Assembly (NCBI RefSeq): GCF_002354895.1
Contig: NZ_CP023439.1
Coordinates: 1,984,001-2,048,000, forward strand
Reading direction: 5' to 3'
Source: Thauera sp. K11
Lineage (GTDB): Bacteria; Pseudomonadota; Gammaproteobacteria; Burkholderiales; Rhodocyclaceae
DNA: 64,000 nt
Below the pieces are notes generated by a model. It searched no databases. It was not told the DNA's origin and saw only the letters and a program-made list of their open reading frames with translations. Both the position numbers and the translations under genes were made by a program. Of the stretch, positions 1 through 64,000 are shown in pieces (within the stretch, counting starts at the first letter, position 1; each line of letters begins with the position of its first letter).

Positions 1-510
1 AACACGATGGGCGGCTTCTTTTGCCGGCGGGACCAAGCTGGGGAGGAACGCTGGTGGCTGGAAGTCACCGGCAAAGGCAGCAAGGTGCGGATCGTGCCGG
101 CGACGGCCGAATTGATGGTCGAATTGGCCCGCTACCGCCGCGAGAACGGCCTGCCGCCGCTTCCCTTGCCGGGAGACGAGACGCCATTGCTCCTGCCGAT
201 CGGTGCCAAGCCCCGGCCGCTGACGCGGGCCGCAGTCCATGCCATCGTGAAGGAGGTTTTCCGGCAGGCAGCGCAGCGGCTCCGCCACCAAGGTGAGGAC
301 AGTGCGTGTCGGGCGGACCGTCTCGAACAGGCCTCGGCCCACTGGCTGCGCCATACCGCCGGATCGCACATGACCGACCAAGCCATGGACCTCCGACACG
401 TCCGCGATAACCTGGGGCACGAGTCCTTGACGACGACCTCGGGCTATCTGCACACCGCCGACGACGCCCGGCATCGGGAAACCGAGGAAAAACATCGAAT
501 CGGTTGGTGA
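1..510 (+). CDS. Tyrosine recombinase, C-terminal part (N-terminus outside window)
   Basis: The frame is open from base 1 (Asn-Thr-Met) to a TGA at 508-510, so the N-terminal half lies to the left. The visible 169 residues hold the C-terminal half of the phage-integrase catalytic domain: HWLRH (the His-x-x-Arg box), a GHES box and the nucleophile Tyr in SGYLH close to the end. It is clearly a paralogue of the interrupted recombinase at 21.3-23.9 kb: both share the FFxRRD start, the LEVTGKG strand, the IVPAT strand and the RYRRE helix. That gene has a KfrA/TnpT-like neighbour, so this one may also be a Tn4651-type cointegrate-resolution recombinase (inference). The exosortase gene follows directly. 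Confidence 0.85.
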   Translation, partial: NTMGGFFCRRDQAGEERWWLEVTGKGSKVRIVPATAELMVELARYRRENGLPPLPLPGDETPLLLPIGAKPRPLTRAAVHAIVKEVFRQAAQRLRHQGEDSACRADRLEQASAHWLRHTAGSHMTDQAMDLRHVRDNLGHESLTTTSGYLHTADDARHRETEEKHRIGW

Positions 511-584
511 CCTGCGCCGGCGCCTGTCACCGCTTTGTCATGTTATCCGTTCAGCATGCACGGGTCCGGTTTTCCGATCACCGC

Positions 585-1154
585 ATGCTTCCACACTCCC
601 GCGACGGCCACGCTTTTCTCCCCGACGGCGCGGTCAATGCCCCGCCGATGGCGCCACCACCCCGACCGCTGGGGCGATCCCTCTTGCTGCTCGTCGCCGC
701 CTTCGCCCTCCTGCAATGGGGCTGGAGCGCAGCACGCGGCACCTGGGTCGAGCGGCTGGTGGTCCACGAAGCCACCGTGACCTCGGCGGCCGCCTTCGTG
801 CGTCTCCTCACGCCGGAGATTCCGGCCAAGGCCGTCGGCTCCAGCATCAAGGCACCGGGCGGCGGGCTCAATATCCTCAACGGCTGCGAGGGCACCGAGG
901 TCATGTTCCTCCTCGTCGCCGCCTTTGCCGCCGTCCGCATGCCCTGGCGCCACCGCCTGGCGGGACTGGGGCTGGGCATCGCTGTCGTCTTCCTGATCAA
1001 CCAGGCGCGCATCCTGGCGCTGTTCTACTGCCATCGTGCCGACCGGCAGCTATTTGACACCTTGCACACGGCGGTTCTCCCGGCCGTGCTGGTCGCGTTG
1101 ACCGCTGCCTATTTCTATGCCGTCCTCCACCACGCCCAACGGCGCATGGCCTGA
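585..1154 (+). CDS. Exosortase/archaeosortase-family transpeptidase (copy 1)
   Basis: This is a small polytopic membrane protein of about 189 residues with the exosortase active-site pattern: Cys101 in NGCEG, Arg142 in NQARI and His161 in DTLHT, each at the edge of a hydrophobic segment. Exosortases cut C-terminal sorting signals of exported proteins in the inner membrane. The start is uncertain: no good ribosome binding site is visible, and ATG 585 was chosen because it gives an N-terminal tail like that of the paralogue at 17638-18228. A TTG at 504 or an ATG at 540 are alternatives. The gene overlaps the next one by 38 bases, so they are probably translationally coupled. Its likely substrate is the surface protein two genes downstream. 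I cannot assign an exosortase subclass. Confidence 0.8.
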   Translation: MLPHSRDGHAFLPDGAVNAPPMAPPPRPLGRSLLLLVAAFALLQWGWSAARGTWVERLVVHEATVTSAAAFVRLLTPEIPAKAVGSSIKAPGGGLNILNGCEGTEVMFLLVAAFAAVRMPWRHRLAGLGLGIAVVFLINQARILALFYCHRADRQLFDTLHTAVLPAVLVALTAAYFYAVLHHAQRRMA

Positions 1155-1773
1155 CCCCGGCGGGCTGGTTCTCCGGCTGGCCGTCGCCCTTGGGCTGGTG
1201 ATCGCTATTGCCCTGGTAGGCGGGCGGGCGCTGGTGGAAGCCGTCTTGTCGATCACGACCCCAACCCTCCTGGGCTGGATCGACGACCGCTTCGGCATCC
1301 TCTTCCTTGGCCTCGATCATACCGGCCAGGATACGGTGATCCGCCTGCGGACGAATCTTGTGCGGATGCTCGTCGTCGGGACCCATGTCGTTCAACCTCA
1401 CCCGAAGGGATGGCTGGAGGTGACCACCACCGTCGGCGCCATGCTGCAGCCAGTCACGATTGGGCTCGGTCTGGCGGGGGCCTGGCCGGGAAAAGCCGGC
1501 ATTCGCCTGCTGCGGTTGCTGCTTGTCGCGGTGCTTGGCGTAGCGTTCATGCTGATGGACATTCCTCTCACGCTGCATGCCTATACTTGGGATATGTTCC
1601 TTGATCACTACGATCCCGACCACGTTTCCCCCGTGATGCTGACGCATAATTTTCTGCACGGTGGCGGACGCCTTGCGGTCGGCGTCCTGATGGCGGCGCT
1701 GGTTATCCGGGGCGTCCCGAGGAATCGCCGAGCCAAGTCGGCCGTGGCTGCCGACCCTGGTCACGGGCTATGA
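1117..1773 (+). CDS. Exosortase-partner multi-pass membrane protein (copy 1)
   Basis: This 218-residue protein has at least four hydrophobic segments (about residues 18-38, 108-125, 130-150 and 185-200) and a conserved FLHGGGR motif near the C-terminus. I do not recognise a named family. The same pair is seen on the other strand at 17030-17641, where the partner again follows an exosortase and again carries a FVHGGGR motif, so the association is conserved between two diverged copies. Both contain an (A)LVEA helix near the N-terminus and a GLDHTG/ALDHEG-type motif after about 60 residues. The role is unknown; a scaffold or substrate-delivery factor for the exosortase is inference. Confidence 0.65.
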   Translation: MPSSTTPNGAWPDPGGLVLRLAVALGLVIAIALVGGRALVEAVLSITTPTLLGWIDDRFGILFLGLDHTGQDTVIRLRTNLVRMLVVGTHVVQPHPKGWLEVTTTVGAMLQPVTIGLGLAGAWPGKAGIRLLRLLLVAVLGVAFMLMDIPLTLHAYTWDMFLDHYDPDHVSPVMLTHNFLHGGGRLAVGVLMAALVIRGVPRNRRAKSAVAADPGHGL

Positions 1774-1846
1774 CAACGGTGATATAAAAGCCGTTTGTCA
1801 TGAGCCGTTCGGCTCAAAAGAGGCCCGCAACAGGTGTAATGACAAA
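1770..1846. promoter_or_regulatory. Cluster of ATGACAA/TTTGTCAT repeats before the surface-protein gene
   Basis: The 114-base gap before the GTG start at 1888 carries three copies of one short motif: ATGACAA at 1770-1776, TTTGTCAT at 1794-1801 and ATGACAAA at 1839-1846. The first two form an inverted repeat (ATGACAACGG, 11-base AT-rich spacer, CCGTTTGTCAT). A fourth copy, TTTGTCAT, lies at 534-541 ahead of the exosortase gene. Repeated half-sites in front of both parts of the locus look like an operator, but no regulator is encoded beside them. Confidence 0.4.
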
Positions 1847-1887
1847 TAGGTAGTCTCCCTACCCGGTTAACCGGAGGGGGAGAGCTC

Positions 1888-3387
1888 GTGGACCGTCATC
1901 ATTTCCTGTCGGCATTGTTGCTGACCATCGTTGTCGCCTTGCCGGCGCAGGGGGCTGTCGACGACGCCCGTGCCAAGGGACTCAAGTGGTTGGTCCAGAC
2001 CCAGAAGGGCGACGGCTCGTTCAGCGGCCTGCAGGGACTGGAAGTGCAAGCCACCGCCGCCACGGTCGATGCGCTGCTGGCGGGCGGCATGAGCAAATCG
2101 CCGCAGTATGGGCGGGCGCTGTCCTGGCTGGCCAACGCGCCTGGAAGCAGTGTCGATGCCCGCGCCTGGCAAGCGGCCGCCCTGGCGGCGGCCGGCCGGG
2201 ACGCCACCGCCGTCGCCGGTACGCTGCGCGATGAACGCAACACCTCGGCGGCCAAGGCCGGGAGCATCAGCACGGGCAATACGGCCCTGTGGGGGCCGTT
2301 TCCCGGCTATGCCGCCAGCTTCCCTGATACGGCCCTGGCGTTCGGGGCCCTGCGCAGCGCCGGTGTCTCCTACACCAACGACACCACCGAACTGACGGTC
2401 ACCGTCCTTTGCCATACCCTGCCGGACCAGTTGACGGCTTCCCCCTGGAACGGGAGTTGGCCCTACGCCTTGCCCCAGAACGGGCAGCCCACCCACGCAG
2501 TCAACGGTTCGCTGGCCGCCACCGCGCTGACGCTCTTTGAGCTCAAGAAGCAACGGCAAGCCGGCCGCTTCCTCAGCGGTTCCGCCTGCTCCAAGACCTC
2601 GCCCTCGGCCATCGACACCGCCATGGCCAGCGCCAAGACCTGGCTGATTGCCCAAGCGAATGCCGACGGCGGCTTCGCGGAACGCAACCCGCAGAGCGGT
2701 ACCCTGGAAGTCTCCAGCCCCACGGCGTCCGCCCTGGCGGTGCGGGCCCTGGCCCTGTTCGCTGCGGAGGGCGACTCCGCCGCCACCACCGCCGTCACCA
2801 ATGCCCGCAACTGGCTGGCGGATCAGCAGAACCCGGACGGCAGCTGGCGGGGCGACCCCTTCGTCACCGCCCGGGTATTGGCGGCCTTTCCCGCCGCGGC
2901 GGGCGCGCAGATTGCCGATGCCGACAATGACGGCCTCCCCGACGTGGTGGAGCAACAATTGGGCACTCAGACCGCCGTGGCCGACGCCCAGGGCTCGCTG
3001 GCCACCAACGGCAACGCCCAGGCCGGCCTCACTGCGACCTCCTTCTCCGCCGCCGGCACCCTCGGCCAGCCCTTCGCCTATGCCTTGTCCGCCAGCGGCG
3101 GCACTGGGCCGTTCACCTACGCCCGCACCGGCGGCGCCCTGCCGCCCGGACTGACCCTGGCGGCCAACGGGCAGATTACCGGGACACCGACCAGTACCGG
3201 CAGCTACGCCTTCGACTACGAGGTGACCGATGCGACTGGCGCGACCACCCTGGTCATCGGCCGCATCGATGTCGCCGAGGTGGTCGCCAGCAGCGGCGGC
3301 GACGCGGACGTTCCCATTCCCGCCTGGGCGCTGCTCGCCCTGGGCGGCGCCTTGCTGACCGCCATCCGCCGCAAGGCGGCGTGCTGA
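1888..3387 (+). CDS. Exported terpene-cyclase-fold repeat protein with Ig-like domain and exosortase-type sorting tail
   Basis: The protein has 499 residues and a GTG start preceded by GGGGGAG at good spacing. The N-terminus is a signal peptide (hydrophobic 8-20, cleavage near AQG-AVD). Three prenyltransferase/squalene-oxidase-type repeats follow, with the pattern W-L-x3-Q-x2-DGS/GF, at about residues 31-45, 248-263 and 307-322. A putative-Ig/cadherin-like segment lies at about 385-460 (LPPGLTLAANGQITGTP). The C-terminus is a tripartite sorting signal: VPIPAW at about 475, a hydrophobic helix, then RRK. The VPIPAW box differs from the PEP box of the gene at 18618 and resembles IPTL/VPLPA-type boxes, so it is probably the dedicated substrate of the adjacent exosortase (inference). 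The fold need not imply catalysis; such repeats also occur in surface proteins. Confidence 0.75.
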   Translation: MDRHHFLSALLLTIVVALPAQGAVDDARAKGLKWLVQTQKGDGSFSGLQGLEVQATAATVDALLAGGMSKSPQYGRALSWLANAPGSSVDARAWQAAALAAAGRDATAVAGTLRDERNTSAAKAGSISTGNTALWGPFPGYAASFPDTALAFGALRSAGVSYTNDTTELTVTVLCHTLPDQLTASPWNGSWPYALPQNGQPTHAVNGSLAATALTLFELKKQRQAGRFLSGSACSKTSPSAIDTAMASAKTWLIAQANADGGFAERNPQSGTLEVSSPTASALAVRALALFAAEGDSAATTAVTNARNWLADQQNPDGSWRGDPFVTARVLAAFPAAAGAQIADADNDGLPDVVEQQLGTQTAVADAQGSLATNGNAQAGLTATSFSAAGTLGQPFAYALSASGGTGPFTYARTGGALPPGLTLAANGQITGTPTSTGSYAFDYEVTDATGATTLVIGRIDVAEVVASSGGDADVPIPAWALLALGGALLTAIRRKAAC

Positions 3388-3422
3388 ACCCCAACGAACG
3401 CGAATCTTCTGAAGAGGCTCCC

Positions 3423-5267
3423 ATGCGCCGCCTGCCCCTGACTTCCCTCATCGCTGCCGTGCTCTGCGCGGGTTTGGCCCACGCTGCGCCGCCCAAGGAA
3501 CTGGCGCCGCTGCCGGCGGAGGCCCTGCAAGCTGTCAAGGCCGCCCAGCACCGCGCCGGCGATCGCCTGGCCGATACCCTGGGCCGCCATCTGTCCGAAG
3601 CCCGCGCCCTGGCGCGCCGCGCCGATGCCGCCACGGACGACGACCTCGCCACCCGGCGCTCCGAGGCAGCCGCCAAGCGGCAGGAGATGCGCACCTTGCG
3701 CGACGAAGTCCTGGCCCGCGTCGACGCCGCGGCGCAGGCGGCGGAAGGCCGCGGCACCGGACGGGCCGCCGGCGAAGGGCGGGAACTGCGCCGCCAACTG
3801 GCCGCCCGTTTCACCCTGCTCGACGCCGACCTCCAGGCCCTGGAGAAGGCGGATCGGGCCAACCTCGGCCCCCGCGCCCGGCAGTTGGCCGACCGCCTCG
3901 CCGCCTGGGAAGCCGCCCGGCCGGTGGCCCCCTTGCCCCAGCCCAACTGGAAGCTCGCCGAACCGCAGCCGGTGACGGAATTGCCAGCGGCTGCCGAGCC
4001 GCCTCGCTTCGTCGGCGATACCCTCTGGCTCCTGCGGCACCACTTCGCCGATGCGGGCGGGGTCATGCGCGTGGCCCTCAAATCCACCCCGGCGGAAGCC
4101 GCTGCCTGCGGCTATACCGCCGCCGACCTGGCCGATACGGCCGAGGCCCCGAAGAGCCACGCCGACATCCAGGCGCTCGCCAAGGAACTGGACTACAACC
4201 CGGCCCGCATCTTTGAATGGGTGAACCAGAACGTCGCCTTCGAGCCCTATTTCGGCTCCTTGAAGGGCGGAGTCTCCACCCTGTGGGCCAAGGCCGGCGG
4301 CGCCACCGACCAGGCCAGCCTGCTGGTGGCCCTGCTGCGCGCTTCCAACGTCCCGGCCCGCTACGTGCGCGGCACCGTCCAGGTGATCGACGCTTCCCCG
4401 AAGGGCGCCGACGGGCGCGGGCCGCGCTGGGTGGGGGCCAAGACCTACCAGGCCGCCGCCAACATCCTCGCCGCCAACGGCAACCCCTCGGCCAGCTACG
4501 GCACCAACAGCCTGGGCCTCGCCCACGTGTGGGTCGAGGCTTGCCTGCCGTATTCCGCCTACCGCGGCGCCGCCGTGGACGATTCCGGCCACCGCTGGGT
4601 ACCGCTGGACCCGTCCTACAAGGACCACCGCTACCAGGCCGGCATCCCGGTCGATAGCGGCTTCGATTTCGACTACACCGGCTGGCTGGCGAGCCGCATT
4701 GACGGCCAGGGCCGCTATCGCCTGCCGCAAGAGCACTTCGCCGACCAGACGGTGGCCCATGCCCGCACCAAGGCCCCCAACTACGCCAACAACACCCTCG
4801 AAGACATCCCCTACAAGAGCGAAATCAAGCGCACCCGCTTCGACATCCTGCCCATCGTCCCGCCCTACGAAGTGGTGAAGTACGACAGCTGGAGCGGGGT
4901 GGCCGGCGAATCGGCGGAGACTGCCGCGCTGCCCGACCGCCACCGCTACCGCCTGCAGGTGACGGTGAGGAACAAGAGCGGCACCAACCCCGAGAACTAC
5001 GCCGGCAACATCCTCGCCCAGAAAACCCTCAACCTGCCGGAGCTCGCCACCGCCCGCCTGACCCTGGCCTTCCGCGGCGCCACTGCCGGCGACCAGACCG
5101 CCTACACCACCTGGCTCAACAGCGTCGACCCCGGTGCGGCCCCGACCTGCAGCGCCAGCGTCAACGTCGTTCCCGTCCTGCGGTGGACGGTGCGGAACAG
5201 ACCAAGGATGCCGGCAGCGGCACCACCACCCTCTGCTCCTCCGACAATGTTCTCCAACTCAAGGTGA
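3423..5267 (+). CDS. Exported transglutaminase-like N-terminal part of a giant RHS-type protein (frameshifted near 5182)
   Basis: It starts at ATG 3423 behind an AAGAGG ribosome binding site, 35 bases after the surface-protein gene. Residues 1-22 form a signal peptide ending in AHA. An alpha-helical, Ala/Arg-rich region covers about 30-190. A transglutaminase-like core lies at about 270-400, with LAHVWVEA carrying the His and WVPLDPS carrying the Asp. The catalytic Cys position reads Ala in GGATDQASLL, so cysteine chemistry looks lost; this substitution is common in transglutaminase-like domains attached to RHS proteins. Family-like sequence continues to about 5180 and then resumes in another frame (VDGAEQTKDAG) as if one G were missing in CGGTGG. 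Residues after about 586 are therefore probably frameshift product, and the native protein likely runs on to 10858. Confidence 0.7.
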   Translation: MRRLPLTSLIAAVLCAGLAHAAPPKELAPLPAEALQAVKAAQHRAGDRLADTLGRHLSEARALARRADAATDDDLATRRSEAAAKRQEMRTLRDEVLARVDAAAQAAEGRGTGRAAGEGRELRRQLAARFTLLDADLQALEKADRANLGPRARQLADRLAAWEAARPVAPLPQPNWKLAEPQPVTELPAAAEPPRFVGDTLWLLRHHFADAGGVMRVALKSTPAEAAACGYTAADLADTAEAPKSHADIQALAKELDYNPARIFEWVNQNVAFEPYFGSLKGGVSTLWAKAGGATDQASLLVALLRASNVPARYVRGTVQVIDASPKGADGRGPRWVGAKTYQAAANILAANGNPSASYGTNSLGLAHVWVEACLPYSAYRGAAVDDSGHRWVPLDPSYKDHRYQAGIPVDSGFDFDYTGWLASRIDGQGRYRLPQEHFADQTVAHARTKAPNYANNTLEDIPYKSEIKRTRFDILPIVPPYEVVKYDSWSGVAGESAETAALPDRHRYRLQVTVRNKSGTNPENYAGNILAQKTLNLPELATARLTLAFRGATAGDQTAYTTWLNSVDPGAAPTCSASVNVVPVLRWTVRNRPRMPAAAPPPSAPPTMFSNSR

Positions 5268-7857
5268 CCGTCGCCGAATTGCCGTCCAACGGTGGCGTCG
5301 TCAGCTCGGTCAATTACGCCAACATCGCCGCCGCCAGCCTCCAGGCCCTGCACGCCAACGCCTGGCACACCTCGGACGCCTACCTCGCCAAGCGAAGTGA
5401 ACAACTCCTGGCCGCGGTGCGGGCCAACTCCGATCCCAACGCCTCCGAGGCGAGCCGGGATGCCGTCGAAGGCGAATTCCTCAACCTGGCCGCCGCCAAG
5501 TACAGCCGCCATGTGGTGGACGCCACCCGGCAGGTCGGCGGGCTCTTCGGCGAATCGGGCACCACCGGCATCAGCCTGGGTCTGACCTCGGCCCAGGTCA
5601 AGGTCAATTACCTCTTCGATCTGCCTTACGGCCTCTTCCGGAAGGGCTTCCTCATCGACTGGCCCGGCAGCATTTCACCAGCCGTCGGCTCGACGGCACT
5701 ACCGGCGACTGGCGGGCCTTCAAGCTCGCCGGTTTCGCCGGTTCCGCCTACGAGGCCTACATCTGGCAGGAGAACGCCCACCTCGACGCCGTCTCCACCA
5801 CCCGCGGCCTGCAGTTCGCCAAGGAGCAGGGCATCGAGATCCTGCAGATCAACAACAGCAGCGACTGGGCGGCTCAGAAAGCGAAGCTCACCAGCAACGC
5901 CGACAGCACGCTGAACTACGCGGCGAGCCATGTGGCCCAGATCGAGTCGGGCTACGTCAACGCGGGCTTCAAGCTCACCATCCCCCGCAGCCTGATCCGC
6001 TACCCCGACGCGAGCGGCTGGAAGGGCGCCACCTTCTACACCGAGAACTTCACTTCAAACCCAGCCCAAGCCGGCTTCCCATCAACGGCTACAGCGGCGG
6101 CGTGACGGTGGAACCCGGCGAAGGGGCTGCCTCGTCCGAAGGCGAATCGGGCGGCGGCTACACCGGCAACTGGGGTTCGGTCGGGAACGTCTTCAACCCC
6201 AACCTGGGCACCGGCATCGTCGGCGAAGGCACGGCGCCCAGCTTCGCGCAACTGTCCGGCACCAACTCCTGGCAGACCGCCAACGGGCCTTACCAGCGGC
6301 ACCACCTACTCCGGCGACCCGGTGAACATGGTCACCGGCAACCTCATCCACACGAGCGGGACATCAGCATCAAGGGCAAAGGCGGCCTGCCATCGTCTCG
6401 AGCGCTGGTACAACAGCAAGAACCCCAAGGACGGCCCCCTGGGCTACGGCTGGACCCACAGCTTCAACCACTTCATCCGCTTCTACGGGGGTGGAATCGG
6501 GCACCGCCAAGCTTGGCTGGAACGACGGCACCGGCGGGCGAGCGTTTCTTCTCGACTACGGGCCACAGCAGCGCAACATCAGTGTCGGCGCGAGCTTCAG
6601 CGCCCCGGCCGGCATCTACGCGACCGGTCGAGCGCCTCGCCGACGGCAAGTACCGGATCACCGAGCGCTCGGGGATGAAATATGTCTTCGAGAGCGTCAA
6701 CGCACCGCCACGACACCAACCAGAAGGCGCGGCTCCTCTCCATCGCCGACAGAACAACAACACCCTCACGCTCGCCTACGGCGCCGCCTGCGGCAACAAC
6801 TTGTGCACCGTTACCGACGGCTCGCCCGGGCGCTGACCTTCACCTACAACGGCAGCCGCCTCAGCCAGATCAGCGACTGGTCCGGCCGTACCTGGCAGTA
6901 CACGGTGGACGCCAACGGCGACCTCGTCACCTTCAAGAACCCGCTCGCCGTGGCCGGCAGCCAGAACCCGGTCACCTACCAGTACTACACCAGCGCCGAC
7001 GGCGCCAACCTCGCCCACGCCATGAAGCGCTACCAGTTGCCGCGGGGCAACGGCATGGGCTTCGAGTACTACCAGAACGGCCGCGTCTTCCGCCACACCC
7101 CCTTCGGCACCGACGGCGAAGGGAAGCCCGAATCCGCACCACCTTCGCCTGGACCGAGTTCCGCCGCGAAGCGCAGCAGATCGACGGGCAGGGCAACGTC
7201 CGGCGCTTCCTCTTCGACAAATACGGCAACCCGATTGCCATCACCGACGAAGCCGGCGCTGAGACCACCTACACCTACGACACCGCCGCCGGGCGCACCC
7301 ATCTGCGCCTCACCAAGACCGCGCCCAACGGCCAGACCACCGGCTACGCCTACGACACCGCCGGCAACCTCACCGACGTGACGCTGCCTTCCGGGCGGAC
7401 GCTGCAGTACCGCGACCACACCGCCTTCGGCCAGCCCAAGCGGGTCAAGGACGCCAACGGCAACTGGAACCTCAACCGTTTCGACACGGCCGGCAATTTG
7501 ACCGACGTCATCCAGTTGAAGGCCGGCGTTGTCCCCACCGCCGACACCGCCCCGGCCACCGCCAACATCGTCGCCTGGAGCCAATTCCAGGCCGACAGTT
7601 CCGGCAACCCGATCAAGGTCAAACGCCTGCGCGACTGGAGCGGCGCCATCCTCGGCAACCCGGCCAGCGGCGTCGGCCCGAGCCTGGAGACCGCCTACGA
7701 CGCGAGTGCCTTGAACGTCAGCAGCCTCACCCGCCGGGGCGACACCAACGGCAGCCCAGGGAGCCTGGAAGTCGACACCTACAGCGACTTCCAATGGGAC
7801 AGCCTGGGCCGGATGAAGCGCGGTCCGGACGCCGCCTGGTACGCCCGCCGACCATGA
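5183..7857 (+). pseudogene. Middle part of the RHS-type protein, broken by about a dozen frameshifts
   Basis: Coherent RHS-family sequence runs through this stretch but hops between all three frames. Readable blocks are 5183-5690 (ending LFDLPYGLFRKG), about 5686-6050 (GDWRAFKLAGFAG, IWQENAHLDAVSTT), about 6052-6290 (INGYSGGVTVEPGE), about 6300-6350 (NMVTGNLIHT), then a short ERDISIKGKGGLP piece, a RWYNSKNPKDGPLGYGWTHS piece (the usual start of an RHS core), several pieces to 6840, about 6830-7130 (LSQISDWSGRTWQYTVDANG) and 7140-7850 (YD repeats such as YDTAGNLTDVTLPSGR). Most shifts fit single-base losses. Either the gene has decayed here or this stretch of the sequence contains indel errors; flanking parts are intact over kilobases. 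Confidence 0.7.
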
Positions 7858-10800
7858 CTACGACGCCCTCGACCGCCCCATCAAGACCCCCGACGGCCGG
7901 GGCAACACCTGGGCCAGCATCTACGACGACAACGGCAACCCGATCAACGTCGGCCTGACCATCTCCGGCGCCTACCTGGACGGCCACTACGCCACCTGGG
8001 ACGACCTCGACCGCCTGGAGAGGAAGATCGACTACGCCGGCAACGCCACCCTCAACAGCTACAACCCCCTCGGCCACCTCGCCGCCGTCACCGGCCCCGA
8101 CGGCTACACCCTCAACTTCGACCGCGACCCCCTGGGGCGCATCACCGGCGCCTACAACGAGGAAGGCCACCGCGTCTCCCTCGCCCTCGACCCCGACGGC
8201 CGGCCGCGGAGCAGCACCGACCCCAATGGGCTGACCACCAGCTACGAGTACTACGACAGTACGCAAGATGGCCAGTTGAAGCGCACCACGCTGCCCACCG
8301 TCTCGGGGCAAAGTCAGGGCCGGGCCATCGAGATCGCCCAGTACGACGGGGCTGGGCGTCCCACTAAACTCAACGCCATCGCCGCCGACGGCACTATCCG
8401 CGACAGCTACCGCTTCTACGATGAGCTCGGGCGCCTCACCCGCGCCGTCGGCCCGCAGGTTTCCGCCAGCGACACCAGCCGGCCAGTGACCTGCCTCGTC
8501 TACACGGCGCTCGGCGACGTGAGTGAAATCTGGGCCGGCAGCACCACCGACACGGCCAGCGTCACCTGCAATCTCGCCGACTCCAACCTCAAGCAACAGC
8601 AAAGCGCCACCTGGGACGACTGGGGCAGGAAGCTCACCCAGACCGACCCCCTGGGCAAGGTTTGGAAATGGACCTGGAACAGCCATGGCGAACTGCTGAC
8701 CAGCCAGACCCCGACCCAGGTGGTGGCCGGGCAGACCACCACCTACGCCTACGGCACCAAGGGCGCCAGCGGCGAAACCCAGGGCCACCTGAAAACCCGC
8801 ACTGTCCCCGGCGCCCAGACCGTCACCTACACCCGCAACGCCCTGGGTCAGGTGACCAAGGCCGAAACCAAGGACGGCAGCGGCGCCCCGGTGGTCGCCT
8901 ACGACTACGGCTTCGACGCCGCCCACCGCCTCGCCACCGTCACCGACTCCCGAGGGAACAAGACCCTCAGCTACACCTGGACCCCCGGCGGCCGACTGGC
9001 CCGGGTCACCGACAGCGACGGCCACAGCACGAGCTTCGCCTACGACGCCGTCGGAAGGCTCGCCAGCCTCATCGCGCCCAATAATGAAACCGTCAGCTTC
9101 GTCTGGGACGCGGGCGGGCGGCTCGTCGAGAAGCGCCTCAGTTCCGGCTTGCGGACCACCCAGAACTGGTTCGAGGACGGCAGCCTGAAGGACCGGAAGA
9201 ACCTCTTCGGCGCCGCCACCCTCAGCAGCCATGCCTACACCCTGGACGCTCAGGGCCGACGCGCCACCCACGCTGAAAACGTTGGCGGCACCAGCAAGAG
9301 CTGGACCTACGCTTATGACTATCTCGATCGGCTGACCAGCGCCAGCGACGGCACAGCGGAAACCTATGGTTACGACATCTACGGCAACCGGCGAAGCAAG
9401 ACCAAGAGTGGCAGCACCACCGCCTATCTCTACGACCTGGCGCACCAACTCAGCGAAATCCGCAGCGGCAGCGACACCGGCGCGCTGATCGGCGGCGCCA
9501 TCCACGATGCCGACGGGCATCTGACCAAGCTCTGCGAAGGCACCAGCGCCACCAAGAGCGCCAGCGACTGCACCAGCAGCGGCACCGGCGCCACGACGCT
9601 CCAGCTCGCCTGGAACGCCATGGACCACCTCTTGACCGCCACCCGCATCGGCGCTAATGCCGTGACGGAAAGCTACGCGTACGACGACAGCGGCCGGCGG
9701 ATCAGGAAGACCAGCGGCGGCGCCACCACTTACTATCTCTATGACGGCGACGACATCCATGCCGAGTGGTCGGGCACGCTGGCCGGCATGCCGGGTGCGG
9801 TCTATGCCCACGGGGCGGGGACGGACGAACCGATCCTACGGCTGACCGGCAGCACGAACAGCCCGGCGGCGACCCAGGCGGCCTATCTGCAGGATGGGCT
9901 GGGGAGCGTGATTGGCACGGCCAGCGCCACCGGCACGCTGACCGCCAGCCAGCGCTTCGATGCCTGGGGGAACAAGACGGCCGGCAGCGGCACCGTGCCC
10001 GCCTACGGCTACACCGGGCGCGAGCCGGATGCGACGGGGCTTACCTTCTACCGGGCGCGCTACCAGCATCCCGGCCAGGGGCGCTTCATCTCCCGCGATC
10101 CGGCGGGGATGGTCGATGCTATCAGCCCGTATGCATATGTCGCGAACTCGCCGACAAACTTCGTGGATCCGACCGGCCAGTTTCTCGATATTGCGCTGGA
10201 CGCGGGATTCATTGTGTATGACATTGCGGTGCTTGGGCACGATCTGATCGCCAACGGTGGCAAGAACTGGGCGGTGCACACCGGCGCCTTGGCAGCCGAC
10301 GTGGCCGGAGCCGTCATCCCGTTTGTCACCGGTGCGGGGCAAGCCTACCGGGCAGGGAACAAACTGGTCGATGTGGCCCGGCAGGCCGATAATGCGGTTC
10401 CGGCCGGCGGTTCGGCCGCAACCAGGGGGACGAAGGTGCATGGGGAGTTTGATACGGCTCTGAAGAATGGGGCTGGCGGAAAGAATGTCTCAGGCGAGCA
10501 ACCATATGTAAAAGGTGAATGGCTTCAGGACAAATACCGTCCAAAAGGCAGTTCCAATCCCGATGCAGTTGTTGGCAATCCGGCGAATCCCGCTGCTGTC
10601 TTTGATCTCAAGACAGGCAAGTCCGGCATCTCGAACTCGCAGATGACGAAGTACGAACGCAACCTGCCGGAAGGCACGCCGGTCTATACGGTGACACCCA
10701 ACGGCCACAATGCCCCGCGACCCCAGAGCTTGTCCGGGATGGGGGCAGGCCTGAACACGGGTTATCTGGGAGGGCAATTGGTCTTCGGCAGCGATCCTGT

Positions 10801-10858
10801 CCCGTATCAGGGAGGAGTCGTAGGCAATGAGGCGATCGATCCGCGCCTGTACAAGTAA
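7850..10858 (+). CDS. RHS/YD-repeat protein, C-terminal part with PD-(D/E)xK-like nuclease toxin tip
   Basis: One open frame of about 1,000 codons, entered from the broken segment and with no start of its own. From 7850 to about 10080 it is a run of YD repeats (YDALDRP, YDEAGRL/YDAVGRL-type units) that form the RHS shell. The RHS-core end motif follows: GLTFYRARYQHPGQGRFISRDP and SPYAYVANSPTNFVDPTGQ-type sequence near 10045-10180. After this the tip changes character: a hydrophobic segment (about 10190-10330), then at about 10430-10640 a restriction-endonuclease-like motif set with Glu in VHGEFD, Asp in NPDAVVG and Asp-Leu-Lys in FDLKTGK. This matches polymorphic-toxin nuclease tips of the REase fold. 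Base composition drops in the tip. A candidate immunity gene follows 9 bases after the stop. Confidence 0.75.
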   Translation, partial: DHDYDALDRPIKTPDGRGNTWASIYDDNGNPINVGLTISGAYLDGHYATWDDLDRLERKIDYAGNATLNSYNPLGHLAAVTGPDGYTLNFDRDPLGRITGAYNEEGHRVSLALDPDGRPRSSTDPNGLTTSYEYYDSTQDGQLKRTTLPTVSGQSQGRAIEIAQYDGAGRPTKLNAIAADGTIRDSYRFYDELGRLTRAVGPQVSASDTSRPVTCLVYTALGDVSEIWAGSTTDTASVTCNLADSNLKQQQSATWDDWGRKLTQTDPLGKVWKWTWNSHGELLTSQTPTQVVAGQTTTYAYGTKGASGETQGHLKTRTVPGAQTVTYTRNALGQVTKAETKDGSGAPVVAYDYGFDAAHRLATVTDSRGNKTLSYTWTPGGRLARVTDSDGHSTSFAYDAVGRLASLIAPNNETVSFVWDAGGRLVEKRLSSGLRTTQNWFEDGSLKDRKNLFGAATLSSHAYTLDAQGRRATHAENVGGTSKSWTYAYDYLDRLTSASDGTAETYGYDIYGNRRSKTKSGSTTAYLYDLAHQLSEIRSGSDTGALIGGAIHDADGHLTKLCEGTSATKSASDCTSSGTGATTLQLAWNAMDHLLTATRIGANAVTESYAYDDSGRRIRKTSGGATTYYLYDGDDIHAEWSGTLAGMPGAVYAHGAGTDEPILRLTGSTNSPAATQAAYLQDGLGSVIGTASATGTLTASQRFDAWGNKTAGSGTVPAYGYTGREPDATGLTFYRARYQHPGQGRFISRDPAGMVDAISPYAYVANSPTNFVDPTGQFLDIALDAGFIVYDIAVLGHDLIANGGKNWAVHTGALAADVAGAVIPFVTGAGQAYRAGNKLVDVARQADNAVPAGGSAATRGTKVHGEFDTALKNGAGGKNVSGEQPYVKGEWLQDKYRPKGSSNPDAVVGNPANPAAVFDLKTGKSGISNSQMTKYERNLPEGTPVYTVTPNGHNAPRPQSLSGMGAGLNTGYLGGQLVFGSDPVPYQGGVVGNEAIDPRLYK

Positions 10859-10867
10859 GCCGCCATA

Positions 10868-11674
10868 ATGCACAAGGCGCCTGAGATTGCACGGTTCGTC
10901 AGGACGCACCTGCGGACCGCGCTGCCGGAGTTTACTGGGCAATATAAGCAGCGAGATATCCTCCGAATGCGGGGGCATGTGGCGCAGTGGGTGTTCGTGG
11001 GTACAAGTCGTAGCGGATGGATAGACATTTCCCCGACCCTTTCCGTATTGGGGTCGAAGATTTATGAAAAGGATTTGGAGAGCAACAGGTGTAGAGATGG
11101 TTCTATTGACACTAACTCACTAATTAGTACGGTTGCCGCGCTGAAGTCTACGTCTGCCACCGCATTACGCCGATGGCAGTTTCGGCCAGAAACCCTGCTA
11201 GATGAGGCGTTTGCCGCCGAAATCCTCATCAGACTCAAGCAAGACTCACCGATTTCCTTCACCCAGCCGCTGGAAGATGAGGCCATCGACAAGGCCTTGC
11301 GCTGGTTTGGCAAGGACGGTTACTGGCTTGCCCATCTTTTTCTTGCCTACTTCAACATGACCCGTGGCGCCCCCACGGCGCGCAAGGACTTGGCTCAGGC
11401 CTTCGATCTATTCCGTCGCAACAGTCGCCTGTCGACAGACAAGCCTCTGCACGATTGGGAAGAAGCCTTGCTGGCCCGCTTCCGGGAACTGGAATCCCGC
11501 TTGGACCGCACCGACTGCATTGCACTCTGCCGGGCGGACGCCGAAGAGCACGCCCGGTTGCTGAAACTGCCGCCCATCGTCTGGCCCCCCGAATGGCCGG
11601 AGTCGATGCTGCCCTGGCCGACGGAGCCGGACAGCTTGGCTTCCTGGGTGGGCCGACTCTTCAGAAAGCCATGA
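10868..11674 (+). CDS. Candidate immunity protein for the RHS nuclease tip
   Basis: A 268-residue soluble protein without signal peptide or membrane segment, starting 9 bases after the RHS stop codon. I recognise no family; the immunity role is inferred from position and is the usual arrangement for polymorphic toxins. The gene is a mosaic. The first 430 bases or so are AT-richer, like the toxin tip. The last third is GC-rich and carries an Arg/Glu-rich helix (LARFRELESRLDR) and an ALCRADAEEHARLL motif. The same C-terminal block reappears in the remnant at 15787-16014, which suggests a conserved tail that is shared between immunity genes of different toxins. Confidence 0.6.
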   Translation: MHKAPEIARFVRTHLRTALPEFTGQYKQRDILRMRGHVAQWVFVGTSRSGWIDISPTLSVLGSKIYEKDLESNRCRDGSIDTNSLISTVAALKSTSATALRRWQFRPETLLDEAFAAEILIRLKQDSPISFTQPLEDEAIDKALRWFGKDGYWLAHLFLAYFNMTRGAPTARKDLAQAFDLFRRNSRLSTDKPLHDWEEALLARFRELESRLDRTDCIALCRADAEEHARLLKLPPIVWPPEWPESMLPWPTEPDSLASWVGRLFRKP

Positions 11675-11728
11675 TTGTATGCCCTCGCATAGACTTGACC
11701 GCTCTTGACCGCCGTGCCGGGGCGCGAC

Positions 11729-12721
11729 TCACCGCGGCACCGGGCGGCTCCCGGATGTCATGTGGTCGACCAAGACCCGGGTCGCATTGACCACCGCCTC
11801 GAAGCGCTCGATCTGTTCCGACAGCCGCGTAAGCTCCGCCTGCTGCGGACGCGACGGCACCCCCCGGCACCAGCGCGCCACCTGCTCGCGGTAGGTGGGC
11901 ACCATTTCCAGCTGGTTTTCGCACAGCCGCCGGGATCGTTGCAGGGTGGCCGCATCCAGACACTGCGGACGTGCCATCGCCGCCTGTAGAGATGCGTGCA
12001 AGTCCTCCGCCCCGGCCAACTCCTCCGCCATGACCAGGGCGATCATGGGCAGCATCGACAAGGGCTGCCAGTTCGGTTTCGACGCTGGTGCCGACTCCTG
12101 AGCGGCCCCGGTGTCGCCGGTTGCCGGCGTGGGCGTCGGCGCCAGTTCCATCCGATCGTTTGCCAGGTCCAGGTAGGACGGGTCGCCGCGGCAGACCCAC
12201 TCCAAGACCCACCCCGGCGGCTCCGGCCGGCGCCGGAACTGGGCAAGGGCATCGTCGTATTGAGCGGCCGTCGTAGCCGACCGCGCGATGCGCGGCCAAT
12301 TCTCGGCCAGTCCGCTCCGGATCACTTTTCCGCCCTCGTCCCGAAAGGCCGTCACGAGTTGTGCCGGATCAATAACCAGGATGAAATAGTTCCCTTCGTC
12401 GATCAGGTGACGCAACACGACGCGCACCCCGGGATCACTCGGGTTGACGACGACATGGTAGGTCGCGAAGCCTGGGAAATCGAAGGCCAGGTGAACCACC
12501 TCGTACTGGCTAGTCCCCAGCAGGGTATGGCCAAACTCGAACCCGTGGTTAGTGATGTCCGCCGGCAGCGCCACCCCGGGCCGCAGAGCGATCAGCGCAT
12601 AGGTTTCCTTGCGCTCCTCGACGAGGCCCAGGGCGCAGCAGGGGGACGGAGAATCCACGAAGTCCTGGGCGAAGCGCCGATTGAGGGTCAGCTTGGGCAG
12701 GAGGGGGACAACGTTGCTCAT
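11729..12721 (-). CDS. Hypothetical protein downstream of the Tn3-family transposase
   Basis: A 330-residue soluble protein with no family that I recognise. The N-terminal half (about 1-170) looks like a compact alpha/beta domain (LVEERKETYALIALRPG, GNYFILVIDPAQLVTAF). A Pro/Thr/Ala-rich linker lies near 190-215. The C-terminal part is helical and Arg-rich, with PQQAELTRLSEQIERFEAVV as a likely coiled coil. It lies 49 bases downstream of the transposase gene on the same strand, so it is probably co-transcribed and may be a passenger or accessory gene of the transposon. No resolvase motif is present. Confidence 0.6.
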   Translation of the reverse strand: MSNVVPLLPKLTLNRRFAQDFVDSPSPCCALGLVEERKETYALIALRPGVALPADITNHGFEFGHTLLGTSQYEVVHLAFDFPGFATYHVVVNPSDPGVRVVLRHLIDEGNYFILVIDPAQLVTAFRDEGGKVIRSGLAENWPRIARSATTAAQYDDALAQFRRRPEPPGWVLEWVCRGDPSYLDLANDRMELAPTPTPATGDTGAAQESAPASKPNWQPLSMLPMIALVMAEELAGAEDLHASLQAAMARPQCLDAATLQRSRRLCENQLEMVPTYREQVARWCRGVPSRPQQAELTRLSEQIERFEAVVNATRVLVDHMTSGSRPVPR

Positions 12722-12770
12722 CGGCAGTCTTTCATGGCGGAATTCGTTGCAGGTCTGATCGCCAAGAACG

Positions 12771-15719
12771 TCAGGCGGCCAGCGGGAGCCGCCGGCTCAT
12801 GTCCAGCTCGATCCGCCCGTAGGGGTTCACGTGGTGGTATATGAGGGGCGACAGCGCCCGCCAATCTTCTGCCGTCATGCGGTCACGCCAGCCGGGGTCG
12901 GCGAGGACCTCCTGGATGAAGAGCGTATTCACGTAGACCAGGCAGGCCTGCAAGAGGTGCAGCGAGAGCACGGCGAGCTCCTGGTCCTCGACGCGATTGG
13001 TCGCCATCTCGCCCTTCTCGCCGTAAAAGATGAAGTCGTTGGCGCTATTCCAGTTCTCCACCACGTTCAGGCCTTCGTGGATTTCGTGGCGCAGGCCTTC
13101 GTCGTGCAGGTAGCGGCAGAGAAACACCGTCTTGATCGCCTTGCCCAGCTCGGCCAGGGCCTGGTAGGTGGGATGCTGGACGTTGTTGCGGGTGAAGCGG
13201 CGCAGGATGGCCTCGGGCTCCGCCGTCCCGAGCCGTAGGGCAGTGGTGTACTTGATGATTTCGTCGTACTGCTGACGGATCAGGTCCCACTTGATGGCCC
13301 GCGTCAGGACCGGTTCGAGTTGCGCGTAACGCTCGGCGTCGGCCGCCGCCGGCAGGTAGAGCTTCTGCCGGGCGATGGTCTTGAGGCGGGGCAGGAGGTC
13401 GAAGCCCAGGATGTAGCTGAAGGCGAAGGCGACTTCGCTCTGGCCATGGCTGTCCACGTACTGCTGCTCGATCTCCATCGTCGTGCAGTGGCGCAGCACG
13501 CCCTCCATCATGGCCGCCACTTCGGAGGACGAGCAGCGCTTGAGCTGGGAGTAGATACAGGTCGAGTTCTCGTCCACGTGCCAATAGATCATGACGCCGC
13601 GCCCGCCGTAGCGAGCGTGCCATTCGGTCATCAGGTTCTGGTCGTAAGCTCCGAACTGCTTGGAGTCGGAGGCGCAGGCGGTGGTGGCGTCGCCCCAGAT
13701 GGCGGGCTGGCGGATGCGGAAGGTGCCATTGACGATGTCGGCGACTGCCGCCCGCAGTGCTTCCTTGTTGAAGTAGCGGCGCTTCACGTAGCGCAGTTCG
13801 TCGAAGGTGACGCTGGGCTGCTGGCTGGCCACCCGCTTCAAGCCGACGTTGGTGCCGATGCCGAACAGGCAGAGCAGCAAGCGGCGTTGCAATACGGCTG
13901 GGTCCAGCGCCTCGCGGCTGGCCGCCGTGCGGAAGGACGCACTGAAGTTCACGCGCAGGTCGACTTCCTTGACGATGTCGATCAGTTCCACGTCGGACCA
14001 ACGCCGGCCGATCTCGCGCTTCAACGCGGCCGTGTTGGGCGGCTCCACCAGGGGATCGAAGGGGGTGAGATGGATGGTGTTCTTGCCTTGCTTCCGGAGC
14101 CGCACCTTGGGATTCTTCGCCAGGCCGTCGTGGAAGGTCTTGAGCCACCGGTGCATGGCGGCTTGCACCTGGTCGATGAACACTTCGGGATCCTTGGGTG
14201 CTTTGAGCAGGTCGTAGTAGGTGTCACGCTTGGCGTCGAAGTCGGCGGGCAGATCCGCTTCAGGGTCGCGGTAGCGATCGGCACCTTCGACCCAGATCTC
14301 CTTGGTGCGCAGCCGTTTACGCAGGGCCCGCAGCACACAGACTTCGTAGTCGATGCGATTGACCCGCTCGGTCCCGTCCTTGGCCCGTTCGACGATAATG
14401 TGGTGCCATTTCTTCGGCACGACGCCTTCGAGCGGCACCTCGTCGGCCTCGTAGTATTGCCGCCGGCTGTCGCGATGGGCCTGCAGCACGGCAAGGGCGT
14501 CGATCACCGGGCGATGCACCGTATTGTTGGAACGGAAGGCCAGCACGTCCAGGACCGGCATCAGGGCGCTGCGATAGCCGTGGCTGTAGGAGGAGCGCAT
14601 CGTCTCCTGAACCTGGCGCTCGACATCGAGCCCGAGGGCGCCGAACTCGGCTACCAACTCCTGGAGCGTCTTCTGGCTGACCACGGGGTAGACCACTTCC
14701 TTGATCACCCCGTCCGGCTCGTCGGCCGTCGCTTCAGCCAGCTTGAACAGCAGCCGGGCCTTGCCGCGCACTTTCTTGAAGGCGGCGAACTGTTGCTTGT
14801 CGATTTTCTTTTCGGCGCGGGTGCCGATGTTGTGGATGAGTTGCAGCAGCATGTCGACCAGGGCGTCGGTCAGCTGTTGCCGCCGGCGCCAGCAGAACAT
14901 GGCCACCAGGCTGTAACGGATCGGCGCCGGGTGGCGACGCAGTTCGCGGATCGATTCGGTGGCGCAGCGCTGCCGGAACTGGTCGATGAACTTGCCGGGC
15001 ACGCCCTGGAACACGTCGGCTGCAAGGCCGATGGCATCGATAGCTTGGCGCCGGGCGATGCCGGCGAGGAGATTGTCGCGACCGGGTTTGCCGAGGTCAG
15101 CCTTGAGATGGACGAAGCTCGGGGCGGCGGTCGTCGGTTCCGGTACGTTGTCATCGCCGGGGTCGTCGCCCGCCAGCAACTGGTCGATGGCGATGCGGCT
15201 GGCCACCGAGAGGCGGCCGTGGATCATTTCCTGAAGACGGGTCGTGTAGGCGTGCAGCGTGGAACGGATGACACGATCCAAGTGGTCGAGCGCCGGCGGT
15301 TCCAGGTGTTGCGCGTTGCACCACTCCAGGGCGAGGTCGCGGCCGTGGCGGGCCTGGGGGTCGAAGGGGAGGACGTCGCTGGCCAGCCACTCGGCCAAGC
15401 GCCGAAGATCGGGGCCGGTGCTCGGGCGGTATCCCAAGATGGCGCGGATGCTTCGGCGCTGCCGCCGTCCCTGGCGACCGTCGAGCTCAAATTCAGCGAA
15501 GCCGTCCGTGGAGGCGCCGAGTTGCATGGCGATCCACGCCAGTGCAATGGGATCGATTTCGCGGTAGTGCTCGGGAAAGCGACCGTGGTTTTCCATGAAC
15601 TTGAACTGCACCGCGAAGGCCAAGCGACCCTTGTCCGTCATTCCGGGTAGCAGCGCCAACTCGTCGGCGGTCAGCGTCCATTGCTCCTGCAACTCGATGT
15701 CGGTCCACGATTGCGCCAT
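12771..15719 (-). CDS. tnpA: Tn3-family transposase TnpA
   Basis: About 982 residues, the usual length for the family, which makes and joins the DNA strand breaks in replicative transposition. Start ATG 15719 ([10 protein letters not shown]) is preferred over an upstream ATG at 15767 because the family N-terminus matches here ([20 protein letters not shown], a DUF4158-type domain). The C-terminal DDE domain is visible in [75 protein letters not shown] blocks, the last holding the conserved D and the final E region near [14 protein letters not shown]. The reading frame is intact. No serine resolvase is adjacent; a TnpT/TnpS-like pair lies at 20-23.9 kb. Confidence 0.92.
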
Positions 15720-15786
15720 GACAAGCTCCGTCAATGCGAATGGACGGATTATATGAGGCAACGTCACCGAAGCAATGCAGTCTGCA

Positions 15787-16014
15787 TCATGACATGCTTA
15801 TATGGCCTCGAATTGCAGCTTCGCTCCCACTACCCCCGATAGGAGGAAGGCCCAGCAGTCTGGCGTGTTCTTCGGCGTTCGCTCGGCACAGCGCAATGCA
15901 GTCCGGGCGGTCCAGACGGGATTCGAGTTTCTGGAAGCGGGCATATAGCGCTTCCTCAAAATCAAATTCGGCGCGGATGACCCGCCCGAGCGCGTCGCGG
16001 TTATAGCTCAGCAT
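15787..16014 (-). pseudogene. Remnant joining an RHS-like repeat to the conserved tail of the immunity gene
   Basis: The minus-strand reading starts with SYNRDALGRVIRAEF, which fits a YD repeat, and runs straight into EALYARFQKLESRLDR and IALCRANAEEHARLLGLPPI. The latter matches the tail of the gene at 10868-11674 almost residue for residue. After LPPI the homology stops at the Tn3-type repeat and the frame runs into unrelated sequence (stop at 15787). The piece therefore looks like the scar of a deletion that removed toxin tip and immunity N-terminus, later cut by the transposon. It belongs to the inverted second copy of the exosortase-RHS locus. Confidence 0.6.
15797..15836 (-). repeat. Probable terminal inverted repeat of the Tn3-family element
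   Basis: Read outward to inward on the minus strand this 40-base stretch begins GGGG and ends ATATAAG, the classic border of Tn3-family terminal repeats (about 38 bases, GGGG...TAAG). It lies just upstream of tnpA. Homology of the neighbouring immunity remnant stops exactly where this repeat begins, as expected for an insertion border. I did not find a matching copy at the other end near 11.7 kb. Confidence 0.55.
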
Positions 16015-16062
16015 CCGGCACCTTCGAAATAGCCGGGAGCCTGATTAGATTCCCGTTCGTGC

Positions 16063-16077
16063 ATTTATCTGATAAAT
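16063..16077. promoter_or_regulatory. Palindrome before the toxin-antitoxin operon (likely autoregulatory operator)
   Basis: A perfect 15-base palindrome, ATTTATC-T-GATAAAT, lies 47 bases before the antitoxin start, followed by a related half-site TATCTTATC near 16088. Type II antitoxins usually repress their own promoter through such sites. The surrounding 60 bases are clearly AT-richer than the genes. Confidence 0.5.
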
Positions 16078-16124
16078 TTCACCCTCGTATCTTATCGTTT
16101 TCCATCACCAGCGCGGGCGATTGC

Positions 16125-16580
16125 ATGAGCACCCACACCATTGATACCGCGATGGCTCGCCGCATGGTCGAAGCGCAGGCGATCCGGGGCGCATCCATCA
16201 TCGGCCAGCCCGGCGGTTGGTCGATCATGCTGAAAATGGGCATGACCGAAAAGCCGCTCGGCACGCAGCGCACCGACAAGCCGCGCACCTGGCGCAGTCT
16301 CGATACCTGCGTCGCCTATCTGCGCAACGAACTGCACATCGTCCGTGTCGACATGCTGGACGCCAGCAACCACAGCGAGGCCGACACCGGCCGCCGGCGG
16401 GCCGACACCGCCGAGCGGATGAAGCGCGCCCACGAGGCCGCCGCTTATGATGCGTGGTTCCGCGCCCAGGTGCAGGCGAGCATCGACGATCCCCGGCCGA
16501 GCATTCCGCACGAGGAAGTCATGGCCGAGTTTGCAGAACGCCGGGCGGCGCTTCGTAAGAAGATCGACGCCGCCAGATGA
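16125..16580 (+). CDS. Putative antitoxin of a type II toxin-antitoxin pair
   Basis: A 151-residue protein whose gene overlaps the ParE/RelE-type toxin by four bases (ATGA), the usual antitoxin-first arrangement. The C-terminal half is highly charged and helical (RRRADTAERMKRAHEAAAYD, then IPHEEVMAEFAERRAALRKK), which fits the toxin-wrapping tail of antitoxins. The N-terminal part (GASIIGQPGGWSIMLKMG) is a short beta-rich segment that I cannot assign. Start ATG 16125 was chosen because the palindrome at 16063 then lies at operator distance. Similar pairs are often carried by Tn3-family elements, but this one lies outside the terminal repeat at 15797. Confidence 0.7.
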   Translation: MSTHTIDTAMARRMVEAQAIRGASIIGQPGGWSIMLKMGMTEKPLGTQRTDKPRTWRSLDTCVAYLRNELHIVRVDMLDASNHSEADTGRRRADTAERMKRAHEAAAYDAWFRAQVQASIDDPRPSIPHEEVMAEFAERRAALRKKIDAAR

Positions 16581-16870
16581 CGCGGATCATTTGGCGCCCT
16601 GCAGCCCGTGAGGACCGGGCCGCGATCATGGACTACATCGCCGAGGACAACCCGGTTGCCGCGTTGGACCTGGACGAACTGATCGAGGAAAAGACCAATG
16701 CCCTGGCCGACCATCCCAGGCTCTACAAGCCGGGTCGGATGAAGGGCACGCGGGAAATGGTCGTCCATCCCAACTACGTCGTCGTGTACCAGGAGAACAG
16801 CAAGGCCAAGACCGTGACCATCGTGCGCGTGCTCCATGCGGCGCAGCAGTGGCCGCCGGCCAAGTCCTGA
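16577..16870 (+). CDS. ParE/RelE-superfamily toxin
   Basis: A 97-residue protein with the typical start TRIIWRPAAREDRAAIMDYIA and core motifs DELIEEKTNALADHP, LYKPGRMKGTREMVVHPNY and VVYQ, ending in the IVRVLHAAQQWP strand-helix that is diagnostic of the ParE branch. ParE toxins inhibit gyrase whereas RelE toxins cleave mRNA; the RVLHAAQ-type C-terminus favours ParE. The gene overlaps the antitoxin gene by four bases. Immediately downstream the scrap of the second surface-protein gene begins, so the pair sits at a deletion breakpoint. Confidence 0.85.
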   Translation: MTRIIWRPAAREDRAAIMDYIAEDNPVAALDLDELIEEKTNALADHPRLYKPGRMKGTREMVVHPNYVVVYQENSKAKTVTIVRVLHAAQQWPPAKS

Positions 16871-16918
16871 TTTGCAGTTTTACGATTAAGCGGAAATTCA
16901 CATATATTGCGGAGAGGC

Positions 16919-17062
16919 AGCCCATGCTGCCCGCCCGCATCGCCTCGACGGCGCCTGCGGTCGCCTGGATCTCCAGACCCCGCTGCCCGCCAAAGGAGCC
17001 GCCCCCCTTCTGGGTCTGCACCAGCCATTTCAGGCCCCTGGCACGGGCATCGTCGACGGACC
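16919..17062 (-). pseudogene. Fragment of a second terpene-cyclase-fold surface-protein gene
   Basis: About 47 codons on the minus strand (SVDDARARGLKWLVQTQKGG, then GSFGGQRGLEIQATAGAVEA) match residues 23-70 of the protein at 1888-3387 almost exactly. Signal peptide and start codon are missing: the match begins directly inside the end of the exosortase-partner gene. After MRAGSMG it runs into unrelated AT-rich sequence next to the toxin gene. Two deletions therefore trimmed both ends. Its position downstream of an exosortase pair copies the order at 585-3387. Confidence 0.8.
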
Positions 17063-17641
17063 CGTAGGCGATCGCCCGCCCCGCACCGCGGCGAGCGCCG
17101 CCACCAGGGCCAGCACATAGCGCCCGCCGCCATGGACGAAGGACTTCCACGCCAGCAGCGGGGAGGCCGTCCCCGGGGCGAGCGCATCGAGCACCGTCCG
17201 CCACAGCTCGCCCGCGAGCACGCAGGGCACGTCGGCCAGCACCAGTATCGCCAGCAGGGGCGCGAGCAGGAGCAGCCGCAAGGGGTACTCGGAGTAGCGC
17301 TGCGCAGGCCAGGCGAACGCGGCGGTGAGCATCACCAGCGGCCCTTGCAGCGCATGCGCGGTCAGGGTCGACACGTTCCCCACCCCGCGCGGGTCCATTT
17401 CCAGGACCCGTCCGTCGAGCAGGAAGAACGGTTTCCACGCCACCGTGGCACGCACCACGCGGTCGGCGCCTTCGTGATCCAGGGCGAGCGTGAGCAGGTC
17501 GAAGTCGTCCATCAACCAGGAAAACACCGCGCGATACGCCGGCAGCCAGGCTTCGACCAGCGCCTGCCCGTAGTGCACCGCCAGCACGGCGAGCCCCCCG
17601 CCCGCCAGCGCCAGGCGCAGCGCAACCCGTGCCGGGTTCAT
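17030..17641 (-). CDS. Exosortase-partner multi-pass membrane protein (copy 2)
   Basis: A 203-residue membrane protein that parallels the gene at 1117-1773: an ALVEAW helix near residue 27, ALDHEGADRV near 52, hydrophobic segments at about 10-22, 100-112, 122-142 and 172-186, and the FVHGGGRYVL motif near 170. It starts four bases before the end of the exosortase gene (ATGA overlap), tighter than in copy 1. The last residues (after AAVRGG) are not homologous, because a deletion fused its 3' end to the surface-protein fragment; the native C-terminus is probably lost or altered by a few residues. Confidence 0.65.
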   Translation of the reverse strand: MNPARVALRLALAGGGLAVLAVHYGQALVEAWLPAYRAVFSWLMDDFDLLTLALDHEGADRVVRATVAWKPFFLLDGRVLEMDPRGVGNVSTLTAHALQGPLVMLTAAFAWPAQRYSEYPLRLLLLAPLLAILVLADVPCVLAGELWRTVLDALAPGTASPLLAWKSFVHGGGRYVLALVAALAAVRGGRSPTGPSTMPVPGA

Positions 17642-18228
17642 CTACACTGCGCCGCGGGCGCGGCGGCGGGCGCGCGCTCCAGCCACACGAAGAAGAAGGC
17701 CGCCACCGCAGCGACGAGCAGCAGCGGCGCGATCAGCCCGTGCAGCATCTCGAACAGGCCGGGGTCGCTGCGAAAGGAATAGAAGAGGGCGATGATGCGG
17801 ACCTGGTTCAAGGCGAACACCATCGCGGCGCCGACCGCCAGCCCCGCCAGTCGCCGGCGCCACGACAGCGGCGCCACCAGCATGGCGCTGGCCATCAGGA
17901 ACATCACGTCCGCCCCCTCGCAGCCGTTGAGCACGTTGATGCCACCGCCCGGCGCCCGCAGCCGCGATCCCGCAGCCTCGACCCCGAGCGCGGGATCGGC
18001 GGCATCGATCAGCCACGCCGCGGTCCCCACCGTCGCCCGGTCGATGACCAGGCGCTCGACCCAGCCGCCGCGCCCGGCATCGTAGGCGCCCAGCATCACG
18101 GCAAACAGCAGCACGAACAGCACCACCCGCACGAGCAGGCCGCGCCGGGAACCGGAGGGCGGTTCGGCGTCCGGTCCGGATTCGCCGGGCCAGTAGGGCA
18201 CACCGGAGGACGAGCGCGGCAGGGTCAT
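17638..18228 (-). CDS. Exosortase/archaeosortase-family transpeptidase (copy 2)
   Basis: A 196-residue polytopic membrane protein with the exosortase triad: Cys103 in NGCEG, Arg144 in NQVRI and His163 in EMLHG. The GGGINVLNGCEG and WRRRLAGLAVG blocks match copy 1 at 585-1154. Start ATG 18228 has GGAAGG at good spacing. No intact substrate gene remains in this locus, since only a fragment survives at 16919-17062. It could still act on the copy 1 substrate or be on its way to loss. The PEP-CTERM gene at 18618 is adjacent, but its PEP box is of another class. Confidence 0.8.
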   Translation of the reverse strand: MTLPRSSSGVPYWPGESGPDAEPPSGSRRGLLVRVVLFVLLFAVMLGAYDAGRGGWVERLVIDRATVGTAAWLIDAADPALGVEAAGSRLRAPGGGINVLNGCEGADVMFLMASAMLVAPLSWRRRLAGLAVGAAMVFALNQVRIIALFYSFRSDPGLFEMLHGLIAPLLLVAAVAAFFFVWLERAPAAAPAAQCR

Positions 18229-18517
18229 GGATGCCTTCCAAAGCCGATAGAGGAAGACACAAGCCTACGCCACGATCATGAAAACGGGATGTCGATGAAC
18301 TGACGAGCAGAGCAGGGGGCGTGGATCGGCGGGCAGATGTGAAGGGCGCCCGCGCACCCGGCGGCGCCCCGCCGCGCCCGCGCTGCAGCGTCAAACGGGC
18401 TGTCCCCTTCTGGAGTATTTCCTGTTTGTCGGAATATTTTACACGGCTCTTCTTTTTGTATTTTTCATTACACTTTCCAATTTCTTAGGTTATTGTTTTT
18501 AATATATTTTTTTGATA

Positions 18518-18533
18518 TGGACCAGTTTTTGCA
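18518..18533 (+). promoter_or_regulatory. Candidate sigma-54 (-24/-12) promoter of the PEP-CTERM gene
   Basis: TGGACCAGTTTTTGCA carries GG and GC in exact sigma-54 spacing (10 bases between them), in an AT-rich stretch 84 bases before the start codon. In Zoogloea and relatives PEP-CTERM genes are controlled by RpoN and the PrsK/PrsR system, so a sigma-54 promoter here fits known biology. The 380-base gap 18229-18617 holds nothing else that I can name. Confidence 0.6.
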
Positions 18534-18617
18534 TGAAAGGCGGAAGATTTTCGGAATAGACCGGCCGCATGCCGGTCACCCGTATTCTTGCCACACCTTC
18601 CCGATTGGAGACGTACT

Positions 18618-19295
18618 ATGACCATGCCCAAGTTCCTTCCCTTGCTCGCGGCTCTGGCGACATCAACCGCTGCAAATGCAGTGGTGCTCGTTCAGACCAA
18701 TGATCCCGGGTTTTATAACAACAGCATTGGCACTGCCCTGAATGGTACCAACGGAGGAGAGGCAGGGCCTTTCCCCGTATCGAATGATGCCAACCTCACC
18801 TTTTCAAATGCTCCTGATCTGAGCGCTGCCAGCGCTGCACTTGGAAACTGGCTTACCGACCCACTCGACCTCAATGCCAACTGGAGCTACCGGACTTCGA
18901 TTCCAAACAGCTGGACGCCGGGTAGCGAAGTCGCCGTGATATACCAATTCGATACCTTGGGTGCAACGAATGTCGTTGCGAGCTTCGGTGTGGATAACGG
19001 AATCTTCGTCTGGCTCAACGGAGTCTATTTGTTTGGTGCTCGCGGCCCTGGCAGCTATGTACCGGGTGAGTACGTCATCAATATCGGGGACCTGTCGGCT
19101 GGAACTCATTTCCTCCAATTGCTGCTGGAGGATCATGGCTCTGTAAATGGCTATGCGGTTACGATTACCGCGGATGAATTCATCCCTGGCCCGGGACCCG
19201 GCGGAGGCACGGTTCCTGAACCGGAAATTCTGGCTTTGCTAGGTATTGGCCTTGCCGGAATCGGCTTCCAGCAGTACAAAAAGAAAAAGAGATAG
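18618..19295 (+). CDS. PEP-CTERM sorting-signal exported protein
   Basis: A 225-residue exported protein. Start ATG 18618 follows GGAG at 18607. Signal peptide residues 4-20 end in ANA. The mature part is a beta-rich domain without Cys (SYRTSIPNSWTPGSEVAVIY, then DNGIFVWLNGVYLFGA), resembling the PA14-like or lectin-like domains of other PEP-CTERM proteins. A Pro/Gly linker (GPGPGGGTVPEPE) leads to the signal: VPEPEILALLGIGLAGIGF followed by YKKKKR. Such proteins are processed by an EpsH/XrtA-type exosortase, normally linked to exopolysaccharide or floc formation, and that enzyme is not in this window. GC content is visibly lower than in the neighbours. Confidence 0.9.
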   Translation: MTMPKFLPLLAALATSTAANAVVLVQTNDPGFYNNSIGTALNGTNGGEAGPFPVSNDANLTFSNAPDLSAASAALGNWLTDPLDLNANWSYRTSIPNSWTPGSEVAVIYQFDTLGATNVVASFGVDNGIFVWLNGVYLFGARGPGSYVPGEYVINIGDLSAGTHFLQLLLEDHGSVNGYAVTITADEFIPGPGPGGGTVPEPEILALLGIGLAGIGFQQYKKKKR

Positions 19296-19349
19296 CACGT
19301 CCTGTCGCGGCTGGCGCGCCTGCACGACGTCAACGCCGACACCATCAAC

Positions 19350-19378
19350 AAAAAGGCCCGGGAGACCGGGCCTTTTTA
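19350..19378. terminator. Rho-independent terminator shared by convergent genes
   Basis: AAAAAGGCCCGG-GAGA-CCGGGCCTTTTT is a perfect GC stem with A and T tracts on both sides. It lies between the PEP-CTERM gene (plus) and the DUF1640 gene (minus), so it can serve both. Confidence 0.85.
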
Positions 19379-19410
19379 GTGACGTCGCGGCATCATCGCC
19401 GGCGCGGTGG

Positions 19411-19420
19411 CTGTCACCAA
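19411..19420. repeat. CTGTCACCAA repeat next to the DUF1640 stop codon
   Basis: This 10-mer touches the stop codon of the DUF1640 gene at 19421 and recurs unchanged at 19736-19745 and, inverted, at 19762-19771. The gene is thus bracketed by direct copies 325 bases apart. The copies could be cassette borders or regulator sites. Confidence 0.45.
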
Positions 19421-19687
19421 TCAGATGATGAGCTTGACCAGCGCGGCGACCAGTCCAGCCTGTGCAAGCATGAGTCCGGGCATCCATTTGATGATGTCGG
19501 CCTTGGCTTCGGATATCTGGATGCGCACTTGGCTGATGTCGTCCTTGGTGGCAAGGCTCTTGAGTTCGATCAGATCTCCCAGCGCCTCGCGCAATGCTTC
19601 GGCTTCGGCCTTGGCGTGTGATTCGGGCAGGCCGGCGGCCGTCAGGCGCTCGACGTATTTCAGGGTATCGAAGGTAATGGCGGACAT
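19421..19687 (-). CDS. DUF1640-type coiled-coil protein with C-terminal membrane anchor
   Basis: An 88-residue protein with ATG start and an AGGAAG ribosome binding site. It begins MSAITFDTLKYVERLTAAG, typical of DUF1640 (CCDC90-like) proteins, continues with a charged coiled coil (about 22-65) containing the LATKDDI segment, and ends in a hydrophobic helix (MLAQAGLVAALVKLII). Function in bacteria is unknown. The gene stands alone, convergent with the PEP-CTERM gene and bracketed by CTGTCACCAA repeats. Confidence 0.75.
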   Translation of the reverse strand: MSAITFDTLKYVERLTAAGLPESHAKAEAEALREALGDLIELKSLATKDDISQVRIQISEAKADIIKWMPGLMLAQAGLVAALVKLII

Positions 19688-20020
19688 TCTGTTCTTCCTC
19701 GCTGTGGTGACACGGCCTGCGCCTGGTGCAAGGATCTGTCACCAAGCCCGAGTCTAGCGCATTGGTGACAGATTCCGCGCCTCGAGCGGTCGAACGGCCT
19801 TCGATGTCGCCATTCGAGGCGGTAGGCGAGCGCTTCCAGGCTGCGTGTCGGCGTGCGACAAGCGGGACCACAAAACCGCGATAATTTGCATTATGTCAAC
19901 TTTGCGTCGCGACCGGCGCCGGGCGAGTTCCCTGCCGTTCATTTAACTAAAGTTGTTACCAGTATTTTTGTAATTTTGTAACCACCGTCGTGGAGAGCTA
20001 CAAGGGGCTGACGCGAATGG
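19688..20020. other. Intergenic stretch with a perfect 12-base inverted repeat
   Basis: The gap holds no convincing gene. ATCTGTCACCAA (19734-19745) and TTGGTGACAGAT (19762-19773) form a perfect inverted repeat with a 16-base spacer, and a further TGGTGACA lies at 19705. They lie upstream of the DUF1640 gene and may be its operator or an element border. Confidence 0.5.
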
Positions 20021-21112
20021 CTAGTCACTATTTGCCCGTTTCGCATCTGTCTCTTCCTTACTCCTAAGAGAGCTCTCTTCTGATGCACGGCTCTTGACGC
20101 GTCTCCTCCTAAGATTTGCAATTTCTTGCCGCAGTTGTCCGATTTCCTCAGCCTGGACGTTAAGCCTGACCGTTGCCTCTTGCCGGAGTTGATCAGCCAT
20201 CTCGTGCCGCACTCTCACCGCAGCAAGGTCACGCTCCGATATGGAGAGTTGGGCCTCAGCTTTCTCGAGGCTGCTTCGCAGGGTCTCCATTGAGGCTGTT
20301 GCCTCTGTCAGCCTCTCACATGCCTTGACGCTCTCTCCCTTGAGTCGAGCGCAGTCCTCACGCAGCGCTATGAACTCCTCTCGCGCCGTGGCAGCGTCCT
20401 TGCGTGCGCGCTCTACCTCTTCGTTCTGTTGCCTCCGTTCCTTGCTGGCAGCTTGACGTTCGTTGTCCAGTTGCTGCAACAGCCGATGGGTCTCCAGGCG
20501 GTGATGTTCATTAGTTTGCTCGATGGCAAGTCTCGCCGCGTCCAGCGAGGAGAACTGGCGCACGAGCTCGGCATCCTTTTCGTCGATCGTGCGCTGGTGC
20601 TCAAGGACCCTATGCGACTCTTCCGCCAGCTTCCTCTGACACTCCGCAAGGTTGGCCTCCAGGTCTCCGATCCTCATTTTCAAGGCCGCGACCTCACTCT
20701 CCATGCGTAGGCGGAGCTGATCGGATTCGAGGGCACGCTCGTTCGCCTCCTGAACGGTTGCCTCCATTTCTCTGGATCGCTTGTCCAGATGGGCCTCTCG
20801 CTCCCTGAGGCCCTCCTCAGCAAGTCTCTTAGCAACCTGCACCATATCGCCAAGTGCGCGATCGATGATCGTTACGAAGGCCTCGGGGATCCCGTCCACC
20901 GCCCGCACGGGCACCTGCAGCGTGTTTGCCATGGCACTCCAGAACTCTTGAATGTGGTTCTGGACGACGGCGTTGCTGCCTTTCTGGCTAACATACCGGT
21001 CAGTGGAAAGCAGCTCCTGGACGGCTGGACGGGTTGGTCGTTCCCCTTTGGCGAGGATCTCGTAGCAGGCCTGACGGACATGCTCGTATGTAACAACGGA
21101 GCTACGGCTCAT
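20021..21112 (-). CDS. KfrA/TnpT-like DNA-binding coiled-coil protein
   Basis: About 363 residues from ATG 21112 (MSRSSVVTYEHVRQ); the longer frame from 21223 runs across the divergent promoter region and is unlikely. Residues 8-120 match the KfrA N-terminal DNA-binding domain (YEHVRQACYEILAKGERPT, NHIQEFW). The rest to about 340 is continuous coiled coil rich in Glu, Arg and Leu, ending in a basic tail (RRRRVKSRA). It is divergent from a tyrosine recombinase gene with about 170 bases between, the arrangement of tnpT and tnpS in Tn4651-type Tn3 elements, where TnpT stimulates TnpS-mediated cointegrate resolution. The assignment to that pair is inference; plasmid-type KfrA regulators have the same domain layout. 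Confidence 0.75.
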   Translation of the reverse strand: MSRSSVVTYEHVRQACYEILAKGERPTRPAVQELLSTDRYVSQKGSNAVVQNHIQEFWSAMANTLQVPVRAVDGIPEAFVTIIDRALGDMVQVAKRLAEEGLREREAHLDKRSREMEATVQEANERALESDQLRLRMESEVAALKMRIGDLEANLAECQRKLAEESHRVLEHQRTIDEKDAELVRQFSSLDAARLAIEQTNEHHRLETHRLLQQLDNERQAASKERRQQNEEVERARKDAATAREEFIALREDCARLKGESVKACERLTEATASMETLRSSLEKAEAQLSISERDLAAVRVRHEMADQLRQEATVRLNVQAEEIGQLRQEIANLRRRRVKSRASEESSLRSKEETDAKRANSD

Positions 21113-21229
21113 TTTTTGGCTCGGATCTTTGACCAATGTCAGGATGGTAGCTGCCTTGGCGGTGGAATCAACTAAAACAGACGGACCAGTCCGGAAACCG
21201 GTCAGTTCTGCCCGTATTATCATTAACTT

Positions 21230-21253
21230 TAGACATTATTCCTATAATGTGTA
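21230..21253. promoter_or_regulatory. Palindrome between the divergent recombinase and KfrA-like genes (candidate resolution core or operator)
   Basis: TAGACATTAT-TCCT-ATAATGTGTA has 10-base arms with one mismatch and a central perfect ACATTAT-TCCT-ATAATGT. It lies between the two divergent start codons, where Tn4651-type elements keep their rst resolution site. The right arm also contains TATAAT (21243-21248), a possible -10 box of the recombinase gene. Confidence 0.45.
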
Positions 21254-22124
21254 GTAACGTGCGGAATCCGCCGTTCTGGATGTGACCCTCGTGAATTTGA
21301 TGCCCCGAAACGCGTTCGGCCCGTTGGAACTGGTCAACTTGCCAAGCGAACTCAACGGAAGTGTCGGTAATAACCGCGCCGTTGGCGGTCGGCCGCAGAT
21401 TTCAGCGCAGAACGACGTCGATGCCGTCAGAGCGTGGCTCGCCCGCTTTGTCGACACCCGAACGACGTTCGACAGCTACCGCAAGGAGGCTGAGCGCCTC
21501 CTCCTCTGGACGGTCACGGAGTTGGGTAAGCCCCTTTCCAGCCTCAGTCACGAGGATCTGTTGTTGTACAGGCGGTTTCTCTCAGACCCACAGCCCGTTG
21601 CACGCTGGGTCATGGCCAAAGGCCGCAAATGGCCGCGAAATGATCCTGGCTGGAGACCGTTCTCTGGGCCGCTGTCTGCCAGCAGTCAGCGACAAGCGAT
21701 TGTCATCCTGAACACGATGTTCGCCTGGCTTGTGAATGCTGGGTACCTTGCTGGCAATCCGCTATCCCTCTCTCGACAGCGCCAGCGGCGGTCGAAGCCC
21801 CGAATCACCCGATTCCTCGATGAGCCTACCTGGGTGGAAGTCAAGGCATCGATCGAATCGATGCCAAACGAGACGGATCGCGAGCGCGAGCATTACTTCC
21901 GCGTGCGCTGGCTCTTCAGTTTGCTGTACCTGTGCGGCCTTCGGATCACGGAGGTCACTACCAATACCATGGGGTGCTTCTTTTCCCGGCGTGACCGAAA
22001 CGGGGACGACCTTTGGTGGCTTGAAGTAACGGGCAAAGGTGAGAAGACGAGGATCGTCCCTGCCACGAACGAACTGATGATGGAGTTGGTGCGCTACCGC
22101 CGGGAGTACGCGTTGGCGCCCTAT

Positions 22125-23512
22125 CAGGATGTTGATTTAATTGACCTTCCTGCATCCGTGCGGACTCTACGGCTGATATAATTACGTTCGCATTACGACA
22201 CCAATTATTCCCATGCGCGGCACCGACCACAAACAGCACGCCCTGTTCAGCTACGTCAATATCGAAGACCGAATTGCCCTGGATCATCCGTTGCGTCGGA
22301 TCAAGACGCTGGCGGATTTGGTTTTGCGCACGATGTCGCCGACTTTCGATTCGCTTTATGCCGAAGGCGGTCGTCCCTCGATTGCCCCGGAGCGGTTGCT
22401 GCGCGCATCGCTCTTGCAATGCCTGTTCTCGATTCGCTCGGAGCGCGCTCTGGTCGAGCATATCGACTTCAACATGATGTATCGCTGGTTCGTGGGCCTG
22501 ACGCTGGACGAGGCGGTGTGGGATCACTCGACGTTCTCGGCCAATCGCGAGCGGCTGCTCAAGGAGAGCGTGATGCGCGAATTCTTCGGTGGCGTGGTGG
22601 CGATTGCCGAGTGGGCCGATTTGATCTCGGACGAGCACTTCAGCGTCGACGGTTCGCTGCTGCGGGCGTGGGCCTCGCACAAGAGCCTGGCCGCACGCGA
22701 TGGCTCGGACGTGCCGCCCGGACCGGATCAGGGACGCAACCCCGAGGTCGATTTCCGGGGCAAGAAGCGCTCGAACGCGACGCACGTCTCGCGCACCGAC
22801 CCGGAGGCCTTGCTCGCCAGCAAGGGCGGCGCAGGCGCCTACCTGAGCTTCACGACCCATGCGCTGGCAGAGAACCGGAACGGGCTGATCGTCGATGTAC
22901 AGACCACGCAGGCCACGGGCACCGCCGAGCGCGACGCCGCGCTGGTGATGGTCAAGCGCACCGTGAAGCCGGCCGACTCGATGCGCAAGCCGACGTTGGC
23001 GGCCGACCGGGGTTACGACACGGCCGAGTTCATCGCTGCCCTCACGCCGCTGGGCGTGCTGCCACACGTTGCCGCCAAGACCAAGGGCAGCGCCGTGCCG
23101 GTGGCGGTCAAGGCCACTGAAGGCTATGCGGTCAGCCTGCGTCGTCGAAAGATGATCGAAGAGGCGTTTGGCTGGGCCAAGGACATCGGCACGCTGCGCC
23201 GTCTGATGGCACGCGGCCTGGAAACGATTCGCGCGCATGCGCTGCTCAATTTCGCCGCCTACAACCTGACCCGGCTGGGTAATTTGCTGGCGCCGTAATC
23301 CGATGGCGCCATCGCGCCATTTGCATTGCGGCATTTGATTGTTGAATACGTTGGCTTTGCAGCGACGGGAGCGCTGCCGAATTGCAGTTGCACAATCGGC
23401 TGAAAAAGCGGCTGGAATCGTCATCAGGGCGGCTCGGGTCGGATCTTTTCCGCGTCGATTTTTTCCCAGGCAACTGGAAACCGAAGGTGACGGTGAGATT
23501 TTCAACACCCTG
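22125..23512 (+). mobile_element. IS5-type insertion sequence, complete, 1388 bp
   Basis: The ends are defined by inverted repeats (CAGGATGTTGA on the left, CAGGGTGTTGA read inward on the right) and by a 4-base target duplication, CTAT, at 22121-22124 and 23513-23516. Four-base duplications fit the IS5 group. The element carries one transposase gene and sits inside the recombinase gene. Because both ends and the duplication are intact, the insertion looks recent. Confidence 0.9.
22213..23298 (+). CDS. IS5-family transposase
   Basis: A 361-residue DDE transposase. The N-terminal DUF772-type domain shows HPLRRIKTLADLVL, RPSIAPERLLRASLLQCLF and MMYRWFVGL. DDE residues are visible as Asp in FSVDGSLLRAWAS, Asp in LAADRGYDTAEF and Glu in MIEEAFGWAKDIG. 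The reading frame is complete, so the element may be active. It is preceded within the IS by an AT-rich leader and followed by an about 210-base 3' region without a gene. Confidence 0.92.
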   Translation: MRGTDHKQHALFSYVNIEDRIALDHPLRRIKTLADLVLRTMSPTFDSLYAEGGRPSIAPERLLRASLLQCLFSIRSERALVEHIDFNMMYRWFVGLTLDEAVWDHSTFSANRERLLKESVMREFFGGVVAIAEWADLISDEHFSVDGSLLRAWASHKSLAARDGSDVPPGPDQGRNPEVDFRGKKRSNATHVSRTDPEALLASKGGAGAYLSFTTHALAENRNGLIVDVQTTQATGTAERDAALVMVKRTVKPADSMRKPTLAADRGYDTAEFIAALTPLGVLPHVAAKTKGSAVPVAVKATEGYAVSLRRRKMIEEAFGWAKDIGTLRRLMARGLETIRAHALLNFAAYNLTRLGNLLAP

Positions 23513-23895
23513 CTATCCAGTTCCAGGCGAGCCGACCCCCCTCCTCCTCCCAATCGGCGGACAGCGTCGGACTCTGACGCGCGGGGCCGTGCATCTAGTC
23601 GTGAAAGAAGTCTTTGAGCGTGCAGCGAAGCGAGTTGAGGAGCGTGGCGATGAGTTTGTGTCGCGGGCAAATGCACTGCGTGCGGCTTCGGCGCACTGGC
23701 TACGTCACACGGCCGGTTCGAACATGGCAGGCGCCGAGGTCGACTTGCGGTTCGTCCGCGATAACTTAGGCCACGAGTCAATCACAACCACGAGCCTATA
23801 CCTCCATGGCGACGATGATGAACGCCACAAGGCTACAGAGCGCGGTCACCGCATCGCCTGGTCCTGATGCTGGCGTGCGGGCCCTCGATTGACCT

Positions 23896-24240
23896 CTAAC
23901 TCAGGCCCGATGCAACACGGCCGCCGTTGCGATCCTCGTACTCAAGAAGCTTAGAGGGCGGGAGCTCCAGCGCGTTTGCCAAGCGAATGATGTTCAGAAG
24001 CGCGATGTTCCGCTGCCCACGCTCAACGCCGCCTAAGTAACTCCGCGCGAGACCACTCTCAAGCGCGAGGTATTCCTGGGACCATCCGCGGCTTCGGCGA
24101 AGCTCGGCAAGGTGCTTACCGAAGAGGACCCTGGGGTCGGAGGAAGAAGTCACAGCAGTCGGAAATGGATTTTCGACTGATGCTAGGAGTGTGGCCTCTA
24201 TGAGGCGACGCTCTATGAGTGACAATGGGCGCGCCGACAC
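23896..24240 (-). CDS. XRE-family helix-turn-helix regulator
   Basis: A 114-residue protein whose residues about 38-100 form a helix-turn-helix of the Cro/C1 type: LFGKHLAELRRSRGWSQEYL, ALESGLARSYLGGVERGQRN, IALLNIIRLANALEL. The first 35 residues are not assigned and the true start may be further in. It is divergent from the hypothetical gene at 24285 and convergent with the recombinase, so it probably regulates that neighbour (inference). Confidence 0.75.
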   Translation of the reverse strand: MSARPLSLIERRLIEATLLASVENPFPTAVTSSSDPRVLFGKHLAELRRSRGWSQEYLALESGLARSYLGGVERGQRNIALLNIIRLANALELPPSKLLEYEDRNGGRVASGLS

Positions 24241-24284
24241 GTACCATTCCCACTCGATTCTGACGACTTAGACGACGAGACTTC

Positions 24285-24920
24285 GTGCAGACAAGGGATA
24301 AAGCAAGCGTCATTCGGACGTTGCGTGGGCATCTGCATCGGCGGGAGCATGCCGCCTTTGTCACTTTATTTCTCGACGGTGAGGTTCGGGTTTTCCGGAG
24401 GAACGACGACTACTTGAAGGCCCTCGCCGGCGAGGCCTTATGTCTCCTCCTGGAAGCACCGCAAGCAGCAGAGGACCTACTGACTGAGTATGAGCAGCTC
24501 CTTCTCGCTGGTGAGATATCAGCTCCTTACTCAACCGTCCTCGGCCTCGCCGAGCGCTTGGATTCAAGCGCGTTGCACGCTATCGCGAGGACACTTCGCG
24601 ACGAGCATCGACGTTGGTCCGAACGACGCCAAAATACCAATCGAAAGCAGTTGGAAGCAGCCAAGGCTCTTTCCGAGCCCGTCATTGAGGTGCGGCGCGT
24701 TGTCAGCAGCACACTTATGCGCTTCGGCGATCCAAACGCGTCCGACGCAATGGGAATCCGGCGTTCGGTTTTCAGGAGTAGCCAGGAGAGAGCGTTTCTC
24801 AAGGCCTTGTCGCTGAGATTTCCTGCGCTACTTGCGCTGCCGAATTATCCACTTGACCAGATGATCGAGTTCACTCACGCACCGGCACGCCCGCCTCAGC
24901 ATGCTTCAGGAACCCAATGA
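24285..24920 (+). CDS. Hypothetical protein, probably truncated at its 3' end by an IS3 remnant
   Basis: About 211 codons from a GTG start, no family recognised. The sequence is soluble and helical, with basic clusters (LRGHLHRREH, REDEHRRWSERR-like stretch near 115). The last 15 or so residues (THAPARPPQHASGTQ) are read from the IS3-type orfA remnant on the opposite strand, so the native C-terminus appears to be lost. It is divergent from an XRE regulator 44 bases away. Confidence 0.5.
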   Translation: MQTRDKASVIRTLRGHLHRREHAAFVTLFLDGEVRVFRRNDDYLKALAGEALCLLLEAPQAAEDLLTEYEQLLLAGEISAPYSTVLGLAERLDSSALHAIARTLRDEHRRWSERRQNTNRKQLEAAKALSEPVIEVRRVVSSTLMRFGDPNASDAMGIRRSVFRSSQERAFLKALSLRFPALLALPNYPLDQMIEFTHAPARPPQHASGTQ

Positions 24921-25015
24921 TCTGCTCTTCCGAAAACCGCTTCTTCACGTCCGTTCTCCTTGCTGAAAACGGACTCTACTAACTTCACCCTGGTACTGAA
25001 AATGGGGAGCAGGTC
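24875..25015 (-). mobile_element. Remnant of an IS3-family element (left end and start of orfA)
   Basis: On the minus strand the element border TGACCTGCTCCCCATTTTC (ending at 25015) leads through a leader with GGAG to a GTG that opens KKRFSEEQIIGFLKHAEAG, the standard beginning of IS3-family OrfA. The reading stops after about 25 codons where the hypothetical gene begins. Only this end is present. Confidence 0.75.
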
Positions 25016-25260
25016 AGTTCTACCTTCGTAAAGTACGCGAGTTACGAAAGCCAACCAACGGCGACCGTAAGACTCAGCGCCCTTAGCGAGAAGGGCATGA
25101 AAAACATTTGTCATGGCGTCAAGAACGTCCCGTAACTCACGCTTCTTAAAAACCGTTTCGAAGCGCGTATGCCCGGGGGTACCCGGCACTCGCGCTCCCG
25201 GTCTCCACAAGAGGTTGCTCCCGAGTTCGACAGTTACGCTCGTAAGTAATTGTTTTTGCT
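25016..25260. other. Short stretch between IS remnants, possible gene scrap
   Basis: On the minus strand a frame through 25016-25210 reads FKKRELRDVLDAMTNVFHAL and SYGRRWLAFVTRVLYEG, which looks protein-like but matches nothing that I recognise. It is cut on the left by the IS3 border at 25015. It may be the end of a gene destroyed by the insertions. No other feature is visible. Confidence 0.25.
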
Positions 25261-25283
25261 AGAGTGCACTTTAAAAAATGCCA

Positions 25284-25848
25284 CTACAACAGCGCCAACT
25301 GCTCCGGCGCCGCTGGTTTTTCTACCCCCAATGCATGAAGCACCTCGTTCTGTTCCGTGCTGAGCGTCGACACTCCCGCCACCGGCTCGCCGCCGTTCAG
25401 ACGCACCCGGTGATGCTGGATGCGCTGCAGTTGCTCGAGCGCCCGCTCGGGCGTGTAACCCGCGTCGGCCGCCTTGAGTCGGCTGCGCATCACCCGGTGC
25501 AGGATCCGCGCCATGAAGCAGATCGACGCATGCGCGCGAATCCGCTCGGGCAGGCGGTGATACACCGGGCCGATCTCGATCTCGGACTTGAGCACCTTGA
25601 AGCCGCGCTCGATGTCGGCGAGAGACTTGTAGCGCTGAATCACGCTCTGCGCGGCGAGGCCCTCGGCGTTTGTGACCAGCAGCAGCTTGCCGTCCATCAT
25701 TTCGGCAAGACGCTTCGCCTTGTCGTCGATGTGGTAGCTGAAGAGCTCCTCACCCAGATCCACCTTGAGAATGCGCGACAGGTGCGCTTCGCTGACCGCA
25801 TGGTAGAAGCGCGCCTTGGCGCCGCTATCCGAGAGTTTGCGCCCCCGG
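25284..25848 (-). pseudogene. C-terminal fragment of an IS1634-type transposase
   Basis: The minus-strand reading enters at the IS21 border (RGRKLSDSGAKARFYH, AVSEAHLSRILKVDLGEELF) and continues to a stop at 25284. It shows LVTNAEGLAAQSVIQRYKSL, IERGFKVLKSEIEIGPVYH and RIRAHASICFMA, the C-terminal DDE region of IS1634/IS4-like transposases with the catalytic Glu in DIERGF. The N-terminal part is missing, removed or separated at the IS21 end. Confidence 0.8.
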
Positions 25849-26025
25849 TGTCAGTAGGAACTCAATAATCCCCAGTTGTGGGAATTGAATTTTCCCCACC
25901 CATTTTTGAAGAGGAGTTCAGAAATGGAAGGGAAGGAAGTGTTCGACGATGTCGCCCCGAGGGGCGACATCGTCAGCTGCACCTCGGCTACTGTGCCCGT
26001 GTCGGGTCAGTCCGAGGAGGCACGT

Positions 26026-27273
26026 ATGCTCACCAGGGAACGCTGGGAAGAGATCCATCGGCTGCGTGCAGGCGGGCAGAGCGTGTCGGCCATTGCGCGC
26101 GGGCTGGATCTCGATCGCAAGACGGTTCGACACTGCCTGCGTCAGCCGGCGTGGTCGCCGTACCGACGTCAGGCGTCGGCGTCGTGCCTGCTCGATGCAC
26201 ATCGCCCGTGGCTGCTCGAGCGGGCGCCGCAGGTCGGCTACTCGGCGCGAATCCTGTATCAGGAGTTGCGGGCGCGGCACGGCTACGGGGGCGGGTACGA
26301 CACGGTCAAGAACGCAGTGCGACCGCTGCGCAAGGAGGCGGCACTCGCGGCGCTGACGCAGCGGCGCTTCGAGACCGGGCCCGGCGAACAGGGCCAGGTC
26401 GATTGGGGCCAGGTGAAGGTGCGCTTCGGGGACGCGATCACGACCGTTCACGTGTTCGTGATGACCCTGGGGTACTCACGGCGGTGCTGGGTCGAGGGCT
26501 TCGAGAACGAACGACTGGCCAGCCTGCTGGCGGCGCACGAACATGCCTTCGCCCACTTCGGCGGGCGCACGGCGCAACTGCTCTATGATCGCATGCGCAC
26601 CGTGGTGCTCGGCAGCGAGGCGGGCCGCATCCGCTGGAACCCGACCTTCGAGGCCTTTGCGCGTCATTGGGGCTTCGAGCCCCGGCTGTGCAAACCCTAT
26701 CGGGCGCAGACCAAGGGCAAGGTCGAGTCTGGCGTGAAGTACGTCAAGCGCAACTTCGTGCCGGGGCGCAGTTTCCATGACCTGGACGACTTCAACGCAC
26801 AACTGCTGCAGTGGGTTCAGGAGGTGGCCGACGTGCGCGTGCATGGCACCACCCACCAGCGCCCGATCGAGCGCTTTGCCGAGGAGGCGGCGGCCCTGGT
26901 GCCGACCGCCAGCCAGGCGAGCTTCCTGCAGGCGATGGTGCGTGACCGGGTGGTGGCCGATGACTGGCTGGTGTCGATCGATGCCAATCGCTATTCGGTG
27001 CCGTGCCGGCTGATCGGCAAGACCGTGCAGGTCGTGCGCGCCGGCGGCCTGTGGCAGATCCGTTATCGCGGCGAGCTGGTGGCCGAGCACGGGGTGCTGG
27101 CCGGCCGGCATCAGCTGAGTGTCCAGCCTGAGCACGGCCCCGGCGCGACGGCCCGCAACGCCCGCCAGCGCTACGGCACGGCGAGCGCCCCGGCGCCACA
27201 GACCGGACTGCAGGATGAATCGGTCGAGGTGCGCGATCTGTCGATCTACGAGCAGATGCTGGAGGCCGCATGA
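26026..27273 (+). CDS. istA: IS21-family transposase IstA
   Basis: 415 residues from ATG 26026 ([10 protein letters not shown]), preceded by GAGGAGG; the longer frame from 25876 reads through the element leader. A helix-turn-helix lies at about 8-45 ([20 protein letters not shown]). The integrase-type DDE core spans about 110-260: Asp in [12 protein letters not shown], Asp in [10 protein letters not shown] and Glu in [13 protein letters not shown]. The C-terminal beta domain is visible ([17 protein letters not shown]). IstA cuts and joins the element ends and works with the ATPase IstB encoded by the gene that overlaps its stop codon by four bases. Confidence 0.93.
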
Positions 27274-28046
27274 ATCCCGCCCAGCTCGAACGCCTGGCCG
27301 ATCATCTGACCAAGCTGCGCCTGTTCAAGAGCCGCGAGCGGCTCGAAGCCCTGCTGCAGCAGGCGGCGGCCGAGGACATGGCTTATGCCGATTTCCTCGA
27401 GCAGGTGCTCGCCGAGGAGGTTGCCGCCAAGGCCAGCAAGAACGTGACCATGCGCACGGCGATGGCGCGCTTTCCCTTCGTCAAACCGCTGGAAACCTTC
27501 GACTTCGCCTACCAGCCCTCGATCGACAGAAAGCAGGTGCAGACGCTGGCCACGTGCCACTTCATCGAGCACGGCGACAACGTGCTCGTGCTCGGACCGC
27601 CGGGCGTGGGCAAGACGCATCTGGCCGTCGCACTCGGCCTCAAGGCGATCGAGGCCGGCTACCGCGTGCTCTTCACCACCGCTGCCAACCTGATCGCGGC
27701 GCTGACCAAGGCCCATGCCGAGGGGCGGCTCGACGAGAAGCTCAAGATCTACACCACGCCACGTCTGCTGATCATCGACGAGATCGGCTACCTGCCGATC
27801 GAGCGTCAGGGCGCAAACCTGTTCTTCCAGTTGATCAGCCGCCGCTACGAGCGAGGACCGATGATCCTGACCAGCAACCAGAGCTTCGGCGCCTGGGGCG
27901 AGGTGTTCGGCGACCGCGTCATCGCCACCGCCATCCTCGACCGGCTACTGCATCACGCCGTCACGCTGAACATTCGTGGCAACTCGTACCGGTTGAAAGA
28001 GAAGTTGAAAGCCGGCCTCGTCCGTCCACAAGAGGCCGAGGCCTGA
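27270..28046 (+). CDS. istB: IS21-family helper ATPase IstB
   Basis: A 258-residue DnaA/DnaC-type AAA+ ATPase. Walker A is [11 protein letters not shown] at about residue 110, Walker B is [11 protein letters not shown] at about 168, and the sensor region reads [15 protein letters not shown]. It overlaps istA by ATGA, so translation is coupled. IstB assembles on DNA and licenses target selection by IstA. The frame is intact. Confidence 0.93.
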
Positions 28047-28102
28047 ACCGGGTGGGGAATTTTCGATTCCCATGAGTGGGGAAAATTGGGTTCCCCTTGA
28101 CA

Positions 28103-29113
28103 GACGGATTCCGTATGACACTGCGGCTGCATGAGTACGTGGAGAAGGAATCCTTCAACCACCCCTACACCTTTGTGGCGGCACAGACCGGCCTGGACGA
28201 GAAGACGGTGCGCGACATCTTCAACGCCCGCGCCGAGTTCCTGGGGCGCTGGCACCGCTTCGAGACGCCCCGCATCCTGGGCATTGACGAGCTATACCTG
28301 AACAAGCGCTACCGCTGCATTCTGACCAACATTGAGGAGCGAACCCTGCTCGACCTGCTGGCCACCCGCCGCCAGGACGTGGTGACCAACTACCTGATGA
28401 AGCTGAAAGACCGGCAGAAGGTCGAGATCGTCAGCATGGACATGTGGAACCCCTACCGGGCAGCGGTCAAGGCTGTGCTGCCCCAGGCCCGTATCGTGGT
28501 CGATAAGTTCCATGTGGTGCGCATGGCCAACGATGCCCTAGAGAGAGTGCGCAAGGGCCTCAGAAAGGAGCTGAAACCGTCCCAGAGCCGGACTCTCAAG
28601 GGAGACCGGAAAATCCTGCTGAAACGCGCTCACGAAGTCTCAGACCGGGAGCGCCTCATCATGGAGACCTGGACAGGCGCGTTCCCGCAACTGCTGGCCG
28701 CCTACGAGCACAAGGAGCGCTTCTACGGCATCTGGGACGCCACCACACGGCTCCAGGCAGAAGCCGCCCTGGACGAGTGGATAGCCACCATCCCGAAGGG
28801 CCAAAAGGAAGTCTGGAGCGATCTGGTCAGGGCAGTGGGAAACTGGCGCGAAGAGACCATGACCTACTTCGAGACGGACATGCCCGTCACCAACGCTTAC
28901 ACGGAGTCCATCAACCGACTGGCCAAGGACAAGAACCGTGAAGGGCGCGGTTACTCCTTCGAGGTGATGCGGGCACGAATGCTCTACACCACGAAGCACA
29001 AGAAGAAGGCACCGACTGCGAAGGTCTCTCCTTTCTACAAGAAAACCATCGGTTACGGACTGCCGGACTTCGCAGAGGAACTCAACTACGGAGTCGATCT
29101 ATCAACCATCTGA
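28103..29113 (+). pseudogene. ISL3-family transposase lacking its N-terminal zinc-finger part
   Basis: The frame enters from IS21 and shows DGFRMTLRLHEYVEKESF (helix-turn-helix part), then the DDE_Tnp_ISL3 core: ILGIDELYLNKRYRCILTN with catalytic Asp, IVSMDMWNPYRAAVKAVLP with the second Asp, VDKFHVVRMANDAL, and near the end TNAYTESINRLAKDKNREGRGYSF with the Glu. The roughly 90 N-terminal residues holding the Cys-rich zinc finger are gone, so it is probably inactive unless an in-frame start in IS21 is used. It ends at 29113. Confidence 0.85.
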
Positions 29114-29171
29114 GGGTGGTATCAGATTGATGGGGTGAAGGTGCCCCATCAACCATTAAATCCGTATACCC
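28103..29171 (+). mobile_element. 5'-truncated ISL3-family element
   Basis: The left end is missing, cut at the IS21 border. The right end is visible behind the transposase gene as a border that reads inward GGGTATACGGATTTAATGGT. Between the stop codon at 29113 and this border there is only a short non-coding tail. Confidence 0.7.
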
Positions 29172-29175
29172 AACC

Positions 29176-29206
29176 AAAAAAAACCCACCGGTTTGCGACC
29201 GATGGG
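29176..29206 (-). terminator. Rho-independent terminator of the oxidoreductase-etfBA operon
   Basis: On the minus strand CCCATCGGT-CGCAA-ACCGGTGGG is followed by eight T. It lies 108 bases after the etfA stop, at the border of the ISL3 remnant. The 100 bases in between hold nothing that I can name. Confidence 0.8.
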
Positions 29207-29313
29207 CGAAGGGATCTTCGGCAGGGATTGCAGCGGGAGAGGAATAGCTGCCACCGAAGAATCCAACGGGAACGGGTTGGCATCACGGCCAGCGAATCGG
29301 CATGACCTGCAGA

Positions 29314-30243
29314 TCAAAGGCTCGCTGTCAGTTCGGGAACTGCGGCGAACAGATCCGCTACAAGCCCGTAGTCCGCAACCTGAAAGATCGGCGCCTCGGG
29401 GTCCTTGTTGATCGCGACGATCAGCCGGGAATCCTTCATGCCCGCCAGATGCTGGATAGCGCCGGAGATGCCGATCGCGATGTAGACCTGGGGCGCGACG
29501 ATCTTGCCGGTCTGGCCGACCTGGAAGTCGTTGGGGACAAAGCCCGCGTCGACCGCGGCGCGGCTCGCTCCGAGCGCGGCGCCTAGCTTGTCCGCCAGCG
29601 GCTCGAGCAGGGTGCGGTAGTTCTCGCCGTTACCCAGCCCCCGGCCACCGGAGACGATGATCTTGGCGGCACCGAGTTCGGGGCGCTCACTCTTCGTGAG
29701 TTCGCGGCCGACGACACGGGTCAGGCCCAGGTCCTTCGCGGCGGGCACGACCTCGATCGGCGCGGAGCCGCCGAGCGGCGCGGCGTCGAACGCAGCGGTG
29801 CGCACGGTCACGACCTTCACGCGGTCGGTGCTCTTGACGGTCGCTAGCGCATTGCCGGCGTAGATCGGTCGCACGAAGGTGTCGGCCGATTCGACCGCGA
29901 CAATGTCGGAGATCTGCGCGACGTCGAGCAGTGCGGCGACGCGCGGCAGCATGTTCTTCCCGGCGCTGGTTGCCGCGGCGAAGACGTGACTGTAGTCGGC
30001 GGCGAGCGCACGCACGAGCTCGGCAACGTTCTCGGCGGTCTGTGCTTCGTACTGGGCCGCGTCGCATACCAACACCTTCGCGACGGCGCTGATGGCGGCG
30101 GCGGCTTGGGCGGCGGTGGAGCAGCCGCTGCCCGCGACCAGGACGTGGATGTCCGCTCCGACCGCCTGCGCGGCGGTCACGGCGTTGAGAGTCGCGGTCT
30201 TGATCGACTGGTTGTCGTGTTCCGCAATGACGAGGACGGCCAT
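29314..30243 (-). CDS. etfA: Electron transfer flavoprotein alpha subunit
   Basis: 309 residues, normal for EtfA. The N-terminal domain begins [20 protein letters not shown]. The C-terminal FAD-binding domain shows [35 protein letters not shown] and [23 protein letters not shown], all family hallmarks, with [20 protein letters not shown] near the end. EtfAB takes electrons from acyl-CoA dehydrogenases or other flavoproteins and passes them to ETF:quinone oxidoreductase. The start codon shares one base with the etfB stop. It is the last gene of the operon. Confidence 0.95.
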
Positions 30244-31004
30244 CAGATCACCTTTGCTTCGTTCTTCAGTTTATCGACCAGCGTCGCGACATCCGGAACC
30301 AGCACGCCGGCACTGCGCCTGGACGGCTCGGCCACTTTCAGGATCGCCAGACGCGGAGCCACATCGACTCGCAGATCCGTGGGCTTCACGGTCTCGAGCG
30401 GCTTCTTTTTCGCCTTCATGATGTTGGGCAGCGTCGCGTAGCGCGGCTCGTTGAGGCGCAAATCCGTGGTGACGACCGCGGGCAGCGTCATCTCGAGGGT
30501 TTCGAGGCCGCCGTCGATCTCGCGCGTGACCGTGGCAAGGTTCCCGTCCACTGACAGCTTCGATGCAAAGGTGGCCTGCGGCCAGCCCATCAGGGCTGCG
30601 AGCATCTGGCCGGTCTGGTTCGCGTCGTCGTCGATCGCCTGCTTGCCGCAGATCACCAGCTGCGGGGCTTCCGTGTCGCACAGGGCCTTCAGGAGTTTGG
30701 CGACGGCGAGCGGCTGCAGCTCGGCGTCGTTCAGTTCACCACAATCGACGAGGATGCCGCGGTCGGCCCCGATTGCCATCGCCGCACGCAGGGTTTCGGA
30801 GCACACCGCCGCGCCGCAGCTCACCGCCACCACTTCGGTCGCGATGCCGGCTTCCTTCAGCCGCACAGCCTCTTCCACCGCGATCTCGTCGAAGGGGTTC
30901 ATGGCCATCTTCACGTTGGCGAGGTCCATGCCCGAACCGTCCGCTTTCACGCGGGCCTTCACGTTGTAGTCAAGCACGCGCTTGATGGGTACCAGGATCT
31001 TCAT
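30243..31004 (-). CDS. etfB: Electron transfer flavoprotein beta subunit
   Basis: 253 residues from ATG 31004, which has AAGGAG seven bases upstream; a longer frame to 31400 overlaps the oxidoreductase gene and is spurious. The protein starts [20 protein letters not shown], and carries [17 protein letters not shown], the AMP/NAD-fold [20 protein letters not shown] signature and [20 protein letters not shown]. It forms the heterodimer with EtfA. The four acyl-CoA dehydrogenases further right in this window are likely electron donors (inference), though its operon partner is an oxoacid oxidoreductase. Confidence 0.95.
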
Positions 31005-31090
31005 GAGTCTCCTTGTTGTCGATTGCTGGTTGATTCGCGCCGTACGACCATCAAGGGCGCGAGCGCCTCGATGTTGTTGTCCGGCGCACT

Positions 31091-34000
31091 TCAGGCTGCC
31101 CGTTCCGACCGGCCAGCCTCGAACCGGGCCTGCAGCTCTTCGCGACGCTTGGTCGCGCCGGCCATGCTGCGTTCCTTGACGTGGCCATAGCCACGAATCT
31201 GTTCCGGGATGCGCGCAAGCTCGATCGCGACATCCAGCCGGTCTCGCGACAGGCCGTCGCAGATGCGGTCGATGAAGACGAAATAGTCCTTCACCAGTTC
31301 GCGCTCCTGGCGCCGCTCCGCGCTCCTGCCAAAGGGATCCAGGGCGGTGCCACGCAGGCCCTTGAAGCGGGAGAGCAGGCGGAAGGTACGCATCATCCAC
31401 GGACCGTAGGCGCGCTTCTGGGGCAGGCCGTCAACGCCACGCTTCGCGAACAGGGGTGGCGCGAGGTGGAAGTTGAGCCGGTAATCCCGGCCGGGCTCGC
31501 CCTCGAACTGTTCGCGCAACTGGGCGAGGAATTCGGGCGCGCTGTGCAACCGCGCCACCTCGTACTCGTCCTTGTACGCCATGAGCTTCGCGAGGTTGCG
31601 CGCGACAGCCTCGGTCAGGGCGAGTCGGCCTTGTCCAACCACCGCTCGCTCGGCCTCTTGCACCCGCGCCACGGCCTTTCGGTAACGCTCGCCATAGACA
31701 CCATTCTGATAATCGCTGAGCAGCCTGACGCGGCGTTCGATCAGCCGGTCCAGCGACTCCGGCATAGCCAGCACCACCGCCTCACCCCGCCCCGAAGCGT
31801 CGGCCACCGGCAGTTTTCCCGCGTCGTGTGCCGCAAGCCGTCCCCACTCGAACGCCTGCTGGTTCTTTTCGACCGAGACGCCATTCAGCTCGATCGCGCG
31901 CAGCAATGCCGCCTTGCCGACCGGAATCCAGCCTTTCTGCCACGCGAACCCCAGCACGAGCGGATTGGCGTAGATCGTGTCGCCGAGCAGCCGCAGTGCA
32001 AGCGCGTTCGCGTCGATGAATTCACAGGCATCGCCCACACTGGCGCGGATGTCGCCCTCGGCCGCCGCCCCCGGAAACTTCCAGTCGGGATTCGACAGGA
32101 ACTCCGCCGCCGGGGTCTGCGCGCTATTGACCACCGCTCGCGTGCGTCCCTGACGAACCTTGGAGAGCGCTTCGGCCGAAGCCGAGACGATCTCGTCGCA
32201 GCCGATCAGCACGTCGGCCTCGCCGGTAGCGATCCGGGTGGCGTGAATGGCCGCCGGGGTCGCCGCGATCTGCACGTGGCTCAACACCGCCCCGCCCTTC
32301 TGCGCGAGCCCGGTCATGTCGAGCACGGTGACGCCCTTGTGTTCCAGATGAGCCGCCATGCCCAACAGCGCACCGATCGTCACGACCCCCGTTCCGCCGA
32401 CCCCCGTCACGACGATACCGCAGGGTTTGTCCAGCCCGGGCAGTGCGGGTTCAGGCAGCGCTTCCGAGGCAGTCACCGGCGCCGACTCGCGCGCTGCGGG
32501 CTTGCGCAATTGCGCGCCCTCGGCGGTCACGAAGCTCGGGCAAAAACCCTTCAGGCAGGAGAAGTCCTTATTGCAGCCGCTCTGATTGATCTTGCGCTTG
32601 GTGCCTAGCGGCGTTTCCAGTGGCTCCACCGACAGGCAGTTGGAGGCCACGGAGCAGTCGCCACAACCCTCGCAGACTGCCGGGTTGATGAATGCGCGGC
32701 GGGCCGGATCAGGGTAATCGCCGCGCTTGCGGCGGCGGCGCTTCTCGGTGGCGCAGGTCTGATCGTAGATCAGGACCGACACCCCCGAACTCTCGCGCAG
32801 CTCGAGCTGCAACGCGTCAAGCTCATCCCGATGGTGCACCGTCACCGCATCCGGCAGACCGGCGCGCATCGCGTACTTCTCCGGCTCGTCGCTCACGATC
32901 AGGACCCGGCTAGCACCTTCGGCGCTCACCTGCTGCGCGATCTGCGGCACCGTCAGCACCCCGTCGACCGGCTGCCCCCCCGTCATCGCGACCGCGTCGT
33001 TGTAGAGGATCTTGTAAGTGAGGGTCGCCTTGGCGGCGATCGCCGCGCGGATGGCGAGCAGGCCCGAATGGAAATAGGTGCCGTCACCGAGGTTCACGAA
33101 GACGTGCTTGTCGCCCGAGAAGTGCATCTGGCCGAGCCAGCTCACGCCCTCCCCGCCCATCTGCGTGAAAGTCTCGGTGCGCCGGTCCATCCACATCGCC
33201 ATGTAGTGACAACCGATGCCGGCGAGCGCGCGCGAGCCTTCCGGCACGCGGGTGGACGTGTTGTGCGGACAGCCCGAACAGAACCAGGGCTTGCGCTCGA
33301 CGGTCACGCGAGGCCGCGCCGCTTCGCGCTCCTTCGCCTCGATGACATCGATGCGCGCGAACACGCGGGCGCGAAGGTCTTCGGGCAGCCCCACGCGCTC
33401 CAGTCGCGCGGCGATGGCCTTCGCGATGATCGCCGGCGACAGCTCGTAGCGCGCCGGAAGCAGCCATTGCCCACGCGGCACCGACCACTCGCCCCCCGAG
33501 TTGTCGCGCTCGTCGAATTTGCCGTAGACGCGCGGGCGGACGTCGTCGCGCCAGTTGTACAGTTCCTCCTTGAGGGCGTACTCGAGAATCTGGCGCTTCT
33601 CCTCGACCACCAGGATTTCTTCCAGTCCGGTCGCAAACGCGCGCGCATTGTGGGCGTCGAGCGGCCACACGCAGCCCACCTTGAAGAGGCGGATGCCGAT
33701 CCGTCGACAGGCATCGTCGTCCAAACCCAGGTCCGTCAGCGCCTGACGCACGTCGAGATAGGCTTTGCCTGCCGCCATGATCCCGAAGCGCGCGTCGGGC
33801 GAATCGATCACGATACGGTTGAGCTTGTTCGCGCGGACGTATTCGAGCGCCGCATACCACTTGTAATCGAGCATGCGCGCTTCCTGCGCGAGCGGCGTAT
33901 CCGGCCAGCGGATATTGAGCCCGCCTTCAGGCATTGCGAAGCTATCCGGAATGACGATCTGCAGGCGGTCCGGATCGATCTCGACCGATGCGGACGACTC

Positions 34001-34648
34001 GACGACATCGGTGACGCACTTCATCGACACCCACAACCCGGAGTAGCGGCTCATCGCCCAGCCATGCAGGCCGAAGTCGAGATACTCCTGCACGTTCGCC
34101 GGGTACAGCACCGGAATGCCACAGGCGATCAGCAGGTGTTCCGACTGATGCGCGACCGACGACGACTTCGCCGCATGGTCGTCGCCGGCGAGCATCAGCA
34201 CGCCGCCATGGGGCGAGGTCCCTGCGGCGTTCGCGTGCTTCAGCACGTCGGCCGAGCGGTCCACGCCCGGCCCCTTGCCATACCACATGCCGAATACCCC
34301 GTCGCGCTGGGCGTTGGGGTAAAGATTCACCTGCTGCGTGCCCCACACGGCGGTCGCAGCGAGGTCTTCGTTGAGGCCGGGCTGAAAGACTACGTCGTGG
34401 GAGGCAAGATGCTTTTTCGCCTTCCACAGCGCCATGTCCAGCCCGCCCAGCGGCGAGCCGCGATAGCCCGAAATGTAGCCGCCGGTGTTCAGCCCCGCGC
34501 GCCGGTCGCGCTCCTTCTGCAGCATGGGCAGGCGCGCCAAGGCCTGAGTACCGCTCAGGTAGATGCGTCCGGACTCCTGGGTGTACTTGTCCTCCAGCGT
34601 GACCGAAAGCAGTGCATCCCTCGCCTCGGCAGACAGCGGTGAGTTCAT
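31091..34648 (-). CDS. Indolepyruvate:ferredoxin oxidoreductase family protein (fused alpha-gamma, 1185 residues)
   Basis: The enzyme type oxidatively decarboxylates aryl pyruvates to acyl-CoA with ferredoxin as acceptor. The start ATG 34648 sits five bases after GGAGG; the ATG just before it has no room for a binding site. Visible parts: N-terminal pyrimidine-binding domain ([16 protein letters not shown]), an iron-sulfur motif [11 protein letters not shown] at about 470, the TPP motif GDGTYFHSG at about 540, a Cys-rich iron-sulfur stretch [13 protein letters not shown] and [12 protein letters not shown] at about 690-740, then the gamma domain ([18 protein letters not shown]). Length and order fit the single-chain form common in proteobacteria. 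It is the first gene of the operon with etfBA, divergent from a LysR gene. Confidence 0.9.
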
Positions 34649-34675
34649 CATCCCCTCCAGACTCTCTATTTATAT

Positions 34676-34706
34676 CGACACATAGTACGAATCTGTCTAT
34701 GTATCG
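34676..34706. promoter_or_regulatory. LysR-type operator in the divergent intergenic region
   Basis: CGACACATAG-N11-CTATGTATCG has 10-base arms with a single mismatch and contains the T-N11-A core typical of LysR boxes (ACATAG-N11-CTATGT exact). It lies between the oxidoreductase start (34648) and the lysR start (34746), so it can serve both directions. Confidence 0.8.
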
Positions 34707-34745
34707 TAAAATCACCAATACTGAGTTCTGGTATTAGGAAAACGG

Positions 34746-35657
34746 ATGCCGGTCGACAACAATGTCACCCTGCGCCAGCTGCGCTACTTCATCGCCGCCG
34801 CGGAGACCGGCCAGTTCTCGATGGCCGCCACGCGCGCCCACGTTTCGCAATCGGCCATCACCAATGCGGTGCTGCTCCTGGAAGAATCGCTGGGGGTGCG
34901 CCTGTTCGACCGCAAACCCCACGGCGTGGGCCTCACCGCCGAGGGGCACAGCTTCTATCGACGCACGCGCGACATCCTCGACGCGCTCGAAGACGCTCTG
35001 CGCGAACCGCGCTTCCAGGCCCACCACCTGAAAGGCGCGATCCGCATCGGTGCTTCGTACACCGTGCTCGGCTATTTCCTGCCCCCGCTGCTCGCCCGCT
35101 TTCGCGCGAACTATCCGGACGTCGAACTCGACCTCCACGACATGAACCGCGAAGCCATCGAAGCCGGCGTCGCGGCCGGCGATATCGAGTTGGGCGTGGT
35201 GATCCTGTCCAACGTCGTCGAGCGCGAACGCTTCGGCCACCACGTGCTGCTGCGCTCCCGCCGCCAGCTATGGACTTCGGCCGCCCACCCGCTCCTGCAA
35301 AAAGACAACGCGGCCCTCGCCGACGTCGCTGCCTATCCCTACATCCAGGTCACCGTTGACGAAGGCGAACTGTCGACGCAGCGTTATTGGGCAGCCAAGG
35401 GCATTCAGCCCGACATCGCGTTTCGCACCGGCTCGGTCGAAGCGCTGCGCGGGCTCGTCGCGCACGGCTTCGGCGTCACCATCCTGTCCGACATGGTGTA
35501 TCGGCCGTGGTCGCTGGAAGGCAAGAAGATCGAGGCCCGCCCCATTCTCGATGTGGTACCCGACATGGAAGTCGGGCTGATCTGGCGGCACGACGGCACG
35601 CTGGAACGATCCGCCGACGCGTTCAGGCAGTTCCTGATACAGGCTTGCGGGAGCTGA
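34746..35657 (+). CDS. LysR-family transcriptional regulator
   Basis: 303 residues. The N-terminal winged helix-turn-helix covers about 8-67 (LRQLRYFIAAAETGQFSMAA, SQSAITNAVLLLEESLGVRL, FDRKPHGVGLTAEG). The effector domain begins about residue 95 with GAIRIGASYTVLGYFLPPLL and continues through IELGVVILSNV and GFGVTILSDM. It is divergent from the indolepyruvate oxidoreductase-etfBA operon, with a clear LysR box in between, and is therefore the likely regulator of that operon. The effector is unknown; an aryl-pyruvate or aromatic amino acid product is plausible. Confidence 0.92.
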   Translation: MPVDNNVTLRQLRYFIAAAETGQFSMAATRAHVSQSAITNAVLLLEESLGVRLFDRKPHGVGLTAEGHSFYRRTRDILDALEDALREPRFQAHHLKGAIRIGASYTVLGYFLPPLLARFRANYPDVELDLHDMNREAIEAGVAAGDIELGVVILSNVVERERFGHHVLLRSRRQLWTSAAHPLLQKDNAALADVAAYPYIQVTVDEGELSTQRYWAAKGIQPDIAFRTGSVEALRGLVAHGFGVTILSDMVYRPWSLEGKKIEARPILDVVPDMEVGLIWRHDGTLERSADAFRQFLIQACGS

Positions 35658-36051
35658 GCGGCGCGGCGGTCGTTACGGGCACGTCAGACGGGATGGTCTA
35701 GCGGCGACGGTCGGACGACAAGTACTCGGCCGTTGCTGACGCTCGGGGTGGCAGAACTCAAGGGTGACCACCCGTCTAAAAGCGAACCCTTAGCGCGGTG
35801 CGTGTCATACCAAGAAACTGCCCTGCAGAGTAAGTAAGTCGGCCCTGAGCGGCAGTTTGCTGACACATTGCTGCCCCCCGTGTACGTCGAAATTCCAATG
35901 ACGGCTCAGGCCGAACGACGGTCAGTGCGCAGGGAACATCACAACTGAGTGATGAATGGTCGCACAAAGTGCACTTTGGATACCGCAGCCGACGTCACCG
36001 ACCTAACCCGGCTCTGCCATAGCCACCGCAGCGCGCCTACCTAGCCGACTT
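35658..36051. other. 394-base gap without recognisable gene
   Basis: Small frames exist on the minus strand (35684-35866 and 35776-35967) but neither has a ribosome binding site or recognisable sequence. I see no terminator with a T tract. It separates the convergent lysR and hemerythrin genes. Confidence 0.4.
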
Positions 36052-36486
36052 TCAGGTCGTCACCGCGCGCTTCAGGACCAGCGGCACGCCCCCCGTACTG
36101 CGCTTGACCATCCATTGCGCCAGCGCCGAATCCATGTAGGTCGCATGGCCCGGGAACCACTCCTCGAGCGCGACCGCGAGGCGGCGCCCGACCTCGATGT
36201 TGCCCGCCGCGACCATCTGCTGCACTTCGCGCACCGACGCCATGACCTTCTCGTGTTCCTCGATGTGGCAGTCCCGCGCCGGGAAGTTTCCCGCGGACAT
36301 CCAGGCGGCTTCCTCCGCGAAGTGGTGCTCGGCGTGGGCGGCGAAACGGTCGAGCAGCGCCGGGAAGACTTCGTCTCCGACGACCTGCATGGCGTGCACG
36401 AGCTCGACGAACTCGTGGTGGATGTCGTCCATCGGCCCATAGCCGAGGAGGAATTCGTCGCTCCAGGGGGTCGCCTGCTCGCTCAT
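36052..36486 (-). CDS. Bacteriohemerythrin-like protein
   Basis: 144 residues with the hemerythrin di-iron ligand pattern: DDIHHEFVELVHAM (first His and following Glu), HAEHHFAEEAAWM with the HxxxE ligand set, HIEEHEKVM and near the end HATYMDSALAQW. Such proteins bind O2 or NO at a di-iron centre in the cytoplasm and serve as oxygen carriers or sensors. The gene starts 13 bases after the folE stop and is probably co-transcribed with it. One of the seven ligands (DxxxH) lies in the HATYMD motif with Asp. Confidence 0.85.
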   Translation of the reverse strand: MSEQATPWSDEFLLGYGPMDDIHHEFVELVHAMQVVGDEVFPALLDRFAAHAEHHFAEEAAWMSAGNFPARDCHIEEHEKVMASVREVQQMVAAGNIEVGRRLAVALEEWFPGHATYMDSALAQWMVKRSTGGVPLVLKRAVTT

Positions 36487-36499
36487 TTCCGGTCTCCGT

Positions 36500-37138
36500 T
36501 CAGGTATTCGGCAGGCCGCGCGGGCCGCCCATGCCGATCATCGCGAGGAATTCGCGGCGCGTCGAGGCGTCTTCGCGAAACGCGCCGACCATCCGGCTGG
36601 TGACGAGGCCTGCGCCGGGCTTGTGCACCCCGCGCGTGGTCATGCACTGGTGGGACGCCTCGATGACAACCGCGACGCCCTTGGGTTGCAGCACGGAGTG
36701 CAGCGTGTCGGCGATCTGCACCGTCATTTTTTCCTGGATCTGCAGGCGTTTTGCGTAGATCTCGACCAGCCGCGCGAGCTTGGAGATGCCGACCACGCGG
36801 TGGTTCGGGAGGTAACCGATGTGCGCCTTGCCGATGATCGGCGCCATGTGGTGCTCGCAGTGGCTTTCGAAGCGGATGTCGTTCATGACGATCATCTCGT
36901 CGTAGCCCTCGACCTCGGAGAAGGTGCGAGCCAGGATTTCGGCCGGGTCCTGCGAATAGCCGGCGAAGAATTCTTCGTAGGCGCGCACGACGCGCGAGGG
37001 CGTATCGACGAGCCCCTCGCGGCCCGGTTCGTCGCCGGCCCAGCGGATAAGGGTGCGTACGGCGTCTTCCGCCGCCTCGCGCGATACGCCACCGCGCAGG
37101 TCCGCGTCACCGGCGTCGTCGGTTTGCCCTTCTTTCAT
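36500..37138 (-). CDS. folE: GTP cyclohydrolase I
   Basis: 212 residues. Converts GTP to dihydroneopterin triphosphate in folate or pterin biosynthesis. Family signatures are complete: [36 protein letters not shown] with the zinc ligands Cys and His, [20 protein letters not shown] and the third ligand Cys in [10 protein letters not shown]. The N-terminal 20 residues are variable and acidic. It lies between the dehydrogenase operon and the hemerythrin gene; a pathway link to either is not evident. Confidence 0.95.
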
Positions 37139-37307
37139 GCTGCGTTCTCCCGTTTGTCCTGCGGCGTGCGGGGGCGCCCGTGACGCAGGGCGTCCCCACA
37201 GAAGAAAGAGCGGGACCGTGTTGCCGAGGTCCCGTAAACCGGCAGCGCACCGCGCACCGTCGGAGGAGAAGACATAATCTGCGTCACGCCCGCGCGGTCT
37301 GGTCTGC

Positions 37308-38432
37308 TCAGAGCGAGCGGGCGATGATTTCCTTCATGATCTCGGACGTGCCACCGTAGATACGCGCGACGCGTGCATCGACCCAAGCACGGCTGATCTT
37401 GTACTCGCTCATGAAGCCGTAGCCGCCGTGCAGCTGCAGAAGTTCGTCGAGCACCTTGCCCTGCATCTCGGAACCGACCAGCTTGCACATCGCGCCGACC
37501 TCGGGCGAGAGTTCGCCGCGCATGGCCTTGCCCAGGCAGTCGTCCACAAACACGCGCAGCATGGTTGCCTGCGCCTTGCATTCGGCGAGCTTGAACTTGG
37601 TGTTCTGGAAATCGAAGACCGTCTTGCCGAACACCTTGCGCTCGCGCACGTACTCGAGCGTGTCGTCGATCAGCGCCTCGATGGAGGCGGCAGCGCGAAT
37701 GCCGATGATGGTGCGTTCCCACGCGAGCTGGTGCGTGAGATAGCCGAAGCCCTTGTTCTCGTCGCCGAGGCGATTCTCGACCGGGACACGGACGTCGTCG
37801 AAGAAGAGTTCCGAGGTGTCCTGGCCCTTCAGTCCGATCTTTTCAAGCAGCCGGCCTTTGGAGAATCCGGGGCGATCGGCCTCGACGCAGATCAGCGTGA
37901 GCTCCTTCGCATTGGGGTCGAGCTTGGTCGCGGTGACCATCAGGTCCGCGTTGCCACCGTTGGTGATGAAGGTCTTCTGGCCGTTGATGACGTATTCGTC
38001 GCCATCGCGCCGTGCGCTGGTGCGCATCGAGCGCAGGTCGGAACCGATGCCGGGCTCGCTCATCGCGATGACGCCGATGATCTCGCCCGCAACCATCCGC
38101 GGCAGCCACTTCTTCTTCTGCGCCTCGCTGCCGTAGGCAACGATGTAAGGGGCGACGATCTCGGAGTGGGTCGTGAAGCCGATCGCGGTCGCATTGACCC
38201 GCGCCAGCTCCTCGATCATCACCGCCGAGTGGCCGAAATCGCCACCCGCACCGCCGTATTCCTCCGGCACCGTCGAGCACAGCAGGCCGACCTCGCCCGC
38301 CTTGCGCCAGACCGACTTCGGCACGATCCCGACCGCCTCCCACTCGTGCAGGTGGGGGACGATCTCGTTCTCGATGAAGCGCCGCGCCATCTCGCGGAAC
38401 ATTTCATGATCTTCACGGAATACGGTCCGCAT
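37308..38432 (-). CDS. Acyl-CoA dehydrogenase (1)
   Basis: 374 residues from ATG 38432, which follows GGAGG; the frame to 38669 overlaps the neighbouring gene. Typical single-chain enzyme: N-terminal helices ([18 protein letters not shown]), [13 protein letters not shown], the FAD-binding [15 protein letters not shown] and [14 protein letters not shown] strand, and the C-terminal [37 protein letters not shown]. The catalytic Glu is expected in [16 protein letters not shown] or the EIMKEI helix. Introduces a C2-C3 double bond in an acyl-CoA, passing electrons to ETF. It is the last gene of the unit that starts with the amidohydrolase. Confidence 0.92.
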
Positions 38433-38469
38433 CCTTGTTCCTCCGCCTGTTCTCGTGCAGTTTCCCGGC

Positions 38470-39270
38470 TCAGCGGCCGGTGAATTTCGGTTCGCGCTTC
38501 TCGACGAAGGCTGCGACCGCTTCCATGTGATCTTCGGTGTGATGGGCAAGCGCCTGGTAGGCCGCCGACATCTCCAGCAGCGAATCGAGACGCATGTGCT
38601 GGCCTTCCCGCAACAGGCGCTTGGTAAGGCGCAGGCCGTGGGCCGGATTAGCCGCCATGCGCCGGGCAATGCCCAGCGCCGCGGTCTCGAGTTCGGCAGC
38701 AGGTACCACCTCGGTCACGAGGCCCCACGCGAGCGCGGTCTGGGCGCCGATCATGTCGCCGGTGAGCGCCATCAGGCTGGCCCTGGGCATACCGACGATG
38801 CGCGGCAGCAGCCACGCACCGCCATCACCCGGCACGATGCCGAGCTTCACGAAGCTTTCCGCAAACTTCGCGGTGTCGGCGGCGATGCGCACATCGCACA
38901 TGCACGCCAAATCCAGGCCAGCGCCGATCGCCGGTCCGTTCATCGCCGCGATGACGGGCACGTCCAGGTCGTAAAGGCACAGCGGGATGCGCTGGATGCC
39001 ATTGCGGTAGGTCTCGCGCACCTCATAGGGCGACCCCGCGAAGATGCCGCCGCGTTCGCGCATGTCCTTGACGTTGCCGCCGGCACAGAAAGCCGGTCCG
39101 TTGCCGGTGAGTACGATGACCTTGATCGAGCGGTCCGTACGGACGTTGGCGCACAGGTCGACGAACTCCTGCATCTGTGACGGGTCGGAGAGCGCGTTGC
39201 GCGTCTCCGGGCTATCCATGCGGACGGTGAGGATGGCGTCCTCGCGTTCGAGGATCAGAAAGGGTTTCAT
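38470..39270 (-). CDS. Enoyl-CoA hydratase/isomerase family protein
   Basis: 266 residues from ATG 39270; the upstream extension to 39408 lies in the neighbouring gene. Crotonase signatures: GPAFCAGGNVKDM (oxyanion loop), PVIAAMNGPAIGAGLDLACM and DVRIAADTAKFAESFVKLGI, then PGDGGAWLLPRIVG. The catalytic Glu pair of the hydratase branch is partly replaced (GDGGAWLL region), so hydratase versus isomerase activity is open. It adds water to the double bond made by the dehydrogenases around it. Its start overlaps the stop of the dehydrogenase gene at 39267 by four bases. Confidence 0.9.
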   Translation of the reverse strand: MKPFLILEREDAILTVRMDSPETRNALSDPSQMQEFVDLCANVRTDRSIKVIVLTGNGPAFCAGGNVKDMRERGGIFAGSPYEVRETYRNGIQRIPLCLYDLDVPVIAAMNGPAIGAGLDLACMCDVRIAADTAKFAESFVKLGIVPGDGGAWLLPRIVGMPRASLMALTGDMIGAQTALAWGLVTEVVPAAELETAALGIARRMAANPAHGLRLTKRLLREGQHMRLDSLLEMSAAYQALAHHTEDHMEAVAAFVEKREPKFTGR

Positions 39271-40322
39271 GCTGCAGTCTCCTCGTATGCGGCGAGCACG
39301 CCGGCGGTAACCGATGGCCACAATGCCTGGGAGCCGGCGCCGCAGAGCGCGCGACCGAGCTGCTGCGACCAGTCGGTGAGCGAGCCGAACTCGCTGCGCC
39401 ACGACCACAGCCTGCGGGTCGTCAGGTGCAGGGCGTGTTCGTGGGTGAAGCCGATCGCGCCATGCACGGCGTGGGCGACACCCGCCCCGATCCCCGCGGC
39501 CTCGGAGGCGCAGATCTTGGCCGCCATCACCGGCAGGCGTGCGAGCCGATCGTCCGACTCGGCGAAGGCCGCTTCGGCGGACATCACGGAGGCCGCCGCA
39601 TGTTCGGCGAGGACTGCAATCTGGTGCTGGATCGCCTGGAAACTGCCGATCGGCTTGCCGAACTGCACGCGCTCACCGGCATACGTGGTGGCCATCGCCA
39701 ACACGGTTTCGAGCGCGCCCGCAATCTGCGCGGCACGCATCATTGCACCGCCAAGCTTGAGCACGTCGGCCGACAGTGCCGTCGGCAAAGCCGCGCTTGC
39801 GAGCGGCACCACCGCTTCGAATTTGAGCGTGTCGCGCGGTTCGGCGGCCGTATTCACGGTACGCACCACCGTCGCCGCCTCGGTCGGCAGGAGCACCACC
39901 GCCGGCGCCGCGCCCGCTGCGACGGCCACCACGTGGCGGACGTGGCGCCCCCATGGCACATCGACAGCGGCCCCGGTCACACGGCCGTTTTCCAGGCGCA
40001 GTGTGCCGCGCGCGGCAACACTCAGCGTTCCCGACACGGCGGCCAGTCCGCTCGCACCCAGCAACCAATTGGCGAGCATCGCTTCGGGCAGCGGCAGCGG
40101 GAGGTTGAAGCGGCCGGCCAGACGCAGCACACCACATACATCCGCCCACGTGGCACCTGCACCGCCGAGCGACTCCGGCACCAGTGCCAGCGTGAATCCG
40201 GATGCTTCGACAGCCGTCCACAGCTCCGTCGGCCATTCGCCGCCCTCGCAAGCCAACACCGCGTCGGCGGTGACGAGGTCCGAGAACAGGCGCTCGACAG
40301 AGGAATCGAATAGGTCTCTCAT
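39267..40322 (-). CDS. Acyl-CoA dehydrogenase-like protein (2), possible small partner subunit
   Basis: 351 residues from ATG 40322. The N-terminal domain is reduced and divergent (LFDSSVERLFSDLVTADAVL, LVPESLGGAGATWADVCGVL, NLPLPLPEAMLANWLL). The C-terminal domain keeps ERVQFGKPIGSFQAIQHQIA and HAVHGAIGFTHEHALHLTTR. The usual catalytic Glu and the FAD-loop motif MTEP are not seen. This pattern fits the partner chain of heteromeric (alpha2beta2) dehydrogenases known from steroid side-chain breakdown. The gene lies two bases after the next dehydrogenase, which looks like the catalytic chain (inference). Confidence 0.82.
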   Translation of the reverse strand: MRDLFDSSVERLFSDLVTADAVLACEGGEWPTELWTAVEASGFTLALVPESLGGAGATWADVCGVLRLAGRFNLPLPLPEAMLANWLLGASGLAAVSGTLSVAARGTLRLENGRVTGAAVDVPWGRHVRHVVAVAAGAAPAVVLLPTEAATVVRTVNTAAEPRDTLKFEAVVPLASAALPTALSADVLKLGGAMMRAAQIAGALETVLAMATTYAGERVQFGKPIGSFQAIQHQIAVLAEHAAASVMSAEAAFAESDDRLARLPVMAAKICASEAAGIGAGVAHAVHGAIGFTHEHALHLTTRRLWSWRSEFGSLTDWSQQLGRALCGAGSQALWPSVTAGVLAAYEETAA

Positions 40323-40324
40323 GA

Positions 40325-41470
40325 TCAACGCAGCCCCAATCCGCGCGCGATGATGCCGCGGAGAATCTCCCGCGTGCCGCCGCGCAGTGAAAACGATGGC
40401 GCCATCTGGGTCAGATAGGCCAGCACCTGGGCGTGGTCGCTGCCGCCCTGAACGGTTGGCGGAAGCTCGCACAACAGCTGCGCGACTTCCGGAATCTCTT
40501 GCTCGAAAACCGCACCGAGATCCTTCACGACCGAGGCCTCCCACGCCGGGTTGTTGCCCGCCGCGAGTTGGGCCGTCACCGCCAACGACATGTTGCGCAG
40601 CGTCACCAGTCGCGCGGCGAAGCGGCCGATCTCCTTGGCCTGCAGGGCATCAGGACTACGGCCCACCGCGTCGATGAGCGTGTGGAGCAGCGCGATCGAG
40701 CTGAGGAAGCGCTCGGGACCGCTGCGTTCGAAGGCGAGTTCGGCGGTGACCTGCCCCCAGCCCTGCCCTTCGGTACCGATGATGGCGTCGGCATCGAGTA
40801 CGAGTTCGTCGAAGAAGACCTCGTTGAAATGCTCGGCGCCCGTCAGGTCCTTGATCGGCCGGATGGTGATGCCCGGCAGACTGAGGTCGATGATGAACTG
40901 CGAGAGTCCTTCCTGGCGCTTGCTGTTCTCGCCGGTGCGTACCAACGCGATCATGTAGTGCGAGCGGTGGGCGTTGGTGGTCCACACCTTCTGCCCATTC
41001 ACCACCCACTTGTCCCCTTCACGGCGTGCGCGCGTCTTGATCGAAGCGAGGTCGGAGCCCGAATTGGGCTCGCTCATGCCGATGCAGAAAAACTGTTCTC
41101 CGCGGCAGATCGCCGGCAGGTGGCGTTCTTTCTGCGCATCGGTGCCGTAGTGCAGGATCTGCGGGCCGCTCTGGCGATCGGCGAACCAGTGCGCGGACAC
41201 CGGCGCGCCGGCGGCGAGCAACTCCTCGATCACGACGTAGCGCGCGAAGGGACTCGCCTCGCCGCCACCATAGCGCTTGGGCAGAGCCATGCCGACCCAG
41301 CCCTTCGCTCCCAGGCGACGGCTGAATTCGGCGTCGAACCCCATCCAGGAATCCGCCCGGCGGACCGCCGGGTAGTCCTTCAGGGCTTCGGCGAGGAAGG
41401 CACGCACTTCCGCACGAAGTGCTTCGGCCTCCGGTGGAATGCGACTGTACTTGAACTGGTCTATGGACAT
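40325..41470 (-). CDS. Acyl-CoA dehydrogenase (3), probable catalytic partner of the preceding entry
   Basis: 381 residues. N-terminal helices (AEALRAEVRAFLAEALKDYP), GWVGMALPKRYGGGEASPF, the FAD loop GMSEPNSGSDLASIKTRARR, WTTNAHRSHYMIALVRT, and LAFERSGPERFLSSIALL followed by the C-terminal FSLRGGTREILRGIIARGLG. All binding motifs are present. The tight two-base junction with the divergent dehydrogenase gene downstream suggests a two-subunit enzyme. The upstream gap 41471-41603 holds a perfect 12-base palindrome TGACCCGGGTCA at 41515 but no promoter that I can name. Confidence 0.92.
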   Translation of the reverse strand: MSIDQFKYSRIPPEAEALRAEVRAFLAEALKDYPAVRRADSWMGFDAEFSRRLGAKGWVGMALPKRYGGGEASPFARYVVIEELLAAGAPVSAHWFADRQSGPQILHYGTDAQKERHLPAICRGEQFFCIGMSEPNSGSDLASIKTRARREGDKWVVNGQKVWTTNAHRSHYMIALVRTGENSKRQEGLSQFIIDLSLPGITIRPIKDLTGAEHFNEVFFDELVLDADAIIGTEGQGWGQVTAELAFERSGPERFLSSIALLHTLIDAVGRSPDALQAKEIGRFAARLVTLRNMSLAVTAQLAAGNNPAWEASVVKDLGAVFEQEIPEVAQLLCELPPTVQGGSDHAQVLAYLTQMAPSFSLRGGTREILRGIIARGLGLR

Positions 41471-41603
41471 GGCGCGTTCGATAGTGGGCCGTCGGCTTGA
41501 GCAACGGCGTGGATGACCCGGGTCACGTCGCCCGCGAACGGCACGGACGACCGTCGGCCGGCGGACACGCCCCGCGTGCCCGCCAACCGCACTGCAGCCG
41601 GAC

Positions 41604-42911
41604 TCAGAGCGCGGTCTGCGCGTCCGCCGAGGCGAACATCTTGTTGATATCGCCCGAGGTCACCGGCTTGCTGGGATCGCGTTGCGGAGCTGCGCCGCCG
41701 AGGCCCAGCGCCGGCTCGATGCTGACATGCGTCGCCTGCGCGCGCAGCGCACCGACGGTGCAGTTCTCGCGCCCCAGGATGGCGAACGGGTCGTAAGAGA
41801 ATTCGCGCATCGCGTTGAGGTGGCTGATCTTGTTGATGATCTCGTCGGGCAGGTTCTTCGCCTGCTGCCAGAACACGTCCGCGGAGTTCGGCCAGGTGCA
41901 GTCCGAGTGCGGGTAGTCGCACTCCCACGTGACCATGTCGACGTTGATCGAGTCGAGGTTCCTGAGCCCGAACGCATCCTCGATGAAGCAGGTGATGAAG
42001 TGCTCGTTGAAGATGTCGCTGGGCTTCTTGCCGCCGAAGTTCGAGTTCGTCCAGGCGTGGTGGTGGTTGTGCGTGAAGTCGGCGCGCTCGAGCAGATACG
42101 GGATCCAGCCGATGCCGCCTTCCGACAGGGCCATGCGCAGCTTGGGGTACTTCTTCCACATGGGTGCCCAGATCCAGTCCGCCGCCGAGTTGGAGATCGA
42201 GATCGGCATCGACGTGATCCAGGCGTCGATCGGCGATTCATCCGAGGCGTGAGCCGCCTTCACCCCGGTGCCGATGTGGCAGCAGATCACGACATTGTTC
42301 TCTTCGCACGCCTTCCACAGGGGATCCCAGTGCGGGTTGTGGATCGACGGGTAGCCATGCACGGTCGGGTTGTCGGACAGCGTGATGGCATGCACACCCT
42401 GATCGGCCATGCGCTTCACCTCGGCCGCGGCGGCCTGCATGTCCCACCATGGCACCATCATCAAGGGGATGAAGCGACCCGGAGCAGCGTTGCACCAGTC
42501 ATGCAGGTGCCAGTCGTTGTAGGCCTGGATGGCTGCAAGGCTGACGTTTTTGTCCGGCATGACCTGGAAGCGCTGGCCGGCGAAACCGGGGAAGGTCGGG
42601 AAACACAGCGAGCCGAGCACGCCGTTCGCATTCATGTCGTCGACCCGCGCCTTGATGTCCCAGGTACCACGGCGCATCTGTTCGTAGGAGAGCGGCTCCA
42701 TGCCGTACTCCTCCTTCGGACGCCCGACCACCGAATTCAGTCCCATGTAGCCCGTTGCCTGCTCCTCGAACACCCAGATGTCGCGGCCGTTGCGGTTTTC
42801 GACGCGCGGCTGGCGGCCCTTGTACTTGGCGGGCATGTGGCGGTCGAAGGCGCCACGCGGTTCGATCGCATGGTCATCGACGCTGACAAGGATGAGATCT
42901 TCGAGCTTCAT
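41604..42911 (-). CDS. Amidohydrolase-2 family metal-dependent hydrolase
   Basis: 435 residues, TIM-barrel type. SVDDHAIEPRGAFDRH at the N-terminus gives the first metal-binding Asp/His pair (atypical D-x-H). VVICCHIGTGVKAAH supplies the middle His and WECDYPHSDCTWPNS the late Asp/His. The family includes decarboxylases and ring-cleaving hydrolases (ACMSD-like), and members often occur in steroid and terpenoid catabolic clusters. The reaction here is unknown; a C-C hydrolase or decarboxylase acting on a ring-opened intermediate is plausible. It is the first gene of the unit running to 37308 and is preceded by regulon motif A. Confidence 0.85.
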   Translation of the reverse strand: MKLEDLILVSVDDHAIEPRGAFDRHMPAKYKGRQPRVENRNGRDIWVFEEQATGYMGLNSVVGRPKEEYGMEPLSYEQMRRGTWDIKARVDDMNANGVLGSLCFPTFPGFAGQRFQVMPDKNVSLAAIQAYNDWHLHDWCNAAPGRFIPLMMVPWWDMQAAAAEVKRMADQGVHAITLSDNPTVHGYPSIHNPHWDPLWKACEENNVVICCHIGTGVKAAHASDESPIDAWITSMPISISNSAADWIWAPMWKKYPKLRMALSEGGIGWIPYLLERADFTHNHHHAWTNSNFGGKKPSDIFNEHFITCFIEDAFGLRNLDSINVDMVTWECDYPHSDCTWPNSADVFWQQAKNLPDEIINKISHLNAMREFSYDPFAILGRENCTVGALRAQATHVSIEPALGLGGAAPQRDPSKPVTSGDINKMFASADAQTAL

Positions 42912-42995
42912 GTGTGTGTCCCCTGTTGGAGTGGCGTCCGCGGTGGGCGCGAACCGGTTATGAGCCTCTATCTTAGAGCAAGAAATTCGTTTTGT

Positions 42996-43020
42996 TAAAC
43001 ACTTTTTTGCTTTGTGTTCA
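42996..43020. promoter_or_regulatory. Regulon motif, site A (before the amidohydrolase operon)
   Basis: TAAACAC-N11-GTGTTCA, in the AT-rich gap 42912-43073. Read on the minus strand it contains TGAACA, 17 bases, TAACAA, so it overlaps a possible -35/-10 pair for the amidohydrolase gene 85 bases downstream. The same motif occurs at four other promoters (44459, 52595, 55576, 59026). Confidence 0.65.
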
Positions 43021-43073
43021 TGTTTAACGAAATTTCCAGATCGGCCGGAGGCTCAGCCGGTCCGCGCGCCACC

Positions 43074-44348
43074 TCAATCCCAGATGACCGGGACGGAGTG
43101 AGGGCCACGAAGCTGTGCGCCCGTAATCCGCGGCTTCGGCTCATCCGGGTCGAGGCGGATGTTCGGGAACAGATCGAGAATGGCGTTCAGCGCCACCTGG
43201 AGCTCGGTCTTGGCGATGAACTGCCCGATGCACATGTGAGGGCCGAAGCCGAAGCCGAATGAAGGCTTGAGCTTGCGATCGATGTCGAACTCTTCGCTGC
43301 TCTCGAAGGCTTCCTCGTCGCGGTTGGCGGAGGAAACGATGCACTGGACCATGGCACCCTTCGGGATCCGGACGCCGCCGAGTTCGAGGTCCTGTGCCGC
43401 CTGACGCACCTTGAAGGTCGCCACGGGCTCGAACCGGATCGCCTCGTCAATGGCCTTGCCGACCAGACTGCGATCCTTGCGGACCCTGTCGAGCACGTCC
43501 GGACGCTCGAGCAGCAACACCATCAGCGAGCCGAAGGTTCGCGTCGTGGTCTCACCGGCGGCCGGGAGCAGCGAACGCACGAAGGTCGTGATCTCGTGGT
43601 CATCGAGCTTGCGCCCTTCGTATTCGGCACGGATCAGGCGGCTGATGAGGTCGTTTCCTTCGGCGCCGCGTTGGCGCACGGCGACGACGGCTTCCTTCAC
43701 CGCGTCGTAGAGCGCCTGAGCGGCTTCCATTGCAGCCTTGCGCGCAATCGCGGCCTTTTCGGCGTCCACCTGCGGGCCGGCAAGGATCGCCAGCGCCCAC
43801 GCCGCGTACTGTTCGACCTTCTCGGGTTCGTCGTCGGGAAAGCCGATCAGCGCGTAGATCAGTCGAATCGGGAAGTGGAGGCCGAAGTCCATCAGATCTG
43901 CCTTCTTCTTCGGCACCAGCGGCAACAGGTACTCGTTGCGCACGATCGGATCCATCTTGCTGTCGCGCCACGTGTTGACCACGTCGGGCATGAAGATGGG
44001 CTGCAGCAGGCCGCGTGCCTTCTTGTGCGCCTCGCCGTCCATGCCGGTAAGGATCAGGCCGTCGAAGAAGGCTCCCAGCCCTTCGGCGATGAAGCCGCTG
44101 GTGTAGTTTGCGGCATCGCGCAGGACGGTCATCACGTCCTTGTATTTGAACACCGTGTAGGTCGGGCGGTTCGGATCCAGCCCTGCGATGTTCGGCACCC
44201 CGAGCTTGCCCATGAAGTTCTCGGCAATGATCGGCGAGTTCTTCCGCATCTCGCGGTAGATCGCATGCAGATCGACATCCTCACCGCGGTAGTTGTCGGC
44301 CACTCCGGCGAACGCGCTCTCCAGCGTAACGTCCTTGACACTGCTCAT
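43074..44348 (-). CDS. Cytochrome P450 (1)
   Basis: 424 residues from ATG 44348 (MSSVKDVTLESAF). I-helix LLPAAGETTTRTF with the acid-alcohol pair, the ExxR motif in DEAIRFEP, and the heme loop FGFGPHMCIGQFIAKTEL with Cys as thiolate ligand. Bacterial class, no membrane anchor. It hydroxylates a hydrophobic substrate with electrons from a ferredoxin, whose gene is not in this window. The second P450 at 54246 has exactly the same length and near-identical motifs, so the pair arose by duplication. Regulon motif B lies 110 bases upstream, and it seems to be a single-gene unit. Confidence 0.93.
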   Translation of the reverse strand: MSSVKDVTLESAFAGVADNYRGEDVDLHAIYREMRKNSPIIAENFMGKLGVPNIAGLDPNRPTYTVFKYKDVMTVLRDAANYTSGFIAEGLGAFFDGLILTGMDGEAHKKARGLLQPIFMPDVVNTWRDSKMDPIVRNEYLLPLVPKKKADLMDFGLHFPIRLIYALIGFPDDEPEKVEQYAAWALAILAGPQVDAEKAAIARKAAMEAAQALYDAVKEAVVAVRQRGAEGNDLISRLIRAEYEGRKLDDHEITTFVRSLLPAAGETTTRTFGSLMVLLLERPDVLDRVRKDRSLVGKAIDEAIRFEPVATFKVRQAAQDLELGGVRIPKGAMVQCIVSSANRDEEAFESSEEFDIDRKLKPSFGFGFGPHMCIGQFIAKTELQVALNAILDLFPNIRLDPDEPKPRITGAQLRGPHSVPVIWD

Positions 44349-44458
44349 TTCGTCTTCCTCCGTTGGCGCACCGACCGGTCGTGAACGAACACGCTGTGCC
44401 GGCCACGTGCAATGGCCTCGACACGGTTCCTTCACGCCGGATAAGACGGTGCTGTTTA

Positions 44459-44483
44459 TGAACACTTTTGTGCATAGTGCTCC
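44459..44483. promoter_or_regulatory. Regulon motif, site B (before P450 gene 1)
   Basis: TGAACAC-N11-GTGCTCC, left arm exact, right arm with two changes. It lies in the 253-base gap between the P450 start and the SDR stop, 111 bases from the P450 start codon. The rest of the gap holds no gene. Confidence 0.6.
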
Positions 44484-44601
44484 ATTTAATGCGTACTGCC
44501 AAGTGTTCAAGGAGGGGCCGGACAGGCCGGAGGACTCCCGCCCTGCCTGGGGCGGAAATCCGGACGTGGCGCGCGTTAGTGCAACGGGTCTCGCTCCTGC
44601 A

Positions 44602-45372
44602 TCACGGAATCATGAGTCCACCGTCGACGGCCAGCGTCTGGCCGGTGATGAAGCGAGCCCCGTCGCTCATCATGAACACCACGAAAGGCGTCATGTCGCG
44701 ATCGGGGTCGCCGAGCTTGCCGCCGAGCGGGATCAACCCGGCCATCATCGCGTCGTGCGCCCGCAGGGCATCCGCGTCCATTCGTGCGCGGTGGGCGTCG
44801 TACATGGGCGTCCACATGCCCGGCGCAGCGGCATTCACGCTGATGCCGTGTCGCCCCCACTCCTTCGCCACCGTTCGGGTCCAGCCGAGGACCGCCGCCT
44901 TGGCGGCCGAATAGTGGGCACACCCGGGCAGCCCCATGACCCCCGCCGCGGAGCCGAAGTTGAGGATGCGACCGCCCTTCTCCCGCAGATGCGGAAAGAC
45001 GGCCTGGTTGGTGTTCAGGGTGCCGCGCGCATTGACGTCGAATATGAGGTCCCAGTCAGCCTCGACGATCGCTTCGGCCGGCGCCGCGCGCTCGACGCCG
45101 GCGATGTTCACCAGTCCGTCGAGGCCGCCCAGCCAGGCGACGGCCTGCGCGACGATCCTATCGACTTCGGCACGCTCGCGAATGTCGCAGTGGAAATACC
45201 TCGCCTCGCCCGAGGCTCCCGCATTGGCGCGCGCCACTTCCGCGCGGCCGGCCTCGTCATTCACGTCCAGCGCCGCCAGCCGCGCACCGGCCGCCACCAG
45301 TCCGCGCAGTGCACTCGCACCGATGCCCCCTGCGGTGCCGGTCACGATAAGGCGTTTTCCGCTCAGCTGCAT
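44602..45372 (-). CDS. Short-chain dehydrogenase/reductase (1)
   Basis: 256 residues from ATG 45372 behind GGAGGAG. Classical SDR: TGTAGGIG (TGxxxGxG cofactor loop; Thr-Ala at the GG side), NIAGV (NAG-type motif), catalytic Ser in NFGSAAG, Tyr-x3-Lys in CAHYSAAKAA, and PGMWTPM. The Asp after the second strand (ALDVND) indicates NAD rather than NADP. Oxidises an alcohol to a ketone, likely a hydroxyacyl or ring alcohol intermediate. It is the last gene of the seven-gene unit starting at 52437 and overlaps the MFS gene by 10 bases. Confidence 0.92.
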   Translation of the reverse strand: MQLSGKRLIVTGTAGGIGASALRGLVAAGARLAALDVNDEAGRAEVARANAGASGEARYFHCDIRERAEVDRIVAQAVAWLGGLDGLVNIAGVERAAPAEAIVEADWDLIFDVNARGTLNTNQAVFPHLREKGGRILNFGSAAGVMGLPGCAHYSAAKAAVLGWTRTVAKEWGRHGISVNAAAPGMWTPMYDAHRARMDADALRAHDAMMAGLIPLGGKLGDPDRDMTPFVVFMMSDGARFITGQTLAVDGGLMIP

Positions 45373-46592
45373 GTCCTCTCCTCCTGTTGTGGATGTTCCT
45401 CGCGGCGCGCGGGAGCCCCGTCGTCTGTGTCGATCCGCCGGGCCTGCAGGCCCCCGAGACCGAGCGCCGCGGCCATCACCCAGAACAGCACGGCCGCGCC
45501 GGCACTCGCCCCGATGGCGCCAAAAAGGAGGGGCATCGCGGTCATCGAGGTGTGCACCGTCATCGAGCGGAAAGCCAGCGCCTCGCCGTGCCGCTCGCGG
45601 GGCGTGACCTGATGCAGCGTCGCGAGAATCGTCGGTTGGATCGCGCCCAGCGCAAGGCCGAGGGTCGCGGCGCACAACGCCATGGCCCATGCACTCTGGA
45701 GCAGTGGATACAGCACGAACACCAGACACGTGATGAAAAGCGCCCCCGCAAGCAAGTGGCGTCGCGGCAGGCGTTCGGCCACAAACGGGATCACGACGCG
45801 CACCGACATCGACGCCACCGCATAGGCCGCCAGCACCGCCCCCAGCGCCGATGCGCTGAAGCCGCGTTCGACCCCGAGAATCGGCAACGCGAAGCCATGC
45901 ACATCCCAACTGGCCGACACCAGCCAATTGACGAGGAGCAGGCGCCGGAACGACGGCAGGCGGAGCAGGCCCCACGCGGACGGCTGCTTGCGGTCCAATG
46001 CGGAGACCGGCGCCCGGCTTTCATGCGGGACCGCCTGGGCGATCACCAGGGTCGCGAACGGAAGCAGCGCGAGCGCGGCGAACGCCGCCGAAAAACCGAG
46101 ATGATCGATCAGCACGCCGGCCATCATCGGCCCGAAGAGTCCCGCCACGGCCGGAGCAAGCGCGATCCAGCTGAACACGCGAAGCCGGTCCGCCTCGTCC
46201 CGCGCGAATCGGCTGGCCGTGCGCTGAATCGCGATCATGCCGAAGCCCGAGCCCGCGCCGCACAACGCAGCGGCCGCACACAGGGCAATGAGATGGGGCA
46301 CCGAAGCTGCGAGCAGCGCACCCGCGAGCGACAGGCCGGCCGCAATGCGCACCGGCAGATGGTAGCCGTGCCGATCAGCAAGCCGTCCGGCCGGGATCGC
46401 GAAGATCGCGGGAAAGAGCGCGAACATCGTCATCACGAGCCCCACCGCCCACTCGGAATGCCCCAGCCGAAGGACGCTCAGCGGCGCGGCCAGGCGAGCC
46501 CCCTGCACGCAGGCGTGCAGTCCGACCTGGCATGCGACCAGCGCCACCAGGGCGCTACGCATGGATGTCGGGGAAACACCGCGCCCATTCAC
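45363..46592 (-). CDS. MFS transporter
   Basis: 409 residues with twelve hydrophobic segments. The MFS loop 2-3 motif appears as GRLADRHGYHLPVRI and the second-half counterpart as VAERLPRRHLLAGA. A basic, Gln-rich tail follows the last segment. It likely carries the substrate or an intermediate through the inner membrane; direction is unknown. The gene overlaps the phosphotransferase gene upstream by four bases and the SDR gene downstream by 10 bases, so it belongs to a tightly coupled operon. Confidence 0.88.
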   Translation of the reverse strand: MNGRGVSPTSMRSALVALVACQVGLHACVQGARLAAPLSVLRLGHSEWAVGLVMTMFALFPAIFAIPAGRLADRHGYHLPVRIAAGLSLAGALLAASVPHLIALCAAAALCGAGSGFGMIAIQRTASRFARDEADRLRVFSWIALAPAVAGLFGPMMAGVLIDHLGFSAAFAALALLPFATLVIAQAVPHESRAPVSALDRKQPSAWGLLRLPSFRRLLLVNWLVSASWDVHGFALPILGVERGFSASALGAVLAAYAVASMSVRVVIPFVAERLPRRHLLAGALFITCLVFVLYPLLQSAWAMALCAATLGLALGAIQPTILATLHQVTPRERHGEALAFRSMTVHTSMTAMPLLFGAIGASAGAAVLFWVMAAALGLGGLQARRIDTDDGAPARREEHPQQEERTCS

Positions 46593-47644
46593 GCCCGCAC
46601 CTCGATCCCCGCGATCGCCGCTTCGAGCAGGCGCACCGCGGACGCATGATGCTGCGCGCCGGTTTCCGCCGGTGCCTTGCCTGCGCAGGATCGCGCATGG
46701 CTCGCCTCGAGCATGATGCCGAGCTTGAAGCGTGCCATCGCGACGTACCAGTCGATCGCCGACAGGTCGCGCGCGGTGCGCTGGCGATAGTGTTCGATGA
46801 GTTCGGCAGTCGAGGGAAGACCGTCGGCGGGCGCGATACGGATGGTGCCGGCGCCCCGCCCGTCGCGGTCGGGCCAGGTCGCGACGAGCCAGCCGAGGTC
46901 GAGCAGCGGATCCCCCAGCGTCGCAAGCTCCCAGTCGATGATCGCTGCAAGCGCCGGCCGGTCATGCCGGAACATCACGTTGCCGAAGTGATAATCGCCG
47001 TGCATCAGCCCCGGAACGTTGGCTGCCGGCACGTGCGCTTCGAGCCAGTCGGCCACCTCGCGCACACCAGGCAGCGCCTGCGGCCCCGGCCAACCGGGCT
47101 GCTCCGCGCAGCGCTCGAGATGCTTGAGCCAGCGCGGCACTTGCCGCTCAAGAAACCCTTCCGGCCGCCCGAAGTCCGCCAGTCCGACCGCATCGGGCGC
47201 GACCTCGCCCAGGCGCAGCAAGGCATCGACCATCGACAGCCCCATCGCATGGCGCCACGTCGGATCAGTGGCATAGAGCCCCCGGAGCGGCGTGGGCGTT
47301 GCGGTAAAGCCATCCACCGGAGCCATCAGGTAGAACGGCGCACCGAGCACCGACGCATCCCTGCAGGCAGCAATCAGGCGCGGGTGTGGTACCGCCGTGC
47401 CGGCAAGTGCTCCGAGCAGCCGCGCCTCACGGAGAAAGGTCGCGTGGATCTCGGGCTTTGCGCCCGGCGGCGGGCAGCGCAGGACGTACTCGGCGCCGTC
47501 CCCAAAAAGGCGCAGCAGGACGTTCTGCGTGCCCCCGGTGAGCGGCGTAACGGAGTCGATCGCCCCACTACCCAGCCCCTGCGCATCCATCCATTCGGCG
47601 AGTCGTCCGAGATCGACCTCCGCCGCCCCCCCGTGAGCGCTCAT
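46589..47644 (-). CDS. Phosphotransferase (aminoglycoside-phosphotransferase fold) family protein
   Basis: 351 residues, kinase-like fold: nucleotide loop TPLTGGTQNVLLRL, Lys/Arg strand YVLRCPPPG, catalytic HGDYHFGNVMF and metal-binding IIDWELATLGDPLLDLGW. This is the family that is fused to, or encoded next to, acyl-CoA dehydrogenases (ACAD10/11 type), where it phosphorylates 4-hydroxyacyl-CoA before dehydrogenase-linked elimination. The gene overlaps a dehydrogenase gene by four bases, which supports such a role here. Confidence 0.88.
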   Translation of the reverse strand: MSAHGGAAEVDLGRLAEWMDAQGLGSGAIDSVTPLTGGTQNVLLRLFGDGAEYVLRCPPPGAKPEIHATFLREARLLGALAGTAVPHPRLIAACRDASVLGAPFYLMAPVDGFTATPTPLRGLYATDPTWRHAMGLSMVDALLRLGEVAPDAVGLADFGRPEGFLERQVPRWLKHLERCAEQPGWPGPQALPGVREVADWLEAHVPAANVPGLMHGDYHFGNVMFRHDRPALAAIIDWELATLGDPLLDLGWLVATWPDRDGRGAGTIRIAPADGLPSTAELIEHYRQRTARDLSAIDWYVAMARFKLGIMLEASHARSCAGKAPAETGAQHHASAVRLLEAAIAGIEVRA

Positions 47645-48915
47645 CCCAGCACCGCGCTGAACTTCGCCCGTGCAGCGGCCTCGGCCGTCGGCCGGTGATA
47701 GTCCGGGAACAGGTCCTCACAACCGGTGTACTCGCGCAGCAACTGCTTGGCGACGGTGACCTTGTGCACCTCGGTCGGACCGTCTGCGAGCCCCATCTGG
47801 TAGGCGCGCACGATCAGGCCGACGAAGGGCATCTCGGACGACACCCCTATCGATCCATGCACCTGCAATGCGCTCGACGCGATGTCGTGCAGCACCTTGG
47901 GCATCGTCGCCTTCACCGCGGCGATGTCCTTGCGCACCTTCATGTAGTCCTGGTACTTGTCGATGCGCCAGGCAGTGCGCATGACCAGCAGGCGGAACTG
48001 CTCGAGCTGGATCCACGCATCGGCGATCCTCTCCTGCACCATCTGCTTGTCCGCGAGCAGCGAGCCCTGGGTGCTGCGCGACAAGGCCCGCTCGCACAGC
48101 GCGTCGAGCGCCTTCTGCGACTGGCCGATGACGCGCATCGCGTGGTGCACGCGCCCCCCGCCGAGGCGCACCTGCGCGACGACGAAGGCCTCGCCCGGCG
48201 CGCCGAGCATGTTCTCCGCCGCCACCCGCACCCGGTCGAAGTTCAGGTAGCCATGAGTCGCCTCGGGATCGTCAGGGACGCCGACGTTACGGACGATCTC
48301 GATTCCCGGCGTGCAGGCAGGCACGATGAACATGCTCATGCCTTTGTAGGGCGACACGGTCGGATCGGTGATCGCCATGACGATGTAGAACGCGGCATAG
48401 CGCGCGTTCGACGCGAACCACTTCTGCCCCGAAATCAGCCAATCATTGCCATCCTGTTCGGCGCGCGTCGTGAACACTTTCGGATCGGCGCCCCCCTGCG
48501 GCTCGGTCATCGCAAAACAGGACACGATGCGGTTGTCGAGAAGCGGCTCGAGGTAGCGCGCCTTCTGTTCGGGCGTGCCGTAGTGCGCGAGGATCTCGCA
48601 GTTTCCCGAGTCGGGCGCGTGCGCACCGAACACGATGGGCGCGAACAGCGCGCGACCGAGGATCTCGTTCATCAGCGCCAGCTTGACCTGGCCATAGCCC
48701 GACCCGCCGAGTTCCGGTCCGAGGTGGCAAGCCCACAGATTCCTGGCCTTCACCTCGCGCTGCAGCGGGCGGACCAGCGCCTCGAAGCGCGGATCGTGGA
48801 TATTCCAGGGACTGCCGAGGACATGCTCGAGCGGCTCGACCTCGTCGCGCACGAAGCGGTCGATCCAGTCGAGTTCCTGCTGGAATTCCGGGTCGGTCTC
48901 AAAATCCCATGCCAT
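47641..48915 (-). CDS. Acyl-CoA dehydrogenase (4), ACAD11-like
   Basis: 424 residues, longer at the N-terminus than the other three. Motifs: ACHLGPELGGSGYGQVKLAL, CFAMTEPQGGADPKVFTT (FAD loop), ISGQKWFASNARYAAFYIV, RVHHAMRVIGQSQKALDAL, and the end LQVHGSIGVSSEMPFVGLI, ADGPTEVHKVTVAKQLLREY. These features match the ACAD11 branch, which works with a phosphotransferase-fold partner encoded here by the next, overlapping gene. Together they could remove a 4-hydroxy group from an acyl-CoA chain (inference from the mammalian and bacterial pairs). Confidence 0.92.
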   Translation of the reverse strand: MAWDFETDPEFQQELDWIDRFVRDEVEPLEHVLGSPWNIHDPRFEALVRPLQREVKARNLWACHLGPELGGSGYGQVKLALMNEILGRALFAPIVFGAHAPDSGNCEILAHYGTPEQKARYLEPLLDNRIVSCFAMTEPQGGADPKVFTTRAEQDGNDWLISGQKWFASNARYAAFYIVMAITDPTVSPYKGMSMFIVPACTPGIEIVRNVGVPDDPEATHGYLNFDRVRVAAENMLGAPGEAFVVAQVRLGGGRVHHAMRVIGQSQKALDALCERALSRSTQGSLLADKQMVQERIADAWIQLEQFRLLVMRTAWRIDKYQDYMKVRKDIAAVKATMPKVLHDIASSALQVHGSIGVSSEMPFVGLIVRAYQMGLADGPTEVHKVTVAKQLLREYTGCEDLFPDYHRPTAEAAARAKFSAVLG

Positions 48916-48927
48916 CTTCGATCTCCA

Positions 48928-49665
48928 TCAGGCGAGCAGCAGGCCACCATCGACCAGCAGGGTCTGGCCGAGCATGTAGGACGCCAGCGGCGAAGCGAGG
49001 AAGAGCGCCGCACCGGCCATCTCTTCCGGCGTGCCGAGGCGGCCGAGGGGAATATTCTTGAGCGACGCCTCAAGGCGCTTGGGGTGATCCGTCGTGATGC
49101 GGGTAAGCTTGGTCGCGACGAGCCCGGGGGCGATGCCGTTCACGCGGATGCCGTCACGTGCCCACGCTTCGCCCAGCGTGCGGGTAAGGCCGTAGGCCCC
49201 CGTCTTGGAAGCGTTGTAGGCCGGGGTGCCGACCGTGGAATGGAAGGCCGCGGCCGAACTCACGATGATCATCGATCCGCGGCTCTCGGCGAGCATGTCG
49301 TGGAACTTGTCGCCACAGGCCATGAGGCTCACGAGGTTCACATTCACGACCTCCCGAAAGGCCGGCACCTTGAACTCCTCGCGGTTGTAGCGCACCGTGC
49401 CTTGCGAGCAGATCAGCACGTCGAGCCGCTCGAACGGCACCGGCGCGCACGCCACCGCATCGGCGTCGGCCACGTCCACTTGCGCATACGCGAGTCCCTC
49501 GAGGTTCGAGTCGGCCGAATCCGCATAATCGGCGGCGGTCGGTCGCGTGCCCCAGACGTGGACGCTCGCCCCGCGCCGACGGAAGGCCTGCGCCATGCCG
49601 TTGCCGATCCCGCTCGATCCTCCCACCACGAGTACCGTCTTGCCGCTGAAGTCCAGTTCGTTCAC
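48928..49665 (-). CDS. Short-chain dehydrogenase/reductase (2)
   Basis: 245 residues from a GTG start at 49665 that follows GGAGA; longer readings have no support. Cofactor loop VVGGSSGIGNGMA, with WGTRP after the second strand (Arg, suggesting NADP). Catalytic Ser in IVSSAAAF, Tyr-x3-Lys in PAYNASKTGAYG, and APGLVATKLT. The family NAG motif reads CSQG in this protein, an unusual replacement. It lies between the CoA-transferase gene and the dehydrogenase gene in one operon. Confidence 0.9.
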   Translation of the reverse strand: MNELDFSGKTVLVVGGSSGIGNGMAQAFRRRGASVHVWGTRPTAADYADSADSNLEGLAYAQVDVADADAVACAPVPFERLDVLICSQGTVRYNREEFKVPAFREVVNVNLVSLMACGDKFHDMLAESRGSMIIVSSAAAFHSTVGTPAYNASKTGAYGLTRTLGEAWARDGIRVNGIAPGLVATKLTRITTDHPKRLEASLKNIPLGRLGTPEEMAGAALFLASPLASYMLGQTLLVDGGLLLA

Positions 49666-49691
49666 GTGTTCGTTTCTCCTTCGTCCATGCG

Positions 49692-51923
49692 TCAGGGATT
49701 GGTCACGGCCGCGGCGACCATGCTTTGAATCTGCCCTTCGTCGAGCCCGACCGATCGCCACACCCTGTGGCTGTGCTCGCCCAGCGCCGGCGGTGCCCGG
49801 TCAAGGGCGAGGGGCAGGTCGCAAAAGTTCCAGTACGCGCCGACCTGTTCGAGGTGCCCATACACCGCGTGCGGATAGGCGGCGTGCAGCCCCGCCCGTC
49901 GGCAGCCGTCGTCGTCGAGAAAGCTCAGACCGGGGTTTTCGAGCGCGGGCTCGCAAGGCACCCCCGCCGCGGTCAGACACTCGCAGGCCGTCTCGCGGCT
50001 GAACGCCGCAAACCAGGCCTCGCGATCGTTCCCGGCCAAGGCGGCGAGCGCCCGCGCTTCCTCCGGCCGCAGCGCGGCGACAGCCAGCCAGCCGTCCGCG
50101 CAGCGATACAGACGGTGATCCGGCGACACGCCGGTCTGCGCCGCGTCGAGGTGATCGATCGGGGACAGACTGCCGTCGGCGCGCATCACGGCCTCGCCCA
50201 CGGTCAGTAGCGTCGCGCCGAGGAGCGATGCCGCCACCGCCTGTCCGTCGCCCGTTATCTGGCGCTGAAAATGCGCGAGCAGGAGTGCGAACACTGACGA
50301 CAGCGCGGCGAAGTAGTCCCCGACGCCGAAGCGCAACCACATCGGCGGCCTCCCCTCGCCGCCGCATTCCACTTCCCAGCCGCAGGCCGCCTGCATCAGC
50401 TGGTCGAACCCGGGCCAGTCCTTGCGCGGTCCCAGCGGACCGTAGGAGCTGATGTGGCAATACACAAGCGCCGGATTGATCGCCTTCAGCGTTTCGTAGT
50501 CGATACCCAGCTTGTGCGCGGCCGGCAGGCGGACGTTGTGATGAACCACGTCGGCCCAGCGCACCAGCGCCGCGAGTGCCGGTTGTGCGGTCGGATCCCC
50601 GAGCTTGAGCGTCGCACCGAGCTTGCCACGCTGCGTGCCGGCGAAGATCCGTTCCAGACGGCGCATCGCATCGCCACCGGGGGGTTCCACCTTGATGACT
50701 TCGGCGCCGAGGTCGGCGAGGAGCTGCGTCGCGAAGGGCCCCGCAAGGTAGGCGCCCAGGTCGAGCACCCTGAGGCCAGTGAGGGGTGCGCTCCCCGACT
50801 GCCCCTTCGGCACGCCGTCGAATGCTTGCGCGCGCGGGACGCTCCAAGCCGGGTCCGATTCAAGCGGCAGCAACCCGCCGCGCAGGCGCGGGGGAGGGTC
50901 GGTGGTGTACGCCGGCCCGGGTTCGAACACGTGACCGAGGACGGGATCGTCCACCATCACGACAAATCCGTTGGCACGCGCCTGTTCGTCGCGGTATATC
51001 TCACCGAAAGGGGCCGCAACCTGTGCGGCCACGTCGTGCTGCCAGAAGTGTTCGACCCATTCCTGCGCAGGGCGCGTGGCAATGATTGCCCTATTCGCGC
51101 CGAAGTTTGGCGCAACGTGGCTGGGTGGATATTTCGCGTTCTCGGCCGCGACCGCCTCGGGCCCCATCGCTGCGAGCGCCTCTGCCATCCAAGGCGCCTT
51201 GTCCGGCGAGTAGTGCACATGGATCCAGCGCCCGTCGAAGCATCGGTGCAGCGGAATAGGCGTCGTCTTGTCGAGCCCTTTCGCGAACACCGGTGTCGGC
51301 GTCTCGGCGCGTGACCAGTGCATGCTCATCGGTGCGAGCGCGGCCTGGGCGAGGCTGGTGTGAGCCGCCCCGCCGCGCCCGTCGCGTCGACGTGCGATCA
51401 GACGCGCCATCACCCCGATGACGCAGAACCAGGCGGCGAGCCAACTCGCGAATGGCATGCGGACGAAGATCGGGCCCGGCCGATGACCAGGCTGCTCGTC
51501 GAGCAGACCCAAGCGCGCGAGCACGAGCGATTCCCGCGGCAAGGCCTCGGCGAGTGGATGCCGGGATGGCCAGCCGGTGATTGCCGAGACAACAAGCTGC
51601 GGGCATGCTGCAGCAAGCACGTCGTCCGCCAGCCCCAACGCCGCCGCACGGCGGGGTATGAAGTCGTGGATCAACACGTCGGCGTCGGCCAGCAAGGCAC
51701 GCAGACGCCCGCGCCCATCATCGCGATCCAGGTCGAGCTCGACCCGACGCTTTCCCCTGTTGAGAACGGAGAACAAGGCCGTGCCCTGCTCCGCATCGCT
51801 GCCCGGCGCTTCGATGCGGATGACTTCCGCACCCGCCTCCGAGAGCAGCAACCCGGCCGCCGGACCGGGGATGCCGCATGCGATCTCGACGACGCGGATA
51901 CCGGCGAGGATGCCTTCGTGCAT
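49692..51923 (-). CDS. Tandem class III (CaiB/BaiF) CoA-transferase, two fused domains
   Basis: 743 residues from ATG 51923. Two complete family halves: domain 1 about 1-360 (GIRVVEIACGIPGPAAGLLL, AGAEVIRIEAPGSD) and domain 2 about 375-743 (GLRVLDLGAYLAGPFATQLL, GAEVIKVEPPGGDAMRR, RGKLGATLKL). Class III enzymes move CoA between carboxylic acids through an active-site Asp. In domain 2 the expected segment reads HHNVRLPAAHKLGIDYETLK with Asn in place of the usual NFRPG motif, and in domain 1 IHDFIPRRAAALG, so the catalytic residues need checking. Tandem fusions of this type occur in steroid and terpenoid gene clusters. It starts four bases after the CMD-type gene. Confidence 0.9.
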   Translation of the reverse strand: MHEGILAGIRVVEIACGIPGPAAGLLLSEAGAEVIRIEAPGSDAEQGTALFSVLNRGKRRVELDLDRDDGRGRLRALLADADVLIHDFIPRRAAALGLADDVLAAACPQLVVSAITGWPSRHPLAEALPRESLVLARLGLLDEQPGHRPGPIFVRMPFASWLAAWFCVIGVMARLIARRRDGRGGAAHTSLAQAALAPMSMHWSRAETPTPVFAKGLDKTTPIPLHRCFDGRWIHVHYSPDKAPWMAEALAAMGPEAVAAENAKYPPSHVAPNFGANRAIIATRPAQEWVEHFWQHDVAAQVAAPFGEIYRDEQARANGFVVMVDDPVLGHVFEPGPAYTTDPPPRLRGGLLPLESDPAWSVPRAQAFDGVPKGQSGSAPLTGLRVLDLGAYLAGPFATQLLADLGAEVIKVEPPGGDAMRRLERIFAGTQRGKLGATLKLGDPTAQPALAALVRWADVVHHNVRLPAAHKLGIDYETLKAINPALVYCHISSYGPLGPRKDWPGFDQLMQAACGWEVECGGEGRPPMWLRFGVGDYFAALSSVFALLLAHFQRQITGDGQAVAASLLGATLLTVGEAVMRADGSLSPIDHLDAAQTGVSPDHRLYRCADGWLAVAALRPEEARALAALAGNDREAWFAAFSRETACECLTAAGVPCEPALENPGLSFLDDDGCRRAGLHAAYPHAVYGHLEQVGAYWNFCDLPLALDRAPPALGEHSHRVWRSVGLDEGQIQSMVAAAVTNP

Positions 51924-51927
51924 CGCC

Positions 51928-52437
51928 CTACTCCGCGTACGCCTGCTGCACATAGGTCATGCGCCCACCCGCTAGCATCAGCGCGCAGAACATGTTCAGT
52001 TCGACGATCTGGGCGGTGGAAAAATGGCGGCCGAGCTCGGCGAATACCGCGTCGTCGATGGCCATGTAGTCGGCCGCAAAGAGCTCGGCGTATCGCAGCG
52101 CCGCCTTCTCGTGCGGCGAAAAACGAGCATCGTCCGCGCTCAGGCAGGCGATATCCTCCTCGCTCACCGCGTCGTCCTTGCGCGCGAGCTGACACGCCTT
52201 GCAGGTCGTGATCGAGGCGATCCTGAGCCGCACCAGCTCGCGGAGGCGGCCGTCGAGCACCCCACTCACGTGCATCGTTTCCAGGGTCGCGAGCCAGGCT
52301 TGGGCAAGCTCGGGGCGATGTGCCCAGACCTGCACCGGGACGGTGGAACTCAACATGCGGTTGGCGCACCCCCGCGCCACTGCGTCGGCAAGCGGTGCAG
52401 GCAACGCATCGAGGGGAATGGGCTGGATTCTCGCCAT
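51928..52437 (-). CDS. Carboxymuconolactone decarboxylase/AhpD-like protein
   Basis: 169 residues from ATG 52437 (MARIQPIPLDALPA) with GAGGA upstream; the longer frame to 52620 runs through regulon motif C and is rejected. An all-helical CMD-family protein with GRLRELVRLRIASITTCKAC, carrying the CxxC motif (Cys-Lys-Ala-Cys) and a distal ELNMFCALMLAGGR. AhpD-like members use the Cys pair for peroxide reduction or thiol exchange; others are decarboxylases. First gene of the seven-gene unit down to 44602. Confidence 0.85.
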   Translation of the reverse strand: MARIQPIPLDALPAPLADAVARGCANRMLSSTVPVQVWAHRPELAQAWLATLETMHVSGVLDGRLRELVRLRIASITTCKACQLARKDDAVSEEDIACLSADDARFSPHEKAALRYAELFAADYMAIDDAVFAELGRHFSTAQIVELNMFCALMLAGGRMTYVQQAYAE

Positions 52438-52594
52438 GGTGGGTCCTCGGTTGGGATGAACGGATTGCCCGGCGAGACGTCGGTCAGAACGCTCAGGCAA
52501 GGCTGCAGAACTTCGACGAGCCACCCGACCCTGCATGAAGCGCTCGATCGCGGGGTCGAGCGGCCTCACCGATGCACAGCCTCTCGTAGTTATA

Positions 52595-52619
52595 TGTTCA
52601 GTTTTTGCATTTTTGTTCA
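52595..52619. promoter_or_regulatory. Regulon motif, site C (before the seven-gene operon)
   Basis: TGTTCAG-N11-TTGTTCA, in an AT-rich block of the 316-base gap 52438-52753. On the minus strand it reads TGAACA, 17 bases, CATATA, compatible with a promoter about 160 bases before the CMD gene. Nothing else is seen in the gap. Confidence 0.6.
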
Positions 52620-52753
52620 AATATACGACTGAATCCCCTCCGAAACAAGAACGGCGTGATCTGACCGGGTGTCAGAACACGCCGCACCTGCCTCAGGATG
52701 TAGAGAGGACGTTCGCAATCGCGGTTTTTCCCGACCGCGCCGTTACTGCCCGT

Positions 52754-53110
52754 TCAGGGCTGACGAATGAAGTAGCGCACGTGGAGCTTGCCGCCCTCGT
52801 CGAAGCGATAGAGCTCGATGGTTTCGATCGTCACATCGGTCCCCTTCACCCTGTTGCGGTTGTGACAGGCCGCCTCGCAGCCATTGATGATCATCGCGAC
52901 CTCCTCGATGTCGATCTTGGCGTTCTGCGCGGTCCACATCGCTTCAAGCACCGGCCACCCGTCAGCGGGCGGTCGGCCGACGTATTCGATTGAGAGACCG
53001 CCGGGCGCGACCTCGCGGTAAGCAGCCAGAAAACCTTCCTTGTCGGAGGCGTTCCATCGGGCAAGCTGTGTGTGCAGGAAATGCTCGATGGCCTTCGCGT
53101 CGATGCTCAT
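52754..53110 (-). CDS. NTF2-like/SnoaL-type small protein
   Basis: 118 residues with the cone-shaped NTF2 fold pattern: helix KAIEHFLHTQLARWNASDKE, then strands ending TIETIELYRFDEGGKLHVRY. Members include ketosteroid isomerase and polyketide cyclases; catalytic Asp or His residues cannot be assigned with confidence. Probably the third gene of the unit starting with P450 gene 2, 38 bases after the hypothetical gene. It may bind or isomerise the P450 product (inference). Confidence 0.75.
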   Translation of the reverse strand: MSIDAKAIEHFLHTQLARWNASDKEGFLAAYREVAPGGLSIEYVGRPPADGWPVLEAMWTAQNAKIDIEEVAMIINGCEAACHNRNRVKGTDVTIETIELYRFDEGGKLHVRYFIRQP

Positions 53111-53148
53111 GGGAGCTCCTTTTTCGTGTCTCGTGTTGATTGGGCGCG

Positions 53149-54180
53149 TCAGAGTTCGCTGCCGCGCACATTGCGCGCGCTGCCGTTGCGGCGGTCCGAT
53201 TCGCCCCAGGCCATCCAGCGATCCGGCTCGCGCGTATCACCCACACGCCTCCAGCGGCCTTCCTGTTGCGCGGTGATCGGGAATCCGCCGACAAAGTCCA
53301 TCATTTCGCCTTTCGGATCAGGCAGGAACTCCCACTCCTCCCGGCCATCGACCACGATACGGGCAGTTTCGGCGAAATAACTTCCCTCCTTGTGTCGCAC
53401 CTCGCCCTCGATATCCGTCGTGCAATAGATCTCGCCCTTGTGGTTCTGGAAGATCGCGTAGCCCAGATTCTCGTGACCGACCATAAACGAGCCCGCATCC
53501 CAGGTCCCGTCCTTGTAGATCGTCGCGAACGACCACCAGATGACGTGCATCTTGTTGTTTACGACGAGGTCCTTCTGGAAGTGAATGGCGCCGCCGTCGG
53601 CCATCCACGCCTGGTCGAGCGCGATGACGCCCTTCACCGGACGCCCCTCGCAGATGCCGGACACGTCGTAGAGTTGCGACACGTAGAAGGTGCCCCAATC
53701 CTCGCCGGGCAGGTACCACTGCATGCCGTTGCCGATAAGCGGCCCGCCGATGTCGAGAAGCCCCTCCTCCTTCCAGCTGAAGCGCTCACCCGACGCGGTG
53801 ATCAGCCACGGCTCGCCGGGTTCGCCGTCCAGGCTGGACCAGCAGGCGGTATCTCCTTCCAGCCAGCGTTTAGGGAACATCGTCATCGCGCGAGGCAGGA
53901 TCCTTTCCTTGTCGACCCGAATGTGGCGCTCGTCAATCCGGGTGGACTGATAGATGAACTTTGTCGGATTGGGGGAGCTGCCAGGCGCATTTACGGCACG
54001 GACGAAGGAATAGATGTGCCCTTCTTCGTCGCGCACACTGCCGAAGGGCATGTGCTTGGTGAGCTTGAGCCCAAAATGATCACGCAGGTCCGCGAGCTTG
54101 GCGCCGCTGACTTTCTGCGGTCCGACCAGGCATTGATAGGCGAAATCGCCCCGTTGAGGAACGGTCTGGAAGATTCTCAT
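53149..54180 (-). CDS. Hypothetical protein with beta-rich, lipocalin-like sequence
   Basis: 343 residues from ATG 54180 (MRIFQTVPQRGDFAY). No signal peptide. The sequence is rich in Trp and Gly with repeated strand patterns (DGEPGEPWLITASGERFSW, MQWYLPGEDWGTFYVSQLYD, MHVIWWSFATIYKDGTWDAG), which recalls the CrtC/AttH-type double-lipocalin family, but I cannot be sure. It lies between P450 gene 2 and the NTF2-like gene in one unit. A role in binding or converting the hydrophobic substrate is a guess from context. The frame continuing to 54516 runs into the P450 gene and is not real. Confidence 0.65.
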   Translation of the reverse strand: MRIFQTVPQRGDFAYQCLVGPQKVSGAKLADLRDHFGLKLTKHMPFGSVRDEEGHIYSFVRAVNAPGSSPNPTKFIYQSTRIDERHIRVDKERILPRAMTMFPKRWLEGDTACWSSLDGEPGEPWLITASGERFSWKEEGLLDIGGPLIGNGMQWYLPGEDWGTFYVSQLYDVSGICEGRPVKGVIALDQAWMADGGAIHFQKDLVVNNKMHVIWWSFATIYKDGTWDAGSFMVGHENLGYAIFQNHKGEIYCTTDIEGEVRHKEGSYFAETARIVVDGREEWEFLPDPKGEMMDFVGGFPITAQQEGRWRRVGDTREPDRWMAWGESDRRNGSARNVRGSEL

Positions 54181-54245
54181 CGTTGAATTCCGGAAGAGGT
54201 CGGGAAGCCGCCCGTGCGCGCGACGGGCGGGAACGGTGCCCGGGT

Positions 54246-55520
54246 TCAGTCCCAGATCACATGCACGTGGGACGCGCCGCGCAGCTGGGCACCTTCGATG
54301 ACCGGTGCGGGCTTGTCCGGGTCCAGCCGCAGGTTCGGAAAGAGATCGAGGATCGCGTTGATCGCGCAATTGAGCTCCACCTTGGCAACGAACTGTCCGA
54401 TGCACATGTGCGGGCCGAACCCGAAACCGAAGGAGGGCTTGAGCTTGCGGTCGATGTCGAACTGGTCCGGGTTCTCGAACACCTCCTCGTCCCGGTTCGC
54501 CGATACCACCATGCACTGCACGAACGACCCCTTGGGGATCGTCACGCCGTGCAGTTCCACCTCCTTGGCCGTCTCGCGCACCTTGAAGGTCGCCACCGGC
54601 TCATAGCGGACGGCTTCGTCGATCAGCTTGGGCACCAGCGAGCGGTCGGCCCTGACGCGATCGACCAGCCCCGGCGTCGTCAGCAACAGGGTCATGACGG
54701 AACTGAACGTGCGCGTGGTCGTCTCGCCCGCCGCCGGCAACAGCGAGCGCACAAAGGTGATGACCTGGTGGTCGTCGAGCCTCTCGCCCTCATATTCGGC
54801 ACGCAGCAGGCGCCCAATGATGTCGTCGCCGTGGGAGCCCTCGGCGCGGCGCTTGACCACCACCTCCTGAATGGCGTCATAGAGCAGTTTGACCGCAACC
54901 CCGGCATTGCGGCGCGCCTCATCGATCTTCTCGGGGTCGACCTGGTTGCCTCCGACCATCGCCAGGGTCCATGCCGCGTACTTCTTGTACTTCTCGGTGT
55001 CGTCCGTCGGGAAACCCATCAGCGCGTACATTTCACGGATCGGGAAGTACAAGCCGAAGTCCATCAGATCCGCCTTCCTCTGCGACACCATCGGCTCGAG
55101 GAAGTCCTTGCGGATCACGTGGTCGATCTGGCCCCGCCACTTGTTGACCGTATCCGGCATGAAGGCCGGTTGCAGCAAGGCCCGCACGCGCCGGTGTTGC
55201 TCGCCGTCCATCGCGAGAATGATCAGGCCATCGAAGAATGCCCCCAGTCCCTCGGCAATGAATCCGTTGGTGTAAGTGTCGGCATCACGCAGCACGTTCA
55301 TCACGTCCTTGTAGCCGAACAGCGCGAACGTGGGCCGAGTGCCCTGTTTGAGGCCGGCGTTCGTCGGCACGCCGAACTGCTTGATGAAGTCCCCGACGTA
55401 GATCGGGGACTTGCCGCGCATCGCCCGGCACGCGGCGTGAATGTCGCCTTTGCCCTTGTAGGTTTCCGATACGGCCGTGTATGCGGTTTCGAGGTCGAGG
55501 TTGAGGATATCGGTGCTCAC
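54246..55520 (-). CDS. Cytochrome P450 (2)
   Basis: 424 residues from a GTG start at 55520 with AGGAGA upstream; the longer frame reads through the motif E region. I-helix LLPAAGETTTRTF, ExxR in DEAVRYEP, heme loop FGFGPHMCIGQFVAKVEL. It shares length, I-helix and heme loop with P450 gene 1 at 43074, plus the C-terminal VIWD, so the two are recent paralogues. They differ mainly in the N-terminal third and in substrate-recognition loops, consistent with two positions on one substrate or two substrates. No ferredoxin or reductase gene is in the window. Confidence 0.93.
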   Translation of the reverse strand: MSTDILNLDLETAYTAVSETYKGKGDIHAACRAMRGKSPIYVGDFIKQFGVPTNAGLKQGTRPTFALFGYKDVMNVLRDADTYTNGFIAEGLGAFFDGLIILAMDGEQHRRVRALLQPAFMPDTVNKWRGQIDHVIRKDFLEPMVSQRKADLMDFGLYFPIREMYALMGFPTDDTEKYKKYAAWTLAMVGGNQVDPEKIDEARRNAGVAVKLLYDAIQEVVVKRRAEGSHGDDIIGRLLRAEYEGERLDDHQVITFVRSLLPAAGETTTRTFSSVMTLLLTTPGLVDRVRADRSLVPKLIDEAVRYEPVATFKVRETAKEVELHGVTIPKGSFVQCMVVSANRDEEVFENPDQFDIDRKLKPSFGFGFGPHMCIGQFVAKVELNCAINAILDLFPNLRLDPDKPAPVIEGAQLRGASHVHVIWD

Positions 55521-55575
55521 GGTTGTCTCCTGTGTGGCGCCCGTTGCTGCGGTTATCGAGAAACAACCGCCAGAC

Positions 55576-55603
55576 ACATGCGCATTTTTTGCAAAAGCGT
55601 CCA
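55576..55603. promoter_or_regulatory. Regulon motif, site E (before P450 gene 2)
   Basis: On the minus strand TGGACGCTTTTGCAAAAA-TG..CAT aligns without gaps with site C (TGAACAAAAATGCAAAAA). The core TGCAAAAA and the outer TG-AC and CAT are kept, but the palindrome is weaker. It lies 56 bases before the P450 start. Confidence 0.5.
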
Positions 55604-55652
55604 CATCCTAACCATCAAATCGAAGCGGTGGCCGATTCGGCAGCGACTGTCG

Positions 55653-55669
55653 TTTGACCTCGAGTCAAC
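55653..55669. promoter_or_regulatory. TTTGAC-N5-GTCAA palindrome before TetR gene 1
   Basis: TTTGAC-CTCGA-GTCAA lies 46 bases before the tetR start at 55715. The same palindrome, TTTGAC-GCGGA-GTCAAA, occurs at 58155-58171 before the FAD oxidoreductase gene. This fits autoregulation plus control of the convergent neighbour. Confidence 0.6.
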
Positions 55670-55714
55670 TGCGCTAAGCTTCGCGGACAACAAGCGGAAA
55701 CGAAATCTTCCAAC

Positions 55715-56434
55715 ATGCCCAGCTCTTCCCGAAACCCGAGCAAGTCGACCGAACGCGCGGCCCCCGATAAGAGGGAGACCTTGCGCCGCATCAGCGCTGC
55801 GGCGCGACGGGAATTCGCCGCCAAGGGACTGGCGGACGCCCGCATCGACGATATCGCCCATGCCGCCGGCGTCACAAAACAGCTCGTTTATCACTACTTC
55901 CGGAGCAAGGAGGAACTCTTCGCCTGCGTGCTGGAAGACTCGTCCGCGACGACCATGGGCGAACTCGTCGCGGTAGAACTGGATCACCTGGCGCCACGTG
56001 ACGCGCTGCGGGCACTCCTCAACCACATGATCCGGCCCTATTGCGACCCCATGCTGAGCGCGCTCGCACAGGAAGGGATCCGCTACCACGAGAGCCATGC
56101 CACGCCGCGCAACAGCTTTGTCGACCTCGCTCCCGAGCTCAAGCGCAAGATGCGCAGCGTGCTCGCTCGCGGGGCCCAAAGTGGCGATTTTCGTGCGAAC
56201 GTCGACCCGGACCTGTTCCTCGCCGCAGCCGCGCAGGTGACCACCAGCGCCTTCGTCAGCCGCTACACCGTCGTCACCCTGTGCGGCCTGGACGTGGCGA
56301 ACGCCGACGACGCGGACACATGGCGACGCTTCGCGGTCGACTTCGTGCTGGCTGCCGTCGAGCGCGAGCGCAGCGACCAACATCCGCTCATGCGGCCCGA
56401 CGCCCCGCCGAAGACGCCGCCCGAAGCGGCCTGA
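55715..56434 (+). CDS. TetR-family regulator (1)
   Basis: 239 residues. Helix-turn-helix at about 25-70: RRISAAARREFAAKGLADAR, DIAHAAGVTKQLVYHYFRSK, EELFACVLEDS. The C-terminal ligand domain (to about 220) contains APRDALRALLNHMIRPYCDP and VTTSAFVSRYTVV. The gene is divergent from P450 gene 2 and convergent with the FAD oxidoreductase gene. Palindromes of one type lie before it and before the FAD gene, so these are its likely targets. A Pro-rich tail follows the last helix. Confidence 0.9.
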   Translation: MPSSSRNPSKSTERAAPDKRETLRRISAAARREFAAKGLADARIDDIAHAAGVTKQLVYHYFRSKEELFACVLEDSSATTMGELVAVELDHLAPRDALRALLNHMIRPYCDPMLSALAQEGIRYHESHATPRNSFVDLAPELKRKMRSVLARGAQSGDFRANVDPDLFLAAAAQVTTSAFVSRYTVVTLCGLDVANADDADTWRRFAVDFVLAAVERERSDQHPLMRPDAPPKTPPEAA

Positions 56435-56467
56435 CAGCTACGGCCACCTTGCGCGACGCGCGCCACA

Positions 56468-58048
56468 TCAGCGTGCGAGGAAACGCTTCACCCGACTGGC
56501 GGCGATCCGTCCCGGCAAGCCGTTGACCCCACCACCCGGGTGGATGCCCGCGCCTCCGAGGAAGAGTCCTGCAACCGGCAGGCTGTCCCCACCCAATCCC
56601 GCCGCCGGCCTCATCATCGCGGAACGCGTGGTGCTCGTATCCACATGCACCACGCAGCCGCGATGCACATTGAGCCGTTTCTCCAGGTCCGGCGCGGCCT
56701 CGACCCGACGACCGATCTCGAATTCCTTGAGACCCAGCATGTATTCGGCGGCCTGGTCGATGACCGTCTGCCCTACCCGGTCCCTGATGGCATCCCATCC
56801 TTCGCGCGGCTCGACCGGCGTCGCAACGGGATAGAGGTAGGCCACGTCCTGCCCCTCTGGCGCCTGCCCAGGATCGACAGCGGTCGGGACCGTGATCCAC
56901 ATGTAGGGCAGCTTCGACACCTCGCCGCGCGCGGCGCAGCGGAAGTTGTCGAGCACGGCATCGGAGGTGCCGATCAGGAGCACGCTCTTGCGCAGACTCA
57001 GCCCGTCGGCCCGCAGGGCTTCAATGCGGCGGTAATTCACCTGGCTACTGAGCGCGACATCGACCTTCAGTGGCGATGCCCCGTGGCCGTTGGCCGGCGC
57101 AAGTGCTACGCGAGTTAGCGTGCGCCGATCGAGCGCCCCGGGCGTAACCATTTCCAGCGCCATCTTCGGGTGGATCGACGCCACCACGGCTTTCGCCGAC
57201 AGTACACGTCCGTCCTTGAGTCGCACCCCCTTCGCCCGACCATCGCCGGCAATGATCTCCGCCACCGGCGCAGAAACCAGGATCTCCCCACCCAGCTCGC
57301 GCAACCGGGCTGCCAGCGCATCCGACAACGCCTGAGTCCCCCCCACGGCGCGACCCAGCCCGAAGCGATGGATGAAGCCCAACAGCGCGAAGTAGATCCC
57401 CGTCGCGTCGTTCGCGATGGGTCCGGCCGCGCCAAGCAGGCAGCACAGCGCCGACTGTACGACCGGATGCTCGAAGCGCTCCATGATCGACGTGTACGCC
57501 GGACTGCCGATGAGCGCCATGATTTCCGGTTTCAGATGGCGGTTCCTGAGGACCGCCTTCAGGGCCTGCCATTTCGCGCCCAGGTTGCGCTGCGCGGGGT
57601 CGACACGCATCATCGGAATGGCCATGTCGATGAAGGCATCCACGAGCTTCATCAGTGCCAGGAACTCCTCCGCGTCTCGGGACGAGAAGCGCCGGATCTC
57701 GGCCGCAGTCTTTTCCGGCTCGCGCCAGAACACCAGCGAATTGCCATCCGGATGGACGTACACATATCCGGGAGACATTTCGACCTGACGAAACCCATGA
57801 CGCTCGAGCTGCAGCTCCTGCGGCATCATGGGATGAACCCGGAGCGACATAAGATCAAGCGCGCAGGGGTTGATCAGATGCCGGGGCGCCTCCGGAATCA
57901 GGTAACCACTGGAGGCCATGCCGCCGATCTTCTCGCGGGCCTCGATGACGACGACACGTTTGCCTGCCTCGGCCAGATAACAGGCGGCCGCCAAGCCATT
58001 GTGCCCGCCACCGACGATCGCCACGTCATAACTGTTTGCGCCACTCAT
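56468..58048 (-). CDS. FAD-dependent oxidoreductase, phytoene-desaturase/PYROXD2-like
   Basis: 526 residues from ATG 58048. The N-terminal Rossmann loop is VAIVGGGHNGLAAACYLAEA with the following acidic residue in VVVIEAREKIGGMASSG. The C-terminal FAD motif is GLFLGGAGIHPGGGVNGLPG. Between them lie the carotenoid-desaturase-type segments (GGTQALSDALAARLRELGGE). The family oxidises or isomerises C-C bonds in hydrophobic polycyclic or polyene substrates. It is a single gene on the minus strand, convergent with TetR gene 1, with the TTTGAC palindrome 107 bases before its start. Confidence 0.88.
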   Translation of the reverse strand: MSGANSYDVAIVGGGHNGLAAACYLAEAGKRVVVIEAREKIGGMASSGYLIPEAPRHLINPCALDLMSLRVHPMMPQELQLERHGFRQVEMSPGYVYVHPDGNSLVFWREPEKTAAEIRRFSSRDAEEFLALMKLVDAFIDMAIPMMRVDPAQRNLGAKWQALKAVLRNRHLKPEIMALIGSPAYTSIMERFEHPVVQSALCCLLGAAGPIANDATGIYFALLGFIHRFGLGRAVGGTQALSDALAARLRELGGEILVSAPVAEIIAGDGRAKGVRLKDGRVLSAKAVVASIHPKMALEMVTPGALDRRTLTRVALAPANGHGASPLKVDVALSSQVNYRRIEALRADGLSLRKSVLLIGTSDAVLDNFRCAARGEVSKLPYMWITVPTAVDPGQAPEGQDVAYLYPVATPVEPREGWDAIRDRVGQTVIDQAAEYMLGLKEFEIGRRVEAAPDLEKRLNVHRGCVVHVDTSTTRSAMMRPAAGLGGDSLPVAGLFLGGAGIHPGGGVNGLPGRIAASRVKRFLAR

Positions 58049-58154
58049 TCTGTCTCCCTCCGGGGTGTACCGGATGCGCTTGTTGGTGAAATGCGTCCGA
58101 TTCGACGAACCAACCGATTGAAGCACAGCGCCCCGGCCGGACACGGCGGAGCGG

Positions 58155-58171
58155 TTTGACGCGGAGTCAAA
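58155..58171. promoter_or_regulatory. TTTGAC-N5-GTCAAA palindrome before the FAD oxidoreductase gene
   Basis: TTTGAC-GCGGA-GTCAAA is a perfect palindrome around a 5-base spacer, in the gap between the FAD gene start (58048) and the end of TetR gene 2 (58238). It is the partner of the site at 55653. Confidence 0.6.
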
Positions 58172-58237
58172 GCGCAGTGGAAGACGGACGGATGCCGCAC
58201 CCTCACTCGTCCGCAGCGGCGGGCGGACGCGGCGTGT

Positions 58238-58927
58238 TCAGCGGCGGGAAACGCGGCCCTGCATCAGCATGGCGAACATCCGCTCGAGGCGGCGCGGCAG
58301 GCTTCGGCGCTCAGGGCCGGCGGGGACGAGAATCTCACTGAGGATGTATCGGACCAGCAGTTCGCAGGTGAGCTCGCGGTCGATTTTGATTCCCGCACGC
58401 GACTCCCACGCATCGAAGACCGGCCCAAGCACGTCCTGGAACCGGATCACCGAGTCGGGGAAGATGCGCTGCAGCCAGCGCATTGCGTACTCCGGCGCGA
58501 CCACGAGCAGCCGTCGTGCATTCCCGCGCTCGAGGTAATCATCGACGAATCGCAATACGGCGTCGAAACGTTCGTCCGGATCGGTATACGGAGCAGTCGC
58601 CTCGATCAGCGCGGCATGGAAACGATCGCGCCGATGACGTGAAAACGCGTCCAGGAGATCGTCCTGCGACGAAAAATACCTGTAGAACGTCCCACGCGAG
58701 ATGCCTGCGGTCTCACAAACGTCGAGGATATTTACCCGGTCTGCTCCGGACTCGAGAATCACCGCTTCGGTAGCGTCGAAAATGCCCAGGATCGTGCTTT
58801 CGGACCGCCTGTTCCGGCGAACTGCCTTCACGGCCTTGACCGGCGCGGGCTCGGCGCCCTCCTTCGCAGAGGCGGTCGCGCGAGGCTTCTTCACCTTTGC
58901 CTTTCCCGCCTCGACTGCTTCCGCCAT
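58238..58927 (-). CDS. TetR-family regulator (2)
   Basis: 229 residues from ATG 58927, which has GGGGAG at good spacing; the GTG at 58948 is less likely. The first 40 residues are a basic, Ala/Lys-rich tail (KAKVKKPRATASAKEG), unusual for the family. The helix-turn-helix follows at about 45-92 (STILGIFDATEAVILESGAD, ILDVCETAGISRGTFYRYFS). The ligand domain contains RRLLVVAPEYAMRWLQRIFP. It is divergent from the acyl-CoA ligase gene, with regulon motif D in between, which makes it the best candidate regulator of the five-site regulon (inference). Confidence 0.9.
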   Translation of the reverse strand: MAEAVEAGKAKVKKPRATASAKEGAEPAPVKAVKAVRRNRRSESTILGIFDATEAVILESGADRVNILDVCETAGISRGTFYRYFSSQDDLLDAFSRHRRDRFHAALIEATAPYTDPDERFDAVLRFVDDYLERGNARRLLVVAPEYAMRWLQRIFPDSVIRFQDVLGPVFDAWESRAGIKIDRELTCELLVRYILSEILVPAGPERRSLPRRLERMFAMLMQGRVSRR

Positions 58928-59025
58928 CTCCGCTCCCCGAGAATTCACCGATGGATGATTGTAGCGTGCCCCAACCGCATGAACATCCGAGCCCCCATCA
59001 AAATGATCACTACGCCTCCTTATAT

Positions 59026-59050
59026 TTGACAGTTTTTCTATTTGTGTTTA
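59026..59050 (+). promoter_or_regulatory. Regulon motif, site D, overlapping a sigma-70-type promoter of the acyl-CoA ligase gene
   Basis: TTGACAG-N11-GTGTTTA. Read forward it also gives TTGACA, 17 bases, TATGTT, a good -35/-10 pair about 65 bases before the ligase start at 59117. It lies between TetR gene 2 and the ligase gene. Binding here would block the promoter. Confidence 0.7.
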
Positions 59051-59116
59051 TGTTTTGCCGTCACAACGAAAGCTGCACATCACCCCAACACGGCGAATCG
59101 GGACAGGAGACATTAC

Positions 59117-60748
59117 ATGGCAGGCATGGGCAATCAGGAAAGCTGGTCGGTCGGCCCACAGGATACGGTCATCGCGGCACTCGACCGGGCAGTTGCAAAG
59201 CACCCCGAGCGGGTGCTGCTCGACTTCGGCGGCGAGCTTTACACTTACGGCCAGGTCGACCAGCTTTCGACGCGCCTCGCCCACTCGCTCGCAGCATTGG
59301 GCGTCCAGGCCGGGCAGACCGTCCTGAGCATGCTCGACAATAACATCGATGCAGTCGTGGCCTGGCTCGCCATCAACAAGCTGTGTGCCGTGAGTGTCCC
59401 CGTCAACACTGCGCTGCGGGGCGAGTTCCTCCGCCATCAGATCGCGGACTCGCAGGCTGCAATTGTGATCTGCGAGGCGGATTACGTCGAACGCATCGCG
59501 CAGGTGGCGGACGGATTGCCGGAAGTCCAGCTGATCCTTCACCGCGCCCACCTCACCAAGGTCCCGGAGTGCCGCGCCCGCATCACGCCGCTGGACGAAC
59601 ACCGCGGCCGGCGCGACGACGCGATCGAGACGAAGCCGAATCCCTGGGACCTTGCGTGCATCGTCTATACCTCGGGCACCACCGGGCCGTCCAAGGGCTG
59701 CATGCTGAGCTACAACTACATGTGCAATCTCGCCCGCCTCCAGCTGCGCGCGGGACCGGCAACCGAGAACGACATCACCATCACCCCGCTGCCGCTCTTC
59801 CACATGAACGCGCTGTGCGTCGGGATCCTCTCGAACATCATGGTCGGCGCCCGGGTCGCGATCGTGCAGCGCTTCTCGGTATCCAATTTCTGGCCCGAAG
59901 TCGAGCGCAGCGGCGCCACAATCGCGTCGATCCTCGGCAGCATGGGCGGACTACTCGCCCAGGCGCCGGACAACGAGTCGATGAAACGTTGCGTCGGACA
60001 GATCCACACCGTGCGCGGCAACCCCTTCACCGAGGAATCGAAGAGGATCTGGCGCGAACGCTTCGGCGCCAAGCAGGTGGGCGGCAATGGCTACGGCCTC
60101 ACCGAAGCGAGCGTCATTACCTCGCTACCCGCCGGCGAGTACGCAGCGCCCGGCTCCTCCGGGAAGCGCATCCCCGACTTCGACGTGCGCATCGTCGACG
60201 ACCTCGATCGTGAGCTTCCGGCCAACACGCCAGGCGAGATCGTCGTTCGCCCCCTGCGCCCCGACATCATGTTCATGGGCTACTGGGGACGCCCCGCCGA
60301 CACCATGAAGCTGTTGCGCAACATGTGGTTCCACACCGGCGACATCGGAAAATTCGACGAAGAAGGTTTCTTCTATTTCGTGGACCGCAAGAAGGACTAC
60401 CTGCGCCGGCGCGGCGAAAACATCTCGAGCTTCGAGATGGAAGCCGCCTTCGCAGCGCATCCGGCCATCGAAGAAGTTGCGGTCCACGCCGTGCCTTCCG
60501 ACAAGGGCGAGGATGACGTCAAGGTCACCGCGGTTCTCAAGCCCGGCAGCGCCCTCATGCCCGAAGAATTGTTCAAGTGGGCAATCGACTCCGTTCCCTA
60601 TTACGCCCTCCCCCGCTATATCGAATTCCGCAGCTCGATGCCCAAGAACCCGCAGGGCCGGGTGCTGAAGTACCAGCTGCGCGAAGAGGGCAAGACGCCA
60701 ACGACCTGGGATCTGGAAGAGACCGACATCACGGTCAGCAAACGCTGA
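59117..60748 (+). CDS. AMP-dependent acyl-CoA synthetase/ligase
   Basis: 543 residues from ATG 59117 behind AGGAGA. ANL-superfamily motifs: the AMP loop YTSGTTGPSKGCMLSYNY, GNGYGLTEAS, the Asp-containing FHTGDIGKFDEEGFFYFVDR, KDYLRRRGENISSFEME, and the C-terminal Lys in NPQGRVLKYQLREEG. The Arg-Arg-Gly-Glu-Asn hinge is canonical. It activates a carboxylic acid to its CoA ester at the expense of ATP, which would feed the dehydrogenases and hydratase of this cluster. The caiC-like sequence pattern fits a medium-sized or cyclic acid. It is co-transcribed with the small VOC gene. Confidence 0.93.
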   Translation: MAGMGNQESWSVGPQDTVIAALDRAVAKHPERVLLDFGGELYTYGQVDQLSTRLAHSLAALGVQAGQTVLSMLDNNIDAVVAWLAINKLCAVSVPVNTALRGEFLRHQIADSQAAIVICEADYVERIAQVADGLPEVQLILHRAHLTKVPECRARITPLDEHRGRRDDAIETKPNPWDLACIVYTSGTTGPSKGCMLSYNYMCNLARLQLRAGPATENDITITPLPLFHMNALCVGILSNIMVGARVAIVQRFSVSNFWPEVERSGATIASILGSMGGLLAQAPDNESMKRCVGQIHTVRGNPFTEESKRIWRERFGAKQVGGNGYGLTEASVITSLPAGEYAAPGSSGKRIPDFDVRIVDDLDRELPANTPGEIVVRPLRPDIMFMGYWGRPADTMKLLRNMWFHTGDIGKFDEEGFFYFVDRKKDYLRRRGENISSFEMEAAFAAHPAIEEVAVHAVPSDKGEDDVKVTAVLKPGSALMPEELFKWAIDSVPYYALPRYIEFRSSMPKNPQGRVLKYQLREEGKTPTTWDLEETDITVSKR

Positions 60749-60783
60749 TCCCCATAAGGCAGAAAAACGGAGAGGAAGACACC

Positions 60784-61176
60784 ATGAGCATCTTTACCCA
60801 CGTCACGCTCGGGACGCGCGACATCGCGCGCGCGAAGACCTTCTACGACCAGGTTCTCGACCCGCTGCAGTTCAAGTGCCTGCTTGAGGTCGAAGGCAAG
60901 GCCTGCGGCTGGGGTATCGAGGCACCGCAGTTCATGATCCTCTACCCGCGTAACGGAGAACCTGCCACTACGGGTAACGGCATGACCATCGGCCTCGCAG
61001 CCCCGACCCGCGCTGCCGTGCGCGAGTTCCATCGGCGTGCGCTTGAACTCGGGGGTACCTGCGAAGGCGCCCCAGGCCCCCGACCTTTCGCGCCGCATGC
61101 CTACGCCGCATACATACGCGACCTCGACGGAAACAAGCTCGTCGCCTCCTGCCGCAAATCTGAAGAAGAGGGCTGA
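60784..61176 (+). CDS. VOC-superfamily (glyoxalase/dioxygenase-fold) protein
   Basis: 130 residues with the beta-alpha-beta3 pattern: MSIFTHVTLGTRDIARAKTF, FMILYPRNGEP, GLAAPTRAAVREFHRRALEL, AYIRDLDGNKLVASC. The metal positions His6 and the late Asp/Glu region are partly kept (the usual Glu reads in DLDGNKLVA as Asn-Lys), so metal binding is uncertain. It starts 35 bases after the ligase gene, with GAGGAAG upstream, and is the last gene of that unit. Confidence 0.88.
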   Translation: MSIFTHVTLGTRDIARAKTFYDQVLDPLQFKCLLEVEGKACGWGIEAPQFMILYPRNGEPATTGNGMTIGLAAPTRAAVREFHRRALELGGTCEGAPGPRPFAPHAYAAYIRDLDGNKLVASCRKSEEEG

Positions 61177-61754
61177 ACACACAAGACTCGGTACACCGCA
61201 GGCGGAAGACGACAGCGTGGTGCGCGAGGTGCCGCCAACATGTTTCGGCTACTCCCCGTGGCGACAATAGTCCCGGGGATGCATAAGCCCGGTTGGACCG
61301 AGATGGAGGCCGTCGCACGGAATCTACATGGACGGCGGCAGCATTCGCACTGCCGCCGTTCGAACTGTTCCTGGCGGCCGGGCGCAAAGGCCGAGAATTT
61401 GCCGCACCCCGGCCCGCCCCCCGTAAACAGCTTACGCCTACACTCTGCTCCGGCCCACGTGTAGCCCCGTGCCCCTGATCCGCGCAACTGATGCCCGCTT
61501 GCACCGGGCGCACAGCCAGCACCCTCCCGACAATAATGATTTCCGTGACACTTATTCCCCTTGCCGTCCCTGCAAGTAGCGATTTGGCATTCTAGTTTCT
61601 CGATGCCAAGCCCCCACCGGAGAGAAGTCGTTCGCCGAGGATGAAGGCAGCGAAGACGCTCATCCGAAGGGAAGATCACGAGGATGGTCGGCATACACCG
61701 AGTGGGATATTATTGCCGGCTAAAGGATGAACTAGCCGCCACATGCTTCATCAC
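61177..61754. other. 578-base gap with one strong hairpin
   Basis: No convincing gene. A perfect hairpin, ACGGCGGCAG-N8-CTGCCGCCGT, lies at 61332-61359 but without a T tract; it could end the ligase-VOC transcript or be a spacer structure. Small minus-strand frames are Cys/Arg-rich and look like chance readings. Confidence 0.4.
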
Positions 61755-62576
61755 TTACAGCAAGGATCGGCCCCGGTCCCACGCCTCTTGCAGTGACTCA
61801 CGATGATCCGGCGCAGCGATCGCAATCAGTCGCTTGGCACGCTCCGCCAGCGATGCACCGCGCAGGTCGGCCACGCCATGTTCGGTGACGACGATATCGG
61901 CCAGATGACGGGCAGCCCCGACAAGCGCCGACGTATTGAGCCGCGGCACGATGCGCGACACCGTCCCTCGCGACGCACTCGAGAGCAACGCAAAGACCGC
62001 CCGTCCGCCGCGCGACAACTGCGCCCCGCTCGCGAAGGCCGGCATGCCGCCGACACCGGCAACGAGTTGTCCCCCGAGCGTGTCGCAATTGATCTGGCCG
62101 AAGAGATCCACTTCCAGCGCAGCATTGATCGCGACGAAGTTGTCGATGGCCGCGATGCGGCGAACATCGTGGGTCTCGCTGACCGGTGCAAATAAGAAGG
62201 TTTCGTCCGTCGCCACGCGCCGATAGAAGGCGGCATCCCCGAGAGCGACTCCGACATGCGCGGCGCCGGCCCCCCGGATCACCCCTCGATCGGTAAGCGG
62301 GACCAGCGCCTGGGTTGCCATGCCGGCGTGGAGCCGAAGCTCGCGGTGATCGCTGAGCGCTTCGAGGACCGCTCCGACCATCCTGCCGATGCCGAGTTGT
62401 ATCGCGTCGCCATCGCGAACGATGCCCGCGACGTGGCTTGCGAGCTGCATGAGCGGCGCATTCGGCGCTTCTTCGCGATAAGTCACCACCGGGGGGAAGA
62501 CGGCAGTGGGCGGACGCTTACGAAACACGCGCGCCGATGAGGCATCGATAGATGACCGACACGGGGCGTCCGTCAC
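61755..62576 (-). pseudogene. Acetyl-CoA hydrolase/transferase, C-terminal part only
   Basis: 273 codons; complete family members have about 430. From about residue 35 on it follows the C-terminal domain: ASHVAGIVRDGDAIQLGIGR, the GVGGMPAF and catalytic-region VDLFGQINCDTLGGQLVAGV, and near the end IVTEHGVADLRGASLAERAK. The first 30 residues (SSIDASSARVFRKRPPTAVF) are not family sequence. The N-terminal domain is missing upstream, where unrelated sequence and the umuD-like gene begin. It is therefore a truncated remnant, perhaps of a CoA-transferase that belonged to the catabolic cluster. Confidence 0.75.
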
Positions 62577-62705
62577 GCAACTTTGACCGATTGCAGTACA
62601 GCTCCCGCTTACACCACCTCCTGGAGCGACCTACCGATCGCCCTGGCCATCTGAAGCTGCTGGCCCGGAAGACGTGCCTACACTGGCACCCGAGAACAAG
62701 AAAGA

Positions 62706-63161
62706 ATGATGTTCGTGAGTCCCTCCCCTATCAACGAAGAGTTCCTCTTGGCAGCGCTCGACTCTCCGGCGATGTTCATCCCGACCGGGCCGACGCCTGT
62801 TTCCGCAGGTTTTCCATCACCCGCAGAGGACTACGCGCAGAAGCGTCTGGACATCAAGGAGTACCTCGTCCGCAATCCGATCTCGACCTTTTTCTTCACC
62901 GTCAAAGGCGATTCGATGCAAGAAGCGGACATTTTCGAGGGCGATGTTCTGGTCGTTGATCGAAGCATTAAACCGGTACACGGTCACCTCGTCGTGGCTT
63001 TTGTGAACGGCGAGCGGCTCGTAAAGAGGCTTTCAATCAGGGTTGGCAGTGTGATGCTTCTGGCGGGACATCCAAAATACCCGCCTTTAACGTTGAAGGA
63101 GAGAAACGATCTGGAAGTCTGGGTAATCGTTATCGGGAAGTTCAAACGCATCCCCGCTTGA
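62706..63161 (+). CDS. umuD: UmuD-like S24 peptidase (translesion-synthesis accessory protein)
   Basis: 151 residues, UmuD length. The autocleavage region AGFPSPAEDYAQKRLDIKEY matches UmuD very closely; catalytic Ser in VKGDSMQEADIFEGD and Lys in ERLVKRLSIR are both in place. UmuD normally forms DNA polymerase V with UmuC after RecA-stimulated self-cleavage. No umuC follows; the next gene encodes an H-NS protein. I see no LexA box (CTGT-N8-ACAG) upstream. Start ATG 62706 or 62709. Confidence 0.88.
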   Translation: MMFVSPSPINEEFLLAALDSPAMFIPTGPTPVSAGFPSPAEDYAQKRLDIKEYLVRNPISTFFFTVKGDSMQEADIFEGDVLVVDRSIKPVHGHLVVAFVNGERLVKRLSIRVGSVMLLAGHPKYPPLTLKERNDLEVWVIVIGKFKRIPA

Positions 63162-63233
63162 TAAAAGCCGTGTTATTCTCTCGCTCGACTCCAGAAACGG
63201 AGTAACCCTTTCCAGACTCGCCACGAGAGAATA

Positions 63234-63509
63234 ATGACGTCCCTTCAAGAACTCCTTGCTCAAAAAGAAGCCCTCGAACAACAGATCGCTCAGATCAAGA
63301 AGGCTGAGCGCGCGGACGCACTGCAGAATGCCCGTAGCCTGATCGGCACGTTCGACCTCACGGTTGACGAGCTTTTCGGCAAGCAGAAGTCCATTGGAAA
63401 AGCAGTGGCAGTCAAGTACCGCAACCCGGAAACCGGCGAAACTTGGACCGGCCGTGGGCGCGCTCCGCGCTGGCTCGATGGTAAGAACCGGGAGGACTTT
63501 GCGGTCTGA
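63234..63509 (+). CDS. H-NS-family nucleoid protein
   Basis: 91 residues. The N-terminal coiled coil for dimerisation (about 1-35: LAQKEALEQQIAQIKKAERA) is followed by the C-terminal DNA-binding domain with YRNPETGETWTGRGRAPRWL and DGKNREDF, whose TWTGRGRxPxWL loop inserts into AT-rich minor grooves. Proteins of this class silence horizontally acquired AT-rich DNA. It stands at the end of the window, next to umuD, and is followed by a probable terminator. Confidence 0.92.
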   Translation: MTSLQELLAQKEALEQQIAQIKKAERADALQNARSLIGTFDLTVDELFGKQKSIGKAVAVKYRNPETGETWTGRGRAPRWLDGKNREDFAV

Positions 63510-63552
63510 CGATAGAAATGCAGCGCTCAGGCTGAGTGCGTTTGTGTGAAAG

Positions 63553-63591
63553 ACGGTCGGTCACTCTTGATTGAGTGTGCCGGCCGCTTTT
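63553..63591 (+). terminator. Probable terminator after the H-NS gene
   Basis: CGGTCGGTCACTC-TTGATT-GAGTGTGCCGGCCG forms a long stem with a small internal loop, followed by CTTTT. It lies 44 bases after the stop codon. Confidence 0.6.
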
Positions 63592-64000
63592 CAATCTGCC
63601 TGCCGTTTGATTCAGAACCTCCCACCGACCGTACGGTACAGCGATTTCAACACAACACGCATCTGCTGCGGGAAGAACCGCCCCCCTCATGGCCCTGATG
63701 GGCGACTTCGGAAGGTATAAGGCACGCAACCAACCACCACTCTCGATCTGCTCCCACCGCCGGGCATCCCCTTTCAGCCAGTCATCGAAGAGTGCGGCTC
63801 GAGCACCCCCAGCAGGGCCGCCCACCGCATGACCGAAGAAGCGCTCCCGAAGCGTCTGCTTGCCTTTCCGTTCGAATGCCAGAGGGCGAACGTGCTTTGC
63901 TCCATGAAGGCGTTGCGCTTTACGAGATTGGTATCGTCTCATCCCGGAATAGATCGGATTTCCATAAGTAATGTTCAGTCAACTCCACGCCTACTGAGTG
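63592..64000. other. Right edge of the window, no supported gene
   Basis: A minus-strand frame (63412-63942) reads KGKQTLRERFFGHAVGGPAG and similar stretches, but it overlaps the H-NS gene end and its terminator and matches nothing that I recognise. Nothing else is seen. Confidence 0.35.

Follow-up and report, generated by a model that had tools for sequence, protein, structure and literature searches.

RHS toxins are best known as cargo of type VI secretion or of Tc toxins, and among the many predicted clients of exosortases we know of few with an understood function. In the part of Zhang et al. (2012, PMC3482391) that treats them, Sec-exported polymorphic toxins carry a signal peptide, an inactive transglutaminase-like domain, RHS repeats and a variable tip, and their anchoring to the cell surface through the inactive transglutaminase domain is already proposed. 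The passages of PMC8765631 on RHS cages describe Tc toxins as two proteins, TcB and TcC, that form one RHS cage, and type VI Rhs effectors as bearing prePAAR/PAAR. Searches of the open-licence literature returned nothing on topic for exosortases together with RHS, XrtH, XrtM or IPTL-CTERM, or for midcut-by-XrtH.

Here we describe a locus of Thauera sp. K11 that brings these elements together. The window, a stretch of 64,000 nt of NZ_CP023439.1 whose positions are used throughout, encodes an exosortase, a partner membrane protein, a sorted surface protein and a transglutaminase-like/RHS giant, followed by a further gene (Table 1). We put the probability at about 0.5 that such loci serve the surface display of Sec-exported RHS toxins that are anchored by an exosortase and sometimes split, and that would not need type VI secretion. 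Scans for tRNAs and Rfam families in this stretch gave nothing useful.

Table 1. Features of the window, with the evidence for each.
Feature	Positions	Strand	Evidence and remarks
Exosortase	585..1154	+	PF09721, 28.2 bits; XrtM/XrtH-like, below both family cut-offs; Cys101/Arg142/His161
Partner membrane protein	1117..1773	+	Overlaps exosortase gene; no named family
Sorted surface protein (P0003)	1888..3387	+	Signal peptide, alpha/alpha toroid, Ig-like domain, VPIPAW-helix-RRK tail; tail found by pattern
Sorting signal GDADVPIPAW-hydrophobic helix-RRKAAC	3294..3384	+	Start approximate
Transglutaminase-like/RHS giant gene with N-terminal signal peptide	3423..10858	+	Frame-broken in window; intact in L008-L010, L061 and L062
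Transglutaminase-like domain without catalytic Cys (GGATDQ), His and Asp kept	4194..4613	+	PF01841, 47.2 bits; 7-sequence alignment
RHS repeats, Rhs core and PD-x14-DLK tip, single open frame	7846..10858	+	RHS_repeat 125.8 bits, Rhs_assc_core 68.2 bits
Candidate immunity gene (P0004)	10868..11674	+	By position only; remnant of same gene beside second copy
Tn3-family transposase ORF	12771..15767		Beside second copy
Remnant of gene like that at 10868	15837..15963	-	Piece of ~106 bp, 80% identity
PaaA2/ParE pair	16059..16867		Beside second copy
Sorted-protein gene remnant	16923..17069	-	47-residue piece, 72% identity
Partner 2	17030..17641	-	Intact
Exosortase 2	17638..18228	-	44% identity to first exosortase

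The exosortase, its partner and the secreted protein with the VPIPAW tail had all been named in the original prediction, made from the sequence alone, and all three are present. The first exosortase scores above the Pfam Exosortase_EpsH cut-off of 25.7 bits, and its Cys, Arg and His are invariant in the nine aligned exosortases (both window copies and seven relatives), which places it in the exosortase superfamily. Across the exosortase ORFs of the window and of other loci, Cys is found in 28/28 and Arg and His in 27/28 each, the exception being a split ORF in locus L048. The window exosortases, first and second, stay below the cut-offs of both XrtM (TIGR04300; 53 and 69.5 bits, cut-off 125) and XrtH (TIGR04177; 50.2 and 57 bits, cut-off 86), and membership in either family was rejected; the best XrtM score among the relatives is 115.8 bits, in L052. 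The partner has no Pfam or NCBIfam match and 161 homologues at E ≤ 1e-3. An exosortase adjoins it in 16 of the 17 loci retrieved for the partner, with no exosortase ORF found in L042. Its AlphaFold model (pLDDT 89.9) gave no PDB fold match at E ≤ 0.001.

P0003 is an exported repeat protein that combines a part resembling squalene cyclases with a putative Ig domain and the predicted tail. Its AlphaFold model (mean pLDDT 70.8) matches squalene-hopene cyclase in Foldseek at E 1.1e-5, with a TM of only 0.37. An active terpene cyclase was rejected because the DxDD motif expected of such an enzyme is absent. IPTL-CTERM (TIGR04174 / PF18203) did not match the window sorted protein, and the tails of relatives score 19.7 bits (L052) and 16.9 bits (L055) against a cut-off of 20.5.

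For the giant, the prediction stood in its domains and fell in its continuity. The start with its signal peptide at 3423 (judged by eye), Transglut_core, the RHS repeats and core and the PD-x14-DLK tip (read from the sequence) are all there, and the frame changes near 5183 and 5675, several times at ~6.0-7.1 kb, and near 7138 and 7846. Orthologous giants are single ORFs of 2527 (L008), 2507 (L009), 2493 (L010), 2473 (L061) and 2418 aa (L062). In all seven aligned sequences the transglutaminase Cys is missing from what we take to be its place in the family, while His and Asp are retained, and an active transglutaminase was rejected for want of this Cys. With its signal peptide, a domain without Cys and RHS repeats, the giant has the makeup of an inactive-transglutaminase RHS toxin.

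It is somewhat probable that the locus in the window has itself decayed and no longer works, the system being functional in other places. The giant's several changes of frame point in this direction, as does the open, 2601-aa frame of a second giant of this genome. So does the set at 15.8-18.2 kb, which had been read as an inverted second copy of the same order and as an argument that the set moves as a unit. We rejected a full second cassette here: apart from exosortase 2 and partner 2, which are intact, it consists of remnants, with the Tn3 transposase and the ParE/PaaA2 pair alongside, and therefore does not demonstrate that the set moves intact and as one. Third-position G+C, on the other hand, is high in each successive frame of the giant, so that an assembly error or a very recent change is possible.

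The gene set is found again in Thiobacillus, in Hydrogenophilales and in other MAGs. Co-location elsewhere had been set beforehand as a test that could refute the prediction, and the exosortase, partner and RHS genes indeed adjoin in order at several loci. The order exosortase, partner, sorted protein and transglutaminase-RHS is found in L008, L009, L010, L052 and L062, and in L007 up to the contig end; L061 carries, on a single strand, the sorted protein, the RHS gene, two small genes, the exosortase and the partner. Sorting tails likewise go together with the partner: among 300 genomes of the order they occur in 15/16 partner-positive and 8/284 partner-negative genomes (Fisher 1e-18, relatedness of the genomes being ignored), and in a sample of the class that excludes the own genome in 3/4 and 4/269, respectively. 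In G400, G467 and G536 no more than 5 kb separates the tail from the exosortase-partner pair, both being on the same contig. The association has its exceptions: G029 has exosortase and partner and no tail match, G166 and G266 have tails and no exosortase match, and G014 has a tailed protein and an RHS gene and no exosortase match. G032, in keeping with the association, has neither an exosortase nor a partner match, and its sorted-protein homologue is without a tail in all three frames.

An unlikely alternative is that the exosortase is a general sorter of surface proteins that stands beside the pair by chance, the RHS toxin being Sec-exported and otherwise released and the sorted protein having nothing to do with delivery. 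The exosortase is indeed not dedicated to the RHS pair, because at other loci it adjoins, with its partner, subtilisin-like proteins that bear VPLPAW/IPTL tails and, at L011, additionally an ExeM/NucH nuclease with a tail of this kind. Furthermore, toxins with a signal peptide, transglutaminase domain and RHS repeats are known, and exosortases go unmentioned in the part of PMC3482391 devoted to them. A transglutaminase match above 400 bits lacks a sorted protein in one of eight cases (G032:C90), as do several weaker ones. What speaks against chance is the sorted protein itself: among its 11 matches above 100 bits in the 300 genomes, nine lie 39-809 bp directly before a same-strand transglutaminase-RHS match, the two others, both in G236, are without an adjacent RHS match, one running off its contig and the other being partial at a contig start. 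This pairing also holds away from any exosortase (L036, L057 and L058), including in the Thauera sp. K11 genome itself, a distribution that in turn counts against the anchored display. Most low-scoring profile matches (42-57 bits) were not counted, as they cover the Ig part only and lie mostly within other long frames; the match of 59.5 bits in Thauera sp. K11 is the second-copy remnant. A second argument against a chance neighbourhood is that RHS proteins themselves contain internal sorting signals.

A stronger point, absent from the original prediction, is that RHS proteins of Thauera sp. K11 and of other genomes contain a sorting signal of the same type, with a second signal peptide after it. 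In all seven proteins measured, 256-304 residues separate the internal signal from the RHS core behind it, and A-x-A ends the second hydrophobic stretch in 23/28 junctions (script count); since P0151 and L102 share junction and contig size and are probably one protein, the 28 junctions amount to ~27. Full internal signals free of stops occur in 4/300 genomes, all four partner-positive. In the distant genome G559, an RHS gene with an internal signal is divergent from exosortase and partner at a spacing of 15 nt, measured between the longest ORFs as drawn. Internal segments reach IPTL-CTERM in P0146 (28.5 bits) and P0151 (21.2 bits; cut-off 20.5), and that of L098 scores 20.8 bits, exactly at the cut-off of 20.8. 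Of six RHS proteins tested against the midcut-by-XrtH model (NF033207, cut-off 45), P0133, P0139 and P0146 match far below the cut-off, the three scores being 19.6, 16.2 and 14.8 bits in no stated order, and the other three do not match; L035 had no match to this model either. The DNA pattern used in the own genome gave 22 matches, only seven of which read as sorting signals (five internal, two C-terminal), and the reversed pattern as a control gave eight. P0237, in which the motif match is not at the RHS junction, was left out, and in P0150, P0168 and P0169 the junction includes a hydrophobic stretch and no motif.

The internal signal might instead be left over from a gene fusion and amount to no more than two membrane helices that are never cut. 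Shorter, displaced RHS cassettes in tandem in Thauera sp. K11 bear the same segment, which may thus be passively carried. We regard this as improbable, however, because the sorting motif and the A-x-A end are kept in proteins whose surrounding sequence is only about 40-50% identical, and the distance to the core is steady.

The profile search proposed for the products matched the exosortase, Transglut_core and RHS models and left the window tip without a family match. The only homologue of this tip among 930 candidates was the window's own protein, and PDB sequences yielded nothing useful. Tips elsewhere match Endonuclea_NS_2 (L008) and Tox-REase-7 (L010), and that of the second giant of Thauera sp. 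K11 is DddA-like; repeats and core, with tips from three different families of toxins or nucleases among orthologous giants, make up the architecture of RHS polymorphic toxins. The gene predicted behind the giant is present and begins 9 nt past the RHS stop. For its product, P0004, Pfam and NCBIfam gave nothing at E ≤ 0.1, the PDB nothing at E ≤ 1 and a set of 72,556 plasmid records nothing at E ≤ 1e-3; the position of the gene makes it a candidate immunity gene. That the giants are teneurin-like surface adhesins rather than toxins, as the lack of a family match for both the window tip and P0004 might allow, is very improbable given the nuclease and DddA-like families of the orthologue tips.

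Delivery independent of type VI secretion, as originally predicted, held in part. The giant does have a Sec signal, and the gene for the type VI sheath (TssB/VipA, PF05591), which a genome with type VI Rhs effectors should contain, is absent from 5/9 carriers; it is present in the other four, including Thauera sp. K11. Because of the Sec signal and the carriers without a sheath gene, delivery need not be type VI.

In the anchored display that we favour, the exosortase-partner pair, allied to XrtM and XrtH, would process and anchor proteins with a VP[LI]PAW or VPTLPEW tail. One client class would be the surface protein with terpene-cyclase fold and Ig domain, encoded directly 5' of the gene for a Sec-exported RHS toxin with an inactive transglutaminase and an exchangeable tip; once anchored, this protein may be what the RHS cage docks to on the cell surface. 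A second form is fused: the RHS protein itself contains the sorting signal, ahead of the second signal peptide. For this form we infer that the exosortase would cut and anchor the N-terminal cage part, that the second signal peptide would translocate the C-terminal part, which holds core and tip, and that both would assemble into a split cage in the manner of TcB and TcC. More tentatively, the exosortase and a dedicated partner may thus anchor one piece of an RHS cage (either the separate sorted protein or the N-terminal RHS half cut at the internal signal) while the second signal peptide exports the toxin piece, giving a split surface cage from one polyprotein without type VI, a delivery mode that would be undescribed. 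The sorting signal inside some toxins suggests a route to surface display without the usual injection machine. Together with the second signal peptide it predicts two fragments of known size, one of them exosortase-dependent. If this is true, polymorphic toxins would have an additional route to surface display, and exosortase chemistry could be studied on a set of clients.

Compared with known systems, the giants share with the toxins of Zhang et al. (2012) the signal peptide, the transglutaminase-like domain without catalytic residues, the RHS repeats and the variable tip, and differ in their neighbours, a sorted partner protein and in many cases an exosortase; the part of PMC3482391 on these toxins names neither exosortase nor PEP-CTERM. 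With the IPTL-CTERM/exosortase H and XrtM systems (TIGR04174, TIGR04177, TIGR04300) the loci have in common the exosortase fold and the tripartite signal of motif, helix and basic tail, and some tails reach or nearly reach IPTL_CTERM. Unlike in those XrtH and XrtM systems, the exosortases tested score below the cut-offs, the tail is often VP[LI]PAW, and an unnamed partner is co-encoded. A sorting signal in mid-protein recalls the midcut-by-XrtH protein, judging from the name of the model only, whereas the RHS proteins that match it do so at just 14.8-19.6 bits. Finally, an RHS cage enclosing a C-terminal toxin is shared with the TcB/TcC cocoon and with type VI Rhs effectors as presented in those passages of PMC8765631, and what sets the proteins described here apart from the prePAAR/PAAR-bearing effectors is an N-terminal signal peptide and an exosortase signal that splits the chain.

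The window encodes an exosortase superfamily member, since its product scores 28.2 bits against PF09721 (cut-off 25.7); it lies under the curated cut-offs of both XrtM and XrtH, and neither family was assigned. The three residues named in the original prediction recur across 28 exosortase ORFs (Cys in 28, Arg and His in 27 each), and the partner membrane protein and the exported protein with the exosortase tail (hereafter the sorted protein) are both present as described. The Thauera sp. K11 genome carries two further full-size exosortases. Upstream of the window lie another integrase-family ORF (L037:9314-10498) and, about 2 kb ahead, a piece resembling the last 32 residues of P0004, the product of the ORF behind the giant RHS gene (L037:7921-8016, minus strand; 47% identity).

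Features of the window discussed in the text
Feature	Position	Strand	Remarks
Phage-integrase family ORF	7-507		PF00589, 48.9 bits; directly ahead of exosortase
Exosortase	585-1154	+	PF09721
Partner membrane protein	1117-1773	+	
Sorted protein	1888-3387	+	Exported; squalene-cyclase-like and Ig parts; VPIPAW-helix-RRK tail
Giant	3423-10858	+	Signal peptide, transglutaminase-like domain, RHS repeats, Rhs core, PD-x14-DLK tip
Adjoining ORF (P0004)	10868-11674	+	Starts 9 nt past the giant's end
Tn3-family transposase	12771-15767	-	Adjoins second-copy region
PaaA2/ParE toxin-antitoxin pair	16059-16867	+	63.5 and 75.4 bits; between second-copy remnant pieces
Protein with PEP-CTERM motif	18588-19292	+	25.2 bits, cut-off 20.7
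KfrA_N-type protein	20024-21223	-	69 bits

The giant contains every domain predicted for it but not in one open frame: compared with intact relatives, the reading frame shifts near 5183 and 5675, repeatedly at about 6.0-7.1 kb, and near 7138 and 7846, and third-position G+C tracks these changes. The broken frame reflects either a pseudogene or an assembly error. Its relatives are single ORFs of 2418-2527 aa at five loci (L008, L009, L010, L061 and L062), and K11 also carries a second giant with an open frame of 2601 aa. The transglutaminase-like domain is devoid of the Cys in all seven aligned sequences. Similar giants end in different tips, namely Endonuclea_NS_2 (L008), Tox-REase-7 (L010) and, on the second K11 giant, a DddA-like domain; neither the window tip nor P0004 matched a family.

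An exosortase search of 84,980 species genomes returned seven loci, at four of which (L007-L010) the sorted protein comes next; the full giant is also present at three of these, while L007 stops at a contig end. At L005 and L006, exosortase and partner adjoin a VPLPAW-tailed subtilisin-like protein in opposite orientation, and L011 is a diverged version. Immediately upstream of the L011 exosortase lie two proteins with VPIPLW or VPLPAW tails (3957-9843), one an ExeM/NucH-type nuclease and the other subtilisin-like. Among 300 Burkholderiales genomes, 16 matched the partner profile; an exosortase ORF adjoins the partner in 16 of 17 loci taken from 15 of these genomes, being split in L048, and none was found beside the partner in L042. 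The whole order predicted to recur elsewhere was found in L008-L010, L052 and L062, and in L061 sorted protein and giant lie upstream of exosortase and partner on one strand.

The RHS gene is paired with that of the sorted protein. In the order sample, nine of 11 sorted-protein matches above 100 bits lie 39-809 bp ahead of a same-strand transglutaminase match, four of these pairs coming from K11 itself. The remaining two belong to G236 and lack a transglutaminase match; one runs off its contig and one is partial at a contig start. Conversely, the sorted protein precedes seven of the eight transglutaminase hits scoring over 400 bits (exception, G032:C90).

Tails or internal signals (E<=0.001) occurred in 15/16 partner-positive versus 8/284 partner-negative genomes of the order, and Fisher values, here and for the class sample below, ignore shared descent. 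Of these eight, G022, G133, G152, G171 and G250 give a weaker exosortase match; the remaining three, G014, G166 and G266, give none. Full stop-free internal signals were confined to four of the 300 genomes, all partner-positive. In the class sample (274 gammaproteobacterial genomes, K11 left out), tails were present in 3/4 partner-positive versus 4/269 partner-negative genomes; one of the latter four is G559, where an RHS gene bearing a full internal signal stands divergent from an adjoining exosortase and a partner that matched weakly (39 bits). G032, which matched neither partner nor exosortase, provides a natural contrast, its sorted-protein homologue being tailless in all three frames. Two genomes run counter to the link, however: G014 has a tail and a sorted protein-RHS pair, yet nothing in it matched an exosortase, and in G029 no tail was matched although both exosortase and partner are present.

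The VPxPxxW pattern matched 22 times in K11, including two C-terminal signals and five within RHS proteins at 1.283-1.301 Mb, where VPLPAW is followed by a helix, RRR and a second signal-peptide-like stretch before the YD repeats resume. One of the five has 1590 aa and a signal peptide of its own at the N-terminus; the others are shorter displaced cassettes. At about 1.275-1.304 Mb (L034, L035), one full-length RHS gene is followed by tandem cassettes with differing ends, and the internal signal recurs in each of them. Among 120 listed junction matches (of 723), 21 share this arrangement, with VPTLPEW or VPLPAW-like motifs. The signal lies 256-304 residues from the Rhs core (7/7 measured), and by script A-x-A closes the second stretch in 23/28 junctions. 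Scored with IPTL-CTERM models, the internal segments in P0146 and P0151 pass the cut-off and that of L098 equals it. The tip region of one internally signalled protein (L099:5412-6131) matches Serum amyloid A (PF00277, 101.3 bits), which is odd for a bacterial tip.

The inverted second copy, originally thought to preserve the same order, is a remnant: its exosortase and partner are intact, but the sorted-protein and P0004-type genes are reduced to pieces. A 127-nt inverted repeat around the Tn3 transposase was rejected as transposon ends, being accounted for by the two copies of the P0004 gene.

The type VI sheath gene is missing from five of nine carriers (G236, G014, G075, G286, G559), so type VI secretion is not essential to the system. 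The predicted independence holds to that extent; the gene is present in the other four, K11 included, and some carriers may use type VI. The usual topology of such signals is the basis for the order of membrane steps that we propose. The first helix of the internal signal would stop transfer, leaving RRR in the cytoplasm, and the motif would be the site of exosortase action; export would then be restarted by the second stretch, signal peptidase cutting after A-x-A, so that two parts of one RHS chain could meet outside the inner membrane. In the gene-pair form found in the window, this junction is interrupted by a stop and a start.

A link of such RHS toxins to an exosortase-partner pair, a sorted protein and internal RHS signals was not found in the open-licence literature searched; Sec-exported RHS toxins with an inactive transglutaminase are already known, and so is the midcut idea. 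Absence of the transglutaminase Cys is common to the giants and the Sec-exported toxins, for which PMC3482391 describes it. The internally signalled RHS proteins score far under the cut-off of the existing NCBIfam midcut-by-XrtH family. The proposed two-part RHS chain finds a parallel in Tc toxins, in which, according to PMC8765631, two proteins, TcB and TcC, build one RHS cage.
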